From the NCBI GenBank assembly GCA_026706025.1, contig JAPOZO010000072.1, positions 124,001-188,000 on the forward strand: a stretch of DNA of 64,000 nucleotides, given 5' to 3'. Each line of letters begins with the position of its first letter. The first letter of the stretch is position 1. The notes beneath the pieces were generated by a model. That model did not search any database, was not told where the DNA came from, and worked only from the letters and a program-made list of their open reading frames with translations. Source of the stretch: Candidatus Poribacteria bacterium. GTDB taxonomy: Bacteria; Poribacteria; WGA-4E; WGA-3G. Shown one piece after another: positions 1 to 64,000 of the stretch. Made by a program: the position numbers and the translations under genes.

Positions 1-354
1 AGTCGGCGCGTCAGTGTTCTTTTTTTCTTTATTTTTCTTTAACAGTGTATACAATAAACAGACATTAACAAGCATAATCACTATATAGAATAACAGATAA
101 AGTACTGTATACAACCCTTCAGAAAATCGGTTATGTGCTCTGTCCCAAAGCCAGATTAGAAGCACCGTTCCACCGAGTATATGTATAAAAAGTGCAATTC
201 CCCACGCTATTGCTGCCGCACGCTCAATACTTACTTGGTTCTTAAATAGATGACCAAGTCCACATGCAATTATCCATACAAAAGAATAACCAATGAAGTA
301 GACAACTGCTGGCCAAACCAACGGATCTCCAAAAAAATCAGCGATGCTTTCCAT
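1..354 (-). CDS. Partial small membrane protein, C-terminus beyond the left edge
   Basis: An open frame starts at an ATG at 354 and reads leftward for 118 codons to the window edge without a stop, so the C-terminus is missing. The visible protein begins MESIADFFGDP and has about three hydrophobic segments (roughly residues 14-35, 48-70 and 82-102), followed by a lysine-rich stretch (LLKKNKEKKN). It is an integral membrane protein that I do not recognise. It lies downstream of the MotA/MotB-like operon on the same strand, but 266 bases separate it from the VWA gene, so co-transcription is uncertain. In that gap (355-620) I see only AT-rich sequence and a weak 8-bp inverted repeat (ATTCAGTT/AACTGAAT). 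Confidence 0.6.
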   Translation of the reverse strand, partial: MESIADFFGDPLVWPAVVYFIGYSFVWIIACGLGHLFKNQVSIERAAAIAWGIALFIHILGGTVLLIWLWDRAHNRFSEGLYTVLYLLFYIVIMLVNVCLLYTLLKKNKEKKNTDAPT

Positions 355-620
355 TTAAACCCCTTTTCCTTTATTAGCAGTAGTTTCCTAATCTCTGTAT
401 TATGAAAGTTTTTGAATCGTGTGTTCATAAAGTACCATGAACAGAAAAAAATTACTATAAATATCCCATAGCGTTACAGAGCCATTCAGTTTTCGATTTT
501 CCATCGATTTTAGATAAGGCATCGTGACTGAGAGACCGCCCCTACAATGAAAGATTTTGAGCGAAAGATCAAAATTACCAGAGAACTGAATACCTCAGTA
601 TAGTGTTATGTTTTAATTCC

Positions 621-2537
621 TCATACATCAAGGGGATTGGTATCAGAAGCGTTATTCGACCAAATAATAGGTTCATCATCGTCCTCTGGTTTGTTAGAAG
701 TGTTATCCACTATCTCACAGTTAATACGGATCTCATCATCGTCATCACCTTGATTTAACATTAGTATTTCGGGTAAATCTAATATCCGTCCTTCATCGTC
801 GTCAGCATCTGCAAATAGCAGTAAATTTTTCTTATCGCAATATAAAAAAGCCTCACTACCAATATCAAACTGCAATTCATCAGGACCCCGAGGACCAAAT
901 TCAAGTGTCATTTTATTTTTAAGCATAAAATATGCTTTCTCACCCAACGGTGTACCTGCCTGGCTGACTTGAGTCAACCCAATGTGATGGGCAATTTGAT
1001 ACGGAATTAAACGGCGAATTAAAAGAAAAAGAATTACACTTAAAATCGGAATAAGGAACACCCACAGCAGCCACATCGGGAAGCCGCTGCCACCACCTAT
1101 CAGTTTATAAGGAATCTCAATTGTCGCAGATTTAGTTTCATTTTCATATTTATAGTCTATTTCAAGGACAATTTTGTTGCCGCGCCAATCCAATCGGTCT
1201 CGTTTAGGCACTACCATGCTAAAAGGTTCGCCTAAACGTTCACCTACTTTCGGTACAGTAACGTCACAAAGTTTTCGCCCATCTTTGTATTGGACCTGAC
1301 AACGAAGTTGATCTATCCTAAAAGCCTTTTTGTTATAACTTTCGCTCTGAACAGCAAGACCAACATGGTATGTGTCTTCCGAAAAGTTCAGATTCAATTC
1401 CTTTGTCTGCTGTTCAGAATTATCCAAATTAGACACATATATACTATCAATCCTCGGTGTATATTTGATAGGTTGGGGTGAATGGATTTTGTTTTTACCG
1501 TTGAAACTGTAGGTAATTTCAAGTTTCAATGCGTTGCCAGGAGCAGCTATTTCCCTATGTGCAGGAAATAGGATGCGGAACTCGAATGGTGGAGGGTTTC
1601 CATGAAGTGAAACAGATGGGACTTCAACAACACCAAATGTGTTCTCTTCAGTCACAATCTGAAGCGGTTTGTTAAACTTATCCACAATTTCCACATTGAC
1701 ACTGTCGAGTTTAAATTTAGGTTTCTTGGAATTGTGCGTCTTAACAGTTAAGGTTTCACTGATAAATTTCCCTTCATCATCTCTGTCAAGTTGAATCTCT
1801 CGCACTCGTTTTCCTAGTTCTGTTGATGTAGCGAGGAAAATCGAGTCAATTACGTCGCTCTTCTGAAGTTTTCTGACTTGAATTCTAACGTGTTTATTTA
1901 CAAGCATACTAAAAATCATTGGTGAATGGAACTCATCTTCAATTTCCGCATGTCGCTTTAACACTTCAGATATGCCAGGGTCGCTTTTGCCGCTGTTATC
2001 AATATCGCCATCTGTCACAAAGACCCAATAGGTCTCATCGTCCGTGTCACTGTATAAGGCATCGTATACCTCAACTTCTGCGCGCAGTAAGTAAGAAACC
2101 ATTCCATAGAAGGATTCCCTTAGTGTCATTGAATTCGGTAGCTGCCGTTGAAATTCACTTTTGCTAACTGGTGCTCTATTAATTTTTGTGACTCGCTGTT
2201 TTGCATACTCGGCGTAGGTAAGGATGTCGCCACCTTGGTAGAGTGGTTTACCAACGTACGCCGCGTCACATTCCTTGATATACGAATCGTCCATATCACG
2301 TAAAGACTGTGAGGTATTTGTGAATAAGAGATTTGTCAAATATTCATTAACACGCCGAATATCCTCGGATTCCATATAGACCTTTGTGTTCCTACCCATT
2401 TTAAGGCTCACCATACTGCCAGACACATCATAAATCACAATGATGTGCTTAGCAACCGCTATAGGTGAGAAGAAGATAAAAACAAGCAAACCGCTAACAA
2501 TAAGTGTGTATCGCGGTACATTTATCAAACGAAGCAT
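621..2537 (-). CDS. Membrane-anchored von Willebrand factor A domain protein
   Basis: This protein of about 638 residues has an N-terminal hydrophobic signal segment (residues 8-29, ending near AVAKH) and then a VWA domain. The metal-ion-dependent adhesion site is intact: D37-x-S39-x-S41 in IYDVSGSM, with a second acidic motif FVTDGDID further on. Beta-rich sequence follows, then one transmembrane helix (PMWLLWVFLIPILSVILFLL) about 140 residues before the end, and an acidic cytoplasmic tail (DADDDEG, GDDDDE). The VWA domain should therefore face the periplasm. The ATG at 2537 was chosen over an upstream TTG at 2567 because an AGGAG overlapping the stop of the preceding gene precedes it and it begins directly with the signal segment. 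It is the last gene of a four-gene operon with MotA/MotB-like proteins. VWA domains bind protein ligands through a metal; the partner is unknown. Confidence 0.82.
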   Translation of the reverse strand: MLRLINVPRYTLIVSGLLVFIFFSPIAVAKHIIVIYDVSGSMVSLKMGRNTKVYMESEDIRRVNEYLTNLLFTNTSQSLRDMDDSYIKECDAAYVGKPLYQGGDILTYAEYAKQRVTKINRAPVSKSEFQRQLPNSMTLRESFYGMVSYLLRAEVEVYDALYSDTDDETYWVFVTDGDIDNSGKSDPGISEVLKRHAEIEDEFHSPMIFSMLVNKHVRIQVRKLQKSDVIDSIFLATSTELGKRVREIQLDRDDEGKFISETLTVKTHNSKKPKFKLDSVNVEIVDKFNKPLQIVTEENTFGVVEVPSVSLHGNPPPFEFRILFPAHREIAAPGNALKLEITYSFNGKNKIHSPQPIKYTPRIDSIYVSNLDNSEQQTKELNLNFSEDTYHVGLAVQSESYNKKAFRIDQLRCQVQYKDGRKLCDVTVPKVGERLGEPFSMVVPKRDRLDWRGNKIVLEIDYKYENETKSATIEIPYKLIGGGSGFPMWLLWVFLIPILSVILFLLIRRLIPYQIAHHIGLTQVSQAGTPLGEKAYFMLKNKMTLEFGPRGPDELQFDIGSEAFLYCDKKNLLLFADADDDEGRILDLPEILMLNQGDDDDEIRINCEIVDNTSNKPEDDDEPIIWSNNASDTNPLDV

Positions 2538-2551
2538 AAGCAGTATATCTC

Positions 2552-3919
2552 CTAATAGTCCCGACAAATGAATCTATCTTTACACAAAACGAATAATTTA
2601 TCCCCATACTGAATAGGACGCGCAACGGGGGTCGGCGTAGTTGGGTTCCCCATAGATAACGAATGTGTCTGCACGTGATGGATCCGATCAAACTCCCAAA
2701 CAGTTAATCCCGATGAATGTGCAGAATAAATCCTATTGTCCACGACAATAGATTGGTGTGGAATAAATCTGTGTTTTCCAGTATCGTCTTGAAACTGCTT
2801 TGCCGGATAAGATCTCTTGTCGCTATCATAAGTATAAACACCATGACCATATCTGTCGGATAGATACAAACGCTTTCCATCAGTCAGTGGTGGGTGTGTA
2901 AAAAGGGCACGGCGACCTTCTAAATGCTGTATTAGTTCGCTATCCATATCCGCTGCTTTGGACAATTGCCCTGAAGTTGGGTCAAAACAGGCGAGACTAC
3001 GCATGCCGTTGTCGTTTAGTGCTTCAAAATAGACCAAACCGTTGAGCGAAACAGGGGCCGAGAATGACCTGTTTTGGGGAGGGGGACTTCGTCTTTTAAA
3101 CGGATTTACGCCTATATTGAGGGAAAAAATGCCTCCGTGCTTAGATGTGAAAAATACATATTGACCGCAGAGCGTTGGTGACATCGGTTCGTTTCTCTTG
3201 TCAAAGAAATCATGATTGATGTATAGTCCGTTGTGTTTAGCAAGATCAAACAGCAACATACCCCGATTCACACCGGTGATCATTGTCGGTTTGCCATTCA
3301 CCTTACATTTTAGGGACGCGCATCCGGACAAAGGTTCAATCTGAGCAGCATCAACACCATTTATATCATAAATTAATTTTGTTTTTCCGTCAATAACAGA
3401 CGTTTTTTGAATTCCACCCGACACAACCGAATACAAATGAAGTCCATGATAGATTGGGGTTGATCCGTAGGTCAACGGTGTGTCAAAGTCAATTCCCCAT
3501 TGATGATGTAGGCGGACACTGTTCTCTGTATTTACAATCGTGCAAGCTTCAAATCTATTTTCCTTTGAATTTGGCAGGACGAAAAGCCCATCAATTACGA
3601 GCATCCCCGGCAAGTTTTCGCTTGTTTCTATCGGGGGTGTATTCACGACCCCTGAATTTAACCCAAGATTGATATCCACCGAGTCCACGGAAAACGTCGC
3701 TGTGCGTTGCGAATTGCCCGATGCCATATCCCATTGCGCAGGTTTTTTTAACTCTTGGCTACATTGCGTGCAATAACGTGCAAACGCGCGGTTCCAATGC
3801 CCCTCAGTACATTGAAAAGCGAACTGAGAGCATTTACTGCAGTATGTAGTTGTCCCTGCTACTTCTGGTGATAGTAAATTGCATGTCGCGCTTTCGTTTG
3901 TATAAGGGCAGGCGTTCAC
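2552..3919 (-). CDS. Zinc-ribbon plus PQQ-like beta-propeller protein
   Basis: The 455-residue protein begins with a cysteine-rich segment: C4, C13, then CSKC at 27-30, C37, and CTQC at 50-53, consistent with one or two zinc ribbons. The rest is repetitive beta sequence (for example LFVLPNSKEN, GLVYFEALND, KRLYLSDRYG, NRIYSAHSSG, DKLFVLCKDR) spaced like the blades of a PQQ- or WD-type propeller. There is no signal peptide, so it is probably cytoplasmic. Its ATG overlaps the stop of the MotB-like gene by four bases (ATGA), indicating translational coupling. In this operon it could be the intracellular sensor or effector that contacts the coiled-coil tail of the MotA-like protein; that role is inferred. 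I recognise no enzymatic motif. Confidence 0.72.
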   Translation of the reverse strand: MNACPYTNESATCNLLSPEVAGTTTYCSKCSQFAFQCTEGHWNRAFARYCTQCSQELKKPAQWDMASGNSQRTATFSVDSVDINLGLNSGVVNTPPIETSENLPGMLVIDGLFVLPNSKENRFEACTIVNTENSVRLHHQWGIDFDTPLTYGSTPIYHGLHLYSVVSGGIQKTSVIDGKTKLIYDINGVDAAQIEPLSGCASLKCKVNGKPTMITGVNRGMLLFDLAKHNGLYINHDFFDKRNEPMSPTLCGQYVFFTSKHGGIFSLNIGVNPFKRRSPPPQNRSFSAPVSLNGLVYFEALNDNGMRSLACFDPTSGQLSKAADMDSELIQHLEGRRALFTHPPLTDGKRLYLSDRYGHGVYTYDSDKRSYPAKQFQDDTGKHRFIPHQSIVVDNRIYSAHSSGLTVWEFDRIHHVQTHSLSMGNPTTPTPVARPIQYGDKLFVLCKDRFICRDY

Positions 3920-4554
3920 TGGATTTCCTCCGTTTCGGAATAGACTAAAACAATCTCAATTCTACGGTTTTTTGGATGTCCATACTTAGGATGATTTTGT
4001 GCAACAGGATGGTATTCACCATAACCTGTTGCCGTTAGTGTCCGTGGATTAATGCCGATATGATCAACGAAAAGTCGTAAGACAGCAATTGCCCGATCCG
4101 ACGACAATTCCCAGTTCGATCGGTTTGGAATTATAATCGGAACATTATCTGTATGACCTTCAATTTGAATACTTTTATACAATTGCCCCAATTTCTCGTC
4201 CGTTTTATAATCCTGCAATAACTCACCCACAGCTGTCAATATATTCCTTCCCTCCTGTTGCAGGATCGCCTTATTCGTTTCAAATAAAATTTTATCGCTG
4301 AACGTAAATCTTTGTAAGTTGCCATCCCGCACAATTGCAATAGTACCTTGTTCTATCTCATTTGGAAATTCTTCTGCAAACGCTTTCTCTATCGTATCTT
4401 GCTTTTTCTCCATTATGATTTTTTGGATCAATTTGCTATTAGAGACAAATTGAATGAAGAGAAAGAACAGAAAGATGAGCAGCATCGCAATGGATACATC
4501 GGTAAAAGCGGGCCAGACGTTCAACACAGAATTTTGCTGCATGCGCAGATTCAT
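3916..4554 (-). CDS. MotB/OmpA-type stator protein, ZorB-like
   Basis: The 212-residue protein has a single N-terminal membrane helix preceded by NVWPAFTDVSIAML. The aspartate there (about D19) is placed like the proton-binding Asp of MotB, ExbD and ZorB. The C-terminal half is an OmpA/MotB peptidoglycan-binding domain: IQIEGHTDNVPI, NWELSSDRAIAVLRLF, TATGYGEYHPV and NRRIEIVL. A good ribosome-binding site (GGAGAG) precedes the ATG at 4554, which lies 24 bases after the stop of the MotA-like gene. The expected role is to anchor a proton-driven motor complex to the cell wall. By size and organisation it could be ZorB of a Zorya-like system, or a MotB/TolR relative in another energised complex. 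Confidence 0.85.
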   Translation of the reverse strand: MNLRMQQNSVLNVWPAFTDVSIAMLLIFLFFLFIQFVSNSKLIQKIIMEKKQDTIEKAFAEEFPNEIEQGTIAIVRDGNLQRFTFSDKILFETNKAILQQEGRNILTAVGELLQDYKTDEKLGQLYKSIQIEGHTDNVPIIIPNRSNWELSSDRAIAVLRLFVDHIGINPRTLTATGYGEYHPVAQNHPKYGHPKNRRIEIVLVYSETEEIQ

Positions 4555-4578
4555 CCAATATCTCTCCAGACTTTATTT

Positions 4579-6777
4579 TTACTTTCGATTCCCTAAAAAC
4601 CAGCGGCGAGTGCCTGATCCTGACTGGGTTATTGTGTCGTTCAATGCATCTATTTTCTTACCGAGCTCATCAAAATTCTGGGTGAGCTGTTGCAACATTT
4701 TTTCCGTGTGCTGCTGTTCATCGGATTCTGATTTTGAAAAAACCTGCTGTAGTTGATTCACACTGCTATTTAACGTTTTCATAAGTTCTTGTTGTTCATC
4801 TACCAAATCACGCTGTTCTTGTAGGTGCGTTTCAATCTGTCCAAAAACTTTATTCTGTGCTTCAAGGGTAGGTATAATTTGAAATTCACTTAACTCTGAT
4901 AACCTACTACTCATTTCCTGCTGACTTTGTATCAACTCGGATTTGATTTCCTGAAAGACTCCGTTCTGTTTCTCAAGAGCAGAACGTATCTGCAACTCAC
5001 CGGACATTTCGCTTATATGACTGGATGTTTCCTGAAGTTCACTCACCACATCTTGTTGATTTTTTACGATGGGTTGCAGCATGGACTCAAGTTGTTCTCC
5101 AAAAGTTTTGGTAAGATTCTTAGCATCATCCATGAAACTTTCATGTGATGTCTGCGCCTCACTGATTGTAGTTCTCAATCCTTTACTCTCTTCTTTCAAC
5201 TCTGATACCATATTTCCCAAACCGTCAAGCAGTGTCTTTTGATACTCTGCAACTTGAGATATGCTCTGATTCGTAGTTCCCTTAAAATCTTTCACCATCG
5301 TATCTACAGTGGATTGATGGTTCTCGACTTTGGTCATAAATTTATTTGTTGACGTTTCAAAAGACTCTACTGCAGATTTCGTCTGGTTCTGCAACTTACC
5401 GGACATTTCGCTTATATCACTGGATGTTTCACGGAGTCCAGTCACCACATCCTGTTGATTTTTTACGATGGGTTGCAGCATGGACTCAAGTTGTTTTCCA
5501 AAAGTTTCGGTAAGATTCTTAGTATCATCCATGAAACTTTCATGTGATGTCTGCGCCTCACCGATTGTAGTTCTCAATCCTTTACTCTCTTCTTTCAACT
5601 CTGATACCACATTTTCTAAACCGCCAAGCAGTGTCTTTTGATACTCTGCAACTTGAGATATGCTCTGATTCGTAGTTCCCTTAAAATCCTTCACCATCGT
5701 ATCTACAGTGGTTTGGTAGTTCTTGATTTCGGCAATAAAACTCTCTGTTGACGTTTCAAAAGACTCTACTTTAGAGTTAAAACCGGTTACAGTAGATTGA
5801 TGGTTCTTGATTTCGGCAATAAAACTCTCTGTTGACGTTTCAAAAGACTCTACCGTGGATTTAATCAGGACTTGATATTCATTTATCCCTGCTAAACTCT
5901 CACGAAGTTCTCCTGGAATTTTATCCAATTCATTTGCAATGACATATTGTTGCTCCAGATATGCATCCCACGACTTCTCTGTTAATTGTTGGATCGACGC
6001 TTGCATCCTCCGAACATTATCTTCCGTTGCTAATTTAAATTCGCCAACACTTACTTGAAGTTGATCTATAGAGGATTCAATTGTTGATTCTGGGGCGTGC
6101 TTGAAATGGGGAATTATTTCTGTAGTTACAACTGTTTCAAACTGGGTGAGAAAAGCCGAATTTGAAAGACTAAAAAGCCATCCCAAAGCCCCCAAGCCAA
6201 GTGATGTTACCAAACCCGCTAACGTCGTTTTAAATGCGGTGCCCATGCCCTTTAGCGTTTCTTGTAGGGCATTTGAAATTTGGGACAGTTGGTCAAGGTC
6301 ATCAATGTCTTCCAAAAGTGGTTGGACTTCAATAACTGCAGTCGTTAATCCCCACAATGTCCCAACCAAACCGAGGATGATGAGAATGCCGAGAATATAG
6401 TTCGATAAACCTGCCTTTCTGCTGGCTACGGCCGCATGAATGTCTCCGAGGACATCGTGATCAATTTCACCGCCGTTCTGCTTAATTTTGACTAAATCAC
6501 GAATTCGCCGATAAACAATGCTTCCTCTGATGCTTGTACGGATAACCACTGATTTAGCTAACCGGTTGAGAAAATCAGAAGATATAACATCAACACCCTT
6601 TCTGATTTTGATTTGAACAAATTTGAGACAGATATATTCGTATCCTAACCGCGCTAAATGCACTCCGTAGTTTATAACGCCAACCCAAAAGAATATCCGA
6701 ATCCAGTAGACAATCGTTTTACCAGTTGGGTCTTGAAGATTAAAGATTTGATTAAAGACTTTTTGTAATTCGTCCAA
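4579..6777 (-). CDS. MotA/TolQ/ExbB proton-channel protein with long coiled-coil tail, ZorA-like
   Basis: The 732-residue protein has a membrane segment near residues 23-50 and a MotA/TolQ/ExbB domain near residues 120-210, with two further helices (NYILGILIILGLVGTLWGL and GTAFKTTLAGLVTSLGLGAL). A tail of about 500 residues follows, rich in Q, E, S and T and predicted to be coiled coil. The tail holds two 133-residue repeats (see the repeat entry). A long cytoplasmic tail on a MotA-like channel is characteristic of ZorA, where tail and channel link phage sensing to effector activation. Here no ZorC, ZorD, ZorE, ZorF or ZorG gene is adjacent. The start is a TTG at 6777 with GGAG ten bases upstream. 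It is the first gene of the operon. Confidence 0.82.
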   Translation of the reverse strand: MDELQKVFNQIFNLQDPTGKTIVYWIRIFFWVGVINYGVHLARLGYEYICLKFVQIKIRKGVDVISSDFLNRLAKSVVIRTSIRGSIVYRRIRDLVKIKQNGGEIDHDVLGDIHAAVASRKAGLSNYILGILIILGLVGTLWGLTTAVIEVQPLLEDIDDLDQLSQISNALQETLKGMGTAFKTTLAGLVTSLGLGALGWLFSLSNSAFLTQFETVVTTEIIPHFKHAPESTIESSIDQLQVSVGEFKLATEDNVRRMQASIQQLTEKSWDAYLEQQYVIANELDKIPGELRESLAGINEYQVLIKSTVESFETSTESFIAEIKNHQSTVTGFNSKVESFETSTESFIAEIKNYQTTVDTMVKDFKGTTNQSISQVAEYQKTLLGGLENVVSELKEESKGLRTTIGEAQTSHESFMDDTKNLTETFGKQLESMLQPIVKNQQDVVTGLRETSSDISEMSGKLQNQTKSAVESFETSTNKFMTKVENHQSTVDTMVKDFKGTTNQSISQVAEYQKTLLDGLGNMVSELKEESKGLRTTISEAQTSHESFMDDAKNLTKTFGEQLESMLQPIVKNQQDVVSELQETSSHISEMSGELQIRSALEKQNGVFQEIKSELIQSQQEMSSRLSELSEFQIIPTLEAQNKVFGQIETHLQEQRDLVDEQQELMKTLNSSVNQLQQVFSKSESDEQQHTEKMLQQLTQNFDELGKKIDALNDTITQSGSGTRRWFLGNRK
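4992..5771. repeat. Internal 399-bp tandem duplication, plus an 84-bp repeat, in the MotA-like tail
   Basis: Two copies lie about 399 bp apart (roughly 4992-5372 and 5391-5771), seen from matched landmarks such as CAAGCAGTGTC ending at 5235 and 5634 and ACGATGGG at 5066 and 5465. They encode 133-residue units containing VDTMVKDFKGTTNQSIS and ESMLQPIVKNQQDVV. A shorter 84-bp (28-residue) repeat of ESFETSTESFIAEIK adjoins at 5731-5855. The periods are multiples of three, so the duplications keep frame and lengthen the coiled coil. Confidence 0.88.
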
Positions 6778-6779
6778 TT

Positions 6780-7096
6780 ATATTAAACTCCAACTATCAA
6801 TACCTTCGTCAAAATAGGCTCAATTTATTCACCAAAGCAAAAAAACCTGCCTTTTCATCTCCCCAGCCGCTCAAAATCACACTTTCTAAATTAGAGCAAA
6901 TTCGGGTGTAATGCGCCGAACCCGGAACAACAAAACCTTGCATTGAGAGTGTAGCGTCAAAATAGATACGCGCCACAAGTCTATCTGATAGGGGAGGTAA
7001 GTCCGGTAGCGGTTCTGGTGGGTCTGGGATACCCGGTTTATCGGTGTCACAACCTGTTAGGAAAATAAAAAGGCATAGATAGATGGAGAGCAGCAA
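6780..7096 (-). pseudogene. Decayed VWA-type lipoprotein, 5' remnant
   Basis: The readable frame gives a lipoprotein signal (SIYLCLFIFLTGC, lipobox LTGC), a proline-rich linker, and the start of a VWA-like domain (ARIYFDATLSMQGF, a MIDAS-like D-x-x-x-S). It stops after only 95 residues at 6809. Shifting by one base after the FF codons gives FGE-stop-IEPI, which continues the expected beta strand but with a stop where a glutamine codon would fit. No normal ATG lies in frame at the 5' end; TTG at 7096 is the first candidate. I read this as the 5' remnant of a longer VWA lipoprotein gene with a frameshift and a nonsense change, cut off by the downstream operon. A short functional lipoprotein cannot be excluded. 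Confidence 0.5.
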
Positions 7097-7358
7097 AAGA
7101 CTCGTTTTCCACCTTATTTCTTTTCTTACATCCTCTGTACCGACACATAATGTGCATTGATCTATTTCAATGTTTTAATTATTTAAAAAAATATACCACA
7201 GTCCTAATCTGAAAAATAACGATAGCGAATTATATCGTGAAAAGGAAAAATTTGTCAAACAAAAAATCTTGATCCAGATATATTTCGCTTTCTGACTCTC
7301 GCTCCATTTTCCGAAAAAACGATGCGCAACCTAACAGGTTATACTACGCTGCTTACAA

Positions 7359-7763
7359 CTATCGGTTTTCGAGTTGTCGGCGGAGTTGCTCTAATTCACG
7401 TTCTAATGCCTGCCGCCGCTTCGTCTCTTCTACAGCCCGGGCTTCCGCTTCTGCACGAAGATCCTGTTCTGTTTCCAGACGGAGTTCCGCTGATTCTATA
7501 CGCTTTTTTGCTGCAGCGTGAAAGTTTCGCTCCTCTATAGCCGTCGTGATCGGAGTGCCGTCGGGCAAACATGGACGTAATAACCGGACATGGCTATGGT
7601 GTTGATCTGTCCACCGGAACGACAGGTTTAATGACTCGCTGCATAAGGCACCGCGTGTATCGGAGAGTATCTCAACAATGGTGCCTGAATCGCTGCTTTC
7701 ACTTCTGATTCTCACGCCATTTTGCGAAATCTGCCTCAATCTCGTCCGACCATTTTCGGTCAA
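7359..7763 (-). pseudogene. Probable C-terminal remnant of a Uma2-like (DUF820) protein
   Basis: The frame ends in a charged coiled coil (EQDLRAEAEARAVEETKRR, then QALERELEQLRRQLENR). Just before it is LLRPCLPDGTPITT, which resembles the end of Uma2-family nuclease-like proteins, which commonly finish with such a coil. The catalytic PD-(D/E)XK part is absent. The first 65 bases overlap the end of the RraA-like gene, so the listed start is unlikely to be native. The region is best read as a leftover 3' end; expression is doubtful. Confidence 0.35.
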
Positions 7764-8505
7764 TTTCGCCGGGTGTGTACACTCCTTCCCGCAGCCGTTG
7801 ATGCCCGAACCGGTCTCGCAGGGCGACCTCTTCGCCTTGTTCGACTACTTGTTGTGCGAAATGCGGTGGGATAAAGATAACACCGCCGCGCCTACCTAAA
7901 ACCACATCGCCCGGTAAGACAGTCGCCTCCGCAATACGGATCGGGATGTTAATACCTGTCAATGTGACATTCGCAATCCCTGTCGGATCCACACCACGCA
8001 CGAATGTAGCGAAATCAGGTAACTCGTAGATGCCGTCCAAATCTCGGATGCCACCGTCAATGACCATGCCAGTCCCAGTTTTCGCATAGATGGAGTTACC
8101 GAGGTTGTCACCCGCGAAAGTCCCGTCCTTCACTTTACCGAAGAGATCCACAACGATGACATCGTCGCGGACGAGCGTATCAATCACCCACGAGTTTTGA
8201 CCGCCGACGCGTTCCTCTTTTTCGCCTTGTGCCGAGATAGCGTCGTTGAAATCAGGACGGATCGGCACAAACGCACACGTCACCGCTCTACCGACGAGAA
8301 TCCGGTCTGGATGAAGGTTCATCCAATCACCAGCGAATTGGAACTTATAGTTGTTGCCGTTGAGGACACCCCACGCCTGTTCAATACTGATCGCCTTCAT
8401 TCGCCGAATAATATCATCGGGAACGCGGGGCCGTCCGTCAGGAAACCGCTCGCCTTCCCACAGATGCGTCATCGCGAGGATGCTCTCTTTATCAATAAGT
8501 TGCAC
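7699..8505 (-). CDS. RraA-family aldolase-like protein
   Basis: This 268-residue protein matches the RraA / HMG-CHA aldolase fold. It has the glycine-rich block GDNLGNSIYAKTGTGM followed by VIDGGIRDLDG, where the Arg-Asp pair lies in the active site of class II pyruvate aldolases of this family. Further motifs are PGDVVLGRRGGVIFIPP and the helical tail. These proteins either retro-aldol cleave 4-hydroxy-4-methyl-2-oxoglutarate-type acids or bind RNase E; in a catabolic neighbourhood like this one an aldolase-type role is more likely. The start is a GTG at 8505 with AGGAG upstream overlapping the stop of the preceding gene, so the two are probably translated together. Confidence 0.85.
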   Translation of the reverse strand: MQLIDKESILAMTHLWEGERFPDGRPRVPDDIIRRMKAISIEQAWGVLNGNNYKFQFAGDWMNLHPDRILVGRAVTCAFVPIRPDFNDAISAQGEKEERVGGQNSWVIDTLVRDDVIVVDLFGKVKDGTFAGDNLGNSIYAKTGTGMVIDGGIRDLDGIYELPDFATFVRGVDPTGIANVTLTGINIPIRIAEATVLPGDVVLGRRGGVIFIPPHFAQQVVEQGEEVALRDRFGHQRLREGVYTPGEIDRKWSDEIEADFAKWRENQK

Positions 8506-8511
8506 GTTGTG

Positions 8512-8859
8512 TCACGCTCCTATACTTACTTCCGACAATAGTGTGGTGGGCAAATGGGATATGCTTCGGTATTTGCCTTCTCGATAATTCTTAATGGCTT
8601 TCTCGGCAAGGGGATCCAGTCGTCCGGCTTTCACGTCCTCCTCAAACTGCTTCTCCCAAGCTTCTTCTTCGGCGACGAGTGCCTCATGAAGTTTTTTTTC
8701 CAAGGTTTTCAGGAGTACAGCTTCTGTAGGTGCTTCGCACTTGACTTTTGGAACGTCTGGTATCTGTCCAAGCCAGTTCGCACCGTTTCTTTGGATATGG
8801 GCGGTATAGGTCTCCTCAAAAACCTTGTCATGAATGTCAACAGTCTTTATTTTTTTCAT
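8512..8859 (-). CDS. Small HicB-like protein
   Basis: The 115-residue protein begins MKKIKTVDIHDKVFEETY. Its N-terminal half (YTAHIQRNGANWLGQIPDV, then KCEAPTEAVLLKTLEKKL) resembles the HicB-like fold, a partial RNase H-like beta-alpha unit seen in antitoxins and orphan proteins. The C-terminal half is charged (EEAWEKQFEEDVKAGRLDPLA). ATG 8859 was chosen over a longer frame because GGAG lies six bases upstream. No HicA-type partner is adjacent, so a toxin-antitoxin role is not supported. Confidence 0.6.
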   Translation of the reverse strand: MKKIKTVDIHDKVFEETYTAHIQRNGANWLGQIPDVPKVKCEAPTEAVLLKTLEKKLHEALVAEEEAWEKQFEEDVKAGRLDPLAEKAIKNYREGKYRSISHLPTTLLSEVSIGA

Positions 8860-8919
8860 GAGTTTCTCCGTAGGCGTTATGGAAAGCAAGTGGTCCTGCC
8901 GCCATGAGGTGGTCAACAG

Positions 8920-9774
8920 TTACAGCCCCGCGTTTTCCCACACCTGATCAAGCGATTCCGCTGTGGCTTTTGCTGCATCGGCGGGTTCCATGCCGTTCAC
9001 CTTTTGGCTGAAAGGTTCCGGTGTCACAGGTCCATCGTAACCGATCTCTGTCAGGATTTGCATCAATTCGGTGAGTGGGATTACGCCGGTTTCAGCGGGA
9101 AGGCATCTGATGTTATCAATCTGATCGTCTGGATCAATTCCGGCAGGTGCATCGTTGATGTGGACGTAAACGACATCCGATGCAGAAAGTTTCCGCACAT
9201 CGTCAACTGTGGAACGGCAAGTGTACCAGTGCCATGTATCAAAGAGGAGTCCAACGTTCCCTGTACCGACAGCGGCGGCGAGTCCTAACATCGCATCCAT
9301 TGAGTAGGCGAAGAGGTGTTTAGCACTCTTGCGGCTCGTTGCCGGTCCAATGAACTCAAGCCCGATTGAATGTCCGTGGTCTTTAAGAATCTCGGCGACA
9401 GAACGCAACCGTTTGACGGAAAAATCCCAATTCTCCTGATATGTCATATCGTTTGAGGCGGGTCCTACAACAGTAGTTGTTCGATAGCAGCCGAGTTCCG
9501 CAGCGAGCGCCGCACGTTCCGGCAATTGCGCTAAACCGGCGTAGTAGTCGGCATCGTGACCGCGCCAGTTGACACCGAAACCCCATCCACCCATGGCAAC
9601 CCCCGCTTCTGACCAGAGGTCTTTGACGTGTTGGACAGAGTGTTCTTGTGATAGTTGGTTGGCTTCGTCGATGCTTAGGTCGAGACCTTCAAATCCGGCG
9701 TTTTTCGCGAGGTCTAAGCCTTCTTTCATATTTGCCCGGATGCCGATTGCACCGGTACTCAGATTTTTAAACAT
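8920..9774 (-). CDS. Sugar phosphate isomerase/epimerase, xylose isomerase-like TIM barrel
   Basis: From ATG 9774 (AAGGAG upstream) the protein has 284 residues and the pattern of the AP endonuclease 2 / xylose isomerase-like barrel: GFEGLDLSIDEA, LEFIGPATSR (metal-site Glu), LLFDTWHWY (Asp and His), VVYVHINDAP (His) and TPEPFSQKV (Glu). Such enzymes isomerise or epimerise keto-sugars or inositol derivatives using a divalent metal. The reading frame extends 28 codons further upstream, but that part is a low-complexity GGAAGG repeat and unlikely to be translated. Neighbouring PhyH and Gfo/Idh/MocA genes support a role in carbohydrate or inositol breakdown; the substrate is unknown. Confidence 0.83.
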   Translation of the reverse strand: MFKNLSTGAIGIRANMKEGLDLAKNAGFEGLDLSIDEANQLSQEHSVQHVKDLWSEAGVAMGGWGFGVNWRGHDADYYAGLAQLPERAALAAELGCYRTTTVVGPASNDMTYQENWDFSVKRLRSVAEILKDHGHSIGLEFIGPATSRKSAKHLFAYSMDAMLGLAAAVGTGNVGLLFDTWHWYTCRSTVDDVRKLSASDVVYVHINDAPAGIDPDDQIDNIRCLPAETGVIPLTELMQILTEIGYDGPVTPEPFSQKVNGMEPADAAKATAESLDQVWENAGL

Positions 9775-9797
9775 TGTTTCTCCTTCTTTACTTATAG

Positions 9798-9895
9798 CGG
9801 AAGATTGGAAGAAAAGATTAGAAGGTTGGAAGATTGGGGCATCCTTCCATCCTTCCAACCTTCCATTCTAACGCCTTCTATCCTTCCATTCTCTG
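9798..9895. repeat. Purine-rich GGAAGG/GGATGGAAG low-complexity repeat
   Basis: On the minus strand this stretch repeats GGAAGG, GGATGGAAG and TTGGAAG units. It separates the sugar isomerase from the PhyH gene and runs into the 3' end of the PhyH frame, whose last residues (QRMEG) are repeat-encoded. It could be an expanding tract or a small dispersed element. Confidence 0.6.
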
Positions 9896-10609
9896 CTTCT
9901 CTTCCGTTAATTTTTCGCCACGTAAAACTTTCGCAGCGACAGCCCACGGATAGTCCTCGTCCTCTGCTTTTGCATCTCGATACGTTGGAATCCAGACCCA
10001 ACGCTCTTCGCCAGAACGGTTCGGATGGCTGGAATGGAGCGTCAGATCATGAAAAAAGACGGCACCGCCTGCTTCAATCTCTGCTGTGACGGCGAGGTTT
10101 TCGTCAACCGCACCCGGACGCAACCGATTCCCGAAGCCGTGTCCGTCACTGGCATCGCCGTCGTGGACAATCGCGGATTTGTGGGAACCCGGAAATAATT
10201 TGAGGCACCCGTTTTCAACGGTCGCATCGTCAAGTGCCACCCAGATCGAGACTTTGTGGGCACCGTACCAATAGGACCAATCTTGGTGCCAAGGACTTGC
10301 GAACGTCGTTGACTCACTTTTGAAGACCATCTTGTCGCTGAGAAACTCGATATCCGGCGCAAGAATGCCTTCCAAAATATCAAGTAAGCGGGCATCACCG
10401 ACTGCGGTTTGAAAAACGGGACTCCGCGCAGCCAAACCCACATAAACGCCGTGCCCAGCGACTACCCCAGTCTCCGCTTTAACGGCCTCCAGAATGTCGA
10501 TGCATTCCGATTTGAGCCGTTGGACTTCGTCTCGCGTGAACAAGTTCGGTGCGATAGCAAAACCGGTTTCTGCGAAATCGTTGCGTAGCGTTGTTATATC
10601 AAGGGTCAT
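9878..10609 (-). CDS. Phytanoyl-CoA dioxygenase (PhyH) family protein
   Basis: The 243-residue protein has the Fe(II)/2-oxoglutarate dioxygenase facial triad: WHQDW supplies His and Asp, and LTLHSSHPNRS supplies the distal His with a nearby Arg for 2-oxoglutarate. The jelly-roll strands SIWVALDDATVENGCLK and LFPGSHK are typical of PhyH proteins. These hydroxylate diverse small molecules, so a phytanoyl-CoA substrate should not be assumed. It lies 12 bases after the Gfo/Idh/MocA gene, with AGAGG overlapping that gene's stop, which suggests one operon. The final residues come from the adjacent repeat, so the natural C-terminus may have been altered. Confidence 0.87.
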   Translation of the reverse strand: MTLDITTLRNDFAETGFAIAPNLFTRDEVQRLKSECIDILEAVKAETGVVAGHGVYVGLAARSPVFQTAVGDARLLDILEGILAPDIEFLSDKMVFKSESTTFASPWHQDWSYWYGAHKVSIWVALDDATVENGCLKLFPGSHKSAIVHDGDASDGHGFGNRLRPGAVDENLAVTAEIEAGGAVFFHDLTLHSSHPNRSGEERWVWIPTYRDAKAEDEDYPWAVAAKVLRGEKLTEEKQRMEG

Positions 10610-10621
10610 TTTTTTTAGCCT

Positions 10622-11686
10622 CTATGGATGGTCAATATGAACTTCACGCCCTGTCTCAGCACTTGCGAGCAGCCCTTCCATCATCTGCTGAACAACAAGC
10701 CCATGACGGAGCGGTGCCTTACACGTTACGTCATCTAAGATACATTCGATAAAGTGACCAGCGATAGCATCCCACGTTGACCCATACTTACTCTTTGGAG
10801 GCTTCCCATCTATGTCCTCAAATTCACCTTTTTTATCGGTGCGATAAAGTCGCAAGGGGCTCATAGTTGCACCCGCCTCTGTACCGAAGAGCTCAATCTG
10901 AAATTCATCAGGTTGGTGTGATGCCCAGAAACTTTCCACCTGCAAGCCAACGCCACCTTCAAAGGTAATAAATCCACCCGCGTAATCATCGGAATCATAT
11001 TTCTCATAGATCTCTTTAGGTGCTTTCGTCCCCTTCCAATAGCCGAGTCCCCGAGGTCCGAACTTCGCGCCAGCAGCACCTAACACTGCAATTGGCTTTG
11101 GTAATCCAAGAATCCACCACGCCGAGTCAAGCACATGGACACCCATATCGCGAAATGCGCCGCCGCCTTTCTGGATGAAACCGAGGTTCCATGCCGGGAT
11201 ACCGCTCCTACGCACGCTCCGTGCCCGCGCGTAATAGAGTTCTCCGAAATAATTATCGCGTGCAAGATTGCCGAGGTATTGACACTCTTTCCCAAAACGC
11301 GTGGAGAGCGACATCATATTGACGACACCCGCTGCTTCCGCTGCTGCGACCAATTTTTGTGCCGCCTCCTCAGAATCCGCGAGCGGTTTCGTTACCATGA
11401 CGTGCTTACCGTTTCGTACTGCTTCCAACGCGATCGGGACATGCCACTGATTCGGCGTGCCGACGAAGACTGCGTCGATATCATCGGCTTTGCACATCTC
11501 TTTGTAATCTGTGTAGAATTTGACTTTGCCGGGTAAGTCCTTAGCGAAGGCTTTCATCCGATCTTCAAGTAGATCGCAGAGCGCGACAACATTGCCACGT
11601 GGGTTTCTGGCGAGTGCCGCGCCGTTGGGTTTACCGATACCCATACCGACGACGCAGATGCGAACCTGTTTTTTTGCTGATGCCAT
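10622..11686 (-). CDS. Gfo/Idh/MocA family NAD(P)-dependent oxidoreductase
   Basis: The 354-residue protein opens with a Rossmann fold (RICVVGMGIGKPNG), followed by VVALCDLLEDR, VFVGTPNQWHVPIALEAV and the HVMVTKPLADS block, which corresponds to the EKP motif but with Thr in place of Glu. The C-terminal domain includes GGAFRDMGVHVLDSAWW, with the usual Asp and His. The family oxidises or reduces sugars and cyclitols. It is followed closely by PhyH, and upstream a cytochrome c gene precedes it on the same strand. No strong ribosome-binding site is seen before the ATG; a TCAGTT-type repeat sits immediately upstream. Confidence 0.87.
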   Translation of the reverse strand: MASAKKQVRICVVGMGIGKPNGAALARNPRGNVVALCDLLEDRMKAFAKDLPGKVKFYTDYKEMCKADDIDAVFVGTPNQWHVPIALEAVRNGKHVMVTKPLADSEEAAQKLVAAAEAAGVVNMMSLSTRFGKECQYLGNLARDNYFGELYYARARSVRRSGIPAWNLGFIQKGGGAFRDMGVHVLDSAWWILGLPKPIAVLGAAGAKFGPRGLGYWKGTKAPKEIYEKYDSDDYAGGFITFEGGVGLQVESFWASHQPDEFQIELFGTEAGATMSPLRLYRTDKKGEFEDIDGKPPKSKYGSTWDAIAGHFIECILDDVTCKAPLRHGLVVQQMMEGLLASAETGREVHIDHP

Positions 11687-11691
11687 AATAG

Positions 11692-11722
11692 TTGTCAGTT
11701 ATCAGTTGTCAGTTATCAGTTA
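11692..11722. repeat. TCAGTTATCAGTT-type dispersed repeat
   Basis: Tandem units of GTTGTCAGTTATCAGTT lie between the cytochrome c and oxidoreductase genes. Similar tracts occur at 50204-50283, 55033-55090, 60494-60572 and 63752-63846. Confidence 0.7.
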
Positions 11723-11792
11723 CGTCGTTGACCAAAAAAGATTAAAACGCGAACATTCCGTGACAAGCATCAACCAACTTTCTCCTTTTCAA

Positions 11793-12356
11793 TTATTTTG
11801 GTTTACCTTGATGATCTAAGGCAGGATTAACCTCGTTTTTGATCGGCTTAACCGTCCGAAGGTATGCCCAAATTGCTTTCAAATCTTCATCGTTCATCTG
11901 CGCGTAGTGCTTCGTCGGCATCGGCGGGAAGATCTTCCGGTTGCTTTCCACACCTTGATGGTGCCCAGTCCGCATCGCTCCGATGAACATCTCCTCTGTC
12001 CATTCACCCAATCCAGTCTCTTTGTCAGGCGTCAGGTTTGAGGCGAAACTGGTTCCAAACGCCCCTGAGAAGGCTGATAACTGGGGCGCAGTTACAATAA
12101 AAATGCCTTCTCGGATCATACGGAAATTATAACGTGGAGAAGGTTGCCCAGCCGGGTGCCCAGCGAGGTACATATCCATGTCATAGTCGGCACCCACACG
12201 CGGCGTATGACAATATCCGCACGCAGCAACCGCTTCTACGAGATATTTGCCACGCTGGACCATATCACCCTGGCTTTCAACAGAACGGATGCTCAACGCA
12301 ATAATGGCACCGACAAACAGCACCACGACACAAAAGATTAAGAGATTTCGATGCAT
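11793..12356 (-). CDS. Membrane-anchored or exported c-type cytochrome
   Basis: The 187-residue protein starts with a hydrophobic signal anchor (LLIFCVVVLFVGAIIALSI) and has one haem-attachment motif, CGYCH. A downstream FPPMP provides a plausible axial methionine. The block LTPDKETGLGEWTEEMF resembles the cytochrome subunits of membrane dehydrogenases and related gluconate or alcohol dehydrogenase cytochromes. It should carry electrons in the periplasm, possibly from a partner dehydrogenase. AGGAG is nine bases upstream of ATG 12356. Confidence 0.85.
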   Translation of the reverse strand: MHRNLLIFCVVVLFVGAIIALSIRSVESQGDMVQRGKYLVEAVAACGYCHTPRVGADYDMDMYLAGHPAGQPSPRYNFRMIREGIFIVTAPQLSAFSGAFGTSFASNLTPDKETGLGEWTEEMFIGAMRTGHHQGVESNRKIFPPMPTKHYAQMNDEDLKAIWAYLRTVKPIKNEVNPALDHQGKPK

Positions 12357-12438
12357 TCAATAGTTCTCCTTTATTTTTAAATCTCAACCTAATTTAGCAT
12401 CTTGTGCAAATAGATGCAATAGAAATTACGCAAAAAAA

Positions 12439-12459
12439 GGCGCGGTTTTAAACCGCGCC
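12439..12459. terminator. Perfect 21-bp palindrome, possible terminator
   Basis: A 10-bp stem (GGCGCGGTTT) with a one-base centre is flanked by A7 on the left and T6 15 bases to the right. It lies between the TonB receptor gene and the cytochrome c gene. It resembles other GGT/AACC palindromes in this window and may be both a repeat and a terminator. Confidence 0.5.
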
Positions 12460-12496
12460 TACAGTTACAATTTTTTCAGCGATTATGGCATCCATC

Positions 12497-15289
12497 CTAA
12501 AAACGATAGGATAACTTCGCGTAGTAAAGTCCACCGTTGAAACCGAAAGGTGCCGACCTTCTCGAATACGTGAACACACCGGGGGAATCAACAATGACGT
12601 TGCCAACACTATCCTTTAAAGCACCAGTGCGTGACTGACCGATCTCGTTCAAGTCAGGCACCTGATCGAACAGATTGTTCGCACCGATAGTCAACGAAAG
12701 CCCTTCGTTCAGTTGATAATTGCTCTGGATGTCGGTGAGCCATTTTCCACCGTAGGTTTGGCGTGCCGGATCGTCACCACTTCCTTCTTGAACAGTGTAG
12801 CTGCCGAAATAGCGCAAAGCACCACCGATAGTGAGGTCGCTAACAATGTAATCAGCACTCAGGTTAATCCGCGTGTTCGGCTGCCACTCCTCAATCATGG
12901 AACGTTCCTGAGAAGGGAAAAGGGTGTCTTCACGTCCGACGAGGATTTCTGGGGCATCCACATCACCAATAACCTCAGTGTCCGCCCACGTCAATGCAAC
13001 CTTCAAATTAAGCAAGGATTCGTTATCAAAAGCATGCAAGTAGCCTGCCGCAACATCAACGCCTTGTGTGCGTGTTTGTGCAACATTTGTGAACACCTGT
13101 GCGCTGCTTGCCCCTGCTGCGGCTAACTCTGTTAGATCATCAGCACTGAAACTACCGCTCAGGACAATGCGATCATCAATTTGAATCAGAAATCCATCAA
13201 TGCTAAGCCACATTTTATCGAGCGGTTTCAACACGAAACCACCGGAAACGTTGAATGCGGTCTCCTCTTTGAGTTCAGGAATACCGAGCGCCCGTGCGGC
13301 ATCGCTGTCATTGCGAAAGGTACCGACTTCAAGTGCTATCAGTTCATCAGTGTTGCCATCCTTATCAATATCGTCGGCATCCACCTTGAATTGTGTACTA
13401 ATATTGTTGAAGTAGAGTTGTTGCAGTGAAGGTGCACGGAAGCCTGTGCTACCCGCAGCACGCACCGCAACCTGTTTCGTCAAATCGTAGCGAGCCGTCG
13501 CTTTTCCCGTGACAGTCGCACCGAAGTCGCTATACTGTTCACCGCGCACCGCTGCGCCGACGAGAAGTCCTGTTCCCGGTTGTCCACTCAGGTAAGATTC
13601 AAAGTCCGCGTATCCGGCAATATTGGTTCGGCTTTCGTCCACTTCGTTGTCAGGTCGGAAACCGGGAAAAACTTGGATACCACTCGCGGCACCGTCTACG
13701 CCGAGTCCTGCATTAATCCATGAAAGCGGTTCGCCTGCATGGATACCGTAACCTTCTCTGCGGAATTCAATACCACCTGCCAGGTTGATGAGTGAAGACT
13801 GATAGTCCAGCGGATAAGTGACATCTAAGTTGAACGCCGTTTGCGAGAGTTCAAAGCCGCCAGCATCTGCGGAGGTTGGGCTGCTGGGACCATAAGAGGC
13901 GTTCAGGGAATTGGAAATAAGGAAGTCAAATGTGTTCAACCCGTGATTGATGCTGACATCAACATTCAGGTCAGTCGCCTCGTGCGTCCATGCCATACCT
14001 AAGGCGAGAGAGGTATCCCCAATGTCGGTGTTAATTTCTGGCAGGAACCCGTCTGGGTAAATTTCGGTGACGGTTCGCGAGCCCTGATTTGCTCTGCGAT
14101 AGAAACCCGAACTATTGTTTTGGCGCGAGGAGTGTCCACCAAAAGAGTAGAGTTCCAACCCGTCAGCGAGGGGAAGTCCGAAATTATAGAACCCAACTTT
14201 TTGTGTCGAGTCAGCATCTCCGATGCGGAAGTTCTGACGTTCAAAGGTATATTCGCGCGGGTCGAACCAGACCGGTTTCTCACTTACCGTTCCATCATCA
14301 TTTTCGATTTCGAGCGTGGCATCGGGCAGTCTGCCTTGATCTACATCCACCCAGTCATATTGGCGTTCGCCTGTAAGTCCAGCACGGTTCGTGCGATACC
14401 TGTCGCGCCACTCGGCGGTGAGATTCAGGAAACCGGATCCGCCGACTTTCATACCGTAGTTCGCGTTACCGTTCCATGTATCGCCATCGCCTTCGTAGGT
14501 TTGTCCCCAATAGATGTCAGCATTGCCTGTATCGACATCGTCTTTGAGCACGATATTGATAACACCGGCAATAGCATCGGAGCCGTATTGCGCTGCCGCA
14601 CCATCGCGTAGGACTTCAATCCGCTCAATCGCCGCTGACGGAATCGCATTGAAGTCTGTCCCGGCAGTGCCGCGACCCACCGATGTGTTAACGTGCAGCA
14701 ATGCGCTCTTGTGGCGACGTTTGCCGTTAACAAGCACAAGCGTTTGGTCGGGGCCTAAGCCACGCAGCGTTGCCGGACGTAGCGCATCTGTACCGTCACT
14801 AATCGTTGAACTTGAGAAATTGAAGGAAGGAACTAACATCTGAAGCACCCGACCGGTTTCGGATTGACCGGTAAGGCTCAGCTGCTCTCTGTTGACAACC
14901 TCTATCGGCACGGGTGCTTGCAGTGCGCTTCTGCCTATACTACGGGTACCCACCACTACAACCGCATCCACGGTTTGGATCGGAGCAAGTACCACCGTCA
15001 CTTCGGTCTGCCCAGCAGTCGTATTCAGTCGCTTACTTGAAAATCCGATGGCTAATACGGTCAGCGACTGCGCACCTGTCACGTCGCTAAACATAGCGTT
15101 GCCAGATGCATCCGTTGTCTGTTCTTGGCTCCCAATCTGTACTCTTGCTTCTGGAATAGCGTTCCCATTTTGATCTTGAACGATTACCGTGAGTGCTTCA
15201 GCACTCACAGCCATTGGCATCACTAAGACAATTCCGAATAAAATGGCTACAACGCACCAGAAATACCGCTTATTGTCTGATATTGACAT
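12497..15289 (-). CDS. TonB-dependent outer-membrane receptor with N-terminal regulatory-like domain
   Basis: From ATG 15289 the protein has about 930 residues: a signal peptide (RYFWCVVAILFGIVLVMPMAVSA), a carboxypeptidase-regulatory-like beta domain (VIVQDQNGNAIPEARVQIG), the plug domain (TLRGLGPDQTLVLVNGKRRH, then AIERIEVLRDGAAAQYGSDA, then GVINIVLKD) and a large beta barrel ending in the aromatic residue F. TonB-dependent receptors import large or scarce ligands across the outer membrane; the ligand here is unknown. The start was chosen because GGGGAG lies 11 bases upstream and the signal peptide begins there. It is transcribed away from the acyl-CoA ligase gene. Confidence 0.9.
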   Translation of the reverse strand: MSISDNKRYFWCVVAILFGIVLVMPMAVSAEALTVIVQDQNGNAIPEARVQIGSQEQTTDASGNAMFSDVTGAQSLTVLAIGFSSKRLNTTAGQTEVTVVLAPIQTVDAVVVVGTRSIGRSALQAPVPIEVVNREQLSLTGQSETGRVLQMLVPSFNFSSSTISDGTDALRPATLRGLGPDQTLVLVNGKRRHKSALLHVNTSVGRGTAGTDFNAIPSAAIERIEVLRDGAAAQYGSDAIAGVINIVLKDDVDTGNADIYWGQTYEGDGDTWNGNANYGMKVGGSGFLNLTAEWRDRYRTNRAGLTGERQYDWVDVDQGRLPDATLEIENDDGTVSEKPVWFDPREYTFERQNFRIGDADSTQKVGFYNFGLPLADGLELYSFGGHSSRQNNSSGFYRRANQGSRTVTEIYPDGFLPEINTDIGDTSLALGMAWTHEATDLNVDVSINHGLNTFDFLISNSLNASYGPSSPTSADAGGFELSQTAFNLDVTYPLDYQSSLINLAGGIEFRREGYGIHAGEPLSWINAGLGVDGAASGIQVFPGFRPDNEVDESRTNIAGYADFESYLSGQPGTGLLVGAAVRGEQYSDFGATVTGKATARYDLTKQVAVRAAGSTGFRAPSLQQLYFNNISTQFKVDADDIDKDGNTDELIALEVGTFRNDSDAARALGIPELKEETAFNVSGGFVLKPLDKMWLSIDGFLIQIDDRIVLSGSFSADDLTELAAAGASSAQVFTNVAQTRTQGVDVAAGYLHAFDNESLLNLKVALTWADTEVIGDVDAPEILVGREDTLFPSQERSMIEEWQPNTRINLSADYIVSDLTIGGALRYFGSYTVQEGSGDDPARQTYGGKWLTDIQSNYQLNEGLSLTIGANNLFDQVPDLNEIGQSRTGALKDSVGNVIVDSPGVFTYSRRSAPFGFNGGLYYAKLSYRF

Positions 15290-15670
15290 TATAATTTGTT
15301 CTCCCCTGTAAAAAAAATAGAATAAGAAAATCATAACCATTTGTAGCACCAATAGTTGTTTTTATACAGTTGTTTCTACTTACCAATATGCTTTAATTAT
15401 GCATCACTTCTCTTCTAAAATGCAAATTAAAGTCGGAGAATAACATAGGGAATCACTTTTTTTAACAACAAACTCCGTTTTTATGCTAAAATAGATGAAA
15501 GTTGCCATAATTTATGACGCTGACAGGCAGAATTTTTGTATAGGTTCCAATTTTCGTATCCTTGTGTGCATTAAAAAACCATCTTTGGCAGGATTTTCAC
15601 CCGTTACTGGGGCGAGGAACGGGTAAAAAAACGAAACGAAATCCAATCGTTAGAAAGAACGCTTGGCTTG
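15290..15670. other. Divergent intergenic region
   Basis: This AT-rich gap separates the leftward receptor gene from the rightward ligase gene and must hold both promoters. A stem of ACCCGTT/AACGGGT with a 12-base loop lies near 15598-15626. A poor sigma-54-like sequence (GGCAGAATTTTTGT, around 15530) lacks the GC element. No gene is seen. Confidence 0.5.
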
Positions 15671-17269
15671 ATGATGAACTACCCATTGACGCTCGCGCAG
15701 ATTTTAGAACACGCACACCGTATACATAGGGATAAGCAGGTTACCACACTGCTGCCTGATGGGACGCTGCATCGTTACAACTATACTACGTTATACGAGC
15801 GCGTGAAGCGATTGGCAAACGCTATCACCCAATTCGGGATTCAGTGCGGAGACAGAGTCGCAACGTATGCTTCCAATACCTATCAACACTTAGAACTCTA
15901 CTACGCGATTCCATGTATCGGTGCCGTGCTCCACCCGCTCAATATCCGTCTCTCGACTGAACAATTAGCACAAATTGTACACGAGGCAGAAGATAAACTC
16001 ATCTTTGTTGATAGCGAGTTTAGGGAGCAATTTAGGGCGTTCCAGAATAAGACTGCATGTAAACAAGCTATCTACTTTGACCCAACATCTATGGATGATG
16101 ATGTACCTTATGAGCGGGTACTCTCCGAAGCCATACCTATATCCTCATGGGATATCCAAGACGAGAACTGGGCGATGGGACTCTGCTACACCAGCGGCAC
16201 CCAAGGAGAACCGAGAGGCGTTCTCTATACACACCGCTCTATGTTTCTCCACACACTGGCAGCGAACCAAGCCGATGTCTTCGGATTGACAGAGGCAGAT
16301 GTCGTCTTGCCGATCGTTCCAATGTTCCATGCGATGGCGTGGGGACTGCCTTACGCAAGTATGTTCGCTGGCGCAGATATGGTGCTACCGGGTGCCAAAC
16401 CACCATGTATAGCCAAACTTATTGCCGAGACAGGTGTCACTGTCGCTGCAGGCGTACCGACGGTCTGGGCAAAGGTGTATCCCGAACTATATAAAAGGAG
16501 AAAGGACATCCCCAGATTGCGACGATTGATCGTCGGCGGAGAGGCGATGCCACTGTCCTTGATTGAAGCCTACGAAAAGGAACTTGGCGTTGAGATCTGC
16601 CACGCTTGGGGCATGACAGAGATGTCCCCAACTGGAACATTCTCGAAGCTGCGCGGTGCCCATCGGAGTTTGTCAGACGCTGAGAAATGGCGAATTAAAG
16701 CAAAGCAGGGACGACCTATACCGGGCGTTGAACTCCGTCTCGCAGCCGAAACATCTAACGGTTTCACGGAACTTCCTTGGGATGGTGAAACAGTCGGAGA
16801 ACTCCAGGTGCGAAGCCCTTGGACAGCGAATCGCTACTACAAAGTTGAACCAACTGCGGAGCACTTCACAACCGACAAATGGTTACGCACGGGTGATATG
16901 GCTACGATTGACGCGGACGGTTACATGCAAATTGTTGACCGAGCGAAGGCACTCATCCGAAGCGGTGGCGAGTCTATTTCAAGTGTTGCCTTGGAAGCTG
17001 TCCTGCTGAAACATCCATGCGTGCATGAAGTTGCCGTTGTCGGCATACCTGACGAGAAGTGGGGAGAACGTCCCTTCGCGGCCGTTGTACTCGCAGAACA
17101 GACAAACGAGAATATCTCAGATATTCTTAGGCAGCAACTTGCTTCTGAATTCCCTAAGTTCTGGATTCCGGACCAGTTTGTCTTTGTTGACGAAATCCCG
17201 AAAACGAGCGTTGGAAAATCCGATAAGCGCGCGATTCTTCGGATGTTCGGACCAACAACAAGCGGGTAA
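15671..17269 (+). CDS. AMP-dependent acyl-CoA synthetase/ligase
   Basis: This 532-residue member of the ANL superfamily has the P-loop-like block YTSGTQGEPRG, in which the usual PKG lysine is Arg. It also has the adenine-binding motif HAWGMTEMSPTG, the hinge motif WLRTGDMATIDADGY, and the C-terminal catalytic lysine in IPKTSVGKSDKRAI. It should activate a carboxylic or fatty acid through an acyl-adenylate to the CoA thioester. Several closely spaced starts exist (TTG 15668, ATG 15671, ATG 15674); ATG 15671 is used. The alcohol dehydrogenase gene follows 40 bases later, and the genes to 20173 read as a possible catabolic operon. Confidence 0.9.
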   Translation: MMNYPLTLAQILEHAHRIHRDKQVTTLLPDGTLHRYNYTTLYERVKRLANAITQFGIQCGDRVATYASNTYQHLELYYAIPCIGAVLHPLNIRLSTEQLAQIVHEAEDKLIFVDSEFREQFRAFQNKTACKQAIYFDPTSMDDDVPYERVLSEAIPISSWDIQDENWAMGLCYTSGTQGEPRGVLYTHRSMFLHTLAANQADVFGLTEADVVLPIVPMFHAMAWGLPYASMFAGADMVLPGAKPPCIAKLIAETGVTVAAGVPTVWAKVYPELYKRRKDIPRLRRLIVGGEAMPLSLIEAYEKELGVEICHAWGMTEMSPTGTFSKLRGAHRSLSDAEKWRIKAKQGRPIPGVELRLAAETSNGFTELPWDGETVGELQVRSPWTANRYYKVEPTAEHFTTDKWLRTGDMATIDADGYMQIVDRAKALIRSGGESISSVALEAVLLKHPCVHEVAVVGIPDEKWGERPFAAVVLAEQTNENISDILRQQLASEFPKFWIPDQFVFVDEIPKTSVGKSDKRAILRMFGPTTSG

Positions 17270-17309
17270 CCTGAGATTTCCATATCTCGTACCCCAAAGG
17301 AAAATTCGC

Positions 17310-18347
17310 ATGAAAATGAAAGCCGCCATCTATACAGACATTGAACAAATTGCTATTCGTGAGGTTGAACGTAACGAACCGCCTCCGGGCTTTGTACTCG
17401 TTGACACCAAACAGACCGGCATCTGTGGTAGCGATCTGCACAGCTATTTCGGACACTGGGGACAATCGCATGAACACGCCGCGGGACACGAAACATGTGG
17501 GGTCGTCACGGCTCTCGGCGATGGCGTAACCGAATTTGATATTGGAGACAAAGTCGCTGTGGAATGTTTTTCGCATTGCGGCACCTGCAAGTATTGTGAA
17601 ACCGGACAGTATAATCTCTGCTTCAATAGAGCCTGGATCTCTCCGAACATGCACGGTGGGTTCGCAGAATACACTGCAACGCATCATTCAGGACTCTTTA
17701 AATTACCGCAACGGATGACGTTTGAACAAGGCGCACTCGTTGAACCGCTCGCTGTCTCACACCGTGCCGTCGCGCGTTCGGGTGCCAACTCCAGAGATAC
17801 AATCGCTATTATCGGTGGTGGCACTATCGGGCAGTTCTGCTTGGCAGATGCAGTTGCCGCAGGTATTAAGGAGACCTTGATTACCGTCAAATACCAACAG
17901 CAGGCAGCGTTAGCAAAAGCACTCGGCGCAGATCACATCGTCAACGTCGGCGATACCGATGTTGGGGAATACGTCAAGGATGTCACAAACGGCATCGGTT
18001 TTGACGCAGTCATCGAAACGGTGGGCGGCGCGGAGAACTTCAACACCGCAACAACTATCGTTCGGAAACAGGGGGCTGTCGTTCTCGTCGCCGGGTACTA
18101 TAAACCGCTTGAGGTGAATCTCTCCACCATCGTCTGGTCGGAAGCCTTCATTACAGGTTCTAACTGCTACGGTTATAGTGGAATGGAGACAGACTTTGAG
18201 GCGGCGATTGAATTAATAGACGCCGGTAAGGTTGATGCCACGAAATTGGTGACGCACTACTATCCACTTGACGAGATCAGCGAAGCCTTCCGCGTGTCTG
18301 CCGATAAAACTTCCGGTGCGATTAAGGTACATGTCTGTCAGGAGTAG
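17310..18347 (+). CDS. Zinc-dependent alcohol dehydrogenase (MDR superfamily)
   Basis: The 345-residue protein has the catalytic zinc site (GICGSDLHSYFGHW, then GHETCGVV), a structural-zinc-like cysteine set (CFSHCGTCKYCETGQYNLC), and the Rossmann motif IIGGGTIGQF. It resembles sorbitol or threonine dehydrogenase-type enzymes that oxidise secondary alcohols with NAD(P). ATG 17310 was chosen because AAAGGA lies eight bases upstream and homology begins at KMKAAIYTD; the frame is open further upstream inside the ligase gene. It lies between acyl-CoA ligase and PhyH genes on the same strand. Confidence 0.9.
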   Translation: MKMKAAIYTDIEQIAIREVERNEPPPGFVLVDTKQTGICGSDLHSYFGHWGQSHEHAAGHETCGVVTALGDGVTEFDIGDKVAVECFSHCGTCKYCETGQYNLCFNRAWISPNMHGGFAEYTATHHSGLFKLPQRMTFEQGALVEPLAVSHRAVARSGANSRDTIAIIGGGTIGQFCLADAVAAGIKETLITVKYQQQAALAKALGADHIVNVGDTDVGEYVKDVTNGIGFDAVIETVGGAENFNTATTIVRKQGAVVLVAGYYKPLEVNLSTIVWSEAFITGSNCYGYSGMETDFEAAIELIDAGKVDATKLVTHYYPLDEISEAFRVSADKTSGAIKVHVCQE

Positions 18348-18414
18348 CGTTTCGGAATTGGCTGACGAGACTTCAGCATACCCCCTCAAAACAACAAGAT
18401 GAGGATTTTATACA

Positions 18415-19140
18415 ATGCAAAACGGAAACCATATATTATGTCCTGAAGAGCGGGAGCAGTTTTGGCGGCAGGGTTACCTCGGTCCCTATACACTCTGTAA
18501 CTCTGAAGAGATGTTCAACATGCAACCAGAAATTGAGAGGGTGCTTGAAACTGATGCGCCTGATCACAAAAACAGGGTGCATAACCGCCACCTCGATTCT
18601 CCCTTGATTCACGATCTTGCCACGCACCCCGCTATTGTTAAACGGATGGCATCGTTGTACGGACCAGACCTCCTACTCTGGCGGACAAACTTCTTCGTCA
18701 AAGAACCCGGCGCAAAAGAGATTCCGTGGCACCAAGATTTCAACTATTGGCCCCTTGAGCCGCCCATCATAATTTCAGCATGGATTGCTGTCGATTCGGC
18801 AACCTTGGAAAACAGCTGCCTCCAGATCGTCCCCGGTTCACACCGCAAAGTGATCCCGCACGTGAAAGCGACATCCGACATGGCATTTAACCAAATGGGT
18901 GACCTTGGGTTCGTTGACACAAGCAATGTCGCCAACTTAGAGATGCAGCCCGGCGAATTTGTTCTCTTTAACGAACGCACCTTGCATCACTCGGAGGCGA
19001 ATCGCTCTGACAAACGGCGTATCGGTTTGGCTGTTCGCGTCATTCTGCCTATTGTTAAAGTTTTCGATTGGGACGCACCTCAACACGAACTCATTGTCAT
19101 TCATGGTGAAGATCCTGTTCAATTCAATAAGAGAGGTTAA
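18415..19140 (+). CDS. Phytanoyl-CoA dioxygenase (PhyH) family protein
   Basis: The 241-residue protein carries the iron site WHQDFNYW (His, Asp) and the distal His and Arg in LHHSEANRSDKRR. The strand ISAWIAVDSATLENSCLQI and VPGSHRKV are typical of PhyH. It is distinct from the copy at 9878-10609. GAGGA is nine bases before the ATG. The MDR reductase gene follows after 22 bases, consistent with one transcript. The substrate is unknown. Confidence 0.88.
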   Translation: MQNGNHILCPEEREQFWRQGYLGPYTLCNSEEMFNMQPEIERVLETDAPDHKNRVHNRHLDSPLIHDLATHPAIVKRMASLYGPDLLLWRTNFFVKEPGAKEIPWHQDFNYWPLEPPIIISAWIAVDSATLENSCLQIVPGSHRKVIPHVKATSDMAFNQMGDLGFVDTSNVANLEMQPGEFVLFNERTLHHSEANRSDKRRIGLAVRVILPIVKVFDWDAPQHELIVIHGEDPVQFNKRG

Positions 19141-19162
19141 TTATTAATAAGGAGTACTATTA

Positions 19163-20173
19163 ATGAATCGTCAAATTACCCTCGCCTCTCGGCCCGCAGG
19201 GTACCCGAAGGAGTCAGATTTTAATCTGGTGGAAGTCCCAATTCCGAAACCGGAAGACGATCAAGTATTGGTGAAAACTATCTACCTCTCCGTTGATCCG
19301 TACATGCGAGGGCGAATTAATGCCGCAAAATCTTATGCCGCCAACGTCGAAATCGATGAAGTGATGGTGGGTGGTGTTATTGCTCAGGTTATGGAATCAA
19401 AGCATCCTAATTTCGGAGTCGGTGATATTGTCAATGCGAATATCGGGTGGCAGGAATACGGGGCCGCTGCGGGTGATGAATTGCGGAAAATTGATCCGAC
19501 AATCGCGCCCATCTCAACAGGGGCAGGGATTCTCGGTATGCCAGGGTTAACAGCCTACTTCGGTCTGCTTGAGGTTGGACAACTTCAAGCGCGAGAGACC
19601 GTGTTTGTCTCTGGTGCCGCAGGGGCAGTTGGTTCCGTCGTCGGACAGATTGCGAAAATTAAAGGATGCCGGGTTGTCGGTTCCGCTGGCACCGATGAGA
19701 AAGTCGATTATATCGTCAATGAACTCGGCTTCGATGCGGCTTTTAATTATAAAGAGGTCTCCGATTATCACACAGAACTCCAGACACTCCTGCCTGATGG
19801 TATTGATGTCTATTTTGACAACGTCGGCGGCGAGATCACAGATGTCGTCTTCCCCAATTTAAGGATCAAGGGACGTGTCGTTATATGCGGACAAATTTCT
19901 CAGTATAATTTAGAAAAACCGGAGACGGGACCCCGTTTCCTCTGGCATATGATTACCAAACGCTCAAGAATCGAAGGTTTCCTCGTCTCTGAATACGCTG
20001 ACCGGCACGCAGAGGCACTCGTCGAGATGGCAGAATGGTTGCGCCAGGGCAAACTGAAATATCGGGAAACGATCGAAGAAGGAGGCATCGAAAACGCGCC
20101 AGCAGCGTTCATTAGCATGCTAAAAGGTGGCAATATTGGGAAACAACTCGTCAGGATTGCTGAGTTAAGTTGA
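19163..20173 (+). CDS. NADP-dependent medium-chain reductase, prostaglandin/curcumin reductase-like
   Basis: The 336-residue protein belongs to the zinc-free MDR group: LSVDPYMRGR near the N-terminus, the nucleotide-binding AAGAVGSVVGQIAKIKGCRV, and the FDNVGGE block. These enzymes reduce alpha,beta-unsaturated carbonyls with NADPH. A strong AAGGAG precedes the ATG. It ends the run of ligase, dehydrogenase, dioxygenase and reductase genes. Confidence 0.9.
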   Translation: MNRQITLASRPAGYPKESDFNLVEVPIPKPEDDQVLVKTIYLSVDPYMRGRINAAKSYAANVEIDEVMVGGVIAQVMESKHPNFGVGDIVNANIGWQEYGAAAGDELRKIDPTIAPISTGAGILGMPGLTAYFGLLEVGQLQARETVFVSGAAGAVGSVVGQIAKIKGCRVVGSAGTDEKVDYIVNELGFDAAFNYKEVSDYHTELQTLLPDGIDVYFDNVGGEITDVVFPNLRIKGRVVICGQISQYNLEKPETGPRFLWHMITKRSRIEGFLVSEYADRHAEALVEMAEWLRQGKLKYRETIEEGGIENAPAAFISMLKGGNIGKQLVRIAELS

Positions 20174-20193
20174 ATGCTGCCAAGGATCACCCA

Positions 20194-21228
20194 ATGAACA
20201 CACGTCACTTAAGGCTACTGTTTTCGCTCATAATTCTACTGGATTTTTGTACGGGTCTGTTCTGTTGGGCAGAAGGTATGATCGTCTACGCCTATCGGGG
20301 GACTACCTACATGATGGGCCCGAATGATACCATACCCACGCGCATTACAGAAGAAGGTATCTCTACCCCTTCGCCGGATGGTCGCTTTTTAGCGGCGGTA
20401 GACAGCGATCCGGATCGCCGTAATCTTCTCCATATCCGAGACCTCCACACCGGTAAAAAAATTCGTTCCATCATATTGCAAGTCCATTCTTACGTCGATA
20501 TTTCTTGGTCTCCAGATGGACGCTGGATCGTCTATGCTGGTAATATAGAAAGATTAAGAGCTGGGCGTGAGCTGGGCACCGAAATTTTCCTGATTTCACC
20601 CGATGGACGACATAAGCGAAAGTTACGCCATCCCATTGGCGAAAGACCCATAGGTTTTGTCTGGACACCAGATGCGCAATCTGTGTTCTACAATCTCGCT
20701 TCAATAGACCGGCGTCAGGAAATCTGGGAGTCGAGAATCAATGGTCAGGAAAATCCGAAGAAACATTTGCTATTCCACGAAGGTGCGGGTTTCTTAAGCC
20801 GTTACCCGTTCTATAGTTTCTCGCCAAACGGGAAAAAGATAGCCTATACATCGCTGCATGAAGGCGTATTTGTTGCAGATGCTGAGGGAAAGAACCACCG
20901 AAAAGTAACGGATCGCGTTCATGAAAACGTATTTCCGGATGCTGTGGGGGTAGGTATCCAAGTATTCATCAATCACCGCTTGCAGCAGTTCTTTCAGGTA
21001 GATTGGTCGCCGAATGGCAAACATCTTGTGTTTTCTGCTGAGACGCTTGCGGGTGATTACGGTCTCTACATCTACTCATTTGCGTCCGAGGAAGCTCGGC
21101 GTTTAGTCCTTTTGCGGGATAGCCTCCCTATTTTGCCGCGCTGGGTTGGTGATTCATTGCCAGTGCAGCCGTCAAATAAAATGGCTGTGACGTGGGGGAG
21201 CCTCAAACGTAAAACAGAGACTGATTAA
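20194..21228 (+). CDS. Secreted TolB/WD40-like beta-propeller protein
   Basis: From ATG 20194 (AAGGA upstream) the protein has 344 residues with a signal peptide (LLFSLIILLDFCTGLFCWAE). TolB-like blades follow: TPSPDGRFLAAVD, WSPDGRWIVYAG, FSPNGKKIAYT and WSPNGKHLVFS. The frame opens 24 bases earlier, over the end of the reductase gene, but lacks a ribosome site there. It is a close paralogue of the next gene. Such propellers usually mediate protein contacts in the periplasm; no catalytic residues are evident. Confidence 0.82.
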   Translation: MNTRHLRLLFSLIILLDFCTGLFCWAEGMIVYAYRGTTYMMGPNDTIPTRITEEGISTPSPDGRFLAAVDSDPDRRNLLHIRDLHTGKKIRSIILQVHSYVDISWSPDGRWIVYAGNIERLRAGRELGTEIFLISPDGRHKRKLRHPIGERPIGFVWTPDAQSVFYNLASIDRRQEIWESRINGQENPKKHLLFHEGAGFLSRYPFYSFSPNGKKIAYTSLHEGVFVADAEGKNHRKVTDRVHENVFPDAVGVGIQVFINHRLQQFFQVDWSPNGKHLVFSAETLAGDYGLYIYSFASEEARRLVLLRDSLPILPRWVGDSLPVQPSNKMAVTWGSLKRKTETD

Positions 21229-21246
21229 TTTATTTTTCGTTTCCTA

Positions 21247-21262
21247 TTGGCACAAGAATTGC
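21247..21262 (+). promoter_or_regulatory. Predicted sigma-54 promoter upstream of the second TolB-like gene
   Basis: The sequence TTGGCACAAGAATTGC matches the sigma-54 consensus TGGCAC-N5-TTGC with GG (21249-21250) and GC (21261-21262) exactly 10 bases apart. The expected start of transcription is near 21274, about 84 bases before the gene. Confidence 0.75.
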
Positions 21263-21357
21263 CGATACAAATAATGTATAGAAAGATGTTTGGTAATTAA
21301 TCAACGCACCTTAACCTTGGCTGTTAGTGCAGCTATTTTTCAAATGAGGGCTCCCTA

Positions 21358-22401
21358 ATGAACACACATCGCTTGATTTTTCTGTTTTCGGTAATAATTC
21401 TTCTATTGGGTATTTGCCCGAGTCTCCTCTGTTGGGCAGAAGGTATGATCGTCTACGCCTATCGGGGGACTACCTACATGATACATCCGAATGATACCGT
21501 ACCTACACCTACGCGCATTACGGAAGAAGGTATTTCGACACCTTCGCCGGATGGACGCTTTTTGGCAGCGGTAGACCACGACCCTGATCGCCGTAATCTT
21601 CTCCATATCCGAGACCTCCACACCGGTAAGAAAATCCGTTCCATCATATTGCAAGTCCACTCTTACGTCGATATTTCTTGGTCTCCGGATGGACGTTGGA
21701 TCGTCTATGCTGGCAGTCCACAAAGGATAAGAGGCGGACGCGATCTGGACACAGAAATTTTTCTAATCTCGCCGGACGGACGACAGAAACGGAAGTTACC
21801 CCACCCCATTGGCGAAAGCCCCATAGGTTTCGTCTGGGCACCAGATGCGCAATCTGTGTTCTACAATCTCGCTTCAACGGACAGGCTTCAGGAGATCTGG
21901 GAGTCGAATGTCAATGGGCAGGAGAAACCCAAGAAACATTTGCCGTTCCTTGAACGTGCGGGTTTCTTAAGCCGTTACCCGTTCTATGCATTCTCCCCGG
22001 ACGGCAAAAAGATTGCCTACACACCGCTTCATGAAGGCGTATTTGTTGCAGATGTTGAAGGGCGGAACCACCGAAAAGTAGTCGAGCACGTGCATGAAGG
22101 CATATTTGTTGTGAATGCGAATGGAATAAACCTCCTCGAAGAAATTGCCAATCGCGGCTTGCGGCAGTTCTTTCAAGTGGATTGGTCCCCGAATGGCAAA
22201 TATCTTGTATTTTCTGTTGATATAGGTTTTGGTAATTATGGGCTCTACATCTATTCGTTTGCGTCCCAGAAAGTTCGGCGTTTAGTACTTTTGGAGGATA
22301 GTCTCCCTATTTTGCCGCGCTGGGTTGGTAATTCATTACCAGTACAACCGGTAAATAAAATGGCTGTGACGTGGGGCAGAATCAAAAGTCCAGAGAACTA
22401 A
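21358..22401 (+). CDS. Secreted TolB/WD40-like beta-propeller protein, paralogue
   Basis: The 347-residue protein is very similar to the one at 20194-21228, including stretches such as WAEGMIVYAYRGTTYM and SWSPDGRWIVYAG. It differs by a short repeat-like insertion (EHVHEGIFVVNANGINL) and a two-residue indel. It has its own signal peptide, and unlike the first copy it is preceded by a predicted sigma-54 promoter. The pair is a tandem duplication that has probably gained different control. Confidence 0.85.
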   Translation: MNTHRLIFLFSVIILLLGICPSLLCWAEGMIVYAYRGTTYMIHPNDTVPTPTRITEEGISTPSPDGRFLAAVDHDPDRRNLLHIRDLHTGKKIRSIILQVHSYVDISWSPDGRWIVYAGSPQRIRGGRDLDTEIFLISPDGRQKRKLPHPIGESPIGFVWAPDAQSVFYNLASTDRLQEIWESNVNGQEKPKKHLPFLERAGFLSRYPFYAFSPDGKKIAYTPLHEGVFVADVEGRNHRKVVEHVHEGIFVVNANGINLLEEIANRGLRQFFQVDWSPNGKYLVFSVDIGFGNYGLYIYSFASQKVRRLVLLEDSLPILPRWVGNSLPVQPVNKMAVTWGRIKSPEN

Positions 22402-22441
22402 TCCGATAATGTTATGCCAGCGTGCACAGCCAAATTCGCTG

Positions 22442-23386
22442 CTAATATCCCTTCTCTTTATCAATCACGCTGAGGAGCGGTTTACCAACGAGCAGCCGTT
22501 CTAAGTTGTCACAGAACAGTCCAACCGACCGATCCAAGCGAATTGGCGAGCCACCCGCGACGTGCGGTGTAATAATTACATTCGGCAGATCCCACAACGG
22601 ACTGTCGGCAAGCAGCGGCTCTTCTGGCGTGACATCCAATCCCGCACCGCCAATGCTTCCTGAAGTGAGTGCCCGGAGCAATGCCGGGCCATCTACAATC
22701 TTGCCACGTGTGACGTTGATGAGCAACGCGTGCGATTTCATCTGTTCAAATGCTGTATCGTCGAACATACCGTGCGTCTCCGGTGTCAGCGGCGCGCAGA
22801 TAGCGACAACATCTGATTCTGAAAGCAGGTCATGGAACCGATCCATTTTCCAGACTTCATGAACAAATGACGGGGCTTCAACCGTTTCCGGATCGACAGC
22901 GATGACCCGCATATCAAACCCTTGTGCCCGGCGGGCGACATCAATACCTGTGCCGCCGAGTCCGATGATACCGAGCGTCCGTTCGCTTAATTCCCACGTC
23001 GCGAGGCGGATTGACATCCGGTTATCCCAGGTCCGCTCGCGCACCGAGCGTCCGATGCCCCGTAATAATCCGAGGAGTAAAGCCCACGTTTGGTCTGCCA
23101 GATGTGGACCAACGAAGCCTTTTGCACTTGTTAGAATAACATCGCTCTTGACAAATTCCGGGAACAGCAAGCCGTCAACACCTGCTGAAAGCACTTGTAC
23201 CCATTTCAGCCGCTTCGCATTTTCAAAAAGCGAGCGGTTAAACCCACCGAACACGATATCGGCATCCACAATTTCACGCAGTGCCTCTTCTGAATTCTGT
23301 GGTTTCACCAGTGAAAGGTCGTCAGAAACGGATTCGATCTGCTGCTGTTGTTCTGGCATAATGTCGGTGTTAATCAAAATTTTCAT
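22442..23386 (-). CDS. D-isomer-specific 2-hydroxyacid dehydrogenase
   Basis: The 314-residue protein has the NAD-binding motif TLGIIGLGGTGIDVARRA and the catalytic pattern: Arg in LLINVTRGKIVD, Glu in GLDVTPEEPL and His in ITPHVAGGS. It resembles glyoxylate/hydroxypyruvate or phosphoglycerate dehydrogenase-like enzymes. GGGAG precedes the ATG. It converges with the TolB-like gene across only 40 bases. Confidence 0.9.
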   Translation of the reverse strand: MKILINTDIMPEQQQQIESVSDDLSLVKPQNSEEALREIVDADIVFGGFNRSLFENAKRLKWVQVLSAGVDGLLFPEFVKSDVILTSAKGFVGPHLADQTWALLLGLLRGIGRSVRERTWDNRMSIRLATWELSERTLGIIGLGGTGIDVARRAQGFDMRVIAVDPETVEAPSFVHEVWKMDRFHDLLSESDVVAICAPLTPETHGMFDDTAFEQMKSHALLINVTRGKIVDGPALLRALTSGSIGGAGLDVTPEEPLLADSPLWDLPNVIITPHVAGGSPIRLDRSVGLFCDNLERLLVGKPLLSVIDKEKGY

Positions 23387-23474
23387 ATTGACATCTCCCG
23401 TATATCGTGGTATTCTATATAAACATAACGAGATTCATCCTAAGAACACATTCTCAGAAAAGGAGAATTCTATT

Positions 23475-23990
23475 GTGATCAGTTTATCTTCTATGCATTC
23501 GCGTAATTGGCACGCGCGTGCTGTTTCTATTCCTGTTTTGGCAATTAGTATACTTCTTGCTGCAATCTTCATCGCGAGTTGTGGCGACGAAGGCGACATC
23601 ACTGAAGATACCACCGGTATGACAGATGTCCTACAACCGACGACAACGCCTGAAACCCAGCCAGAAGAGCCAGCGGTCATTGAGGAACCCGTTGTCGTTG
23701 AAGAACCAAAAGTCTCTTTTAAAGACGATATTCAGCCTATCCTTGCCGAAAGATGTGCCATTCCAGGATGCCACGTCGCCGGACATTTTACAGGGTTGGA
23801 CCTCAGCAAATACGATCCCTTCAAAAAAGGCGGAAATGGCGGTGCTGCCTTTGTCGCCGGTAATGGCGAAGGGAGCCTTGTTGTCAAACGTATTGATGGC
23901 GGCGGCATGCCCCCTGGCGGCCCCCCGTTGGACGCAGACCAAATCCAACTCTTCATTGATTGGATTGATGAAGGTGCCGAGAATAACTGA
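23475..23990 (+). CDS. Haem-binding lipoprotein, planctomycete-type cytochrome c domain
   Basis: The start is taken as GTG 23475, with AAGGAG nine bases upstream. The 171-residue product has a hydrophobic signal ending in the lipobox FIASC, then an acidic proline-rich linker (PEEPAVIEEPVVVEEP) and a small domain: FKDDIQPILAERC, CAIPGCH, and GGGMPPGGPPLDADQIQLF. The haem motif has four residues between the cysteines (C-x4-CH) instead of two. The distal methionine in GGMPPGG is typical of the PSCyt-type domain. It is expected to be a periplasmic electron carrier tethered to a membrane. Confidence 0.78.
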   Translation: MISLSSMHSRNWHARAVSIPVLAISILLAAIFIASCGDEGDITEDTTGMTDVLQPTTTPETQPEEPAVIEEPVVVEEPKVSFKDDIQPILAERCAIPGCHVAGHFTGLDLSKYDPFKKGGNGGAAFVAGNGEGSLVVKRIDGGGMPPGGPPLDADQIQLFIDWIDEGAENN

Positions 23991-24555
23991 AATTTAGCAT
24001 AGCATAGCATTTCTATCTTCCTGTGTCAAGACGAAAACAGAGGTATTTAGTTGTCAATTTCCGTCAGTGAAAGTCGCGAGCACAACTCGTTCCTACAAGA
24101 AGAACCAGCCAGTGAAAAATCGTAATTATGGCAAACTAAACGCCTCTGATTGTCAGCACCTACACTATCTTTTTAAAAGGCGCATCTGTTATGCGCCTTA
24201 CACTTTCATCGTCCTAAAATCTTCTCAAAACTGCCTATTTTCTTTAATATCATCAAAATTGCCCAAACCTTGGATTAAATAGGGCATGCCCCAAAAACGC
24301 CAATATTCAATAACGCAATTTTTGCATAACACATACAAATTTTGAGTTTCATCCTACAAATTTTGCGTTCCGAGAATAAAAAAAGAAGTATAGACTAATT
24401 TTCAGCCGCCCAATGAGACTTTTTTTACGAAAGATAAATTCTGAGATATTTCTTCCTGACACTCAGTGTGCACCTACGTTTTGAGCGGTTAAAATTGGAA
24501 AATATAATTAAAATTTCTATACTTTCATCCAAATATCGCACTTTTTTATGGAAAT
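23991..24555. other. Long AT-rich intergenic region before the first sigma gene
   Basis: No convincing gene is present. A perfect 9-bp stem (AAGGCGCAT, loop CTGTT) at 24177-24199 may be the terminator of the lipoprotein gene. Two copies of ACAAATTTTG lie near 24334 and 24356. The second, within CTACAAATTTTGCGT (24354-24368), matches in inverted orientation 12 of 15 bases of the element at 27884-27898 and could be an activator site for the sigma-54 promoter downstream. Confidence 0.45.
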
Positions 24556-24571
24556 TGGCACGAAATTTGCC
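24555..24571 (+). promoter_or_regulatory. Predicted sigma-54 promoter of the first ECF-propeller gene
   Basis: TTGGCACGAAATTTGCC is a full match to TGGCAC-N5-TTGC, with GG at 24557-24558 and GC at 24569-24570. It lies about 100 bases upstream of the gene. Confidence 0.75.
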
Positions 24572-24610
24572 ATAGTATAATGTAGATTAAGCGTCTTTTT
24601 AACATTTTAT

Positions 24611-24639
24611 GCAACCTTTCCGTCTCTTACACGCGTTTT
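24611..24639 (+). promoter_or_regulatory. ECF-type promoter-like block, copy 1
   Basis: TTTTATGCAACCTTTCCG contains GCAAC at 24611-24615. After 18 bases comes CGTTTT (24634). It is the first of five related blocks upstream of the four sigma genes and the sigma-54 activator. Confidence 0.55.
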
Positions 24640-24673
24640 TAAGTTAAAAGGATGCTATTTTGGGGGGATATAT

Positions 24674-27598
24674 ATGAAAAATAGTGATTTCGCGTTGATC
24701 CGGCGCACCTTAGATGGTGACCAGAACGCATTTACAATACTCGTGAACAAATACCAGAAATGGGTACACACGCTTGTCTGGCGGAAAACAGGTGATTTTC
24801 ACATTGCTGAGGAGATCACGCAGGATGTCTTTCTGAAAGCCTACAAAAAATTATCGACGTTGAAACCGTCGGATCATTTTACAGGATGGCTCTATGTGAT
24901 TGCATCGCGTCGGTGTATAGCATGGTTCCCAAAGAAACAGCTCCCGACGACTTCGCTGGACGCAATGCAAGTATCAGAATTAGAGGAATTCTGCTATACC
25001 CAATATGAGACAAAACTTGGTGAAAAAACCTCTCTCGAACGCCAGCGCGACATCATCAAACGCCTCCTCCAAAAGTTGCCAGAGAGTGAGCGCACTGTCG
25101 TAACGCTCCATTATCTGGCAGAGATGTCTTGTGAAAAAATCAGTGAATTTTTAGGTGTATCACCCAATACCATTAAGAGCCGGCTCCACCGGGCCCGAGC
25201 GCGTTTGAAGAAACAAGAACACCTGCTTCATGATGTCTCCGGTATTTTCCAAGTCCCCCCAACACTAACCGAGAACATCATGCGCGAAATCGCACAGATC
25301 AAACCGTCCACTCCTTCAGTGGCAAAACCTTGGGTGCCGTGGGGATTCTCGTTCGCAGCGACTTTTCTGATCATTCTGATGATCGGACAAGGCACACATC
25401 CGTTATCGCGTTTTCAGCAACCTTATGACTTGGAAGCAACATCGGAGATGACAGTGGAATTGATTGACACATCTATCGTCCGAGAGTTGAAACGCAAATC
25501 CGCCGCGCTGACCCGATTCGGAAGAACCGACACACTCGGTAAAAACAGTGAATCCGGATTCCAAACGGAACCACCCTTCACCACAACCGCGCAAGCAGAT
25601 GGCAATGATCTACCAACAGCAAAACCGCAGTGGATTCAGACACAAGGCCCGGGAGACGTTTCAGAACCAGGGCTTTTTCTCACATCCGATCACACCCTTT
25701 ACGCCATTGCCCAAACGGGCCTCTACCGACTCACTGAAAAAGCAGACGCGTGGACATTTGTCAACTCCAGCGGTCCGAATCAAGCGTTCGACCCAGTGAT
25801 GGCGGAACACGGCGATACTCTCTATCTCCTCACACCAGATGAACTTTTAATCTCAACCGATGGCGGTGAGACGTTGGATACGCTCGGGGCGCGCCCCAAA
25901 GGCCGTGCCGTTGCATTGATTATCACAGACAACATTCAAGGGAACGACTCAGAAAAGACGGATATGACGATGCATCTCGTCCTTAGGACATCCGTATTTC
26001 GTTCTGTGGATGCCGGTAAGGAGTGGATACCCATAGGGGAGGCAATGCGAATTGATAGCACACCGGATGTTGGCAGCCCCAGTTTCCGTATCTGGGACGC
26101 AATTGCTGCTGGCAACAGTCTATTTGTCGGCACAAGCCGAGGACTTTTCCGATTCACCGACGCTTGGAAAAAAGTACCGGTGCCGACATCACAAGGTATT
26201 AATTCGTTGGCAATTGTCGAGAACAGACTCTACGTCGGAACGAATACCGTTCAGCAGGAGGCATCAAGTCAAAACCCTATACCAGCAGTTTTCTATTCAA
26301 CCGATTCTGGCGATTCATGGATAGATATTACGCCCAATATCCACAAATTTCTAACTAAGATAATGACCACACTCCAAGTCGTTACACGTGAAAAAATGTT
26401 GATGGTAATAAGTCCAAGTGGAATGCTACGCTCTTATGACGGTGGTGAAACGTGGAAAGATCCCGGAAATGATCCGCACGCATTTGCGTTCGGGACCTCT
26501 CCTATCGTGGCGTTGGATAAAAATAATTTTTACAAATCTGATACCTCTGGAGTCGTTCGCTCAACGGATGGCGGCATCACGTGGCACTCCTTTACGACTG
26601 GATTGGTGAATTCCCATGTTCCAAATCTCGTTACGGTCAAAAATGTTCTCTACGCGCTAACACCTACAGAAATGCTCAAATCCGTAGATGGCGGTGAGTC
26701 GTGGGAACCCATCGGTTTGGGTACTGACAGAGGTATTCCACTGAAAGGCGCGAAAATCGTAACAGCCGATGGTGCGCTCTATGCAAGCAGCAGTGCCAGT
26801 GATGGTGTTACACTTTCCAGTCTCTCCGATGCTGGTGATGCCTTCCTACCGGTTGAAGATGTCCCAGATTTTGAAGCAGGCACCTTACACACAGAATGGC
26901 CGAAAAAACGTAGAGAACCGTGGACAAACAGTGGCAATGTTATGATAGCGGGGAAACAATGGAGACCAGACCAACGCCACACAACTGAAAAATACAGACC
27001 GCATGGAGCGTTCACACTCACTAACGATACCGTCTTCATGGAATACAAGCGTAAACTCTTCAGATGGCGGCGTGGTGAAACAGCGTGGCACGACACAGGA
27101 TTGGAAAATTCTGATCGCTCCTCCTTTCCCGGTAACCCCGCGAGCGGATTCGTACTCGCCGTTTCTGGCAACACAGTCTATGCCGGTAAACAGGACGGAG
27201 ATCTTTTCCGGTCCACAGACAATGGCGACACCTGGCAGGACATCACTGCGTCTCTCGCCTTTCCGTTTGGATACTTCAAGGACATACGATTCGCGGGCGC
27301 AACCATCTACATCTCAACAGATATGGGGGTCATGCGCTCGCGCGGTGGTAAGACATGGCACGTACTTACCGATGTTGATAGGAAGAGGTTCGTCATGGAC
27401 AGAATTGCAGTCGATGGTATAACGGCTTACGGTGTGTCCAATAGCGGTGTCTATCAGGTGGATCATTATACAAATACATGGAAACCGATTACGCCTGAAT
27501 TGCCTTACATGGCAACCGCCTTTGCCGCTGTCGGTGATACTTTCTACATAGGGACAAAACAGAACGGTGTACTCCGGTTTCAGCGTGCCAATCAATAG
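24674..27598 (+). CDS. ECF sigma factor fused to a transmembrane helix and Asp-box beta-propeller (paralogue 1)
   Basis: This 974-residue protein begins with a complete ECF sigma factor: region 2 near residues 8-90 (EEITQDVFLKAYKKLSTL) and region 4 near 131-180 (LPESERTVVTLHYLAEM, then GVSPNTIKSRLHRARARL). A hydrophobic helix follows at about 219-238 (PWVPWGFSFAATFLIILMIG). The remaining 700 residues hold Asp-box/BNR repeats such as STDSGDSW, SYDGGETW, STDGGITW, SVDGGESW and STDNGDTW. The topology predicts a cytoplasmic sigma domain tethered to a sensor outside the membrane. No anti-sigma gene is adjacent, so the protein may be its own sensor and require release by proteolysis or a conformational change. 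GGGGGG precedes the ATG. Confidence 0.85.
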   Translation: MKNSDFALIRRTLDGDQNAFTILVNKYQKWVHTLVWRKTGDFHIAEEITQDVFLKAYKKLSTLKPSDHFTGWLYVIASRRCIAWFPKKQLPTTSLDAMQVSELEEFCYTQYETKLGEKTSLERQRDIIKRLLQKLPESERTVVTLHYLAEMSCEKISEFLGVSPNTIKSRLHRARARLKKQEHLLHDVSGIFQVPPTLTENIMREIAQIKPSTPSVAKPWVPWGFSFAATFLIILMIGQGTHPLSRFQQPYDLEATSEMTVELIDTSIVRELKRKSAALTRFGRTDTLGKNSESGFQTEPPFTTTAQADGNDLPTAKPQWIQTQGPGDVSEPGLFLTSDHTLYAIAQTGLYRLTEKADAWTFVNSSGPNQAFDPVMAEHGDTLYLLTPDELLISTDGGETLDTLGARPKGRAVALIITDNIQGNDSEKTDMTMHLVLRTSVFRSVDAGKEWIPIGEAMRIDSTPDVGSPSFRIWDAIAAGNSLFVGTSRGLFRFTDAWKKVPVPTSQGINSLAIVENRLYVGTNTVQQEASSQNPIPAVFYSTDSGDSWIDITPNIHKFLTKIMTTLQVVTREKMLMVISPSGMLRSYDGGETWKDPGNDPHAFAFGTSPIVALDKNNFYKSDTSGVVRSTDGGITWHSFTTGLVNSHVPNLVTVKNVLYALTPTEMLKSVDGGESWEPIGLGTDRGIPLKGAKIVTADGALYASSSASDGVTLSSLSDAGDAFLPVEDVPDFEAGTLHTEWPKKRREPWTNSGNVMIAGKQWRPDQRHTTEKYRPHGAFTLTNDTVFMEYKRKLFRWRRGETAWHDTGLENSDRSSFPGNPASGFVLAVSGNTVYAGKQDGDLFRSTDNGDTWQDITASLAFPFGYFKDIRFAGATIYISTDMGVMRSRGGKTWHVLTDVDRKRFVMDRIAVDGITAYGVSNSGVYQVDHYTNTWKPITPELPYMATAFAAVGDTFYIGTKQNGVLRFQRANQ

Positions 27599-28328
27599 GC
27601 ACCCTATTTTTAGTGTGCTTTGACCCATTTTCGCCACAGATACGCTGTTTGTAGTCGTTCCTAAATAAACCAAGGCTTCTTGTTTTTTATCGCCCTACTT
27701 GGGAGAAACACCCAAACAAAAACACCTACATTTATACCGAGTTTTTATTTTCCAACTCACGTTACGCTAAATCTCCGCGCAGTAAGAGCCCTCTCCTCCC
27801 AAAATGAACAGTAGATCTTAAACTGAATACTTCTGTTTGTCTCTTCCTAATACTGCACACCACTCCGTTTATCTCATAAAATTATGCAAAATTTACAGAT
27901 TTAGATAGGCATAATTTGCCGAGTGCTCAGGATTTGCATAGTCATATTTTGCTGAAATCCGCTAATGGCATAGATTCCGCCTATTGGCATGATAATTGCA
28001 AATTTAGCAAATTAATTCCATAGGAGATTGCCTCGCTTAAGCTGATTTAGGAGGCTTGAACACAGAAAACCAACAGTTTACGGCACAAAACTCCGTGAAC
28101 AATGAACCACCTCATGCAACTCACATCAAAACCGTTTTTGAATAAAAATGATTTATGGAGTCCTCGCTTGGAATCCTAATAAATCTTGAGGTAGAGAAAG
28201 AAAAAAATAATTGGTAAATATAGACAACCTACGCCTTCTATTTTTTCCGCAATGGCGGCCCTGGTTGATGATGTGAACTGTTGGCAACATCACACTATAA
28301 CTCATTTTTAAGAAGAGGTAAAAAAAAA
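27599..28328. other. Intergenic region with sigma-54 promoter and about 320-base leader
   Basis: Apart from the promoter described separately, I see no convincing gene. The stretch after the promoter (28012-28328) would be the 5' leader of the nuclease-like gene; a 29-codon frame from TTG 28056 exists but is too close to its GGAGG to be convincing. Confidence 0.4.
27884..27999 (+). promoter_or_regulatory. Predicted sigma-54 promoter with 58-bp upstream element (copy A)
   Basis: The core TTGGCATGATAATTGC has GG at 27986-27987 and GC at 27998-27999; the T in GGCAT departs from the consensus C. Upstream, 27884-27941 aligns without gaps to 28690-28747 with 42 of 58 positions identical. It includes shared blocks ATTTGCC and CAGGATTT, 44 bases before GG. 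This is the usual location of activator binding sites. Confidence 0.65.
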
Positions 28329-28613
28329 ATGAACGAATACTCGGCGTATGTAACAACCGTAATTGACGGTGACACCTTTAAAACCTCCAACCAAACAATC
28401 CGTATGGCGAACATAAATGCCCCCGAAAGCGGCACCTTGGCGGCACAAAGATCTACAGCGTATTTGAGATGGCTCATAGACGGAAAACAGGTTAGGATCA
28501 AATCAGTGGCTACCGATTTTTATCGGCGCGTAGTCGCACATGTCTGGCGAGAATCCGACGATCTGTACATCAATAAAGAGATGTTTGACAGGGGTTATGT
28601 TAATCTGATGTAA
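28329..28613 (+). CDS. Short thermonuclease-like (SNase) protein
   Basis: From ATG 28329 (AGAGG upstream) the protein has 94 residues. It shows the staphylococcal nuclease pattern: VIDGDTF (calcium-site Asp), IRMANINAPES (Arg and Glu present, but Asn where the family usually has Asp), and FYRRVVAHVW (the second catalytic Arg). It is much shorter than typical family members of about 140 residues or more and has no signal peptide. It may be a minimal or degenerate SNase domain; activity is uncertain because of the Asp-to-Asn change. It lies downstream of predicted sigma-54 promoter A. Confidence 0.65.
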   Translation: MNEYSAYVTTVIDGDTFKTSNQTIRMANINAPESGTLAAQRSTAYLRWLIDGKQVRIKSVATDFYRRVVAHVWRESDDLYINKEMFDRGYVNLM

Positions 28614-28689
28614 CTCATAGTCTTGCCTATGTTGAATTGTTATTGAGGTATTTGGAATGTTGTGTGCTAAGTCTATGTGTTTTGAGATT

Positions 28690-28803
28690 ATGCAGAATAT
28701 GCAGAGCGATATGTGCAGGATTTGCCAAGTATGCAGGATTTACATAGATGTGTTTTCCGGCATCCCTATCGGTATGGGTTTTTCCAATTGGCACGATAAT
28801 TGC
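28690..28803 (+). promoter_or_regulatory. Predicted sigma-54 promoter with 58-bp upstream element (copy B)
   Basis: The core TTGGCACGATAATTGCT matches the consensus, with GG at 28790-28791 and GC at 28802-28803. The upstream element at 28690-28747 contains several TATGCAG/TGTGCAGG units and aligns with copy A. It faces the operon that begins at 29204. The short frame crossing this region (28657-28956) is probably not a gene. Confidence 0.72.
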
Positions 28804-28815
28804 TCCGATACCTGT

Positions 28816-29203
28816 GTGCGTGTTTTGAATATATGGGGTAAGAAAACTCAAAACGCGATGACGAGGTTCTGTTATCTGTTCATCTCCATCCACCGAGCAC
28901 TATGCTGCGTCCAGTCAACCGACACCAATATGTACTATACGTCGGCACACCTATAAAACATAACGGACATAATGTAGGAATACTGGTAGTTCGCGGGAAG
29001 GTTAGCACGGATAACGGAAGTCCGCCCCCCTTAGCCTCCACGGTTTCACTGCGAAGGAAACTCACTAAGGGCAGCCCTATCTAATGTGTCTACAACTGAT
29101 TATCTCGAGAAAACATCAAAACTAAACTTAATTTTCCGCTTAGGTGAGGTGGTAAACTTCCAGTTTCACCAGAGTGGATACAACAAAAAGGAATAGAACA
29201 ACC
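28816..29203 (+). other. Long leader of the oligosaccharyltransferase operon
   Basis: If transcription starts near 28815, about 390 bases precede the first gene. The leader opens with an inverted pair (GCGTGTTTTGA near 28820, TCAAAACGCG near 28850) and has G/C-rich blocks near 29010-29080. I recognise no known riboswitch or coding gene. Confidence 0.35.
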
Positions 29204-29461
29204 ATGAAAAAATTTTGGATGAACAGCCTCCCACTTCTGGCAGTACTCTTTGTTCTCACTATCGGTTTCACCATGTTCAACAACTTGGATGCGTCTCCAT
29301 CTGATACGAACGATCCTTGTGCGGATTTGCGGGAAATCTGTCGTCAAGAAGCGGATTATGCTACTGCCACATGCGAAAAATATGGCAGCGACTCCAATTG
29401 GTGTAAAGATGCAAGAAAAGACGCAACCAAAGCTTGTAACGCCGCTATGACTGGCTGTTAG
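29204..29461 (+). CDS. Small secreted six-cysteine protein
   Basis: The 85-residue product has a signal peptide (SLPLLAVLFVLTIGFTMF) and a mature part of about 50 residues with six cysteines (C-x6-C-x10-C-x9-C-x9-C-x6-C), suggesting three disulphides. AAAAGGA precedes ATG 29204. It is the first gene after predicted sigma-54 promoter B and precedes two membrane-anchored proteins and an STT3-like enzyme. I do not recognise the family. The mature sequence has no N-x-S/T sequon. Confidence 0.65.
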   Translation: MKKFWMNSLPLLAVLFVLTIGFTMFNNLDASPSDTNDPCADLREICRQEADYATATCEKYGSDSNWCKDARKDATKACNAAMTGC

Positions 29462-29484
29462 TCTTTTTGTATTTAACCTACATT

Positions 29485-29513
29485 CAGTGTTGCTCTGGAC
29501 AGGAGCAACACTG
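29485..29513 (+). terminator. Perfect 11-bp hairpin between operon genes
   Basis: CAGTGTTGCTC (29485-29495) pairs fully with GAGCAACACTG (29503-29513) around a seven-base loop. No U-tract follows, so it is more likely an RNA-stability or attenuation element setting expression between the small cysteine-rich gene and the next gene than a full terminator. Confidence 0.55.
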
Positions 29514-29533
29514 GATATATAGGAGTTTAGACA

Positions 29534-30601
29534 ATGAAAATAAGACCTTTTTATAGTATTAGCATTCTCGCCATCGTTCTCGGACTCTGTGCGATCGGAT
29601 GGCTGGTGTTTCAACCGAAACAGATGGAGCCAGTTGTCACATACAGATCCGTCACACCTGAATCACGCACTGCGGATACCCCACAGTCTGCGGAGGAGAG
29701 ATATGAAGCAAACCTAAAAGAGAGGGCAGGGCGTGATATAGAATACATGCTTGAGAGCAGGACTGATGATCCCGATATGCAGCAAGCACTGAAAAAAGCC
29801 ATGCAATCGCCTGAATATCTGGCATATAAGCGAAAACAGGATGCAATCTTTCCTGGGTTTAACCTTGTGCTTTGGTGGGACTTCCTTGAATCGCAAGGTA
29901 TTAAATCTTCCGCTCGGGAACTACAGGAAAAAAACTTCCGCGAATATTTTCCTACCGGCGATTATGCCGATTATGAACCGATCATGCGAAAAAAACTCGC
30001 CGAACTCTTCTTGGAGTTGGACCTCCTCGTAGATGGCACAGATAAGCAAACCGTACGCGAGTATACGCTTGCTGTTCTAAATGAGTTTAGAAGTGATTGG
30101 AGTCATAAGATTTGGATGCGTGGATACTTCAATGGATATGACGGTGATGTCGCTTGGGCGGACAATATCCGGCAGAACGCTGCCAACATCCTCACGGAAT
30201 TAACGCCAGCAGATATTAAGACATCACCATTACTGACCGAATCTGTCTCCACGCAAAACACAACACACATCGTGGAAGCAGTTAGTGATACCGTAACATT
30301 CCCTAACATAGATGCTGAAGCGTTACCGGTACTTAAGGACTCAGCGCAGGGGCCACAAACTATCCAGCGAACTGAGTCGGTACTCATAAAACAACACCTC
30401 CCGGATACCGCCGGATTCCCAATCGAGACTCAGTTTCAAGATACACTACGTGATCACTTTTCACTCGAACGTTTAAACCGTGCGCTGGAGACATTAAACC
30501 GATATGGCTCCAAAGATGGACTTCATCGGCTTAAAGAATCTGATCCCGAAGTCGCTGCACGCCTTGAACGCTTCATTCAACCCGACAAGGAGCGTGATTA
30601 A
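29534..30601 (+). CDS. Membrane-anchored protein of unknown function
   Basis: The 355-residue protein has an N-terminal anchor (FYSISILAIVLGLCAIGWLVF) and a mostly helical, charged exported domain, ending in a helix-rich segment (LERLNRALETLNRYG). One N-x-T sequon (STQNTTHI) is present near the middle of a Thr/Ser-rich linker. I recognise no family. It is followed two bases later by the 101-residue gene, so the two are probably co-translated within the STT3 operon. Confidence 0.65.
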   Translation: MKIRPFYSISILAIVLGLCAIGWLVFQPKQMEPVVTYRSVTPESRTADTPQSAEERYEANLKERAGRDIEYMLESRTDDPDMQQALKKAMQSPEYLAYKRKQDAIFPGFNLVLWWDFLESQGIKSSARELQEKNFREYFPTGDYADYEPIMRKKLAELFLELDLLVDGTDKQTVREYTLAVLNEFRSDWSHKIWMRGYFNGYDGDVAWADNIRQNAANILTELTPADIKTSPLLTESVSTQNTTHIVEAVSDTVTFPNIDAEALPVLKDSAQGPQTIQRTESVLIKQHLPDTAGFPIETQFQDTLRDHFSLERLNRALETLNRYGSKDGLHRLKESDPEVAARLERFIQPDKERD

Positions 30602-30603
30602 TC

Positions 30604-30909
30604 ATGAAAGATACGCATATCTTCTACGGGGTCTGCCTTATCGCTGCCCTTGCAATCGCTGCGGTCGGCATCGGATACGCTACCGATATACTCCCACTGC
30701 ATAAGCAGAACACCATCACCACAGTAACATCCGACACAACAAATACCCTGCAACCGGACATAGCACCGACGCGGGCATCCGAAAGTATAGCGGCATCGAA
30801 AGAGAAGAACTGTGGATGCTGCGCGGAACGCAGGGCGAAGTATCAAGAGATGATCAAAAAACGTCGTGAACGCCGTAAGGCTGCAGCACAGCAAATGGCA
30901 CCTGAATAA
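30604..30909 (+). CDS. Small membrane-anchored protein with CGCC motif
   Basis: The 101-residue protein has a signal anchor (IFYGVCLIAALAIAAVGIGYA), a Thr/Ser-rich stretch, the cysteine cluster NCGCCAERR and a very basic C-terminal helix (MIKKRRERRKAAAQQ). The family is unknown. AAGGAG lies at the end of the previous gene. The cluster could bind a metal or form a disulphide; this is inferred. Confidence 0.6.
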   Translation: MKDTHIFYGVCLIAALAIAAVGIGYATDILPLHKQNTITTVTSDTTNTLQPDIAPTRASESIAASKEKNCGCCAERRAKYQEMIKKRRERRKAAAQQMAPE

Positions 30910-30941
30910 CGAAAACGCTAAACTTTTCACAAGAGAACCCT

Positions 30942-32939
30942 ATGGAGATACGAACACTCGGCACTGTTGCCCTCCTTATCATCGTTCTGTTTGGTTCTTT
31001 TTTAATCCGTATTCAAAGTTCAACGAATATCCCCGCTGGACAGCTAACGGACCCTGACGGCTATTTTTATCATTGGCAGGCACAACTCATCTCAGAAAAC
31101 GGGCAGCTTCCGGCACGTGATATGCGGCGCTGGTTACCCCTCGGTAGAGACTTAGGACAGACCCTAAATCTCTATCCATACATCCTCGCCTATACCCACA
31201 AAGCACTCTCGCGAGTGTTTCCTAATATCTCGCTTTATCAGGTCGTCTTCTATATGCCCGTTCTCTGTTTTTGTATTGGACTCGGCGCGCTCTATCTTTT
31301 TCTCGCGCACACTTTTGACCTACGCGCTGCCGGTATCGTCGGGATATTTTTAGTAACCCTCCCTGCCTGTATTGAACGCAGCTGCGCCGGTGTTGGAGAT
31401 AGAGACAGTTGGTGCCTTATGCTCGGTCTACTTGCTGTTATAACCTATCTCACATCCTTGAGGGTAGAACGTCCCGCTTCACGCATGCGATGGACACTCG
31501 CAAATGGCTTCATCCTATTTCTCGGGGGTATCAGCTGGGAAGGCTTCGGCGTTTTCCTGAGTATTATCCTCTGTGTTGAGATATGGCGATTTATCACATC
31601 AGAAACAGAGACAGATCTACGGTATTATCTAATATGGGTCTGTACCTTCGTCCCGACGCTTTATCTCGCGTCTCCTGCTTATCGCAGCGGAGACGGTTTC
31701 GCAAAACATCTCTTCGCATTTATGCTGATGCCGCCACTCGCACTTTTAGGCATTCGTGTGCTCCGATACATCCTGATAACAAAGACACCTTGGGCAGAGA
31801 AACTCAAACCGCACAGTCGAAGCGTCGCACTCGGTCTAACGCTCGCCAGCATTGTACTCGCGCTCGGATATGTGTTGATACAACGCGGCACTTTTGGCAG
31901 CACCACCGTCCCGATGAGCCAAAATGAATTGATGCAAACGGTAGCAGAACTTAAGAACCCTTTTCTTGAATATTGGATGTTCCGCTACGGCAGCATTTTT
32001 GTTTTGGGGTACTGCGGTATCGTCATGGCAGTCATCCGTTTTTGGAAAACACGCGGTGTGCTATTGGCTGTACCACTAACATTGTTCACAATCACCACCT
32101 TTTATCGCAGCCGACTTGACAGTTTATGGGGCGCAGCTACAGGTAATCTGCTTTTTAGTGCCGCAGTTGTTGCCTGCATCATCGGATTTGTTGTGCTGGC
32201 ATGGCGACGGCAGCGTACACCTGAAAACGAATTTGCTTATATTGCTTTCGTGCTGTGGTTTCTTTTCTGGTCCGCACTCACCCGTGACGCGAAACGTTAC
32301 GACTTTTTTATTGGGATGTCTGTCGCTTTTTTCGCCTCAGACCTCATCGGTTTCCTCGCTGATTTCTACGGCAATCAGCTCAAAAAACGCGTCCCACAAC
32401 GCCTCCTAAAGACCACCATTACCACTGTTATGCTTGGCATCATACTTTTCTGGACGCCTGCTGGTGGACACGCAACTCGCACGCTGCTCGCTGCGACCTA
32501 TTTCCGACAGGCGATCCCCGGAAATAGCCCAGAAGCACAAACCTTTGATTGGATAAAAAGTAATCTTCCAGACACCGCTGTCGTCGCTGCAAATTGGAGT
32601 TTCGGTAGTCTACTCAATGTCTTGTCCAATGTCAAAACCATCGTTGACCAAGATCATTACATACAATACTGGATACACCTCTATAACCAGCATGTCTACT
32701 TTGCTGAATCCGAACGCGAGGTTTTAGAGTTCTTGAAAACACATAACGTCACGCATATTATGCTAACGACAGAAAGAGAACCATCTAATACATTTCTGCA
32801 CGGGCAGTTAAGCAACGCGTTTGTTCCGGTCTATCCGATAGAAAATTTCGCATCGGCAGAGGTTAAGGTATGGAAGATTCACTACACCTCTGACATCCAG
32901 TCGCATCCGAAATATGTTGCCACAACGCCGGAAAAATGA
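30942..32939 (+). CDS. STT3/AglB-like oligosaccharyltransferase
   Basis: The 665-residue polytopic protein has the hallmarks of the STT3/AglB/PglB family. The first external loop has an acidic motif near residues 37-45 (TDPDGYFYHWQAQ), and a second acidic motif lies near 151-156 (GVGDRDSW). About a dozen membrane helices follow, then a C-terminal soluble domain with NWSFGSLLN, positioned like the WWDYG motif but altered. These enzymes transfer a lipid-linked glycan to Asn in N-x-S/T sequons outside the membrane. No glycan assembly genes are adjacent. Because WWDYG is changed, an alternative is a related GT-C glycosyltransferase with a different acceptor. It is the last gene of the sigma-54-type operon. 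Confidence 0.72.
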   Translation: MEIRTLGTVALLIIVLFGSFLIRIQSSTNIPAGQLTDPDGYFYHWQAQLISENGQLPARDMRRWLPLGRDLGQTLNLYPYILAYTHKALSRVFPNISLYQVVFYMPVLCFCIGLGALYLFLAHTFDLRAAGIVGIFLVTLPACIERSCAGVGDRDSWCLMLGLLAVITYLTSLRVERPASRMRWTLANGFILFLGGISWEGFGVFLSIILCVEIWRFITSETETDLRYYLIWVCTFVPTLYLASPAYRSGDGFAKHLFAFMLMPPLALLGIRVLRYILITKTPWAEKLKPHSRSVALGLTLASIVLALGYVLIQRGTFGSTTVPMSQNELMQTVAELKNPFLEYWMFRYGSIFVLGYCGIVMAVIRFWKTRGVLLAVPLTLFTITTFYRSRLDSLWGAATGNLLFSAAVVACIIGFVVLAWRRQRTPENEFAYIAFVLWFLFWSALTRDAKRYDFFIGMSVAFFASDLIGFLADFYGNQLKKRVPQRLLKTTITTVMLGIILFWTPAGGHATRTLLAATYFRQAIPGNSPEAQTFDWIKSNLPDTAVVAANWSFGSLLNVLSNVKTIVDQDHYIQYWIHLYNQHVYFAESEREVLEFLKTHNVTHIMLTTEREPSNTFLHGQLSNAFVPVYPIENFASAEVKVWKIHYTSDIQSHPKYVATTPEK

Positions 32940-33054
32940 ACGAACATGATAAACGAGAGTCGATACAATTTCTGGGAGGTCCGCCTGAAAAATTCACAAA
33001 AACACCTGCCAAAACCCGAAATTTTCAGATTTTTTGTTGAATTTTGTATTTTAT

Positions 33055-33083
33055 GCAACCTTCCGTCCTGACATACGCGTTAT
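33055..33083 (+). promoter_or_regulatory. ECF-type promoter-like block, copy 2 (sigma-54 activator)
   Basis: GCAAC at 33055-33059, an 18-base spacer and CGTTAT at 33078, followed by AATATGAAGCC as in the sigma-gene copies. The gap from 32940 to 33243 holds no gene. Confidence 0.6.
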
Positions 33084-33243
33084 AGTAATATGAAGCCTCT
33101 ATTTTTATTTTATGAAAAATAGCCCATTAGTGATTAAATGCGATTGATTTTTCGTGGCGATTTCTAATGAGCCAGCGCGGCCACCACAAACACGATAGCA
33201 AGCTAACAGTACCTCCAAACAACTGAAGGAGAGAGTGAAAGTG

Positions 33244-34548
33244 ATGATTCACAGAACAAGAAATGGCAAACCCCGTAATAAAGCGAACGTTTTTATTCTG
33301 GGTGATGTGTCTAATGACACCGTGAGAAATTTGGAACACCTCCTTGAAAAAGACGGTTACGATCCTGCTATTGTGGCAAAGGACAGAGCTGCACAACTCG
33401 CTAATGTTGAGTCCGAGGCAGTCCTATTGGTTTCTGAGAACGGAAATGGTCACCCGATACCACAGCGGATAGAAGATACACGCGAGATTAAAAAAGCAGG
33501 AACTGTGCAATTTAAAACGTCTCGGAAGCTTTCAAGGAGTGAATTACAAGGAAATTACGCCGGTATTATTGGGAGAAGTCCACGAGTTATTGAAATTCTC
33601 AGACAAATTGATAAGGTTGCAAACACAGCAGCAAAAGTGCTTATTTGTGGTGAGACAGGGACAGGCAAAGAGTTGATAGCACAAGCCTTACACCAAAATA
33701 GTGACCGTTCAACGAACGAAATGATTTCTCTCAATTGTGCAGCCATTCCAGGGCCACTTCTGGAAAGTGAACTTTTTGGACATGAAAGAGGGTCGTTTAC
33801 TGGTGCGAGAACACAACACATCGGCAAATTTGAAAGAGCACACAACAACACGCTATTCCTTGATGAAATCGGCGATATGCCGCTATCTCTGCAAGTCAAA
33901 CTATTACGGGCAGTTGAGACGGGCAAGATTGAACGTCTCGGTGGCACAAAGCCAATTCCAGTGGACATCCGAATTGTAGCGGCTACACATTGTAACCTCG
34001 CACACGCAGTTGAAAATGGCACCTTTCGCAAGGACCTCTATTACCGATTAAATGCTGTTTCTATTTCTATACCCCCATTACGTGAACGGCAGGAAGATAT
34101 CCAGGTCTTGGCAGAACACTTTATCGAGAAACATGGTAGAAGCTACGCGCGCGCCGTGCGTAAAATACTCCCCGAAACACTTACATGTCTCCAAAACTAT
34201 CCATGGCCCGGCAATGTGCGAGAGTTGGAAAACGTCCTAATCCACGCGCTCCTTTTTGCTGAAGGCAATGGCATCTTACCGACGGACCTTCCCGAAGAAA
34301 TTCTTGCATTCCAAAAGCCGCGTGTCAGCGTGCCAGAAGAAATTCACGTGCCCGAAAACCAATACGCAGTGACTGTTCCGCTTGGGGCGAGCCTTAAAGC
34401 CGTGGAAGAAGCCTTTATTCGCGATACTTTAGCATGGCAGGGCGGCAATCGAACGAAAACCGCGGAGATATTGGGTATAAGCATTCGGACCTTGCAAAAT
34501 AGATTGAAAGACTATGAAATATCAGAAAATGGCACCTCTCCGGCATAG
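33244..34548 (+). CDS. Sigma-54-dependent transcriptional activator with degenerate receiver domain
   Basis: The roughly 434-residue protein has three parts. The N-terminal 90 residues have a receiver-like shape (NVFILGDVSNDTVRNLEHLL), but the usual phospho-acceptor Asp is not recognisable (VLLVSENGNG). The AAA+ domain has Walker A GETGTGKE, the sigma-54 contact loop GSFTGA (a GAFTGA variant) and Walker B TLFLDEIGDM. The C-terminal helix-turn-helix is Fis-type (NRTKTAEILGISIRTLQNRL). It should bind upstream sites and open sigma-54 promoters such as those at 21247, 24555, 27985 and 28789. Starts at GTG 33235, GTG 33241 and ATG 33244 are possible; GGAG lies at 33228-33231. Confidence 0.88.
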   Translation: MIHRTRNGKPRNKANVFILGDVSNDTVRNLEHLLEKDGYDPAIVAKDRAAQLANVESEAVLLVSENGNGHPIPQRIEDTREIKKAGTVQFKTSRKLSRSELQGNYAGIIGRSPRVIEILRQIDKVANTAAKVLICGETGTGKELIAQALHQNSDRSTNEMISLNCAAIPGPLLESELFGHERGSFTGARTQHIGKFERAHNNTLFLDEIGDMPLSLQVKLLRAVETGKIERLGGTKPIPVDIRIVAATHCNLAHAVENGTFRKDLYYRLNAVSISIPPLRERQEDIQVLAEHFIEKHGRSYARAVRKILPETLTCLQNYPWPGNVRELENVLIHALLFAEGNGILPTDLPEEILAFQKPRVSVPEEIHVPENQYAVTVPLGASLKAVEEAFIRDTLAWQGGNRTKTAEILGISIRTLQNRLKDYEISENGTSPA

Positions 34549-34645
34549 GACAAATTTTCTGTCTTGCCCTTTTCTGTCCTGTTCGTCTTTCGCTAACTCA
34601 ATTTCTCGTCTCTCCTACCCTATTAAATCCTAAACCCTCCGCAAA

Positions 34646-34684
34646 TTGCATTTTATGCAACATTTCGACCCCTCTACGCGTCTA
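34646..34684 (+). promoter_or_regulatory. ECF-type promoter-like block, copy 3, with palindrome
   Basis: The palindrome TTGCATTTTATGCAA (34646-34660) overlaps GCAAC (34657-34661). CGTCTA follows at 34679 after 17 bases. An overlapping TATAAT at 34683 could instead serve a housekeeping sigma factor. Confidence 0.6.
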
Positions 34685-34722
34685 TAATATCATGAAACCC
34701 CTATTTTTTTACAGGAGACATG

Positions 34723-37617
34723 ATGAATACCAGCGACGCTGACCTCATTCAACGTATATTAGACGGCGATCAAGATGCCTTCACCACGATCGTCAATAAA
34801 TATCAAAAGTCGGTGCATGCCCTTGTTTGGCGGAAGATCGGTGATTTCCACATCGCCGAAGAAATCACGCAAGATGTCTTTCTGAAGGTTTACAAGCGAC
34901 TCTCGACGCTGAAACGTCGGGATCATTTTCCGGGATGGCTCTATGTAATTGCCACGCGTCGTTGTATCGCATGGCTACGAAAAAAGCAACTCCCGACGAA
35001 ATCTTTGGATGCCATGTCCACAGGGCAGTTAGAGGAGTTATGTTATACACAATATGAGGTGAACCGCTGCGAAGAAACAGCGATTGAACACCGGAGCGAA
35101 CTCGTCAAACGCCTTCTGCAAAAACTTCCAGAGAGTGAACGTACCGTTGTAACGTTATATTATCTCGCAGAAATGACAGGTGAAGAGATTAGCATGTTCT
35201 TAGGCGTGTCGCCGAACACTGTGAGGAGTCGGCTTCTGCGCGCCCGGCAACGACTAAAAAAGGAGGAATCTATGATTCAGGAGGTCCTGAGCAATTTCCA
35301 ACTCGCCCCAAATCTAACAGAGAACATCATACGTGAAATCGTCCGTCTCAAACCGACATCCCCTTCCGCGAGCAAACCTTGGATACCGTGGGGACTCTCT
35401 TTCTCTGCGACCTTTTTGGTTATCCTGATGATGGGATTCGGCACGCGCGTATTATCCCGTTTTCAGCAACCTTACAGTTTAAATGCGACATCCGAGATGA
35501 CTGTGGAACTGATTGACGCGCCTGTTGTCCTTGAATTAGAACGTAAACCTGACGCACTCATCCGATTCGGAAGAGCCGATATACCCGGTAAAGACGGTAG
35601 GTCTGAATTCCAAGCGGAACCCTTGCTCATCGCAGCGGCGCAAGCAGACGAGACCGACCTGCCAACAGCAAAACCACAATGGGTTCAGACAAAGGGACCG
35701 GGATGTGTTTCACGGGCTGGACTCTTTCTCGCATCTGACCAGACTCTCTACGCTGTTGCGAAAACGGGGCTTTATCGACTCACAGAAGAATCGGACGCGT
35801 GGACGCTTGTCAGTGCCAGTGGTCCAAATCGAGAGTTCAATGCGGCTTTCAATACAGTTATGGCAGAATACGGGGACACCCTTTATCTCCTCACCTCCAA
35901 TGAACTTTTAGCCTCAACTAATGCGGGTAAGACATGGAACAGCCTCGGCGCGCGCCCCGAAGGACGTGTGGTTACGTTGATTATCACAGATACGGCGATG
36001 TACCTCGTCCTCAGCAGAGAAGTATTTCGTTCTGAAGATGTCGGGCGCCAATGGGAGTCGATTGGACAAACCTTGAAAATTGATAACATGCCGGATCCCA
36101 ATTCCCTTATATGGGATGCCCTCGCCATTGATAACACCCTATTTGTCGGAACAAGTCAAGGGCTTTTTCAGTTTACCGACGCATGGAAAAAATTGTCGGT
36201 GCCAACTTCGCACGGCATCAAATCGTTGGCAGTCGCAGGAGATAGAATCTATGTCGGAACAACTAATGTCGGTCAACAGCCCAGAGCAGGTAGGAGCCTA
36301 TATGCCGCCGTTTTCTATTCGACGGACCTCGGTGATTCTTGGACAGATATTACACCGGATACCGACAAGCATTTACATAAAATAATAGCCGCTGTTGAGG
36401 TTGTTCCAGTCGGAGGGACCCTGATGTTAGTTGGTGTCGGCGGTGTACTCGTCTCTTATGACCGTGGCGAGACATGGATGGATCCGAGGCGCGACCGCGG
36501 GGTATTAGGCGCGTTTCCTGTTGTTGCAGTGGACGAAAGTAATTTTTATATAACCAATCCATCCGGAATAACACGCTCAACAAATGGCGGTGCCACATGG
36601 CACCCCTTTATGGCTGGAATGGTGAATTCCAATGTGCCAAATCTGATTACGGTCAAAAACGTTCTCTACGCGCTAACACCTACAGAAATGTTCAAATCCG
36701 CAGATGGTGGTGAGTCGTGGAAATCTGTCGGCTTGAATGCTAACGGGAATGTTCCACTGAAAAGACCAGGAGCGAAAGTTGCAACAGCCGGCGGCGTGCT
36801 CTATGCAAGCAACAGTGAACTTCGTGAGGGTGTCACACTTTTTCGCCTCTCTGATGCAGGTGATGTGTTCCAACCCGTTGAAGGTGTACCGGATTTTGAA
36901 GAAGACACCTTACACACAGAACAAATGAAAAAATTCATGGAAGCCGAAAAGAACAATGTTGACCTTGATAAAGTGCAGGAGCAGTGGAAAGTTGACCGGC
37001 ACCGCGTCATGGAAGAGTGGCGGACAAATGGAATGTTTACCGTCACCGATGATACTGTCTTCATGGAGTACAGACGTAAACTTTTCAGATGGCGACGCGG
37101 TGAAACGGCATGGCACGACACAGGTTTGGAAGATATTGAAGGGGTGTCTCCTATTTACGGAAAAGGGTTTACCCTTGCTGTTTCAGGGAAAACAGTCTAT
37201 GCAGGAAAACGGGAAGGAGATCTTTTTCTCTCCCAAGATGGTGGAGACACTTGGAGTGATGTCACCGAAAATCTTGTATTTCCGTTTGGACACTTCAAGG
37301 AGATACTGTTCGCTGGATCAACCGCCTATGTCTCAACCGATATGGGAGTTATGAATTCACGCGACGGCGAGACATGGTACGTACTCACCGATACTGATGG
37401 GAATAGACGCATCATGGACCGGATCGCAGTTGATCACACAACGGCTTACGGTGTGTGTGATAGCGGTGTCTATCAGATAGATAACCAGACGAACACATGG
37501 AAACAGATTGCTACAGAACTACCACACACAGCGATCTCCCTTGCAGTTGATGGCAATACGTTTTACATCGGCACAAAGCAAAACGGTGTCCTCCGCTTTC
37601 AGCGTGACAGTCGGTAA
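34723..37617 (+). CDS. ECF sigma factor fused to a transmembrane helix and Asp-box beta-propeller (paralogue 2)
   Basis: The product has about 964 residues and the same plan as the protein at 24674. Sigma region 2 includes EEITQDVFLKVYKRLSTL, region 4 includes LPESERTVVTLYYLAEMTGE and GVSPNTVRSRLLRARQRL, and the helix is PWIPWGLSFSATFLVILMMG. The large propeller has Asp boxes (STNAGKTW, STDLGDSW, SYDRGETW, STNGGATW, SADGGESW, SQDGGDTW). The ATG at 34723 sits five bases after AGGAG; the ATG three bases earlier is too close. The propeller is closer to that of paralogue 4 than to that of paralogue 3. Confidence 0.85.
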   Translation: MNTSDADLIQRILDGDQDAFTTIVNKYQKSVHALVWRKIGDFHIAEEITQDVFLKVYKRLSTLKRRDHFPGWLYVIATRRCIAWLRKKQLPTKSLDAMSTGQLEELCYTQYEVNRCEETAIEHRSELVKRLLQKLPESERTVVTLYYLAEMTGEEISMFLGVSPNTVRSRLLRARQRLKKEESMIQEVLSNFQLAPNLTENIIREIVRLKPTSPSASKPWIPWGLSFSATFLVILMMGFGTRVLSRFQQPYSLNATSEMTVELIDAPVVLELERKPDALIRFGRADIPGKDGRSEFQAEPLLIAAAQADETDLPTAKPQWVQTKGPGCVSRAGLFLASDQTLYAVAKTGLYRLTEESDAWTLVSASGPNREFNAAFNTVMAEYGDTLYLLTSNELLASTNAGKTWNSLGARPEGRVVTLIITDTAMYLVLSREVFRSEDVGRQWESIGQTLKIDNMPDPNSLIWDALAIDNTLFVGTSQGLFQFTDAWKKLSVPTSHGIKSLAVAGDRIYVGTTNVGQQPRAGRSLYAAVFYSTDLGDSWTDITPDTDKHLHKIIAAVEVVPVGGTLMLVGVGGVLVSYDRGETWMDPRRDRGVLGAFPVVAVDESNFYITNPSGITRSTNGGATWHPFMAGMVNSNVPNLITVKNVLYALTPTEMFKSADGGESWKSVGLNANGNVPLKRPGAKVATAGGVLYASNSELREGVTLFRLSDAGDVFQPVEGVPDFEEDTLHTEQMKKFMEAEKNNVDLDKVQEQWKVDRHRVMEEWRTNGMFTVTDDTVFMEYRRKLFRWRRGETAWHDTGLEDIEGVSPIYGKGFTLAVSGKTVYAGKREGDLFLSQDGGDTWSDVTENLVFPFGHFKEILFAGSTAYVSTDMGVMNSRDGETWYVLTDTDGNRRIMDRIAVDHTTAYGVCDSGVYQIDNQTNTWKQIATELPHTAISLAVDGNTFYIGTKQNGVLRFQRDSR

Positions 37618-37665
37618 ATATTTCCTTTTTTTCTCCATTTATATGCCCTTAATTTTCCTTTTGCT

Positions 37666-37686
37666 GGCGAGGTTTGCAACCTCGCC
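37666..37686. repeat. Perfect 21-bp GGCGAGGTT palindrome
   Basis: GGCGAGGTT, three bases, AACCTCGCC. It lies between two sigma genes and may end transcription of the upstream one. It belongs to the same GGT/AACC palindrome type as those near 12439, 45233, 47765 and 50812. Confidence 0.6.
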
Positions 37687-37730
37687 TTTGCATTATTAAA
37701 GGCACAACTTTCCGAAGAATTGCATTTTAT

Positions 37731-37758
37731 GCACCATTTTGATTCCTATATGCGTCAC
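37731..37758 (+). promoter_or_regulatory. ECF-type promoter-like block, copy 4
   Basis: TTGCATTTTATGCACC runs across 37720-37735. GCACC at 37731, a 17-base spacer and CGTCAC at 37753 follow, then ATCATGAAACCCC as in copy 3. Confidence 0.6.
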
Positions 37759-37795
37759 TATATCATGAAACCCCTATTCTTTGTGAGGAGATATA

Positions 37796-40747
37796 ATGAA
37801 GGCAAATGATGTTGATCTCATTCAACGGACTTTAGACGGTGATCAAGGTGCATTTACCACGCTCGTTAACAAATACCAGAAATCGGTGCATGCCCTCGTC
37901 TGGCGAAAGATAAGTGATTTCCATATCGCTGAGGAAATCACACAAGATGTCTTTCTGAAAGTTTACAAGAGACTCTCCACGCTGAAACGTCCAGAACTTT
38001 TTCCGGGATGGCTCTATGTGATTGCCACACGGGACTGCGTTTCATGGCTGCGGAAAAAGCAGCTACCGACGAAATCTTTGGATGCCATGTCCACAGCCGA
38101 ACTCGAAGAAGTCTGCTACGCGCAATATGAAGCGAACTGTGGTGAAGAAACAGCAATTGAACACCAGCGCGAACTCGTCAAACGTCTCCTCCAAAAGCTG
38201 CCGGAGAGCGAACGCACCGTTGTAACCCTGTATTATCTCGCAGAAATGAAGAGTGAAGACATTAGCGCATTTTTGGGAGTATCGTCAAACACAATTAGAA
38301 GTCGGCTCCGCCGTGCCCGCGAACGGTTGGAAAAGGAAGAACTCATGATTCAAGAGGTTCTCGGCAGTTTCCAAATACCCACCAATCTAACCGAGAACAT
38401 CATGCGCGAAATTGTTAAGATCAAACCGATATCGCCTTCCGTAAGCAAGCCATGGCTACCGTGGGGACTCTCTTTCGCGTCAACGTTCTTGGTTCTCTTG
38501 ATGGTCGGAATGGGCCCTCGTGCATTATCCCGTTTTCAGCAACCCTATAACTTGGACGCGACATCGGAGATGACGGTTGAGTTGGTTGACGCACCCGTTG
38601 TATTTGAACTAAAACGAGAACTGGATGTAAGAAATCGGTTTGGAAAGAGTGATGCGCCGGGGAGAGGCAGCGGTGCAGGTCCGAAAGCCAATGCCGGACT
38701 GTTGGCAGCAGCACAAGTAGATACCGTAGAGAGACAGGAGACAGAACCGCAATGGATGCCAACAAGAGGGCCAGAGGGTGGCGGTATCAAGAACCTATTT
38801 GTCACATCGCAAAAAGAGGTCTATGCTGTTGGAGACACCCGACTCTACCGATTAGCAGATGACAACACTGGATGGACACTCATTAACGCCGCACTGCCCT
38901 TTATATCTCATAGTACGCCGATGGCAGAGGGGAAGGATACCCTCTATATTGCCACGGAAACTAATTTACTCGCGTCAACAGATCGGGGTGTGACGTTGCA
39001 TTTCCTCGGTCCACGGCCACGCGGACGCGCCATCGCCCTGCTTATCCCCAGCAGACTACGCTGGTCGAAGGATGCACAGATTGAAATGTACCTCGTCCTC
39101 GCAGACGGCGTGTTTCGTTCAACAGATGCTGGCGGCACATGGCACGCGTTTAACAATGGTTTGGTAGCACCGAAGATACACGCTGCAGTTGCCATTGAAA
39201 ATGCCCTCTTTTTGGGAACAAAACACGGACTCTACCGACTCAACTCAGGCGTATGGGAGAAATTATCCGTTGCACAAGCACAATCTATTGACGCATTGGC
39301 AGTCGCTGGCGACAAAATTTACATCAGTGTCCCAAAGCAGAGAGATCAGAAATCCGGTTCCCTCTTTGCCTCAAGTGATTTCGGAGCGTCCTGGGTTGAC
39401 ATAACCCCCATAAATCTAAAATTAGGAATGGTACCACTGACAAGAAGGTCACCACTGACAATTGGATCAGGATCTGTAAAACTTGTGGCGGCAGGTGAAA
39501 CCCTCTTAGGACTTGGACTGGGTGCTGGCGTTTTACGTTCAAGAGATGCTGGCGACACATGGGAATACCTCGGTATTCATAAACACGCGCTCACACTCGG
39601 CATTTTCCCCGCGGTCGCTTTAGATGCGAATACTTTTTTTATTGGAGGGAATAGACCTGGACGTTCAACAGATGGTGGCAATAGTTGGCATCTGTTCGCA
39701 GCATGTATAGCAGAACCTCACATTCTTGATCTCGCACTGGTTAACAACGTGCTCTACGCTGTAACCAATAAAGGTATCGCTAAATCCATTGACGGCGGGA
39801 ATCAATGGACACAACTCGACACAAATCTACGACTCCCGAGAAATAAACCGCTTGGCGCGCTAAAGTTGTCAAATATGACAGTCGTGGCGGATTCACTTTA
39901 TGTCAGAACGAATCAGGGTGGAAGTACAAACTGTTTGCTCCATTTACCTCCGGATGCCGATACACTGATGCATATTGAAGGAATGCCGGTTTACGTAGAT
40001 CCAAGCCACGGCAAATGGTTGGAACAGACAATCAGGACAACTGGCACTATTGACCTGAATGATACAGATCTCGCTCGCTATCAACTCGGCATTGAGGAAG
40101 CCGTTGTGAGAACGACGGGTGAGTTCGCTATCAGCGAAAACACGTTCTACATTGAATACGAACGGAAACTCTACCGATGGACCCGTGGAAATCCAGAATG
40201 GCACGACACCGGTATGCACGACGTACCCGTATTCAGGGACTTCTATGCGACTGACGGTTTCCAATTCGCTGTCTCAGGAAAGGTCATCTATCTCGGAAAA
40301 AGTGACGGCGGTCTTTTCCAATCCTTGGATGGTGGGGACACTTGGAAAGATATTACCCCAGATTTCCCCTTCCGCCTTAATAAAGCGGAATCGCAGTACC
40401 AACTCGTAAAGAAAATACCGCACTTCAGAGAGATATTCTTTGTGGGTAACACGGTATACGTTTCAACAAAAGACGGCACTGCTATGTCGAACGATGGCGA
40501 AAACTGGCACACACTCACCGATCCAAAATATACACCGATTGCCATACGCCAATTAGCAGTCGATGACACAACCCTGTACGGTGTTTCCCAAACAGGTGTT
40601 TATCAATTGAATAATAGGACAGGCATCTGGGAGTCAATTACTTCAGAAGTCCTTGGACAGGTAACTTCCATTGTTGTTGCGAGGAATGTTCTCTATATGG
40701 GCACAGAACACCGCGGGCTTTTAAGCTTGCCGCTGTATGGACTCTAA
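37796..40747 (+). CDS. ECF sigma factor fused to a transmembrane helix and Asp-box beta-propeller (paralogue 3)
   Basis: The 983-residue protein has region 2 (EEITQDVFLKVYKRLSTL), region 4 (LPESERTVVTLYYLAEMKSEDISAF), a membrane helix (PWLPWGLSFASTFLVLLMVG) and an Asp-box propeller (STDAGGTW, SSDFGASW, SRDAGDTW, STDGGNSW, SIDGGNQW, SLDGGDTW, SNDGENW). The sensor part is the most divergent of the four, whereas the region-4 DNA shares a 79-base identical run with paralogue 4. GAGGAG precedes the ATG by five bases. Sensor divergence with a conserved sigma part suggests different inputs feeding one promoter class. Confidence 0.85.
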   Translation: MKANDVDLIQRTLDGDQGAFTTLVNKYQKSVHALVWRKISDFHIAEEITQDVFLKVYKRLSTLKRPELFPGWLYVIATRDCVSWLRKKQLPTKSLDAMSTAELEEVCYAQYEANCGEETAIEHQRELVKRLLQKLPESERTVVTLYYLAEMKSEDISAFLGVSSNTIRSRLRRARERLEKEELMIQEVLGSFQIPTNLTENIMREIVKIKPISPSVSKPWLPWGLSFASTFLVLLMVGMGPRALSRFQQPYNLDATSEMTVELVDAPVVFELKRELDVRNRFGKSDAPGRGSGAGPKANAGLLAAAQVDTVERQETEPQWMPTRGPEGGGIKNLFVTSQKEVYAVGDTRLYRLADDNTGWTLINAALPFISHSTPMAEGKDTLYIATETNLLASTDRGVTLHFLGPRPRGRAIALLIPSRLRWSKDAQIEMYLVLADGVFRSTDAGGTWHAFNNGLVAPKIHAAVAIENALFLGTKHGLYRLNSGVWEKLSVAQAQSIDALAVAGDKIYISVPKQRDQKSGSLFASSDFGASWVDITPINLKLGMVPLTRRSPLTIGSGSVKLVAAGETLLGLGLGAGVLRSRDAGDTWEYLGIHKHALTLGIFPAVALDANTFFIGGNRPGRSTDGGNSWHLFAACIAEPHILDLALVNNVLYAVTNKGIAKSIDGGNQWTQLDTNLRLPRNKPLGALKLSNMTVVADSLYVRTNQGGSTNCLLHLPPDADTLMHIEGMPVYVDPSHGKWLEQTIRTTGTIDLNDTDLARYQLGIEEAVVRTTGEFAISENTFYIEYERKLYRWTRGNPEWHDTGMHDVPVFRDFYATDGFQFAVSGKVIYLGKSDGGLFQSLDGGDTWKDITPDFPFRLNKAESQYQLVKKIPHFREIFFVGNTVYVSTKDGTAMSNDGENWHTLTDPKYTPIAIRQLAVDDTTLYGVSQTGVYQLNNRTGIWESITSEVLGQVTSIVVARNVLYMGTEHRGLLSLPLYGL

Positions 40748-40979
40748 CAGATCAATATGCTTCGGTGACGAGATTTCCAATCCTCGTTTCCACCCCATAT
40801 TATAGTAAAGCCCATAATTATTGAAACACACCAAATCGAAGCACTTCCGATCCTATTCCCTCTGATAAGGGAGATGTTTTTGCTGGGGTGTTTCTTCTAA
40901 GGGGTTATCTTCTTAAAAGTGTTCAACATATTTGCAGAATCCACTATAAATCCTAAATCTTCCGAAAATTGCATTTTAT
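40748..40979. other. Intergenic stretch before the fourth sigma gene
   Basis: No gene is seen. The promoter block follows at 40980. The upstream bases TCCGAAAATTGCATTTTATG match those upstream of copies 3 and 4. Confidence 0.4.
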
Positions 40980-41008
40980 GCACCATTTCGACCTCCAAAG
41001 TACGTTAC
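40980..41008 (+). promoter_or_regulatory. ECF-type promoter-like block, copy 5
   Basis: GCACC at 40980-40984, an 18-base spacer and CGTTAC at 41003, followed by ATATAATGAAGCC. Confidence 0.6.
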
Positions 41009-41051
41009 TATATAATGAAGCCTTATTCTTTATTTTTTCGGAGGAAGACAG

Positions 41052-43922
41052 ATGAGAGAGAGTGATGCTGCATTAATTCAACGGACTTTGGATGGAGACG
41101 AGGGAGCGTTTACAACGCTCGTCAACAAATACCAGAAATGGGTTCATACCCTTGTCTGGCGGAAGATAGGTGATTTCCATACCGCCGAAGAACTCACACA
41201 AGATATCTTCCTTAAGGTGTACAAAAAGTTATCGACACTGAAACCGCTCGATCGTTTTCCGGGGTGGCTCTATGTCATCACCACGCGGCACTGTATCACA
41301 TGGCTCCGAAAGAAGCAGGTATCAACGACATCCCTGAATGCGATATCCACAACCGAATTAGAGGCATTATGTTATGCCCGATATGAGGCAGCACGTGGCG
41401 AGGAAGCATCTATTGAACACCAGCGCGAACTCGTCAAACGCCTCCTCCAAAAGCTTCCAGAGAGCGAACGCACCGTTGTAACCCTGTATTATCTCGCAGA
41501 AATGAAGAGTGAAGACATTAGCGCATTTTTGGGAGTATCACCGAACACGGTTCGGAGTCGGCTCCGCCGCGCTCGCAAGCGATTGAAAGCGCAAGAACAC
41601 TTGCTCCACAATGTTTCAGGTGTATTCCAATTGCCGCCGACTTTAACCCAGGATGTCATGCGTGAAATCGCGCGCATCAAACCCACTTCGCCTTCCGTGA
41701 GTAAGCCATGGCTACCGTGGGGACTCTCATTCGCGTCAACGTTCTTGGTTATCCTGATGATGGGATTCGGTACACGGGCACTATCCCGTTTTCAACAACC
41801 CTACAACTTAGATGCAACATCGGAGATGACAATAGAACTCGTTGACGCACCTATTGTCTTTGAACTGGAACGTAAACCCGACGCGCTGACCCAATTCGGG
41901 AAGACTGATACACCGGGTAAAAACGGGGCATCTGGATTCCAAGCGGAATCCCTTCTCGTCGCAGCTGCACATGCCGAAGAGCCCGACCTTCCAGCAGCAA
42001 AACCTAAATGGATTCAGACAAAGGGACCGGGCGGCGTTTCAAGGGCTGGACTCTTTCTAACATCCGATCAGACCCTCTATGCTGTTGCCAAAACAGGACT
42101 TTATCGACTCACAGAAGGAGGAGATGCGTGGACGCTTATCAGCCCCAGTGGCCCAAATCGCGAGTTTGATCCGATTATGGCAGAACGCGATGGCAACCTC
42201 TACCTCCCTACTGTCAATGAACTCTTAGTCTCAATTGATAGTGGTAAAACATGGAATAGCCTCGGCGCGCGTCCCGAGGGTCGTGTAAGGGCATTAATTA
42301 TCACAGATACAGCGATGTACCTCGTCCTCCGCACAGAGGTGTTTCGTTCTGAGGATGTCGGTAACCACTGGGAACCGATAGGAGCAGCCTTGCAAACTGA
42401 TAAGGGTCCAGAGGACATCGATCCTAATTTCCGTATATGGGACGCGCTCGCTATTGATAACACCCTATTTGTCGGAACAAGTCAAGGACTGTTCCGGTTT
42501 ACCAATGATTGGAAAAAATTGCCAGTGCCAACTTCGCACGGCATCAAATCGTTGGCAGTCGCTGAAGATAGACTCTACGTCGGAACAATCGCAAGTCCAC
42601 CGCATGGTCCGCATGCCGCCGTTTTCTATTCAACCGACCTCGGCGATTTCTGGATTGATATTACGCCGAATACCCACGAACATCCAGTGAAAATAATAAC
42701 CACTGTCGAAGTGGTTCCAGTCGGTGATTTGCTTGTGTTAAAAGGTTCCAGTGGTGTCTTAATCTCTGATGACGGTGGCGAGACATGGGTGGATCCTAAA
42801 CCCGGACCCCATACGTTTGGCGCGTTTCCTATTGTCGCATTGGACGAAAACACGTTTTATGGCGCTGATTTTGATGGAATAAAACGCTCCACCGATGGCG
42901 GTGTCACCTGGCACCCGTTCATGACCGGAATGGTGAATTCACATGTGCCAAATCTGGTTGCACTCGAAAACGTTCTCTACGCACTAACATCTACAGAAAT
43001 GCTCAAATCCGCAGATGGCGGTGAGACATGGGAATCCGTCGGCTTAAATACGAACGAAAAAACTTCCCTCGAAGGCACGCAAGCGAAAGTCGCAACAGCC
43101 AACGGCGTTCTCTATACAAGCAACAGTGAATTCAAGGGTGTTACGCTCTATCACCTCTCTGATGCCGGTGATGTCTTCCTACCCGTTGAAGCTGTCCCGG
43201 ATTTTGAAGAAGACACCTTACACACGGAACGCTTCAAAAAAGTCATGGAAGCGGGTAAGAACAATGCCGATGTTGGTAAAGTGCAGGAACTGTTGACAGC
43301 CAACCAAGAGCGCGTCATTGAAGAGTGGAGAACAAATGGAACGTTTACAGTCGCTGACGATACCGTCTTCATGGAATACAGACATAAACTCTACAGATGG
43401 CGACGCGGCGAAACCACGTGGCACGACACAGGTTTAGAAGACATCAAAGGCATCTCACCGATTGAGGGAAAAGGGTTCACCCTTGCTGTTTCGGGAAACA
43501 CCATCTATGCCGGGAAACGAGAAGGAAATCTCTTCCTGTCCCAAGACAGCGGAGACACTTGGCGCGATGTTACCGAAAACCTTGTGTTTCCGTTTGGATA
43601 TTTCAAAGAAATACGCTTCGCAGGGTCAACTGTCTATGTCTCAACAGATATGGGAGTCATGCGTTCAAACGATGGCGAGGCATGGCACGTACTTACCGAT
43701 GCTGATGGTAACAGACTTATCATGGACAGGATTGCAGTCGTTGGCGCGTCGGCTTACGGTGTGTGTGATAGTGGTGTCTATCAGGTAGATAACCCAAAAA
43801 ACGCATGGAAACAGATTACTCCAGAACTACCCCACACAGCGACTGCTCTTGCTATTGATGGTGATATGATCTACATCGGCACAAAGCAAAACGGCGTACT
43901 CCGCTTGCAACGCGACGATTAA
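41052..43922 (+). CDS. ECF sigma factor fused to a transmembrane helix and Asp-box beta-propeller (paralogue 4)
   Basis: The 956-residue protein has region 2 (AEELTQDIFLKVYKKLSTL), region 4 (LPESERTVVTLYYLAEMKSE and GVSPNTVRSRLRRARKRL), a membrane helix (PWLPWGLSFASTFLVILMMG) and a propeller with Asp boxes (SIDSGKTW, STDLGDFW, SDDGGETW, STDGGVTW, SADGGETW, SQDSGDTW, SNDGEAW). GGAGG precedes the ATG. It closes the array of three consecutive sigma-propeller genes. Confidence 0.85.
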   Translation: MRESDAALIQRTLDGDEGAFTTLVNKYQKWVHTLVWRKIGDFHTAEELTQDIFLKVYKKLSTLKPLDRFPGWLYVITTRHCITWLRKKQVSTTSLNAISTTELEALCYARYEAARGEEASIEHQRELVKRLLQKLPESERTVVTLYYLAEMKSEDISAFLGVSPNTVRSRLRRARKRLKAQEHLLHNVSGVFQLPPTLTQDVMREIARIKPTSPSVSKPWLPWGLSFASTFLVILMMGFGTRALSRFQQPYNLDATSEMTIELVDAPIVFELERKPDALTQFGKTDTPGKNGASGFQAESLLVAAAHAEEPDLPAAKPKWIQTKGPGGVSRAGLFLTSDQTLYAVAKTGLYRLTEGGDAWTLISPSGPNREFDPIMAERDGNLYLPTVNELLVSIDSGKTWNSLGARPEGRVRALIITDTAMYLVLRTEVFRSEDVGNHWEPIGAALQTDKGPEDIDPNFRIWDALAIDNTLFVGTSQGLFRFTNDWKKLPVPTSHGIKSLAVAEDRLYVGTIASPPHGPHAAVFYSTDLGDFWIDITPNTHEHPVKIITTVEVVPVGDLLVLKGSSGVLISDDGGETWVDPKPGPHTFGAFPIVALDENTFYGADFDGIKRSTDGGVTWHPFMTGMVNSHVPNLVALENVLYALTSTEMLKSADGGETWESVGLNTNEKTSLEGTQAKVATANGVLYTSNSEFKGVTLYHLSDAGDVFLPVEAVPDFEEDTLHTERFKKVMEAGKNNADVGKVQELLTANQERVIEEWRTNGTFTVADDTVFMEYRHKLYRWRRGETTWHDTGLEDIKGISPIEGKGFTLAVSGNTIYAGKREGNLFLSQDSGDTWRDVTENLVFPFGYFKEIRFAGSTVYVSTDMGVMRSNDGEAWHVLTDADGNRLIMDRIAVVGASAYGVCDSGVYQVDNPKNAWKQITPELPHTATALAIDGDMIYIGTKQNGVLRLQRDD

Positions 43923-44355
43923 AATGAGGATATCCGCTGGATTAAAGACCCTCTTTGAGAAACATGGAATATCCGACGGATGCCTACATATCGCTCTTCA
44001 AGATCCTATACTTTTTTGTAGAATCCTTTATGCGTTTAGCACCAACACCACCTTCCTCAAATGCCTCTACGACCCAGTTGGTAGAAAAACTAAACACCAG
44101 AAGTAACTTCAGCAAACTGAACAACTGAAAACTTTTTTATTGACAAAAATTTGCGTTTTTGTTATGTTTTTCAGTAACGGTTTCATTAGGAACCACCCCA
44201 TCTGTAAAAGTCTGCCCTTCGCGACGCAAACGACTTTGTGCAGATCACCTAAATTTTTACTATAGAAGCAGTTTCGCGCGAGTTCGCAAGCGCGTATAAT
44301 ATGAGAGTCTTGTTGCGCGGCTTGCACACAAACAACCAATACAAGGAGCGACCTT
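43923..44355. other. Intergenic region after the sigma array
   Basis: I see no convincing gene; the 60-codon frame at 43924 lacks family features. A TATAAT occurs at 44295-44300, about 55 bases before the next gene. No sigma-54 core and no good ECF block are present: GCAGT and CGTAT are 20 bases apart, too far. Confidence 0.4.
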
Positions 44356-45183
44356 ATGAAACGAACCCACCTTATAGTGCTTATCGCGGTGTTTTCGGTT
44401 ATGTTAATTAGCCACGCGAGTGCACAGATAATTTTCTTTGCTGACTTTGAAACCGCTTCCTCGGAAGCCGTCCCAGATGCCAGCGTCAACGATCCTGCAA
44501 ATTGGATATCGGAAAACGAGGGCACCATTTGGGCAGAAGCGACAGAATTCCCCGGCGGTGAGGGTGCTTTGCATCAAACCCAAGAGGGATGCGGCATCTC
44601 CGGCAACACGCCACTGCCCGGCGTTGATGACTTCTCTGATGGTATCATCCAAGCCGTTTTTTCATGGCAAGACGATGACGGTGTTGGCTTCCAATTTCGC
44701 CGCGTTGGCGATGATAGAGGCTACCTCGTCGCATTCGGCTATAACGAAACACCCCAGGTTATCGTCGGCAGCCTTGCAGATGGATGCTGCCCCTCCGGTC
44801 AATGTCTCAGCGATTGTGCTTGCGAAAATGACGGTGAAAATGTACTCGCCAGTGCGGATCACGGCTTAGGTGCAGACCTCACACAAGACAACTCTGTCGC
44901 CTATTTCGGACGTGTTCAAGTCACTGATACCCTTATCGAAGTCTGGTATATGCCGCTCGCGGATGTGCCGAGTCTCTTTGTAGATTCCGCAGAACTCGGT
45001 GATCCAGTCGTAGAATACGACGGCGCAGATGACCTTGGACCCGGCTCCGTCGGTCTTTGGCACGAAAGTTGGGGCAACGGAAGACTCGGTAGCGTCCTCG
45101 TCACCGGCCCAGGCGGCACCGTAGCAGTTGACCCGCACGCCAAACTCTCCACAACATGGGGCGAAGTTAAAAGCAGTTATTAG
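44356..45183 (+). CDS. Secreted LamG/concanavalin-like domain protein (copy 1)
   Basis: The 275-residue protein has a signal peptide (LIVLIAVFSVMLISHASA), then a jelly-roll-like domain beginning IIFFADFETASSEAVPDA and containing FQFRRVGDDRGYLVAFGY, a pattern seen in LamG or 3-keto-disaccharide-hydrolase-like domains. A cysteine cluster (CCPSGQCLSDCACEN) is inserted. The C-terminus (LSTTWGEVK) resembles planctomycete-type ends. It is probably extracytoplasmic and carbohydrate- or calcium-binding. AAGGAG precedes the ATG by seven bases. Confidence 0.75.
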   Translation: MKRTHLIVLIAVFSVMLISHASAQIIFFADFETASSEAVPDASVNDPANWISENEGTIWAEATEFPGGEGALHQTQEGCGISGNTPLPGVDDFSDGIIQAVFSWQDDDGVGFQFRRVGDDRGYLVAFGYNETPQVIVGSLADGCCPSGQCLSDCACENDGENVLASADHGLGADLTQDNSVAYFGRVQVTDTLIEVWYMPLADVPSLFVDSAELGDPVVEYDGADDLGPGSVGLWHESWGNGRLGSVLVTGPGGTVAVDPHAKLSTTWGEVKSSY

Positions 45184-45232
45184 TCTTCATTCCTATGTAG
45201 ACTAATACCATCAAATCAATTCGCATTGCGGG

Positions 45233-45252
45233 GTGAGGTTCCCAAACCTCAC
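45233..45252. repeat. GTGAGGTT/AACCTCAC palindrome
   Basis: The 8-bp arms around CCCA lie between the two paralogous secreted-protein genes. The palindrome resembles other GGTT-CC-AACC elements here and might end transcription. Confidence 0.5.
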
Positions 45253-45469
45253 TCCCCCCGCACTGCACTACCTGTCTTCATAGGGTGAAGCGTTTTTTGC
45301 CTCACCCCATCCCGATAAGTTCTACGGTGAGGTTATTTTCGGCGCGTAAGTAGCCGTTTAAAGCCCTGCCACCCTGTTGCCTCGTCCGAATAGACGGCAA
45401 CAAAACCCGTTCCTTTCGTATAGCAAGTTTCGGCTTGCAAACTACGGAAAAAAACAGAGGAGGTATCTT

Positions 45470-46297
45470 ATGAAAATACGTCTTTTGCTCTCAACGGTCA
45501 TCTTGAGTCTACTTTTTTCCTTCCACGCCACCGGAAACATCGTGTTTTACGCCGATTTTGAGCCCGGTTCTAAGGAGGCAAAACCGAATGCCGGTGTGAA
45601 CGATGTCAAGAAATACAAACCGGAAAACGCCGGAACTATCTGGGCTGAGGGAGATTTCAACGGCGGTAAACTCGGCGGTAAAAAATCGATGACACAAACC
45701 GCCGAGGGATGTGGCATCTCCGGCAATACACCGCTCCCCGATGTCGACGATTTCACCGACGGTATTATTCAAGTCGTCTTCTCTTTCGGTGATGATGACA
45801 GTTTCGGTGTTCAATTCCGCAGAAAAGGCGACGATAAAGGCTATCTCGTTGTCTTTGGCTATAATGAGACATCCAAAGTTATCCTCGGTGATCTCGCAGA
45901 TGGGTGCTGCCCCTCCGGACAGTGCCTCAGTGATTGCGGTTGTGAAAACGGTGGGAAAGAAATACTCGGTGTGGACCACGGCTTAGGGGGAGGACTCACG
46001 CAGGACAACTCCGTTCCCTATTTTGGACGAGTTGAAGTCAAAGGCGGCAACGTTAAGGTTTGGTATATGGAACTTGCGGAAGTCAAAGACCTGTTCGCAG
46101 ATTCCAGTACGCTCGGTGATCCTGTCCTTGAATCTGACAAAGCCACGTACAAAAGTGCCGGTGCCGTCGGAGTCTGGCACGAAAGTTGGGGTAATGGCAG
46201 AATCGACAGTATCCTCGTCACAAGTGGTGCCGGATTTGATGTTGATGTCAAAGACAAACTCACAACGACGTGGAGTGAGATCAAAATCGCTTACTAA
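45470..46297 (+). CDS. Secreted LamG/concanavalin-like domain protein (copy 2)
   Basis: From ATG 45470 (GAGGAGG upstream) the product is 275 residues, exactly the same length as copy 1. It shares FYADFEPGSKEAKPNAGV, FRRKGDDKGYLVVFGYNE and the cysteine cluster CCPSGQCLSDCGCEN. The signal peptide is LLLSTVILSLLFSFHATG. The equal length and shared inserts show a tandem gene duplication; DNA divergence is moderate, so it is not very recent. Confidence 0.78.
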   Translation: MKIRLLLSTVILSLLFSFHATGNIVFYADFEPGSKEAKPNAGVNDVKKYKPENAGTIWAEGDFNGGKLGGKKSMTQTAEGCGISGNTPLPDVDDFTDGIIQVVFSFGDDDSFGVQFRRKGDDKGYLVVFGYNETSKVILGDLADGCCPSGQCLSDCGCENGGKEILGVDHGLGGGLTQDNSVPYFGRVEVKGGNVKVWYMELAEVKDLFADSSTLGDPVLESDKATYKSAGAVGVWHESWGNGRIDSILVTSGAGFDVDVKDKLTTTWSEIKIAY

Positions 46298-46355
46298 TCA
46301 GACGTGGGTTTGATAGAAGAAACAGAGGATTCTGTAGTAGAAAAAGGACTTCTTG

Positions 46356-46364
46356 TGGTATAAT
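46356..46364 (+). promoter_or_regulatory. Extended -10 promoter
   Basis: TGGTATAAT matches an extended -10 element. No good -35 lies 17 bases upstream (AGTAGA). It faces the enolase-superfamily gene. Confidence 0.45.
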
Positions 46365-46453
46365 GAGGCAATTAAAACCTTTCGCAACCCTTATAACCGT
46401 AATGTGAGGTCCGCGTGCCTCACACGCCTCATTATCACGCAAGGAGTTTATCT

Positions 46454-47725
46454 ATGAAAGTCACAAACGTTGAACGTGTCCTTGTAGATGTCCCCTTTAC
46501 CCCGCGTCAACAGCAGATTACCACGCAGAGTGTCTCAACCGTTTACAACTGGTCGCTTCTGGAATTGTGCAAGGTCACAACCGATACCGGACACGTTGGT
46601 TGGGGCGAGACCGTCGTCCACTACACCTATTCCCGTGTCAGCGATGCGAGTGTTGAACGCGTCATTGGGCAAAGTCCGGCCCAATTGATGAACGACGATT
46701 CACTCGGTGCTGGTTTACAGATGGCGCTCTTCGATGTCGTCGGCAAGATTTTGGAGGTACCCGTCTACCGACTCCTCAGCAACCAGTGCCGAGACGCTGT
46801 CCCGATTTCGTGGTGGAGTATCGATGCCTCTCCAGAAAACTGGGCGGCGGAAGCCGCGGATGCTGTGAAAAACGGCTATACCAGCTTCAAGAACAAACCG
46901 CGTCCGTGGTGGGATATCGGGGCGCAGGTAGCAGCGGTCGCAGAAGTCGTGCCAGCGGATTTCAAACTCGACCTTGATCCAAACGGTTCTTGGCGCGATG
47001 CAGAAACCGCTATCCCTATCCTACAAAAACTTGCCACACACCCAAACGTAGCAATGTTTGAGACCCCCATTCCACAAGGCGATGTTGAGGGAAACAAGCA
47101 AATCCGCCAAGACGTTGGTTGTCAGATTGCGATGCATTTTGGATCACCACCCTATACGACTTGTGTATCTGAGGATGTATGTAATGGATTTGTCATCGGT
47201 GGTGGTAAGTCGCAAGTGATGCGTGAAGGACAACTCAGTGCGGCAGCGGATATGCCGTTTTGGCTCCAAATTGTTGGAAACGGATTGACGACCACTTGGG
47301 CAGGCCATCTCGGCAGCGTGCTTACGCATGCGACATGGCCCGCAATCACCTGTATTAACCTTTACAGCGACCATCTACTCACACAACCGATACAGGTCTC
47401 GGACGGATGCCACAAGGTCCCTGATGCCCCCGGATTAGGCGTTGAAGTCAACGAAGATGCGGTCGAACGGTTCCGTGTGCCTGTTGAAAAATTAGACGCT
47501 GACGGCTACACGATCCACCCTGTGCCGCGTATCATCAAAACGGCTGTCTATCCTGATGGCAGCTGCATCCACATGGCAGGCGACGGCTTGAGTTATTTCA
47601 ATGCCGGTAATGGCGAGGCACAAGTCGAAGGTGCGCGTTTGGAGTTAATCTTCGACGACCGCTCTGACGAATGGGCAGACCTCTTTGAAAAAGCAAGAGA
47701 AGCCCCGGTCCACGGGAAGTGGTAG
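46454..47725 (+). CDS. Enolase-superfamily (mandelate racemase/muconate lactonising) enzyme
   Basis: From ATG 46454 (AAGGAG upstream) the protein has 423 residues. The N-terminal capping domain begins KVTNVERVLVDVPF. The barrel carries FKNKPRPWWD (a Lys-x-Lys-like base site), FKLDLDPNGSW (metal-site Asp), MFETPIPQGD (Glu), and a later HLGSVLTHATWP. Members remove a proton alpha to a carboxylate, dehydrating sugar acids or racemising substrates. The specificity is not assignable. Confidence 0.83.
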   Translation: MKVTNVERVLVDVPFTPRQQQITTQSVSTVYNWSLLELCKVTTDTGHVGWGETVVHYTYSRVSDASVERVIGQSPAQLMNDDSLGAGLQMALFDVVGKILEVPVYRLLSNQCRDAVPISWWSIDASPENWAAEAADAVKNGYTSFKNKPRPWWDIGAQVAAVAEVVPADFKLDLDPNGSWRDAETAIPILQKLATHPNVAMFETPIPQGDVEGNKQIRQDVGCQIAMHFGSPPYTTCVSEDVCNGFVIGGGKSQVMREGQLSAAADMPFWLQIVGNGLTTTWAGHLGSVLTHATWPAITCINLYSDHLLTQPIQVSDGCHKVPDAPGLGVEVNEDAVERFRVPVEKLDADGYTIHPVPRIIKTAVYPDGSCIHMAGDGLSYFNAGNGEAQVEGARLELIFDDRSDEWADLFEKAREAPVHGKW

Positions 47726-47764
47726 AACCTTCACGGATATTTTCTCTGTTCTGGCTCTCAGGTC

Positions 47765-47796
47765 CGGTAGGTGCGGTTCCCCAACCGCATCTACCG
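47765..47796. repeat. CGGTAGGTGCGGTT palindrome
   Basis: Fourteen-base arms with one mismatch surround CCCC. It lies just after the enolase-superfamily gene and could end its transcript. Confidence 0.6.
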
Positions 47797-47857
47797 AAAA
47801 TCTGAACTGTGATTGATGGGATTCCCGTGATTAGAGTTGCGATCAAAGGAATTGCAC

Positions 47858-48121
47858 ATGGCATCAAAAAAATTAAAGCAAAAAATTTATGATTCGCTTA
47901 AATCTGGGTACTTCAGTGAAGCAACAGATCTTGTTGATGTCTCTGACGGTTTTGACGACCTTGTCCATGTTGTTATTGTCAGTCGAAAATTTGATGGAAA
48001 ACTCGCGCGCGAGAGGCATAATCTGATCTGGTCGGAGTTGACTAAGCAGCTTTCAAACGAAGAATGGGGACACGTATCTCTATCTGTCGGTGCAAGCCCA
48101 GAAGACGTTAAGACCTTATAG
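47858..48121 (+). CDS. BolA-like protein
   Basis: The 87-residue product from ATG 47858 (AAAGGA upstream) fits the BolA pattern: VHVVIVSRKFDGKLARERHNLIW corresponds to the strand, then F-x-G, then the RH helix, and WGHVSLSVGASPEDV to the C-terminal strand and helix. BolA proteins bind nucleic acid or pair with monothiol glutaredoxins in iron-sulphur handling; no glutaredoxin is nearby. Confidence 0.7.
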   Translation: MASKKLKQKIYDSLKSGYFSEATDLVDVSDGFDDLVHVVIVSRKFDGKLARERHNLIWSELTKQLSNEEWGHVSLSVGASPEDVKTL

Positions 48122-48165
48122 CAAACCCACATCTGTCTAAACCGGGGCAATGAATAATAGTCGCT

Positions 48166-50148
48166 GTGAACCTTGAAAAATTAAGGTCTATACCTAACGC
48201 TTTTGACAGAGGCAAGACAACATTGACTTCTCCCCAGCAACAGCGCGCCCTCACATGGCGTGTCTTGGTCATCTTTGCTATTACCGCACCGATTAACTGC
48301 TACTTCCTTATCCAGATGGAAGTCGTACGCTATACCTTTCCGACATGGGTCGTCCCGCTCTCCAATGTCATCTTCATCCTCACCGCAGTTATGGTGATTA
48401 ACGCGATCATCCGCCTTTTAAAAAGCGATTTTGCCCTCGGACAAGGCGAACTCTTACTCCTCTATGTGACACTCAGTTTCGCCACAACGCTCGCTGGCTG
48501 CGATGTCCTGCAAGCGATTCTCTCTGTACTCGGACACAGTTTCTGGTTCGCAACGGAAGAAAACGAATGGCGCACCCTATTTTGGCACCACCTCCCACAA
48601 TGGCTCACGGTTTCAGATAGAGACGCACTCCGCGGCTATTACCAAGGAGAATCAAGCCTATATCGTCCGCTACATCTACAGGTTTGGCTGCCAGTAGTGG
48701 GTGCTTGGTTATTACTGTTTGCAGTGATAGCGTTCATCTTCCTCTGCCTCAACACCATCCTCCGTCGGCAGTGGGCACAGCGCGAACGCCTCACCTTCCC
48801 GATTATTCAGCTCTCTTTAGCAATGACAAACCCGACTTCCGCGTTCTTCAGAAATAAACGGATGTGGATCGGCTTCGCTATTGCTGCCGGTATCAGTCTA
48901 TTCAACGGGTTAAGCCATCTCTATCCGGTCCTTCCGCATATCCCTGTGACGCGCCGTTTCTTCAGATTCCACGAACCACCTTTCAGTTACTACGGCACCA
49001 TCATCACCGCTTTTTACCCGTTTGCGATCGGCATCATGTTCCTAATGCCGTTGGATGTCCTTTTTTCCACAACTTTCTTCTATTTCCTCTACCGAAACGA
49101 AGTTGCTTTAGCGCAAGCGGTCGGGTGGAATGCTATTCCACGCTTCCCTTACCTTAACGAACAGACGATCGGTGCTTTTGTGGGACTCTGTTTTTTCTTT
49201 GGTTGGACCGGCAAACGGCATTTCACAACCGTCCTGAAAAGCGTGCTGCCGTCTCGCGGACGAGAACCACCAGCACAACAACAGCACGATGAACCGATGC
49301 CGTACCGGATGGCTGTATGGGGCTTTGTACTCGGTATCCTACTCTTCGCGTTTCTCCTCTACAAAGCAGGCATGGCACCTTGGCTCGCGCTCACTTTTGC
49401 TGTGTTATTTCTCATAACGCCGCTGGTGACTACACGCATCCGAGCGGAGTCCGGTATCTTTGTCCACGCCTATCACTGGCAAGCACCCCGATACATCTTA
49501 AACACAATTCTGGGGACGCATCGTCTCGGCGCACAGAACCTCACTGCGCTCTCAGTCTGCTTTTTCAACCGAGACTACCGTCCACAACAGATGCCACATC
49601 AATTGGAAGCGTTTAAAATCGCCGAGATGGCCAATATTAACCAACGCCGGATGCTCCTGACCATCGTCATCGCCACCATTTTCGGTGGGCTTGTCGCCTT
49701 CTGGGTACAACTCCATCTCTATTACCAGTTCGGTGCCGATTCCGGCTACTATGGACCATGGGCACTCGGCTACGGTAGAGAATACTTCGGACGGTTGACT
49801 AACTGGATCACGTATCCCCTTGACACAGACTGGCTCGGTGTAATATTCATCGGGATCGGTTTCTCGGTGATGATGGTGCTGACTTACCTGCGGGTGAAAT
49901 TCTTCTGGCTCCCGTTGCATCCGCTCGGCTATGTCATGGCGAGCAACCAAGAGATGTCCGACCTCTGGATTCCGTTGCTCATCGCATTGACATTAAAATG
50001 GCTCATTCTCCGGCACGGCGGGATTCAAAGCTATCGGCGCGTTATCCCATTCTTCTTAGGATTAGTCCTCGGCGATTACCTGATGGGCAGTACGTGGAGC
50101 CTCCTAAACGTCCTCCTGAACACCACGATGTATCAGTTCTACCCATAG
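48166..50148 (+). CDS. Large polytopic membrane protein, DUF6785-like
   Basis: The 660-residue protein has about a dozen hydrophobic segments and recurring motifs (LGQGELLLLYVTL, RRQWAQRERLTFPIIQLSLAM, and RIRAESGIFVHAYHW). This pattern resembles the DUF6785/DUF6784 family seen in planctomycetes and Poribacteria, distantly like oligopeptide transporters. The function is unknown; a transporter role is plausible. The start is GTG 48166, without a strong ribosome-binding site. Confidence 0.72.
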   Translation: MNLEKLRSIPNAFDRGKTTLTSPQQQRALTWRVLVIFAITAPINCYFLIQMEVVRYTFPTWVVPLSNVIFILTAVMVINAIIRLLKSDFALGQGELLLLYVTLSFATTLAGCDVLQAILSVLGHSFWFATEENEWRTLFWHHLPQWLTVSDRDALRGYYQGESSLYRPLHLQVWLPVVGAWLLLFAVIAFIFLCLNTILRRQWAQRERLTFPIIQLSLAMTNPTSAFFRNKRMWIGFAIAAGISLFNGLSHLYPVLPHIPVTRRFFRFHEPPFSYYGTIITAFYPFAIGIMFLMPLDVLFSTTFFYFLYRNEVALAQAVGWNAIPRFPYLNEQTIGAFVGLCFFFGWTGKRHFTTVLKSVLPSRGREPPAQQQHDEPMPYRMAVWGFVLGILLFAFLLYKAGMAPWLALTFAVLFLITPLVTTRIRAESGIFVHAYHWQAPRYILNTILGTHRLGAQNLTALSVCFFNRDYRPQQMPHQLEAFKIAEMANINQRRMLLTIVIATIFGGLVAFWVQLHLYYQFGADSGYYGPWALGYGREYFGRLTNWITYPLDTDWLGVIFIGIGFSVMMVLTYLRVKFFWLPLHPLGYVMASNQEMSDLWIPLLIALTLKWLILRHGGIQSYRRVIPFFLGLVLGDYLMGSTWSLLNVLLNTTMYQFYP

Positions 50149-50203
50149 TCGTCATCCCTGTAGCATAGCCTGTTAGGCTGTGCATCGTAGCATAACGTAT
50201 TAG

Positions 50204-50283
50204 TTAGTAGTCGTTGGTTTCCAGCAGCCAGCCGTCAGTTAACTTCTTTAACTGACAACTGACAACCGATAACTGATAACCGA
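50204..50283. repeat. TCAGTTATCAGTT-type dispersed repeat
   Basis: It contains GCCGTCAGTTAACTTC, TTTAACTGACAACTGACAAC and CGATAACTGATAACCGAT, which can fold back on themselves. It lies between the convergent polytopic-protein and archease genes. Confidence 0.7.
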
Positions 50284-50703
50284 TCAAAGATCAAAGATAA
50301 CCTGTGCAAACCAACTGCCATCACCCTTTTCAACAACCTCTAACTGATGATACGTGACGCTCTTGATTTCTGTATAAACCGCGTGTTTATCAAAATTTAC
50401 CGATTCACCGTGGACCGTTGCCGACATCTCCGTCTCGCTACACTGCTGGATTTCTGCGCGCTTAAAGAAGATTTCCTCCGTCTCATGCCGAAAGATGAGC
50501 TCATCGAGCCACGCCACAAACAGGTCTTCCACAGACTCAGCCGTGAGGTGAATCTCAATCGATTCTGTCTCATCAATTGTATCCACAACCGCTATCGTCT
50601 CAAACAGCCCTTGCGCCGCATGTGTCAAAAGTTCGGATAGACTCTTACCGCGAACCACCATCCCCATATCCGCCGTATGCTCAAGGTATTCATAAGGTTT
50701 CAT
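50284..50703 (-). CDS. Archease
   Basis: The 139-residue protein from ATG 50703 (GGAG five bases upstream) begins MKPYEYLEHTADMGM, the classic archease signature with the metal-binding His-x-x-x-Asp. It ends FDKHAVYTEIKSVTYHQLEV followed by WFAQVIFDL. Archease helps the RNA ligase RtcB through guanylylation and multiple turnover. No rtcB gene is in this window. The open frame continues 65 codons upstream, through a palindromic repeat, and is not expected to be coding there. Confidence 0.92.
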   Translation of the reverse strand: MKPYEYLEHTADMGMVVRGKSLSELLTHAAQGLFETIAVVDTIDETESIEIHLTAESVEDLFVAWLDELIFRHETEEIFFKRAEIQQCSETEMSATVHGESVNFDKHAVYTEIKSVTYHQLEVVEKGDGSWFAQVIFDL

Positions 50704-50811
50704 ACCATCTCCATCATCACCAATATTTCTTTTCACCCGCAACATCATACCTCGAAAACCTGATTCTGTCAATTTTTGAAATAGGTATATCTTCCTCAGC
50801 CCAGGCCGGTA

Positions 50812-50833
50812 GGTTCGGTTTCCTAACCGAACC
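50812..50833. repeat. GGTTCGGTT/AACCGAACC palindrome
   Basis: Perfect 9-bp arms around TCCT, upstream of archease; the same palindrome family as at 47765. Confidence 0.65.
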
Positions 50834-50937
50834 GAATCATATCTGTAGGAGGGGTTTATAATCCCGATTTCTGCTGTTAAAACATCGGCAATTTTCACTT
50901 GACTTTACATCCGTTATATGCTATTTTATTCTATTAG

Positions 50938-51238
50938 ATAACGTGAGTTTGAAAATAAAGATTGAAACTCCCGTAGGTTGGGTTGAGCGGTAAAAGACCA
51001 AAAACCCACCCGTTGATACAGAAGTAGTCGATTTTCAACGACCCGTTTTTGTAGATACAAATAGCGAAACCCAACACTCGAAACGCTGTGGATGCGAGAG
51101 TGCATTGGGTTTCACTCGATTTTTGGTGATTTCAGGTTTCTTGATGAACTCAAAAGTCATCTGCTCTATGCAATTTTTAGTAGATCTCCGTTCAACCCAA
51201 CCTACAAAATTCAAAATCTTTTATCAAACTCACGTTAT
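50938..51238. mobile_element. 301-bp MITE-like element with about 50-bp terminal inverted repeats
   Basis: The left end ATAACGTGAGTTTGA and inner GTAGGTTGGGTTGAGCGG are mirrored at the right by CGTTCAACCCAACCTAC and TCAAACTCACGTTAT. An inner pair (GAAACCCAACACTC near 51066, GGGTTTC near 51106) also occurs. No long coding frame is present. No clear target-site duplication is seen at the edges. The element abuts the truncated methyltransferase gene. Confidence 0.75.
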
Positions 51239-52035
51239 CCGAGTCCTATGAGATACATTGTGATAAGGAACGTCTCGGTTACCCGACACAAAAGCCTCGC
51301 GAACTCTACGAACGCTTGATAACAGCGTCCAGTAACGAAGGGGACATCGTTCTCGATCCGTTCTGTGGGTGCGGCACGACGATTGATGCCGCGCATACCC
51401 TCAAACGCCAATGGATGGGCATTGACATCACAATCCTCGCACTCGATCCGATGCGGCAACGCTTAGCAGACCGACACGGCTTGGAACCCTCAATAGATTA
51501 CCAAATCGAAGGCTATCCGACGAACATGCAGGAAGTCCGCAGACTTTTGAAAGAAGGAGACAAACGTAAATACCACGACTTCTCCAATTGGGCTGTGACA
51601 CGGCTCGGACTGAGACCGACGAAAGATGTCGGCGATGGCGGACTCGACGGTGTCGGACATGTGACATTATGGAATCCGCAGCAGATGAAAGAGACAAACG
51701 CACGTATCCTCGCTGAAGTCAAAACCGGCAAACCCACCATTACGCAAGTGCGCGCCTTCTGCCACGTGATGGATCAGCACAATGCAGAAGTCGGTATCTT
51801 TATCACCATCGAACCCGTTAGTGCGAAAATGCAGCAGGAGGCGCAGAATATGGGGAGTTTCGAGCACAATCAGAAGAACTACCCACGCCTCCAATTCTGG
51901 CAACTCGACGACGTATATTTCGAGAATCCAGACATTATCAACACCCTCGTTCGCTTACCGGATGCGTGGCGAATCCGTCCCACCCAAAAATCGGAACGAC
52001 ATTTCGATAACCGACAGATGCAACTCCTCCGCTGA
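51239..52035 (+). pseudogene. 5'-truncated DNA methyltransferase fused to Mrr-like nuclease domain
   Basis: The frame is open from the MITE edge: SYEIHCDKERLGYPTQKPREL leads into the SAM-binding motif LDPFCGCGTTIDAA of amino-methyltransferases. After ALDPMRQRL, a restriction-type domain follows: DVGDGGLDGVG, then ILAEVKTGKP, which resembles the Mrr catalytic D...E-x-K pattern. In beta-class enzymes the DPPY catalytic motif precedes this SAM motif, so it would be upstream; it is absent. The first start codon inside the frame is TTG 51316. I read this as the 3' part of a modification-restriction gene cut by the MITE. Confidence 0.7.
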
Positions 52036-52205
52036 AAAATTCACACTATCCAATCTCCTAAGATTCCGAAAAAATGTAAAGAAATTTGCAATGCCCATCT
52101 AAATATGTTATACTTAATAAATATATATTATATCTTTTATGTGTATGTGTGTTTGGAAAACGTCTATCCCGCATCTTTCTAACAACCCAAACAGTCTTCT
52201 AAACC

Positions 52206-52376
52206 AAATGTTACACTTTCCAACAAATTATTTTTTTTTACAAAAGAGATCCAAAGAAAAAATACCCGTAAACCCTTACTACCACTGGGTTTAGCACGAT
52301 AAACTATTTATACCAAATGTTACACTGGTGTAACATTTTAAGGACTTTTTGGGACTATAAACATTTTACACCAATC
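52206..52376. promoter_or_regulatory. Repeated AAATGTTACAC operator-like motifs
   Basis: AAATGTTACAC occurs at 52206-52216 and again at 52315 as the left arm of a perfect 24-bp palindrome (52315-52338, arms of 11). A related ATTTTACACC lies near 52362. The spacing and symmetry suggest binding of a dimeric regulator. Confidence 0.5.
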
Positions 52377-52465
52377 CTATCTCCGATTTCTGAATCTTGT
52401 CCCTGCATTTAAAACCCATTTTCCATGCGCAATTAACCACTAATAGTTGATTGCCCGCTACAATC

Positions 52466-52649
52466 CCAGAGCCACTCAATTACAGGTTTTTGGTGTTTAG
52501 TGTTGTCCTTTCCGCAAGTGTTAACACTTCATGTATGTTATGTTTTAAAACAATTCGCAGAAATTTTCGCAGCCTATCGCAGCATTTCGCACCAGATCCC
52601 GCAAAAAAGATGTCCGATCCAATAATTTCTTAAAATTGAATGGCTCTGG
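52466..52649. mobile_element. 184-bp inverted-repeat element, possible MITE
   Basis: CCAGAGCCACTCAATT (52466-52481) pairs with AATTGAATGGCTCTGG (52634-52649) at 15 of 16 positions. No frame of note lies inside, but the element contains the CGCA repeat array. Confidence 0.5.
52556..52603. repeat. Helically phased CGCA repeats
   Basis: CGCA occurs at 52556, 52568, 52578, 52588 and 52600, spaced 12, 10, 10 and 12 bases. Such phasing places all copies on one face of the helix. Confidence 0.5.
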
Positions 52650-52763
52650 CTACAAACTACATATCCGTTGACAGAAAACAATTTTTAGGGTAAGTTGCAG
52701 TTCGGTATTTCCTACCAAAATCTATAAGAACCTGATAAAATCTAAAGTTATGCTGATTTTAAC

Positions 52764-52793
52764 TTAACAAACATACTTATTTTGTGGTATAAT
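52764..52793 (+). promoter_or_regulatory. Strong sigma-70 promoter upstream of TnpB
   Basis: TTAACA (52764-52769), an 18-base spacer and TATAAT (52788-52793) preceded by TGG, an extended -10. Transcription would start at about 52800, at or just past the first ATG of the small frame. Confidence 0.65.
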
Positions 52794-52798
52794 TATAG

Positions 52799-52960
52799 AT
52801 GGAAATTATGACAGTTTTTTGTGCGAAACTCTACGGACGACGTTCTCATAAGTCTAAGAAAATGGCAGAAGAAATAGAGAATATCGTCAACGAAGAAAAA
52901 CAGCAAATGGAGCTACAAGGTGGCACTCCGAACTCAGAAGATAGAACTGAATCCGAATAA
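52799..52960 (+). CDS. Small 53-residue ORF overlapping tnpB
   Basis: The frame begins MEIMTVFCAKLYG, is rich in K and E, and ends QGGTPNSEDRTESE. It overlaps the first 41 bases of tnpB in another frame. An internal ATG at 52808 is also possible and would fit the predicted transcript start better. Its stop lying beyond the tnpB start could couple translation. Function unknown; it may just be leader sequence. Confidence 0.4.
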   Translation: MEIMTVFCAKLYGRRSHKSKKMAEEIENIVNEEKQQMELQGGTPNSEDRTESE

Positions 52961-54011
52961 TAAGCAATCCACGTTGATGTCAAAGCATGCCGGCTATGCC
53001 CGTGTTGCTTTCAATTTTGGCTTATCGTCGTTCAAAGCCGGACTGGATAACGACGAATGGCGAAGTCATATTGAGATAAAACGTGAGTTCAACGCCGTCA
53101 AATACGATAAACTTGATTGGTGTAAAGAGCTGTCGCAGAATGCGTCCAAGAATGCGATACACAACCTTGGAGACGCTGTAACACGTTGGAAGAAAGGACA
53201 AAACAGATTCCCCGTCTATAAGAACCGATCTGGTAAATACTCCTACCAAGCAGACAATGGCGAAGGCACTGTTGACGTCTATAAAAAGCGTACCCATCTC
53301 CCTAAAATCGGTTGGGTTCGCATGCGCGAAGAACTCCGGTATTCTGGTGAAATCACAAAAGTTGTCATTTCAAAACACAACCATAAGTGGTTTGCCTCGA
53401 TTACTGTGAGACGGATTGATTCTGACAACTACAAACACCAACCTGCTCTGTTTGACGACAGAGAGCCTATCGGTATTGACGTAGGTATCAACACATTAGC
53501 AACCTGTTCTAATGGCGATACCTATGACAATCCACGTCCACTGAAGCGATATGAACGGAAGTTGGCACGCGAACAACGCAAGTTTTCACGCAAGCAGAAA
53601 GGCAGTCAGAATAGGTCTAAACAGAAAAAACGTGTCACTGCTGTTCATGCCCGTGTTGCTAATATCCGTTCAGACGCTCACCACCAAGCGACAATCAGAA
53701 TCGTTCGTAAAGCGAGTGCTATCCGGATTGAGACGCTGAATATCAGCGGACTGCTCAAGAACAGGAATATAGCCAAGGCGTTGTCGGATTCAGCACTCGG
53801 TGGTTTCCTAACGAAACTCAAATATAAAGCAAATAGGCGTGGTATACCGATAGACGAAGCAGACCCGTTCTTTGCCAGTTCAAAGACCTGCAGCAACTGC
53901 GGACACAAAAAAACAGACTTAACACTCTCTGACCGGACTTATCACTGCACCGAGTGTGGTTTTGAGGCTGACAGAGACCTAAACGCTGCTTATAACCTAT
54001 GTCCCGCTTGA
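52920..54011 (+). CDS. tnpB: TnpB RNA-guided endonuclease, IS200/IS605-type
   Basis: The 363-residue protein has the RuvC-like catalytic residues: Asp in PIGIDVGINTLAT, Glu in IRIETLNISGLLKN and Asp in EADRDLNAAYNL. The zinc finger CSNCG...CTECG lies just before the last. The N-terminal helix-rich part (KQSTLMSKHAGYARVAFNFGL) is typical of TnpB. It appears intact. No TnpA transposase is nearby, so it is a TnpB-only element. TnpB cuts DNA guided by an RNA from the element's own 3' end. The start is GTG 52920 with GGAG upstream. Confidence 0.92.
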   Translation: MALRTQKIELNPNNKQSTLMSKHAGYARVAFNFGLSSFKAGLDNDEWRSHIEIKREFNAVKYDKLDWCKELSQNASKNAIHNLGDAVTRWKKGQNRFPVYKNRSGKYSYQADNGEGTVDVYKKRTHLPKIGWVRMREELRYSGEITKVVISKHNHKWFASITVRRIDSDNYKHQPALFDDREPIGIDVGINTLATCSNGDTYDNPRPLKRYERKLAREQRKFSRKQKGSQNRSKQKKRVTAVHARVANIRSDAHHQATIRIVRKASAIRIETLNISGLLKNRNIAKALSDSALGGFLTKLKYKANRRGIPIDEADPFFASSKTCSNCGHKKTDLTLSDRTYHCTECGFEADRDLNAAYNLCPA

Positions 54012-54115
54012 CCTTTTAACCGTCTCCACGAGTTCGAGGAGACGTAAAACGCCTGTGGAGTCCGTGTTAGACCTCGTTGAGAGGCAGTGGACGTTGAAGC
54101 AGGAAGTATGGCACA
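54003..54115 (+). ncRNA. Probable omega (right-end) RNA of the TnpB element
   Basis: The sequence downstream of tnpB has short stems (CGTCTCC/GGAGACG near 54020-54045) and the block GTTGAAGCAGGAAGTAT, similar to the right ends of many IS200/IS605 TnpB elements. The guide would be the bases immediately past the end, near 54110. The exact boundary is uncertain. Confidence 0.6.
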
Positions 54116-54196
54116 AGTCAACAGAAAGTGTAGAGTTTTATAGGTTTTTATAGATTCTACCACATTCTTGAGATTTTGTTAAGTCCTACACAACGG

Positions 54197-54202
54197 TATA
54201 AT
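54197..54202 (+). promoter_or_regulatory. TATAAT -10 element upstream of the aldolase
   Basis: TATAAT at 54197-54202; the nearest -35-like TTGTTA (54176-54181) is only 15 bases away, so the promoter is moderate. GGTATAATTATAG here repeats the sequence found before tnpB at 52786. Confidence 0.4.
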
Positions 54203-54245
54203 TATAGAGGTTCAGTCGTGATCGCAACGCCTACCTCGGTTTCAG

Positions 54246-54267
54246 AATAGCATCTCGCGATGCTATT
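54246..54267 (+). terminator. AATAGCATC hairpin followed by T-rich tract
   Basis: AATAGCATC, loop TCGC, GATGCTATT, then TATATTTTTAG. It lies between the promoter and the aldolase gene, so it could be an attenuator or the terminator of the TnpB element transcript. Confidence 0.5.
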
Positions 54268-54326
54268 TATATTTTTAGAACTGAACTTACGCGCGCATTG
54301 CACATACATGAGAAGCGAGGACAATA

Positions 54327-55034
54327 ATGTCAACAGCCAATTTAAAACAGCGGATTCACAATGGAGAACACGTCTACGGTGCTAACGTCTCGATGGCGAC
54401 ATCCCGCGACGCGCTTGTTGCGAGAGTCGAAGAAGGCGGCTACGATTTTGTCGCCGTCGATAGCCAACACTCTCCGTACAACGAAGACCGGCTCGTTGCC
54501 TTTTGCAATATGGCGAATGAACTGGAGATTCCAGTCAATTTTCGGATTAAACACACCCGAAACGCCTATCTCATTGGAAACTACCTCGACTTGGGTCCCT
54601 CTGGTATTGAGGTGCCGCAAGTTGAATTAGACGAAACAGTAGACGAAGCAGTCGCCGCCTTCTACTACCCGCAGCAGGGCATCCGGAGTTGGGGCGGTGC
54701 GCCTCGCGTGAATTCCGCAGGCAAAGAACGGCTCGAATATGCCGAATGGTGGAACAACAACGGAATCCTCTGGATGCAAATCGAATCCATAGAAGCCGTC
54801 ACACACGCGCGACACCTCGCTAAACCGGGTGTTGACTGTCTCTCTTTCGGGCCCGCTGATTTAACATTTAGCATTGAGGGACACCCGAATCACGCGCTTC
54901 AGACCGTAGATGCCTGTGTTGAATACGTTGCCAGAGCCTTGGAAGGAACAACAGCCGCTGTCTGCTTTAGGAACGGTAACCCCAGCACACGCCAAAAATA
55001 CGCAGATATGGGCGTTACAGTCTTTTTGGAATAG
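54327..55034 (+). CDS. HpcH/HpaI-family aldolase
   Basis: The 235-residue protein follows the class II pyruvate aldolase pattern: YDFVAVDSQHSPYN contains the active-site His, GPSGIEVPQVE the glycine-rich strand, LWMQIES the metal-binding Glu and SFGPADLTFSIEG the metal-binding Asp. Such enzymes cleave 4-hydroxy-2-oxo acids. It is slightly shorter than typical (about 255). CGAGGA lies upstream of the ATG. Confidence 0.85.
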   Translation: MSTANLKQRIHNGEHVYGANVSMATSRDALVARVEEGGYDFVAVDSQHSPYNEDRLVAFCNMANELEIPVNFRIKHTRNAYLIGNYLDLGPSGIEVPQVELDETVDEAVAAFYYPQQGIRSWGGAPRVNSAGKERLEYAEWWNNNGILWMQIESIEAVTHARHLAKPGVDCLSFGPADLTFSIEGHPNHALQTVDACVEYVARALEGTTAAVCFRNGNPSTRQKYADMGVTVFLE

Positions 55035-55090
55035 TTGTCAGTTGTCAGTTCGGTTTTTCTGCGAAAAACCTTTCAGTCTTCAGTTAAAAG
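55033..55090. repeat. TCAGTT-type dispersed repeat with inner hairpin
   Basis: TTGTCAGTTGTCAGTT is followed by the hairpin GGTTTTTCTGCGAAAAACC and TTCAGTCTTCAGTT. It overlaps the open frame upstream of the next gene, which is why the far upstream start of that gene is unlikely. Confidence 0.65.
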
Positions 55091-55097
55091 AGGCGTT

Positions 55098-56582
55098 GTG
55101 GCAGTGGTCCAGATTATAATCGTGACAATTCAGAGCAGGGGCAAGGTTAACAGGATCTTCTTAAAACCGCCCAGATCCCCAATTACGCCGGAATTAACCG
55201 AAAACCCGCTCGTAATGAAATGGAGAGCGGCCCCGAGGCCCATAGTTAAAAAATTGAACTACGGATTGGTAAGCACAGCAATAGTGGGGGTGGATAGGAC
55301 ACAACTACTTGAGGGTATGCGCCTGTTAGCGAAAATCGCGCACAAACACAGTATCCCGATTACGTGGGCAATAGACACGAAGTCCGCGCCAGTCGTCGCT
55401 AAATTGCTCACAGAATGGCATACTGAGGCTGGGGATGTTCCGCTACTAACACTTGACATCAAGCCGATGTGGGATTCAAATTGGGAGACACAACGAGACG
55501 CGAACCCGGGCAATAGTACAGAAGCCATGGCATCACACGTCGTCACGATGCGTGAGAAACTGCCAGAATACATCTCTAAGGAATGGGAAAGAATCCAGCG
55601 CGTACTACCTTGGGCAGAGCCGAGTGTGGCAGGCGCGGTGTTCAAGAACGATGTGCTCCTCCGCGCACTCGAACAGTCTGGGTTCCAAGGACTCTGGGGG
55701 TATCACTGGAGCCAACAGGATACAGATGACACTGAACCCGACACACCCGAACCAGAAATTGATCGGGGCGGTTTTGGATGCTTTTATCCGCTTGAGGCTG
55801 CAACGTTCAGCGATGCAATTTTAACACGAGAGCCCCCCGATGAAAATCTTGCGCACCAATTTAAAAACATCGTCGGTATCCCATACCGGACCGCTGGTCA
55901 TCTCGCAGAAGGGACCGATAATCTCCGCGCCGCGCTTTTGAACGGAACAGCGCAGCAGCATTACGATATCTACGTAGAAAATACAGCATGGAATCCGTGG
56001 CTCGGTTATATTGAACATATTGATCCGCTTACCGTTGCGCAGCTCGGAGAGGAGGGGCTGGAACGTCTGGATACCTACTTCGCGCACGTTGTCAGCGTTG
56101 AAGACACAAAACCGATACCGCTTTCTCAAATGGTTGACGATTATATGTTCAATTGTGAGAAGACCGAACCGACAACTGTTGTAGCGAAAAACATAGAAAC
56201 ACAGGACACAGCTGCCAATCCGAAATCTACGTTAAGGATGCTCTATTGTGATGCAGCATGTGAATTCGCCTTCGTTGAAGGTAGCATGGAACCCGTTGAG
56301 ATTAAAAATTATATCAGTGAACGGGTATTGCAATCCGATGCAAGCAAACCTGTTTTAACAGGTTTTTCGCCGATTCGGCACCGTACAGAATTACGCATCA
56401 CTATCACGGTAGAATCGATCAAAGCAATGCCTTATGGCATAACCGTATGGGGCGATCACGAGGGCTTACAATTAACTGAATCTAACGCGGATGATGTTAG
56501 GTGGATAGGGAAACACTCGCTCTTTATACGCCTGACATTGCAAGCTGGCAAGAACGAATTTAACCTTAAACTGACAATCTAA
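55098..56582 (+). CDS. Polysaccharide deacetylase-like protein, uncertain
   Basis: This protein of about 494 residues has an N-terminal barrel-like half: YGLVSTAIVGVDRTQLLEG, HKHSIPITWAIDTKSA and FQGLWGYHWSQQ, reminiscent of NodB-type deacetylase folds that begin with a conserved Asp. The C-terminal half is beta-rich. The canonical NodB His-x-x-x-His motif is not evident, so catalysis is doubtful. The start is uncertain: GTG 55098 sits after AGAGG, and ATG 55215 is another candidate; the frame upstream is repeat sequence. Confidence 0.55.
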   Translation: MAVVQIIIVTIQSRGKVNRIFLKPPRSPITPELTENPLVMKWRAAPRPIVKKLNYGLVSTAIVGVDRTQLLEGMRLLAKIAHKHSIPITWAIDTKSAPVVAKLLTEWHTEAGDVPLLTLDIKPMWDSNWETQRDANPGNSTEAMASHVVTMREKLPEYISKEWERIQRVLPWAEPSVAGAVFKNDVLLRALEQSGFQGLWGYHWSQQDTDDTEPDTPEPEIDRGGFGCFYPLEAATFSDAILTREPPDENLAHQFKNIVGIPYRTAGHLAEGTDNLRAALLNGTAQQHYDIYVENTAWNPWLGYIEHIDPLTVAQLGEEGLERLDTYFAHVVSVEDTKPIPLSQMVDDYMFNCEKTEPTTVVAKNIETQDTAANPKSTLRMLYCDAACEFAFVEGSMEPVEIKNYISERVLQSDASKPVLTGFSPIRHRTELRITITVESIKAMPYGITVWGDHEGLQLTESNADDVRWIGKHSLFIRLTLQAGKNEFNLKLTI

Positions 56583-56684
56583 TTAGGCTTACGCAAATGG
56601 AAAAAAATCGTTATTGGGTTGTATTTAACCCCTAAATCCCCTTATCAGGCGGACTTTAAGAGGAAATGCGTAGGTACTACTAAT
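56582..56684. repeat. Possible MITE-like repeat with TACGCA ends
   Basis: ATTAGGCTTACGCA at the left and TGCGTAGGTACTACTAAT at the right are partly complementary. The centre (AAATCCCCTTA, then GGCGGACTTT) is palindrome-like. The match is imperfect. Confidence 0.35.
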
Positions 56685-56816
56685 TTTCTATAGGACTCAC
56701 ATCTTTTGACCAGCAACTCGACACCGAACATAATGGAGGCAGGCATGAATTGAGGGTCAAAATAGAAAAATCGGCGCGAAAACCCAATCGTTGAAAAATC
56801 AAAGAGGTATAGAACA

Positions 56817-58049
56817 ATGGAAAAAGTATTGGGACTCAGATGCCGTGAATGTGATAACAAATATCCGAAAGAACCCCTTCACGTTTGCGAATTCTGTTTT
56901 GGTCCCCTCGAAGTAGACTATAACTATGAAGCGATACAAAAATCTATCTCAAGACGCTCAATAGAAAACGGACCCGAAAACTTATGGCGTTACGCCGATC
57001 TCCTCCCAATAGACGGCGAACCGACTGATGGGCACAGCACCGGGTTCACACCGCTTATCCGAGCAAAAAACCTCGGAGACGCACTCGGAGTCAAGGAACT
57101 CTATATTAAAGACGACTCTGTCTGTCACCCGACGCTCTCTTTCAAGGACCGTGTTGTCGCCATCGCTCTGAGTAAAGCAAAGGAGTTTGACTTTGACACG
57201 GTCTCTTGCGCCTCTACCGGCAATCTCGCGAACGCCGTCGCAGCGCACGCTGCCATCGCCAAACTGAACTGCTTCATCTTCATCCCTGCCGACCTTGAAG
57301 TTGGCAAAATCGTCGCATCTCTCGTTTATGCCCCCACAGTCGTGGGCATTACGGGTACTTATGACGAGGTGAACCGGCTCTGTAGCGAAATCGGCGGTGT
57401 CTATCCGTGGGCATTTGTTAACATAAACATCCGTCCCTTCTATGCCGAAGGCTCAAAAACACTCTGCTTTGAACTGATTGAACAACTCGGTTGGGAGGCA
57501 CCCGCACATATCGTCGCTCCCGCCGCCGGGGGTTCCCTTATCACAAAGATTGGTAAAGCACTCAAAGAATTCCACCTTTTGGGGCTAATAGACAAACCGA
57601 ACACCAAAATACACGTCGCCCAAGCGGAAGGCTGCGGTCCGATCGTTAACACCTATAAAGAGGGTGGCGATTTCGTGAAGCCTGTTCTGCCGAACACGAT
57701 CGCTAAATCGCTTGCGATTGGTAATCCTGCAGACGGCATCTATGCCGTGGATACAGTCCGCAACTCCGGTGGTGTCGGCGAACACGCCACCGATATTGAA
57801 ATCGTAGAAGCCATCAAACTCCTTGCCGCTACAGAGGGGGTCTTCACCGAAACGGCTGGGGGTGTTACGCTTGCCGCTGCGAAAAAATTGATAGAAAATG
57901 GGCACATCCAACCCGATGAACCGACAGTGCTCGCCATCACCGGCAACGGTTTCAAGACCATTGAGGCACTTGAAAACAAAACCGATACAACGCATATCAT
58001 TCCACCACAACTCAACGCTTTTCGGAAACTGATGACGGAAATTGGATAG
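56817..58049 (+). CDS. thrC: Threonine synthase
   Basis: The 410-residue protein has an N-terminal zinc ribbon (LRCRECDNKYP, then HVCEFCFGPLEV) followed by the PLP-dependent fold: the Schiff-base Lys is in HPTLSFKDRVV, the phosphate-binding loop is ASTGNLANAV, and IVAPAAGGSLITKIGK is typical. It converts O-phosphohomoserine to threonine. AGAGG precedes the ATG. No hom or thrB gene is adjacent. Confidence 0.9.
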   Translation: MEKVLGLRCRECDNKYPKEPLHVCEFCFGPLEVDYNYEAIQKSISRRSIENGPENLWRYADLLPIDGEPTDGHSTGFTPLIRAKNLGDALGVKELYIKDDSVCHPTLSFKDRVVAIALSKAKEFDFDTVSCASTGNLANAVAAHAAIAKLNCFIFIPADLEVGKIVASLVYAPTVVGITGTYDEVNRLCSEIGGVYPWAFVNINIRPFYAEGSKTLCFELIEQLGWEAPAHIVAPAAGGSLITKIGKALKEFHLLGLIDKPNTKIHVAQAEGCGPIVNTYKEGGDFVKPVLPNTIAKSLAIGNPADGIYAVDTVRNSGGVGEHATDIEIVEAIKLLAATEGVFTETAGGVTLAAAKKLIENGHIQPDEPTVLAITGNGFKTIEALENKTDTTHIIPPQLNAFRKLMTEIG

Positions 58050-58119
58050 GTCTCACCTGAAAATTGTCGGGTAAAAGAGGTGGTGAGCGACCTGCGTGCG
58101 TACGCATCTGGACAAAAGC

Positions 58120-60501
58120 ATGGACACACTACAGGGCATACTCGAACGTATCGTTTATGAGAACCCTGACACCGGTTATACTGTCGGGCGGCTCGCCGCG
58201 CGTGACCATGCCGAACTCCTCACCGTCGTCGGCAATTTGGCATCTGTTAACCCCGGCGAGAGCCTCCTCCTCCAAGGCGAATGGGTAGACAATGCTAAAT
58301 ACGGCAGACAGTTCCAAATTGAGAAGTATGAAACCATCCTACCTGCAAATGTCGTCGGACTAAGAAAATACCTCGGCTCAGGACTCATTAAGGGCATCGG
58401 CCCGAAGATGGCGGCACTCATTGTCCGTAAGTTCGGTATGGATACGATGGACATCATCGAGCACGAACCCGACAAACTCGCACGCGTACCGGGTATCGGG
58501 CGGAAACGCGTGGAAATCATTAAAGAAGCGTGGGAGGCACAACGCGAAATTAAAAACGTCATGCTCTTTCTGCAATCACACGATGTGAGCACGGCGCACG
58601 CTGCAAAGATTTACAAAACCTACGGAAATGACGCAATCCCGATTGTCACAGAAAATCCCTATCAACTCGCAGATGATATTTACGGCATCGGATTTGTAAC
58701 CGCTGACACGATCGCACAGAAACTCGGTATGGATAAGGACGCACCGCAACGCGTAGAAGCCGGAATCAAATATGTCCTCAGCCAAAAAGCAGATGATGGA
58801 CACGTCTTTCAACACCGTCCCGAACTCATTGAGGCGTGCCAGACGATGCTCGAGCAGGAACCTGAATCGATTGAAAAAGGTATCCATGCACTCGTTGAAA
58901 AAGAAGAAATTATAAATCCCAGTTTCACAGACTTGACAGGCTCCGACGAACAGGTCGACATAGGCGAAACGCAAGACAACTACGATATTAGCAATCAGCA
59001 ATCAGGAACCAATAACCAAGAAGAGGCGTCTGATGCAGATCAGAAACCTCTTCCAACTGACAACCCTTCCGCCATCTACCTCGCCCCTTTTTACTACGCC
59101 GAACTGGGGGTCGCCAACCAGTTTTCGAGACTCCTCGCTTACGGTGAGGGGCATAATATCAGTCACACTGAAACCGATACCTCGTCATCTAAGATCGCCG
59201 GATTCCTTACCCAATTAGAGAACGAAATGCGTATCCAATTCGCACCGCAGCAACGCGAGGCGATCCATACGGCGATGACAGCACGCGCAATGATTCTCAC
59301 GGGTGGACCCGGCACCGGTAAAACGACAACGACAGTCGGCATGATTCGTCTGTTTGCAGCACAAGGCAAACACATCACCTTAACAGCACCTACCGGACGC
59401 GCCGCGAAACGCCTCAGCGAAACAACCGGTGGCGAAGCCAAAACCATCCATCGACTCCTCGAATTCTCCCCGCAAATTAACAGTTTTAAACGCAATCGCC
59501 AGAACCCCTTAGAGACTGATGTCGTCATTGTTGACGAAACATCCATGGTGGACCTCGTCCTTATGAATCGATTGATGCAGGCGATCCGCCCAAGTACGAC
59601 TGTCATCCTTATCGGCGACGTTGATCAGTTACCCTCTGTCGGCGCGGGTAATGTCCTCAAGGCACTCATCGATTCGCAAAAGATACCGGTCATTGCGTTG
59701 ACTGAAATATTCCGTCAAGCGCAAGAGAGTATGATCGTCACAAACGCACATTATATTAACAAAGGCGATTTCCCCGAACTCACTGGTGATGCAGATCGGA
59801 ACTTTTTCTTTATGGAGGAAGAAGATCCCGAAACAATTACTGAATTAATCTGCTCTCTCATTGCCGATCGCTTACCGCAGCACTATGATTACCATCCGAT
59901 AGACGACATCCAACTCCTATGTCCAATGCGACGCGGAATACTCGGCACTGAAAACCTCAACAAACGCCTTCAAGAGGTATTGAACCAAGAATATACTGCC
60001 CCAGCAAGCCACCCGTTGGAGAAAGCGCGCTTCGGAAGTCGCGCATACACACAAACATCGCGCTTCGGAGACACGTCCGTCACCGTCGGAGGTTTCCGCA
60101 TCGGCGATAAAGTGATGCAGATCCGCAACAACTACGATTACGACGTGTTTAACGGCGATATCGGAAGAGTTGTGGCAATCGAACGCCTTGACAAAAAAGT
60201 CCACATCCAGTACCCTGATAAACAGGTGGTTTACGATACTGCGGATCTCGGGGAACTCGTCTTGGCGTACGCCACGACGATCCACAAAGCACAAGGGAGC
60301 GAGTATCCTGCCGTTGTTATCCCTTTACACACGCAACACTATCTCATGTTACAGCGGAATCTTCTTTATACCGGCATCACCCGTGCGAAGGAGCGCGTCG
60401 TGATCGTCGGCACCAAAAAAGCACTCGGCATCTGTATCCGCAACAACCAGGTAATGGAGCGCAACAGTTACCTCGCTGAACGGCTGAATAGCAGTCAGTA
60501 A
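58120..60501 (+). CDS. recD2: RecD2-type ATP-dependent DNA helicase with repeat-derived insertion
   Basis: The 793-residue protein starts MDTLQGILERIVYENPDTGY. It has helix-hairpin-helix repeats (GLIKGIGPKMAALIV and LARVPGIGRKRVEII), then a superfamily 1B helicase: Walker A LTGGPGTGKTTTT, Walker B VIVDETSMVD, the Q-loop block GDVDQLPSVG, and the C-terminal TTIHKAQGSEYPAV and YTGITRAKERV. RecD2 acts 5' to 3' without RecBC. Between EIINPSF and IYLAPFYYAE lie about 45 residues absent from typical RecD2; part of their DNA resembles the TCAGTT-type repeat (see findings). ATG 58120 is preferred to a GTG at 58096. Confidence 0.9.
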   Translation: MDTLQGILERIVYENPDTGYTVGRLAARDHAELLTVVGNLASVNPGESLLLQGEWVDNAKYGRQFQIEKYETILPANVVGLRKYLGSGLIKGIGPKMAALIVRKFGMDTMDIIEHEPDKLARVPGIGRKRVEIIKEAWEAQREIKNVMLFLQSHDVSTAHAAKIYKTYGNDAIPIVTENPYQLADDIYGIGFVTADTIAQKLGMDKDAPQRVEAGIKYVLSQKADDGHVFQHRPELIEACQTMLEQEPESIEKGIHALVEKEEIINPSFTDLTGSDEQVDIGETQDNYDISNQQSGTNNQEEASDADQKPLPTDNPSAIYLAPFYYAELGVANQFSRLLAYGEGHNISHTETDTSSSKIAGFLTQLENEMRIQFAPQQREAIHTAMTARAMILTGGPGTGKTTTTVGMIRLFAAQGKHITLTAPTGRAAKRLSETTGGEAKTIHRLLEFSPQINSFKRNRQNPLETDVVIVDETSMVDLVLMNRLMQAIRPSTTVILIGDVDQLPSVGAGNVLKALIDSQKIPVIALTEIFRQAQESMIVTNAHYINKGDFPELTGDADRNFFFMEEEDPETITELICSLIADRLPQHYDYHPIDDIQLLCPMRRGILGTENLNKRLQEVLNQEYTAPASHPLEKARFGSRAYTQTSRFGDTSVTVGGFRIGDKVMQIRNNYDYDVFNGDIGRVVAIERLDKKVHIQYPDKQVVYDTADLGELVLAYATTIHKAQGSEYPAVVIPLHTQHYLMLQRNLLYTGITRAKERVVIVGTKKALGICIRNNQVMERNSYLAERLNSSQ

Positions 60502-60572
60502 TTGGCTTTCAACAATCAGAAAGAGCGGGCGTTGAAATAGAACTCTCCCGCCGACTGTTGATAGCCATACAA
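60494..60572. repeat. Dispersed repeat with GCCAT end
   Basis: CAGTCAGTAATTGGC is followed by a palindromic centre (GAGCGGGCG, then CTCTCCCGCCGAC) and GACTGTTGATAGCCAT. It matches the layout of 63752-63846. Confidence 0.55.
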
Positions 60573-60583
60573 AGGAGCAAAAC

Positions 60584-62146
60584 ATGAAACGAATCACGCT
60601 ATTTCTTATTGGTTTCCTATCATTTTTTACACAACCACTCGTGTATGCCGAGGTTACATTGCCACGTGTCATCGGCAGCAATATGGTACTGCAACGTGAT
60701 ATGCAAGTTCCTATTTGGGGGTGGGCATCCGCAGGTGAAGAGGTCTCCATAACGCTCAGTACTGAAGCCGAAGGTGTCAAACCGATCTCAACAACCACCG
60801 CAGTTGCCGACGCGGAAGGCAATTGGCAGACCAAACTCCCCGCGATGGCAGCTGGCGGTCCCTACACACTCCGAGTCAAGGGCAGTAACACCCTCGAACT
60901 GACAAACGTGCTTTTCGGTGAAGTCTGGATCTGCTCAGGGCAGTCGAACATGCAATGGGCGGTCCGTGCCTCAAAAGACAGTGAAGCAGAGATCGCCGCA
61001 GCGAATTATCCAACTATACGGCTGTTCTATGTACCGAGGGTAGCAGCAGGACTGCTTCAGAAAGATGTAGCAGCAGATTGGGCCGAAACCACGCCTGAGA
61101 CAATCGAAAATTTCTCCGCTGTCGCCTACTATTTCGGACGGAAACTCTATAAAAATCTTAATGTACCGATCGGGCTAATCAACACCTCGTGGGGTGGCAC
61201 CCGTATTGAACCGTGGACCCCGCCTGCCGGTTTTGCCAGTGTTCCCGCACTTGCGTCCATATCCAAAGAGATTCAAGAAGCAGATGCCAACTATCGCGCC
61301 CAACTCCCAGAGAAAATGAAGGAAGTTGAGGCGTGGGTAGCGGAAACCCGTAAAGCATTGGAAACCGGGGCACAACTGACGCAGATGCCTGAAAATAGGC
61401 ATCCTTTAAGGCATCACACAAGACCTACAGGGATTTACAACAGTATGGTGCATCCGCTGGTGCCCTATGCCATACGTGGCGCGATCTGGTATCAAGGTGA
61501 ATCTAACCTCCGAGACGGTAAACGCTACCACAAGAAGATGAAGGCACTGATTAATGGATGGCGTGAGGTCTGGGGCCAAGGTGATTTCCCGTTCTATTTC
61601 GTCCAACTCGCACCCTTCAATTACAGTAAGCGGTTCAATTATAGGGGTCTGGATGCAGGTCACCTTTTCCTACCGCGGATCTGGGAAGCACAAACAGCGA
61701 CATTGACACTCCCAAATACCGGCATGGCTGTAACGACCGACATCAGTAATCTCACGGACATCCATCCCCGAAACAAACAAGACGTCGGTAGACGACTCGC
61801 GCTGTGGGCACTTGCAAAGGACTACGGCAGAGATGATGTGACACACTCCGGGCCGCTCTACAAATCAATGGCAGTCGAAGGAAACGCAATTCGACTCACC
61901 TTTGATCACATCGGTAGCGGTCTAACCTCGCGAGATGAAAAACCACTTACATGGTTTGAAATCGCCGGTGAAGATAAGCAATTCGTTGAAGCACAGGCAA
62001 CAATTGATGGCGACACAATCGTCGTCTCCAGCGATACCGTTGCGAACCCGATCATTGTCCGATTCGGGTGGCATGAGAGCGCCGAACCCAATTTCGTGAA
62101 CAAGGAAGGCTTGCCTGCATCACCGTTCCGTACGGATTCATGGTAA
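60584..62146 (+). CDS. Sialate O-acetylesterase-type SGNH hydrolase (copy 1)
   Basis: The 520-residue protein has a signal peptide (LFLIGFLSFFTQPLVYA), a beta-sandwich N-terminal part (LPRVIGSNMVLQRDMQVPIW) and an SGNH/SASA catalytic domain: the nucleophile Ser in WICSGQSNMQW, the block NTSWGGTRIEPW, and RGAIWYQGESN. Members remove O-acetyl groups from sialic acid or from plant polysaccharides. The catalytic His is expected near DIHPRNKQDVGRRLALW. It is probably exported. AAAGGAG lies six bases upstream of the ATG. Confidence 0.9.
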   Translation: MKRITLFLIGFLSFFTQPLVYAEVTLPRVIGSNMVLQRDMQVPIWGWASAGEEVSITLSTEAEGVKPISTTTAVADAEGNWQTKLPAMAAGGPYTLRVKGSNTLELTNVLFGEVWICSGQSNMQWAVRASKDSEAEIAAANYPTIRLFYVPRVAAGLLQKDVAADWAETTPETIENFSAVAYYFGRKLYKNLNVPIGLINTSWGGTRIEPWTPPAGFASVPALASISKEIQEADANYRAQLPEKMKEVEAWVAETRKALETGAQLTQMPENRHPLRHHTRPTGIYNSMVHPLVPYAIRGAIWYQGESNLRDGKRYHKKMKALINGWREVWGQGDFPFYFVQLAPFNYSKRFNYRGLDAGHLFLPRIWEAQTATLTLPNTGMAVTTDISNLTDIHPRNKQDVGRRLALWALAKDYGRDDVTHSGPLYKSMAVEGNAIRLTFDHIGSGLTSRDEKPLTWFEIAGEDKQFVEAQATIDGDTIVVSSDTVANPIIVRFGWHESAEPNFVNKEGLPASPFRTDSW

Positions 62147-62205
62147 AATAGCCATTATAGTAAAACTAATGCATTCCGCAACTATCTAATTGAAGGAACA
62201 AAGAT

Positions 62206-63747
62206 ATGGAACTAACGTCGCTATTTCTCATTGGCTTTCTATCACTTCTCATCGGAAGTTTCGCGTATTCCGGCGTTATACTGCCGCGTGTCTTCGGCAG
62301 CAACATGGTACTGCAGCGCGACATGCAGACCCCGATCTGGGGGTGGGCATCCCCAGGCGAAGAGATTACCCTAACACTTAGTGCTGAAGCCGAAGATGTC
62401 AAGCCAGTTGCAACAACCGCAATTGCCGACGCTGATGGCAATTGGCAAGTTAAACTCCCAGCGATGGCAGCTGGCGGTCCCTATACACTCCGAGTCAAAG
62501 GCAGTAACACCCTCGAACTGACGAACGTGCTTTTCGGCGAAGTCTGGGTCTGTTCCGGGCAGTCAAATATGGAATGGCCCGTAAGTATCTCAAATGATAG
62601 CGAGGAAGAAATCGCCGCAGCGATGTATCCGAAAATCCGACTGTTCCATATCCCGCGAGTCCCGTCAGGTTTACCTCAGCACGATGTTGAGGCAGATTGG
62701 TACGAAACCACACCTGAGACAATCCCGAATTTCTCCGCTGTCGCCTACTATTTCGGGCGGAAACTTTATAAAAACCTTGATGTCCCAATCGGACTAATCA
62801 ACACCTCCTGGGGCGGTACCCTCATTGAACAGTGGACACCTTCTGTAGGTTTCGCTGGTGTCCCTGCACTTGCGTCTATAAACAAGGAAATCGAAAACAT
62901 ACAGGCAAACTATCGCGCCCAGCTCCCAGAGAAAATAAACGCGATAGAAGCGTGGATCGCCGAAACACGGAAAGCATTGGAAACCGATGCGCAGCTTAAA
63001 CCGATGCCTGATAATACGCATCCGCTAATGGATGCTGGGAGACCGACGGCACTCTACAACGGTATGGTGCATCCAATCGTTCCTTACGGCATACGCGGCG
63101 CACTCTGGTATCAAGGCGAATCCAACCATCAGGACGGTATGATCTACCACGAGAAGATGAAGGCACTCATCAACGGCTGGCGAGAAGTCTGGGGACAAGG
63201 CGATTTCCCATTCTATTTCGTGCAACTCGCCCCGTTCAATTACAGTAATCAAGAGGAAGGTCAGTTTTTCCTGCCGCAAATCTGGGAAGCACAAACGGCG
63301 ACGTTGGCACTCCCAAATACTGGTATGGCGGTGACAACTGACATCGGGAACCCGAGAGATGTTCATCCACGCAATAAACAGGGAGTCGGTAGACGACTCG
63401 CACTGTGGGCACTTGCGAAGGACTACAGCAGAGATGATGTGACACACTCCGGGCCGCTCTACAAATCAATGGCAGTCGAAGGAAACGCAATTCGACTCAC
63501 CTTTGATCACGTCGGTAGCGGTCTAACCTCGCGAGATGAAAAACCGCTCACATGGTTCCAAATCGCCGGTGAAGATAAGCAATTCGTTGAAGCGCAAGCA
63601 ACAATTGATGGCGATACCGTCATTATCTCCAGCGAAACTATCAAGAATCCGGTCGCTGTCCGATTTGGTTGGCATCAGAGTGCCGAACCCAATTTCGTGA
63701 ATAAGGAAGGGCTACCCGCATCACCGTTTCGCACGGATTCATGGTAA
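62206..63747 (+). CDS. Sialate O-acetylesterase-type SGNH hydrolase (copy 2)
   Basis: The 513-residue protein is a close paralogue of the previous gene, 59 bases downstream on the same strand. It has WVCSGQSNMEW, NTSWGGTLIEQW, RGALWYQGESN and DVHPRNKQGVGRRLALW. The signal segment is LFLIGFLSLLIGSFAYS. The 3' parts of both genes are almost identical in DNA over about 150 bases, whereas the middle parts differ more (LFHIPRVPSGLPQ against LFYVPRVAAGLLQ). Related substrates are likely. Confidence 0.9.
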   Translation: MELTSLFLIGFLSLLIGSFAYSGVILPRVFGSNMVLQRDMQTPIWGWASPGEEITLTLSAEAEDVKPVATTAIADADGNWQVKLPAMAAGGPYTLRVKGSNTLELTNVLFGEVWVCSGQSNMEWPVSISNDSEEEIAAAMYPKIRLFHIPRVPSGLPQHDVEADWYETTPETIPNFSAVAYYFGRKLYKNLDVPIGLINTSWGGTLIEQWTPSVGFAGVPALASINKEIENIQANYRAQLPEKINAIEAWIAETRKALETDAQLKPMPDNTHPLMDAGRPTALYNGMVHPIVPYGIRGALWYQGESNHQDGMIYHEKMKALINGWREVWGQGDFPFYFVQLAPFNYSNQEEGQFFLPQIWEAQTATLALPNTGMAVTTDIGNPRDVHPRNKQGVGRRLALWALAKDYSRDDVTHSGPLYKSMAVEGNAIRLTFDHVGSGLTSRDEKPLTWFQIAGEDKQFVEAQATIDGDTVIISSETIKNPVAVRFGWHQSAEPNFVNKEGLPASPFRTDSW

Positions 63748-63751
63748 ATAA

Positions 63752-63846
63752 CGGCAGTCAGTTTTCAGCCATCAGCAATTAGAAAGAAAATTACGATGAG
63801 CAGAGAGCCTTCTTCTGAAAGCCGACGGCTGACGGCTGATAGCCAT
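63752..63846. repeat. Dispersed repeat with CCGACGGCTGACGGC arm
   Basis: CGGCAGTCAGTTTTCAGCC, CAGCAATTAGAAAG and GCCGACGGCTGACGGCTG are arranged as in the copy at 60494. The element lies immediately upstream of the partial gene at the right edge. Confidence 0.65.
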
Positions 63847-63872
63847 TAAAGCGGAGGCACATAGTTAAAAAC

Positions 63873-64000
63873 ATGAAAATCACTGCTATTAAGACCTTTA
63901 TGGCACGCTTCGGCAACCGACCCCGCGGCCTCATCAAAGTCGAAACAGACGAAGGACTCTACGGATGGGGTGAGGCTTACTCCACGGGACCTGACCTCTC
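63873..64000 (+). CDS. Enolase-superfamily (mandelate racemase/muconate lactonising) protein, 5' part
   Basis: The frame from ATG 63873 encodes MKITAIKTFMARFGNRPRG and VETDEGLYGWGEAYSTGPD, matching the capping domain of the mandelate racemase/muconate lactonising group, and is cut by the window end. The catalytic barrel lies outside. GGAGG is 16 bases upstream, rather far. Confidence 0.8.
   Translation, partial: MKITAIKTFMARFGNRPRGLIKVETDEGLYGWGEAYSTGPDL

Follow-up and report, generated by a model that had tools for sequence, protein, structure and literature searches.

A sigma-54-controlled operon with an STT3-like gene

The window analyzed here is a 64 kb stretch from the genome of a sponge-symbiont Candidatus Poribacteria, and features a syntenic operon encoding an exported six-cysteine peptide, the proteins p2 and p3, an STT3-like enzyme, and a sigma-54 activator. 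All features discussed lie on the + strand. The peptide gene (29204..29461, 85 aa) is followed by p2 (29534..30601) and p3 (30604..30909), which encode single-TM proteins of 355 aa and 101 aa, the latter with a CGCC motif. The fourth gene (30942..32939) encodes a 665 aa integral membrane enzyme assigned as STT3-like by PF02516, TIGR04154, and its fold. These four genes lie where the initial annotation placed them. Further downstream, a sigma-54-dependent activator (AAA+, Fis HTH; PF00158, 235 bits) is encoded at 33244..34548.

The order of the genes is retained in relatives, and the small genes, whose non-conservation would have told against a link with the STT3-like gene, are conserved together with it. 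Comparison with orthologues gives dN/dS values of 0.14-0.31 for the peptide, 0.18-0.35 for p2, 0.12-0.28 for p3 (except one very close pair at 0.68), and 0.09-0.16 for the STT3-like gene. This indicates that the four ORFs are real genes, and the operon genes are under purifying selection. Coordinates, synteny, and dN/dS agree with the initial proposal that an STT3/AglB-like enzyme is linked to small exported proteins.

The sigma-54 promoter predicted in the initial annotation is borne out as well. A full match to the -24/-12 element, TGGCACGATAATTGCT (28789..28804), lies ~400 nt before the peptide gene and is the sole match in the 64 kb window, where 0.04 would be expected. The same or a near-identical element recurs upstream of the peptide in orthologues as well as in unrelated cassettes, with a scan of 38.7 kb giving 16 such sites at 0-1 mismatch, compared with an expectation of 0.39. 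The activator is retained downstream of STT3 in orthologous loci, while in other cassettes an activator of the same type is located upstream of the peptide. With rpoN also present in the genome, the element, the activator, and the sigma factor of a sigma-54-regulated operon are all in place.

Intact catalytic motifs and a degenerate WWDYG pocket

Several lines of computation identify the enzyme as STT3/AglB-like. It matches PF02516 with 55.3 bits (cut-off 24.5) and TIGR04154 with 65 bits, and a PDB profile search matches it to yeast STT3. The predicted structure (pTM 0.82) has human and yeast STT3, AglB, and PglB as its best PDB matches in Foldseek (1.4e-10 to 8e-6), followed after these oligosaccharyltransferases (OSTs) by DPY19 (1.9e-7) and then ArnT (3e-4). 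Both PglB and AglB, against which the initial annotation suggested a structural check, are thus among the top fold matches, and no different GT-C family gives a better one. A Pfam scan of the enzyme, with E up to 1, detected no Dpy19 family. With seven PF02516 matches in the window's genome, STT3-like genes are no rarity there.

The motifs of the active site, whose roles have been described for AglB (PMC8342417), are also present. D39, the first external-loop catalytic Asp (DXD-1; 31056..31058), is equivalent by motif to AglB Asp47, and the second DXD motif, of external loop 2, is found as D153-R-D155 (31398..31406). The TIXE/SVSE motif of loop 5, T-I-A-E in AglB, is T-V-A-E at residues 333-336 (31938..31949) (PMC8342417). 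D39, D153, D155, and E336 are kept across the family alignments, so that PF02516, the overall fold, both DXD motifs, and TIXE/SVSE all place the enzyme in the STT3 family.

The WWDYG motif has been described as strictly conserved, and its substitution in C. jejuni PglB inactivates the enzyme (PMC3527161). In the window's enzyme, profile alignment to the WWDYG of yeast STT3 places N-W-S-F-G at this position (residues 551-555; 32592..32606). Across an alignment of 95 rows, W552 occurs in 93/95 and G555 in 95/95, with 13 different letters at position 551 and 10 at 553; parsimony counts 3 changes at 551 and 35 at 553. Most of the expanded family features xW[x][YFHS]G. The canonical WWDYG occurs only in loci L081, L136, L137, and L142, and is lost in the expanded clade. 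Judged from these alignments, the putative Ser/Thr-reading sequon pocket is degenerate while the catalytic residues are conserved. Because of this degeneracy, the enzyme is not classed as a canonical N-OST, and canonical N-glycosylation by it is doubtful. The purifying selection on the gene speaks against a dead enzyme, although with the WWDYG changes it may have lost activity.

Recurrence of the cassette and its small proteins

The family is patchily distributed, with 0 to >20 matches per genome; several genomes of the same genus have no family member, while others have >20 matches. A Cys-rich exported peptide is encoded within 4.5 kb upstream at 29/51 non-redundant STT3 loci, compared with 3/69 control genes (Fisher p = 6e-11). 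These association statistics rest on a gene caller scored by codon use; longest-ORF calling skips the window peptide owing to an antisense ORF. No peptide satisfying the strict rule is present at the other 22/51 loci, many of which encode a small, Cys-poor exported protein. The cassette arrangement is found in single-contig genomes too.

The window peptide has a signal/TM segment at residues 9-24 and a signal-peptidase-like L-D-A at 28-30, followed by six Cys, with a C-terminal Cys. Neither it nor the other peptides scanned match a Pfam or NCBIfam family above cut-off. The small exported NVEALA-type/DUF6520 peptides of Bacteroidetes resemble the cassette peptides: they have an N-terminal hydrophobic stretch, then a motif of E-A type, and a tail rich in Cys. 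However, the window peptide scores 14.2 bits against DUF6520, under the 25.4 cut-off, and has no NVEALA match. Among 49 otherwise unrelated cassette peptides, an [x][EDQ]A site past the hydrophobic stretch occurs in 32 (6.8 expected), and a Cys within the last four residues in 31 (14.2 expected). Outside their signal region and Cys tail, the cassette peptides have nothing in common in sequence.

The protein p2 comprises a helical domain (residues 53-222), a disordered linker (225-297), and a helical module at the C-terminus. Its AlphaFold2 model is helical and of low confidence (pLDDT 65) and has no PDB match; Pfam and NCBIfam likewise yield no match above cut-off, either for p2 or for p3. In p3, the CGCC motif contributes C70, C72, and C73 (bases 30811-30822), and the tail is rich in lysine and arginine. 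Homologues of p2 and of p3 are each found in about 15 cassettes. The C-terminal module of p2 (residues 313-350, ERLNRALETLNRYGSKDGLHRLKESDPEVAARLERFIQ; 30470..30583) recurs at ~28 STT3 loci, where it forms the C-terminal end of p2, p4, and some p3-type proteins; no ERLNRALETLNRYGSKDGLHRLKESDPEVAARLERFIQ-type module occurs in six frames of 400 kb of control sequence.

Further genes adjoin a subset of the loci. A DPM1-type GT2 motif lies downstream at 9/58 non-redundant loci, against 0.002 per 1.8 kb in controls, and a CDP-alcohol phosphotransferase motif at 16/58, against 0.011 per 1.8 kb. Many cassettes contain MacB/FtsX-type permease or CDP-alcohol phosphotransferase genes. With regard to a polyprenyl-linked oligosaccharide donor, the genome encodes PF02397 initiating transferases.

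Acceptor choice and competing explanations

The initial annotation presented the enzyme as a candidate for N-glycosylation and pointed to a single NTT sequon in p2. The sequon is present in p2; N-T-T is not conserved among orthologues, and it was therefore rejected as a conserved acceptor. The window peptide has no sequon. The 52 non-redundant peptides contain 51 sequons, against 41.3 +/- 5.8 by shuffle, with 58/1000 shuffles as high, and at least one sequon is found in 31/52. N-X-S/T is thus not significant as an acceptor code in this set, nor is it in either group when the peptides are split by the state of the WWD motif. The unconserved NTT, the window peptide without a sequon, the marginal enrichment, and the lost WWDYG together make an N-glycosylation enzyme with an acceptor sequon doubtful. 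A scan of the peptides for gapped residue pairs gave no clear acceptor motif, and its weak leads (e.g., N-C, 35 vs 21) fall short of significance once corrected for multiple testing. The peptides do show enrichment of Ser runs and of C-terminal Cys.

The reading that we favor, with slightly better than even confidence, is that each cassette encodes an oligosaccharyltransferase private to it, which would attach glycans to the secreted Cys-rich peptide of the same cassette following a rule that is not N-X-S/T, with the help of p2 and p3. Sigma-54 RNA polymerase and the linked activator would transcribe the peptide, p2, p3, and the STT3-type enzyme together. The signal sequence would export the peptide across the inner membrane, with cleavage near the [T/S/A/L]-[E/D]-A site, and at the periplasmic face the peptide, which is our best guess for a dedicated acceptor, would receive a glycan that the enzyme takes from a polyprenyl-linked donor. 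The membrane-anchored p2 and p3, with the shared C-terminal module, may serve as docking or presentation factors. Since the WWDYG pocket is degenerate and not the same from one paralogue to the next, N-X-S/T would not govern acceptor choice; instead, it may be set by the way in which an enzyme, an accessory protein, and a peptide are privately paired. The product may serve as an accessory trait that is secreted, e.g., for interacting with the host or neighbours. More tentatively, and with less than even confidence, an STT3-type lineage may have left N-X-S/T by losing the WWDYG pocket, and then expanded into many private enzyme-peptide pairs, in which hypervariable Cys-rich peptides secreted by sponge symbionts would be glycosylated, perhaps not on Asn but on other residues.

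Three other explanations compete with private glycosylation of the peptide. A general enzyme that N-glycosylates many exported proteins at N-X-S/T, with the small genes as accessory subunits or passengers, would account for catalytic motifs and a fold that are those of N-glycosylating OSTs, and for the sequons found in over half of the peptides. We consider it rather unlikely, given a WWDYG that is degenerate in the entire expanded clade, a motif at which substitutions inactivate C. jejuni PglB (PMC3527161), and sequons that are neither significantly enriched nor conserved in p2. A range from no matches to >20 within one genus would also be odd for a general pathway. A DPY19/ArnT-like GT-C enzyme, which would use a polyprenyl-phosphate monosaccharide to place single sugars on Trp, Cys, Ser, or lipid instead of an oligosaccharide on Asn, is unlikely: OST structures rank ahead of DPY19 and ArnT, the Pfam match is to PF02516, every OST catalytic motif is intact, TIXE included, and the peptides show no enrichment of W-x-x-[WC] (8 vs 6.5). 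What it does explain is the DPM1-type GT2 genes beside some copies, the Ser runs and C-terminal Cys, and the WWD loss, since an enzyme that lacks this pocket could use an acceptor other than Asn.

It is improbable that the peptides are independent effectors (e.g., bacteriocin-like or metal-binding) merely sharing an operon with an enzyme that makes a surface glycan or glycolipid. The permease and CDP-alcohol phosphotransferase genes, together with the lack of common peptide sequence, fit this account. However, one enzyme family, in divergent copies, is found time and again beside unrelated peptides, and this recurrent pairing, with the shared accessory module, suggests joint action.

Known STT3-family OSTs read N-X-S/T via the motif described as strictly conserved (PMC3527161). 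The Poribacterial enzyme shares with STT3, AglB, and PglB (PF02516, GT66) the fold, two DXD motifs, TIXE, and a C-terminal globular domain, but differs in its degenerate Ser/Thr pocket, with the sequon not implicated, in occurring as several paralogues in one genome, each paired with a separate secreted Cys-rich peptide, and in its sigma-54 operon. It shares a related GT-C fold with the DPY19 C-mannosyltransferases, and a polyprenyl-phosphate sugar supply is plausible from the neighbouring GT2 genes; unlike them, it has OST catalytic motifs, a weaker DPY19 fold match, and no Trp motif enrichment among its peptides. A literature search, for which most subscription papers and bioRxiv preprints were outside the scope, found no full text joining Poribacteria with an oligosaccharyltransferase and no report of a peptide-STT3 cassette system. 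Many paired copies with an intact catalytic site and a scrambled motif would be a natural enzyme set with altered acceptor rules, through which the encoding of acceptor choice becomes testable and glycoengineering tools could follow. It would also bring to light secreted peptides of a class not yet studied, in an animal symbiont that is abundant and uncultured.

In glycocins such as sublancin and glycocin F, the transferase is dedicated to modifying a Cys-containing peptide that is encoded alongside it and secreted, much as proposed here. Glycocin enzymes are soluble GT2-type proteins that act before export, whereas in the Poribacterial cassette the STT3-type enzyme is an integral membrane protein and the putative acceptor is exported by a signal peptide. 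The cassette is not a glycocin gene cluster: its enzyme belongs to PF02516, not GT2, and GT2 genes adjoin only some cassettes.

The operon and its conservation

The operon lies in a 6.27-Mb genome (window at G000:C72:124001-188000) of Candidatus Poribacteria, for which sponges are a known source. The four-gene set proposed in the initial annotation is borne out at the same coordinates, all genes being on the forward strand: an 85-aa peptide (29204-29461) with six cysteines and a hydrophobic N-terminal segment, p2 (29534-30601) and p3 (30604-30909), each with one N-terminal TM segment, and the 665-aa STT3-like enzyme (30942-32939). A sigma-54 activator gene (33244-34548; PF00158, 235 bits) lies 3′ of the enzyme gene. 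This peptide-p2-p3-STT3-activator order is kept in orthologous loci, and the comparison of gene order suggested earlier finds the small genes retained with the STT3-like gene. Several orthologous loci carry an extra exported gene between p3 and STT3 (p4, ~270 aa) that is absent from the window, and dN/dS indicates purifying selection on all four operon genes.

Enzyme and peptide across the phylum

The enzyme was found in 41/60 relatives by single-sequence search and in 59/85 genomes of the phylum by profile search, with 0 to more than 20 matches per genome, fragments included. Neighbors upstream of the enzyme were read at ~100 loci. Peptides were called strictly, by a hydrophobic N-terminus followed by at least four Cys, coding score, and a distance of at most 4.5 kb upstream. 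One accompanies the enzyme in 29/51 non-redundant loci vs. 3/69 control genes, which were taken from randomly chosen regions in two genomes of the genus (p = 6e-11). Three arrangements occur: that of the window; activator-peptide-WD40-MacB/FtsX permease-STT3-CDP-alcohol phosphotransferase; and peptide-p2-like-STT3-GT2. A private pairing of enzyme and peptide, in which the enzyme would modify its own peptide, is the best explanation. Elsewhere in the genome, a family copy at G000:C20:48849-50695 is broken across two reading frames, which may reflect gene decay or misassembly.

Fold and motifs of the enzyme

Assigned to the STT3 superfamily, the enzyme matches PF02516 (55.3 bits) and TIGR04154 (65.4 bits, far below the model cut-off of 450), and a profile of 32 relatives recovers yeast STT3 from the PDB, with the "WsyG" region aligned to WWDYG. 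The structure prediction called for earlier, an AlphaFold2 model (pLDDT 78, pTM 0.82), matches human and yeast STT3, Archaeoglobus fulgidus AglB, and Campylobacter lari PglB ahead of DPY19 and ArnT. Residues D39, D153, D155, and E336 are retained throughout the 32-row alignment and are close to invariant in larger ones. They map to both DXD motifs and to TIXE, motifs that act in binding metal and contacting the sequon (PMC8342417). The enzyme probably works like an oligosaccharyltransferase.

The WWDYG motif is described as strictly conserved; its substitution inactivates Campylobacter jejuni PglB, and the +2 Thr forms hydrogen bonds with W463-W464-D465 in C. lari PglB (PMC3527161). In this enzyme family the motif (NWSFG, 551-555, in the window) is degenerate: among 95 aligned rows, W552 is found in 93 and G555 in all 95, with 13 letters at position 551 and 10 at 553. 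The tree of these enzymes, its deep part unsure owing to long branches, implies three state changes at 551 (W vs. other) and 35 letter changes at 553. Canonical WWDYG occurs in three loci of other families of the class (L136, L137, L142) and in L081, a distant paralogue in the genome that holds the window. Because one defining test of N-OSTs, WWDYG, failed, the enzyme is not classed as a canonical N-OST.

Regarding donor supply, PF02397 transferases are found in the genome. Across 58 non-redundant loci, regular-expression counts downstream of the enzyme, with Pfam support for one example each, give a DPM1-type GT2 motif at 9 loci and a CDP-alcohol phosphotransferase motif at 16.

Peptides, accessory proteins, and promoter

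The 73 candidate peptides reduce to 52 at 60% identity and fall into 18 similarity groups. A [x][EDQ]A site shortly past the hydrophobic stretch (32/49 vs. 6.8 expected) and a Cys among the last four residues (31/49 vs. 14.2 expected) recur, and Ser runs are enriched (34 vs. 6.6), an excess partly due to long runs in a small number of peptides. Enrichment of N-X-S/T was not significant in the 52 non-redundant peptides, nor in either group after splitting by enzyme motif, and no acceptor code emerged from the peptides. Individual cassettes vary: L078 (G000:C26) has a single cassette encoding four secreted peptides that are related and have CxCGCG-type tails, L081 (G000:C34) has three tandem copies, two identical, and the peptides of L066, L132, and L092 carry ISDAEMAQHVGG or LSDSEMAVLHATG past the hydrophobic segment, reminiscent of double-glycine leader motifs. 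In cassettes L115 and L117, a further exported protein is large (540 and 486 aa) and Cys-rich, with at least 20 Cys and Asn/Gly-rich repeats; the one scanned had no Pfam match.

In the prediction, p2 has a TM anchor and a helical domain, joined by a long disordered linker to a helical module of ~38 residues at the C-terminus (Y-G-x-x-[ED]-G-L-x-R-L-x-x-x-D-P-E-x-A). This putative docking element also ends p4 and, in loci L099 and L103, CxCC p3-type proteins; it occurs in ~28 loci, some duplicates of one another, and was not found in control sequence.

The sigma-54 promoter predicted from the sequence held up. TGGCACGATAATTGCT at 28789 is the sole TGGCAY-N5-TTGCT of the window, and the genome has an rpoN gene. 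In the upstream regions of 65 peptides, partly orthologous to each other, 16 sites match with no more than one mismatch, not all of them independent, whereas the rate in 800 kb of control strand sequence predicts 0.39. Such a site is present in five or more distinct cassette types, and one site belongs to L139, from a different family of the class. The leader from promoter to peptide spans 400 nt in the window (28805-29203), possibly through an insertion; it is similar in L039 (-417) and 97-260 nt in other orthologues.

Four large proteins flank the operon on both sides (24674-27598, 34720-37617, 37796-40747, and 41052-43922). The two scanned, at 24674 and 37796, are ECF sigma-70 factors fused to a BNR/sortilin-like propeller; that at 34720 reads like these fusions, and that at 41052 is of similar size. 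Large genes of this type again adjoin the operon in orthologous loci. A transposase gene of IS605 OrfB/TnpB type lies at 52920-54011.
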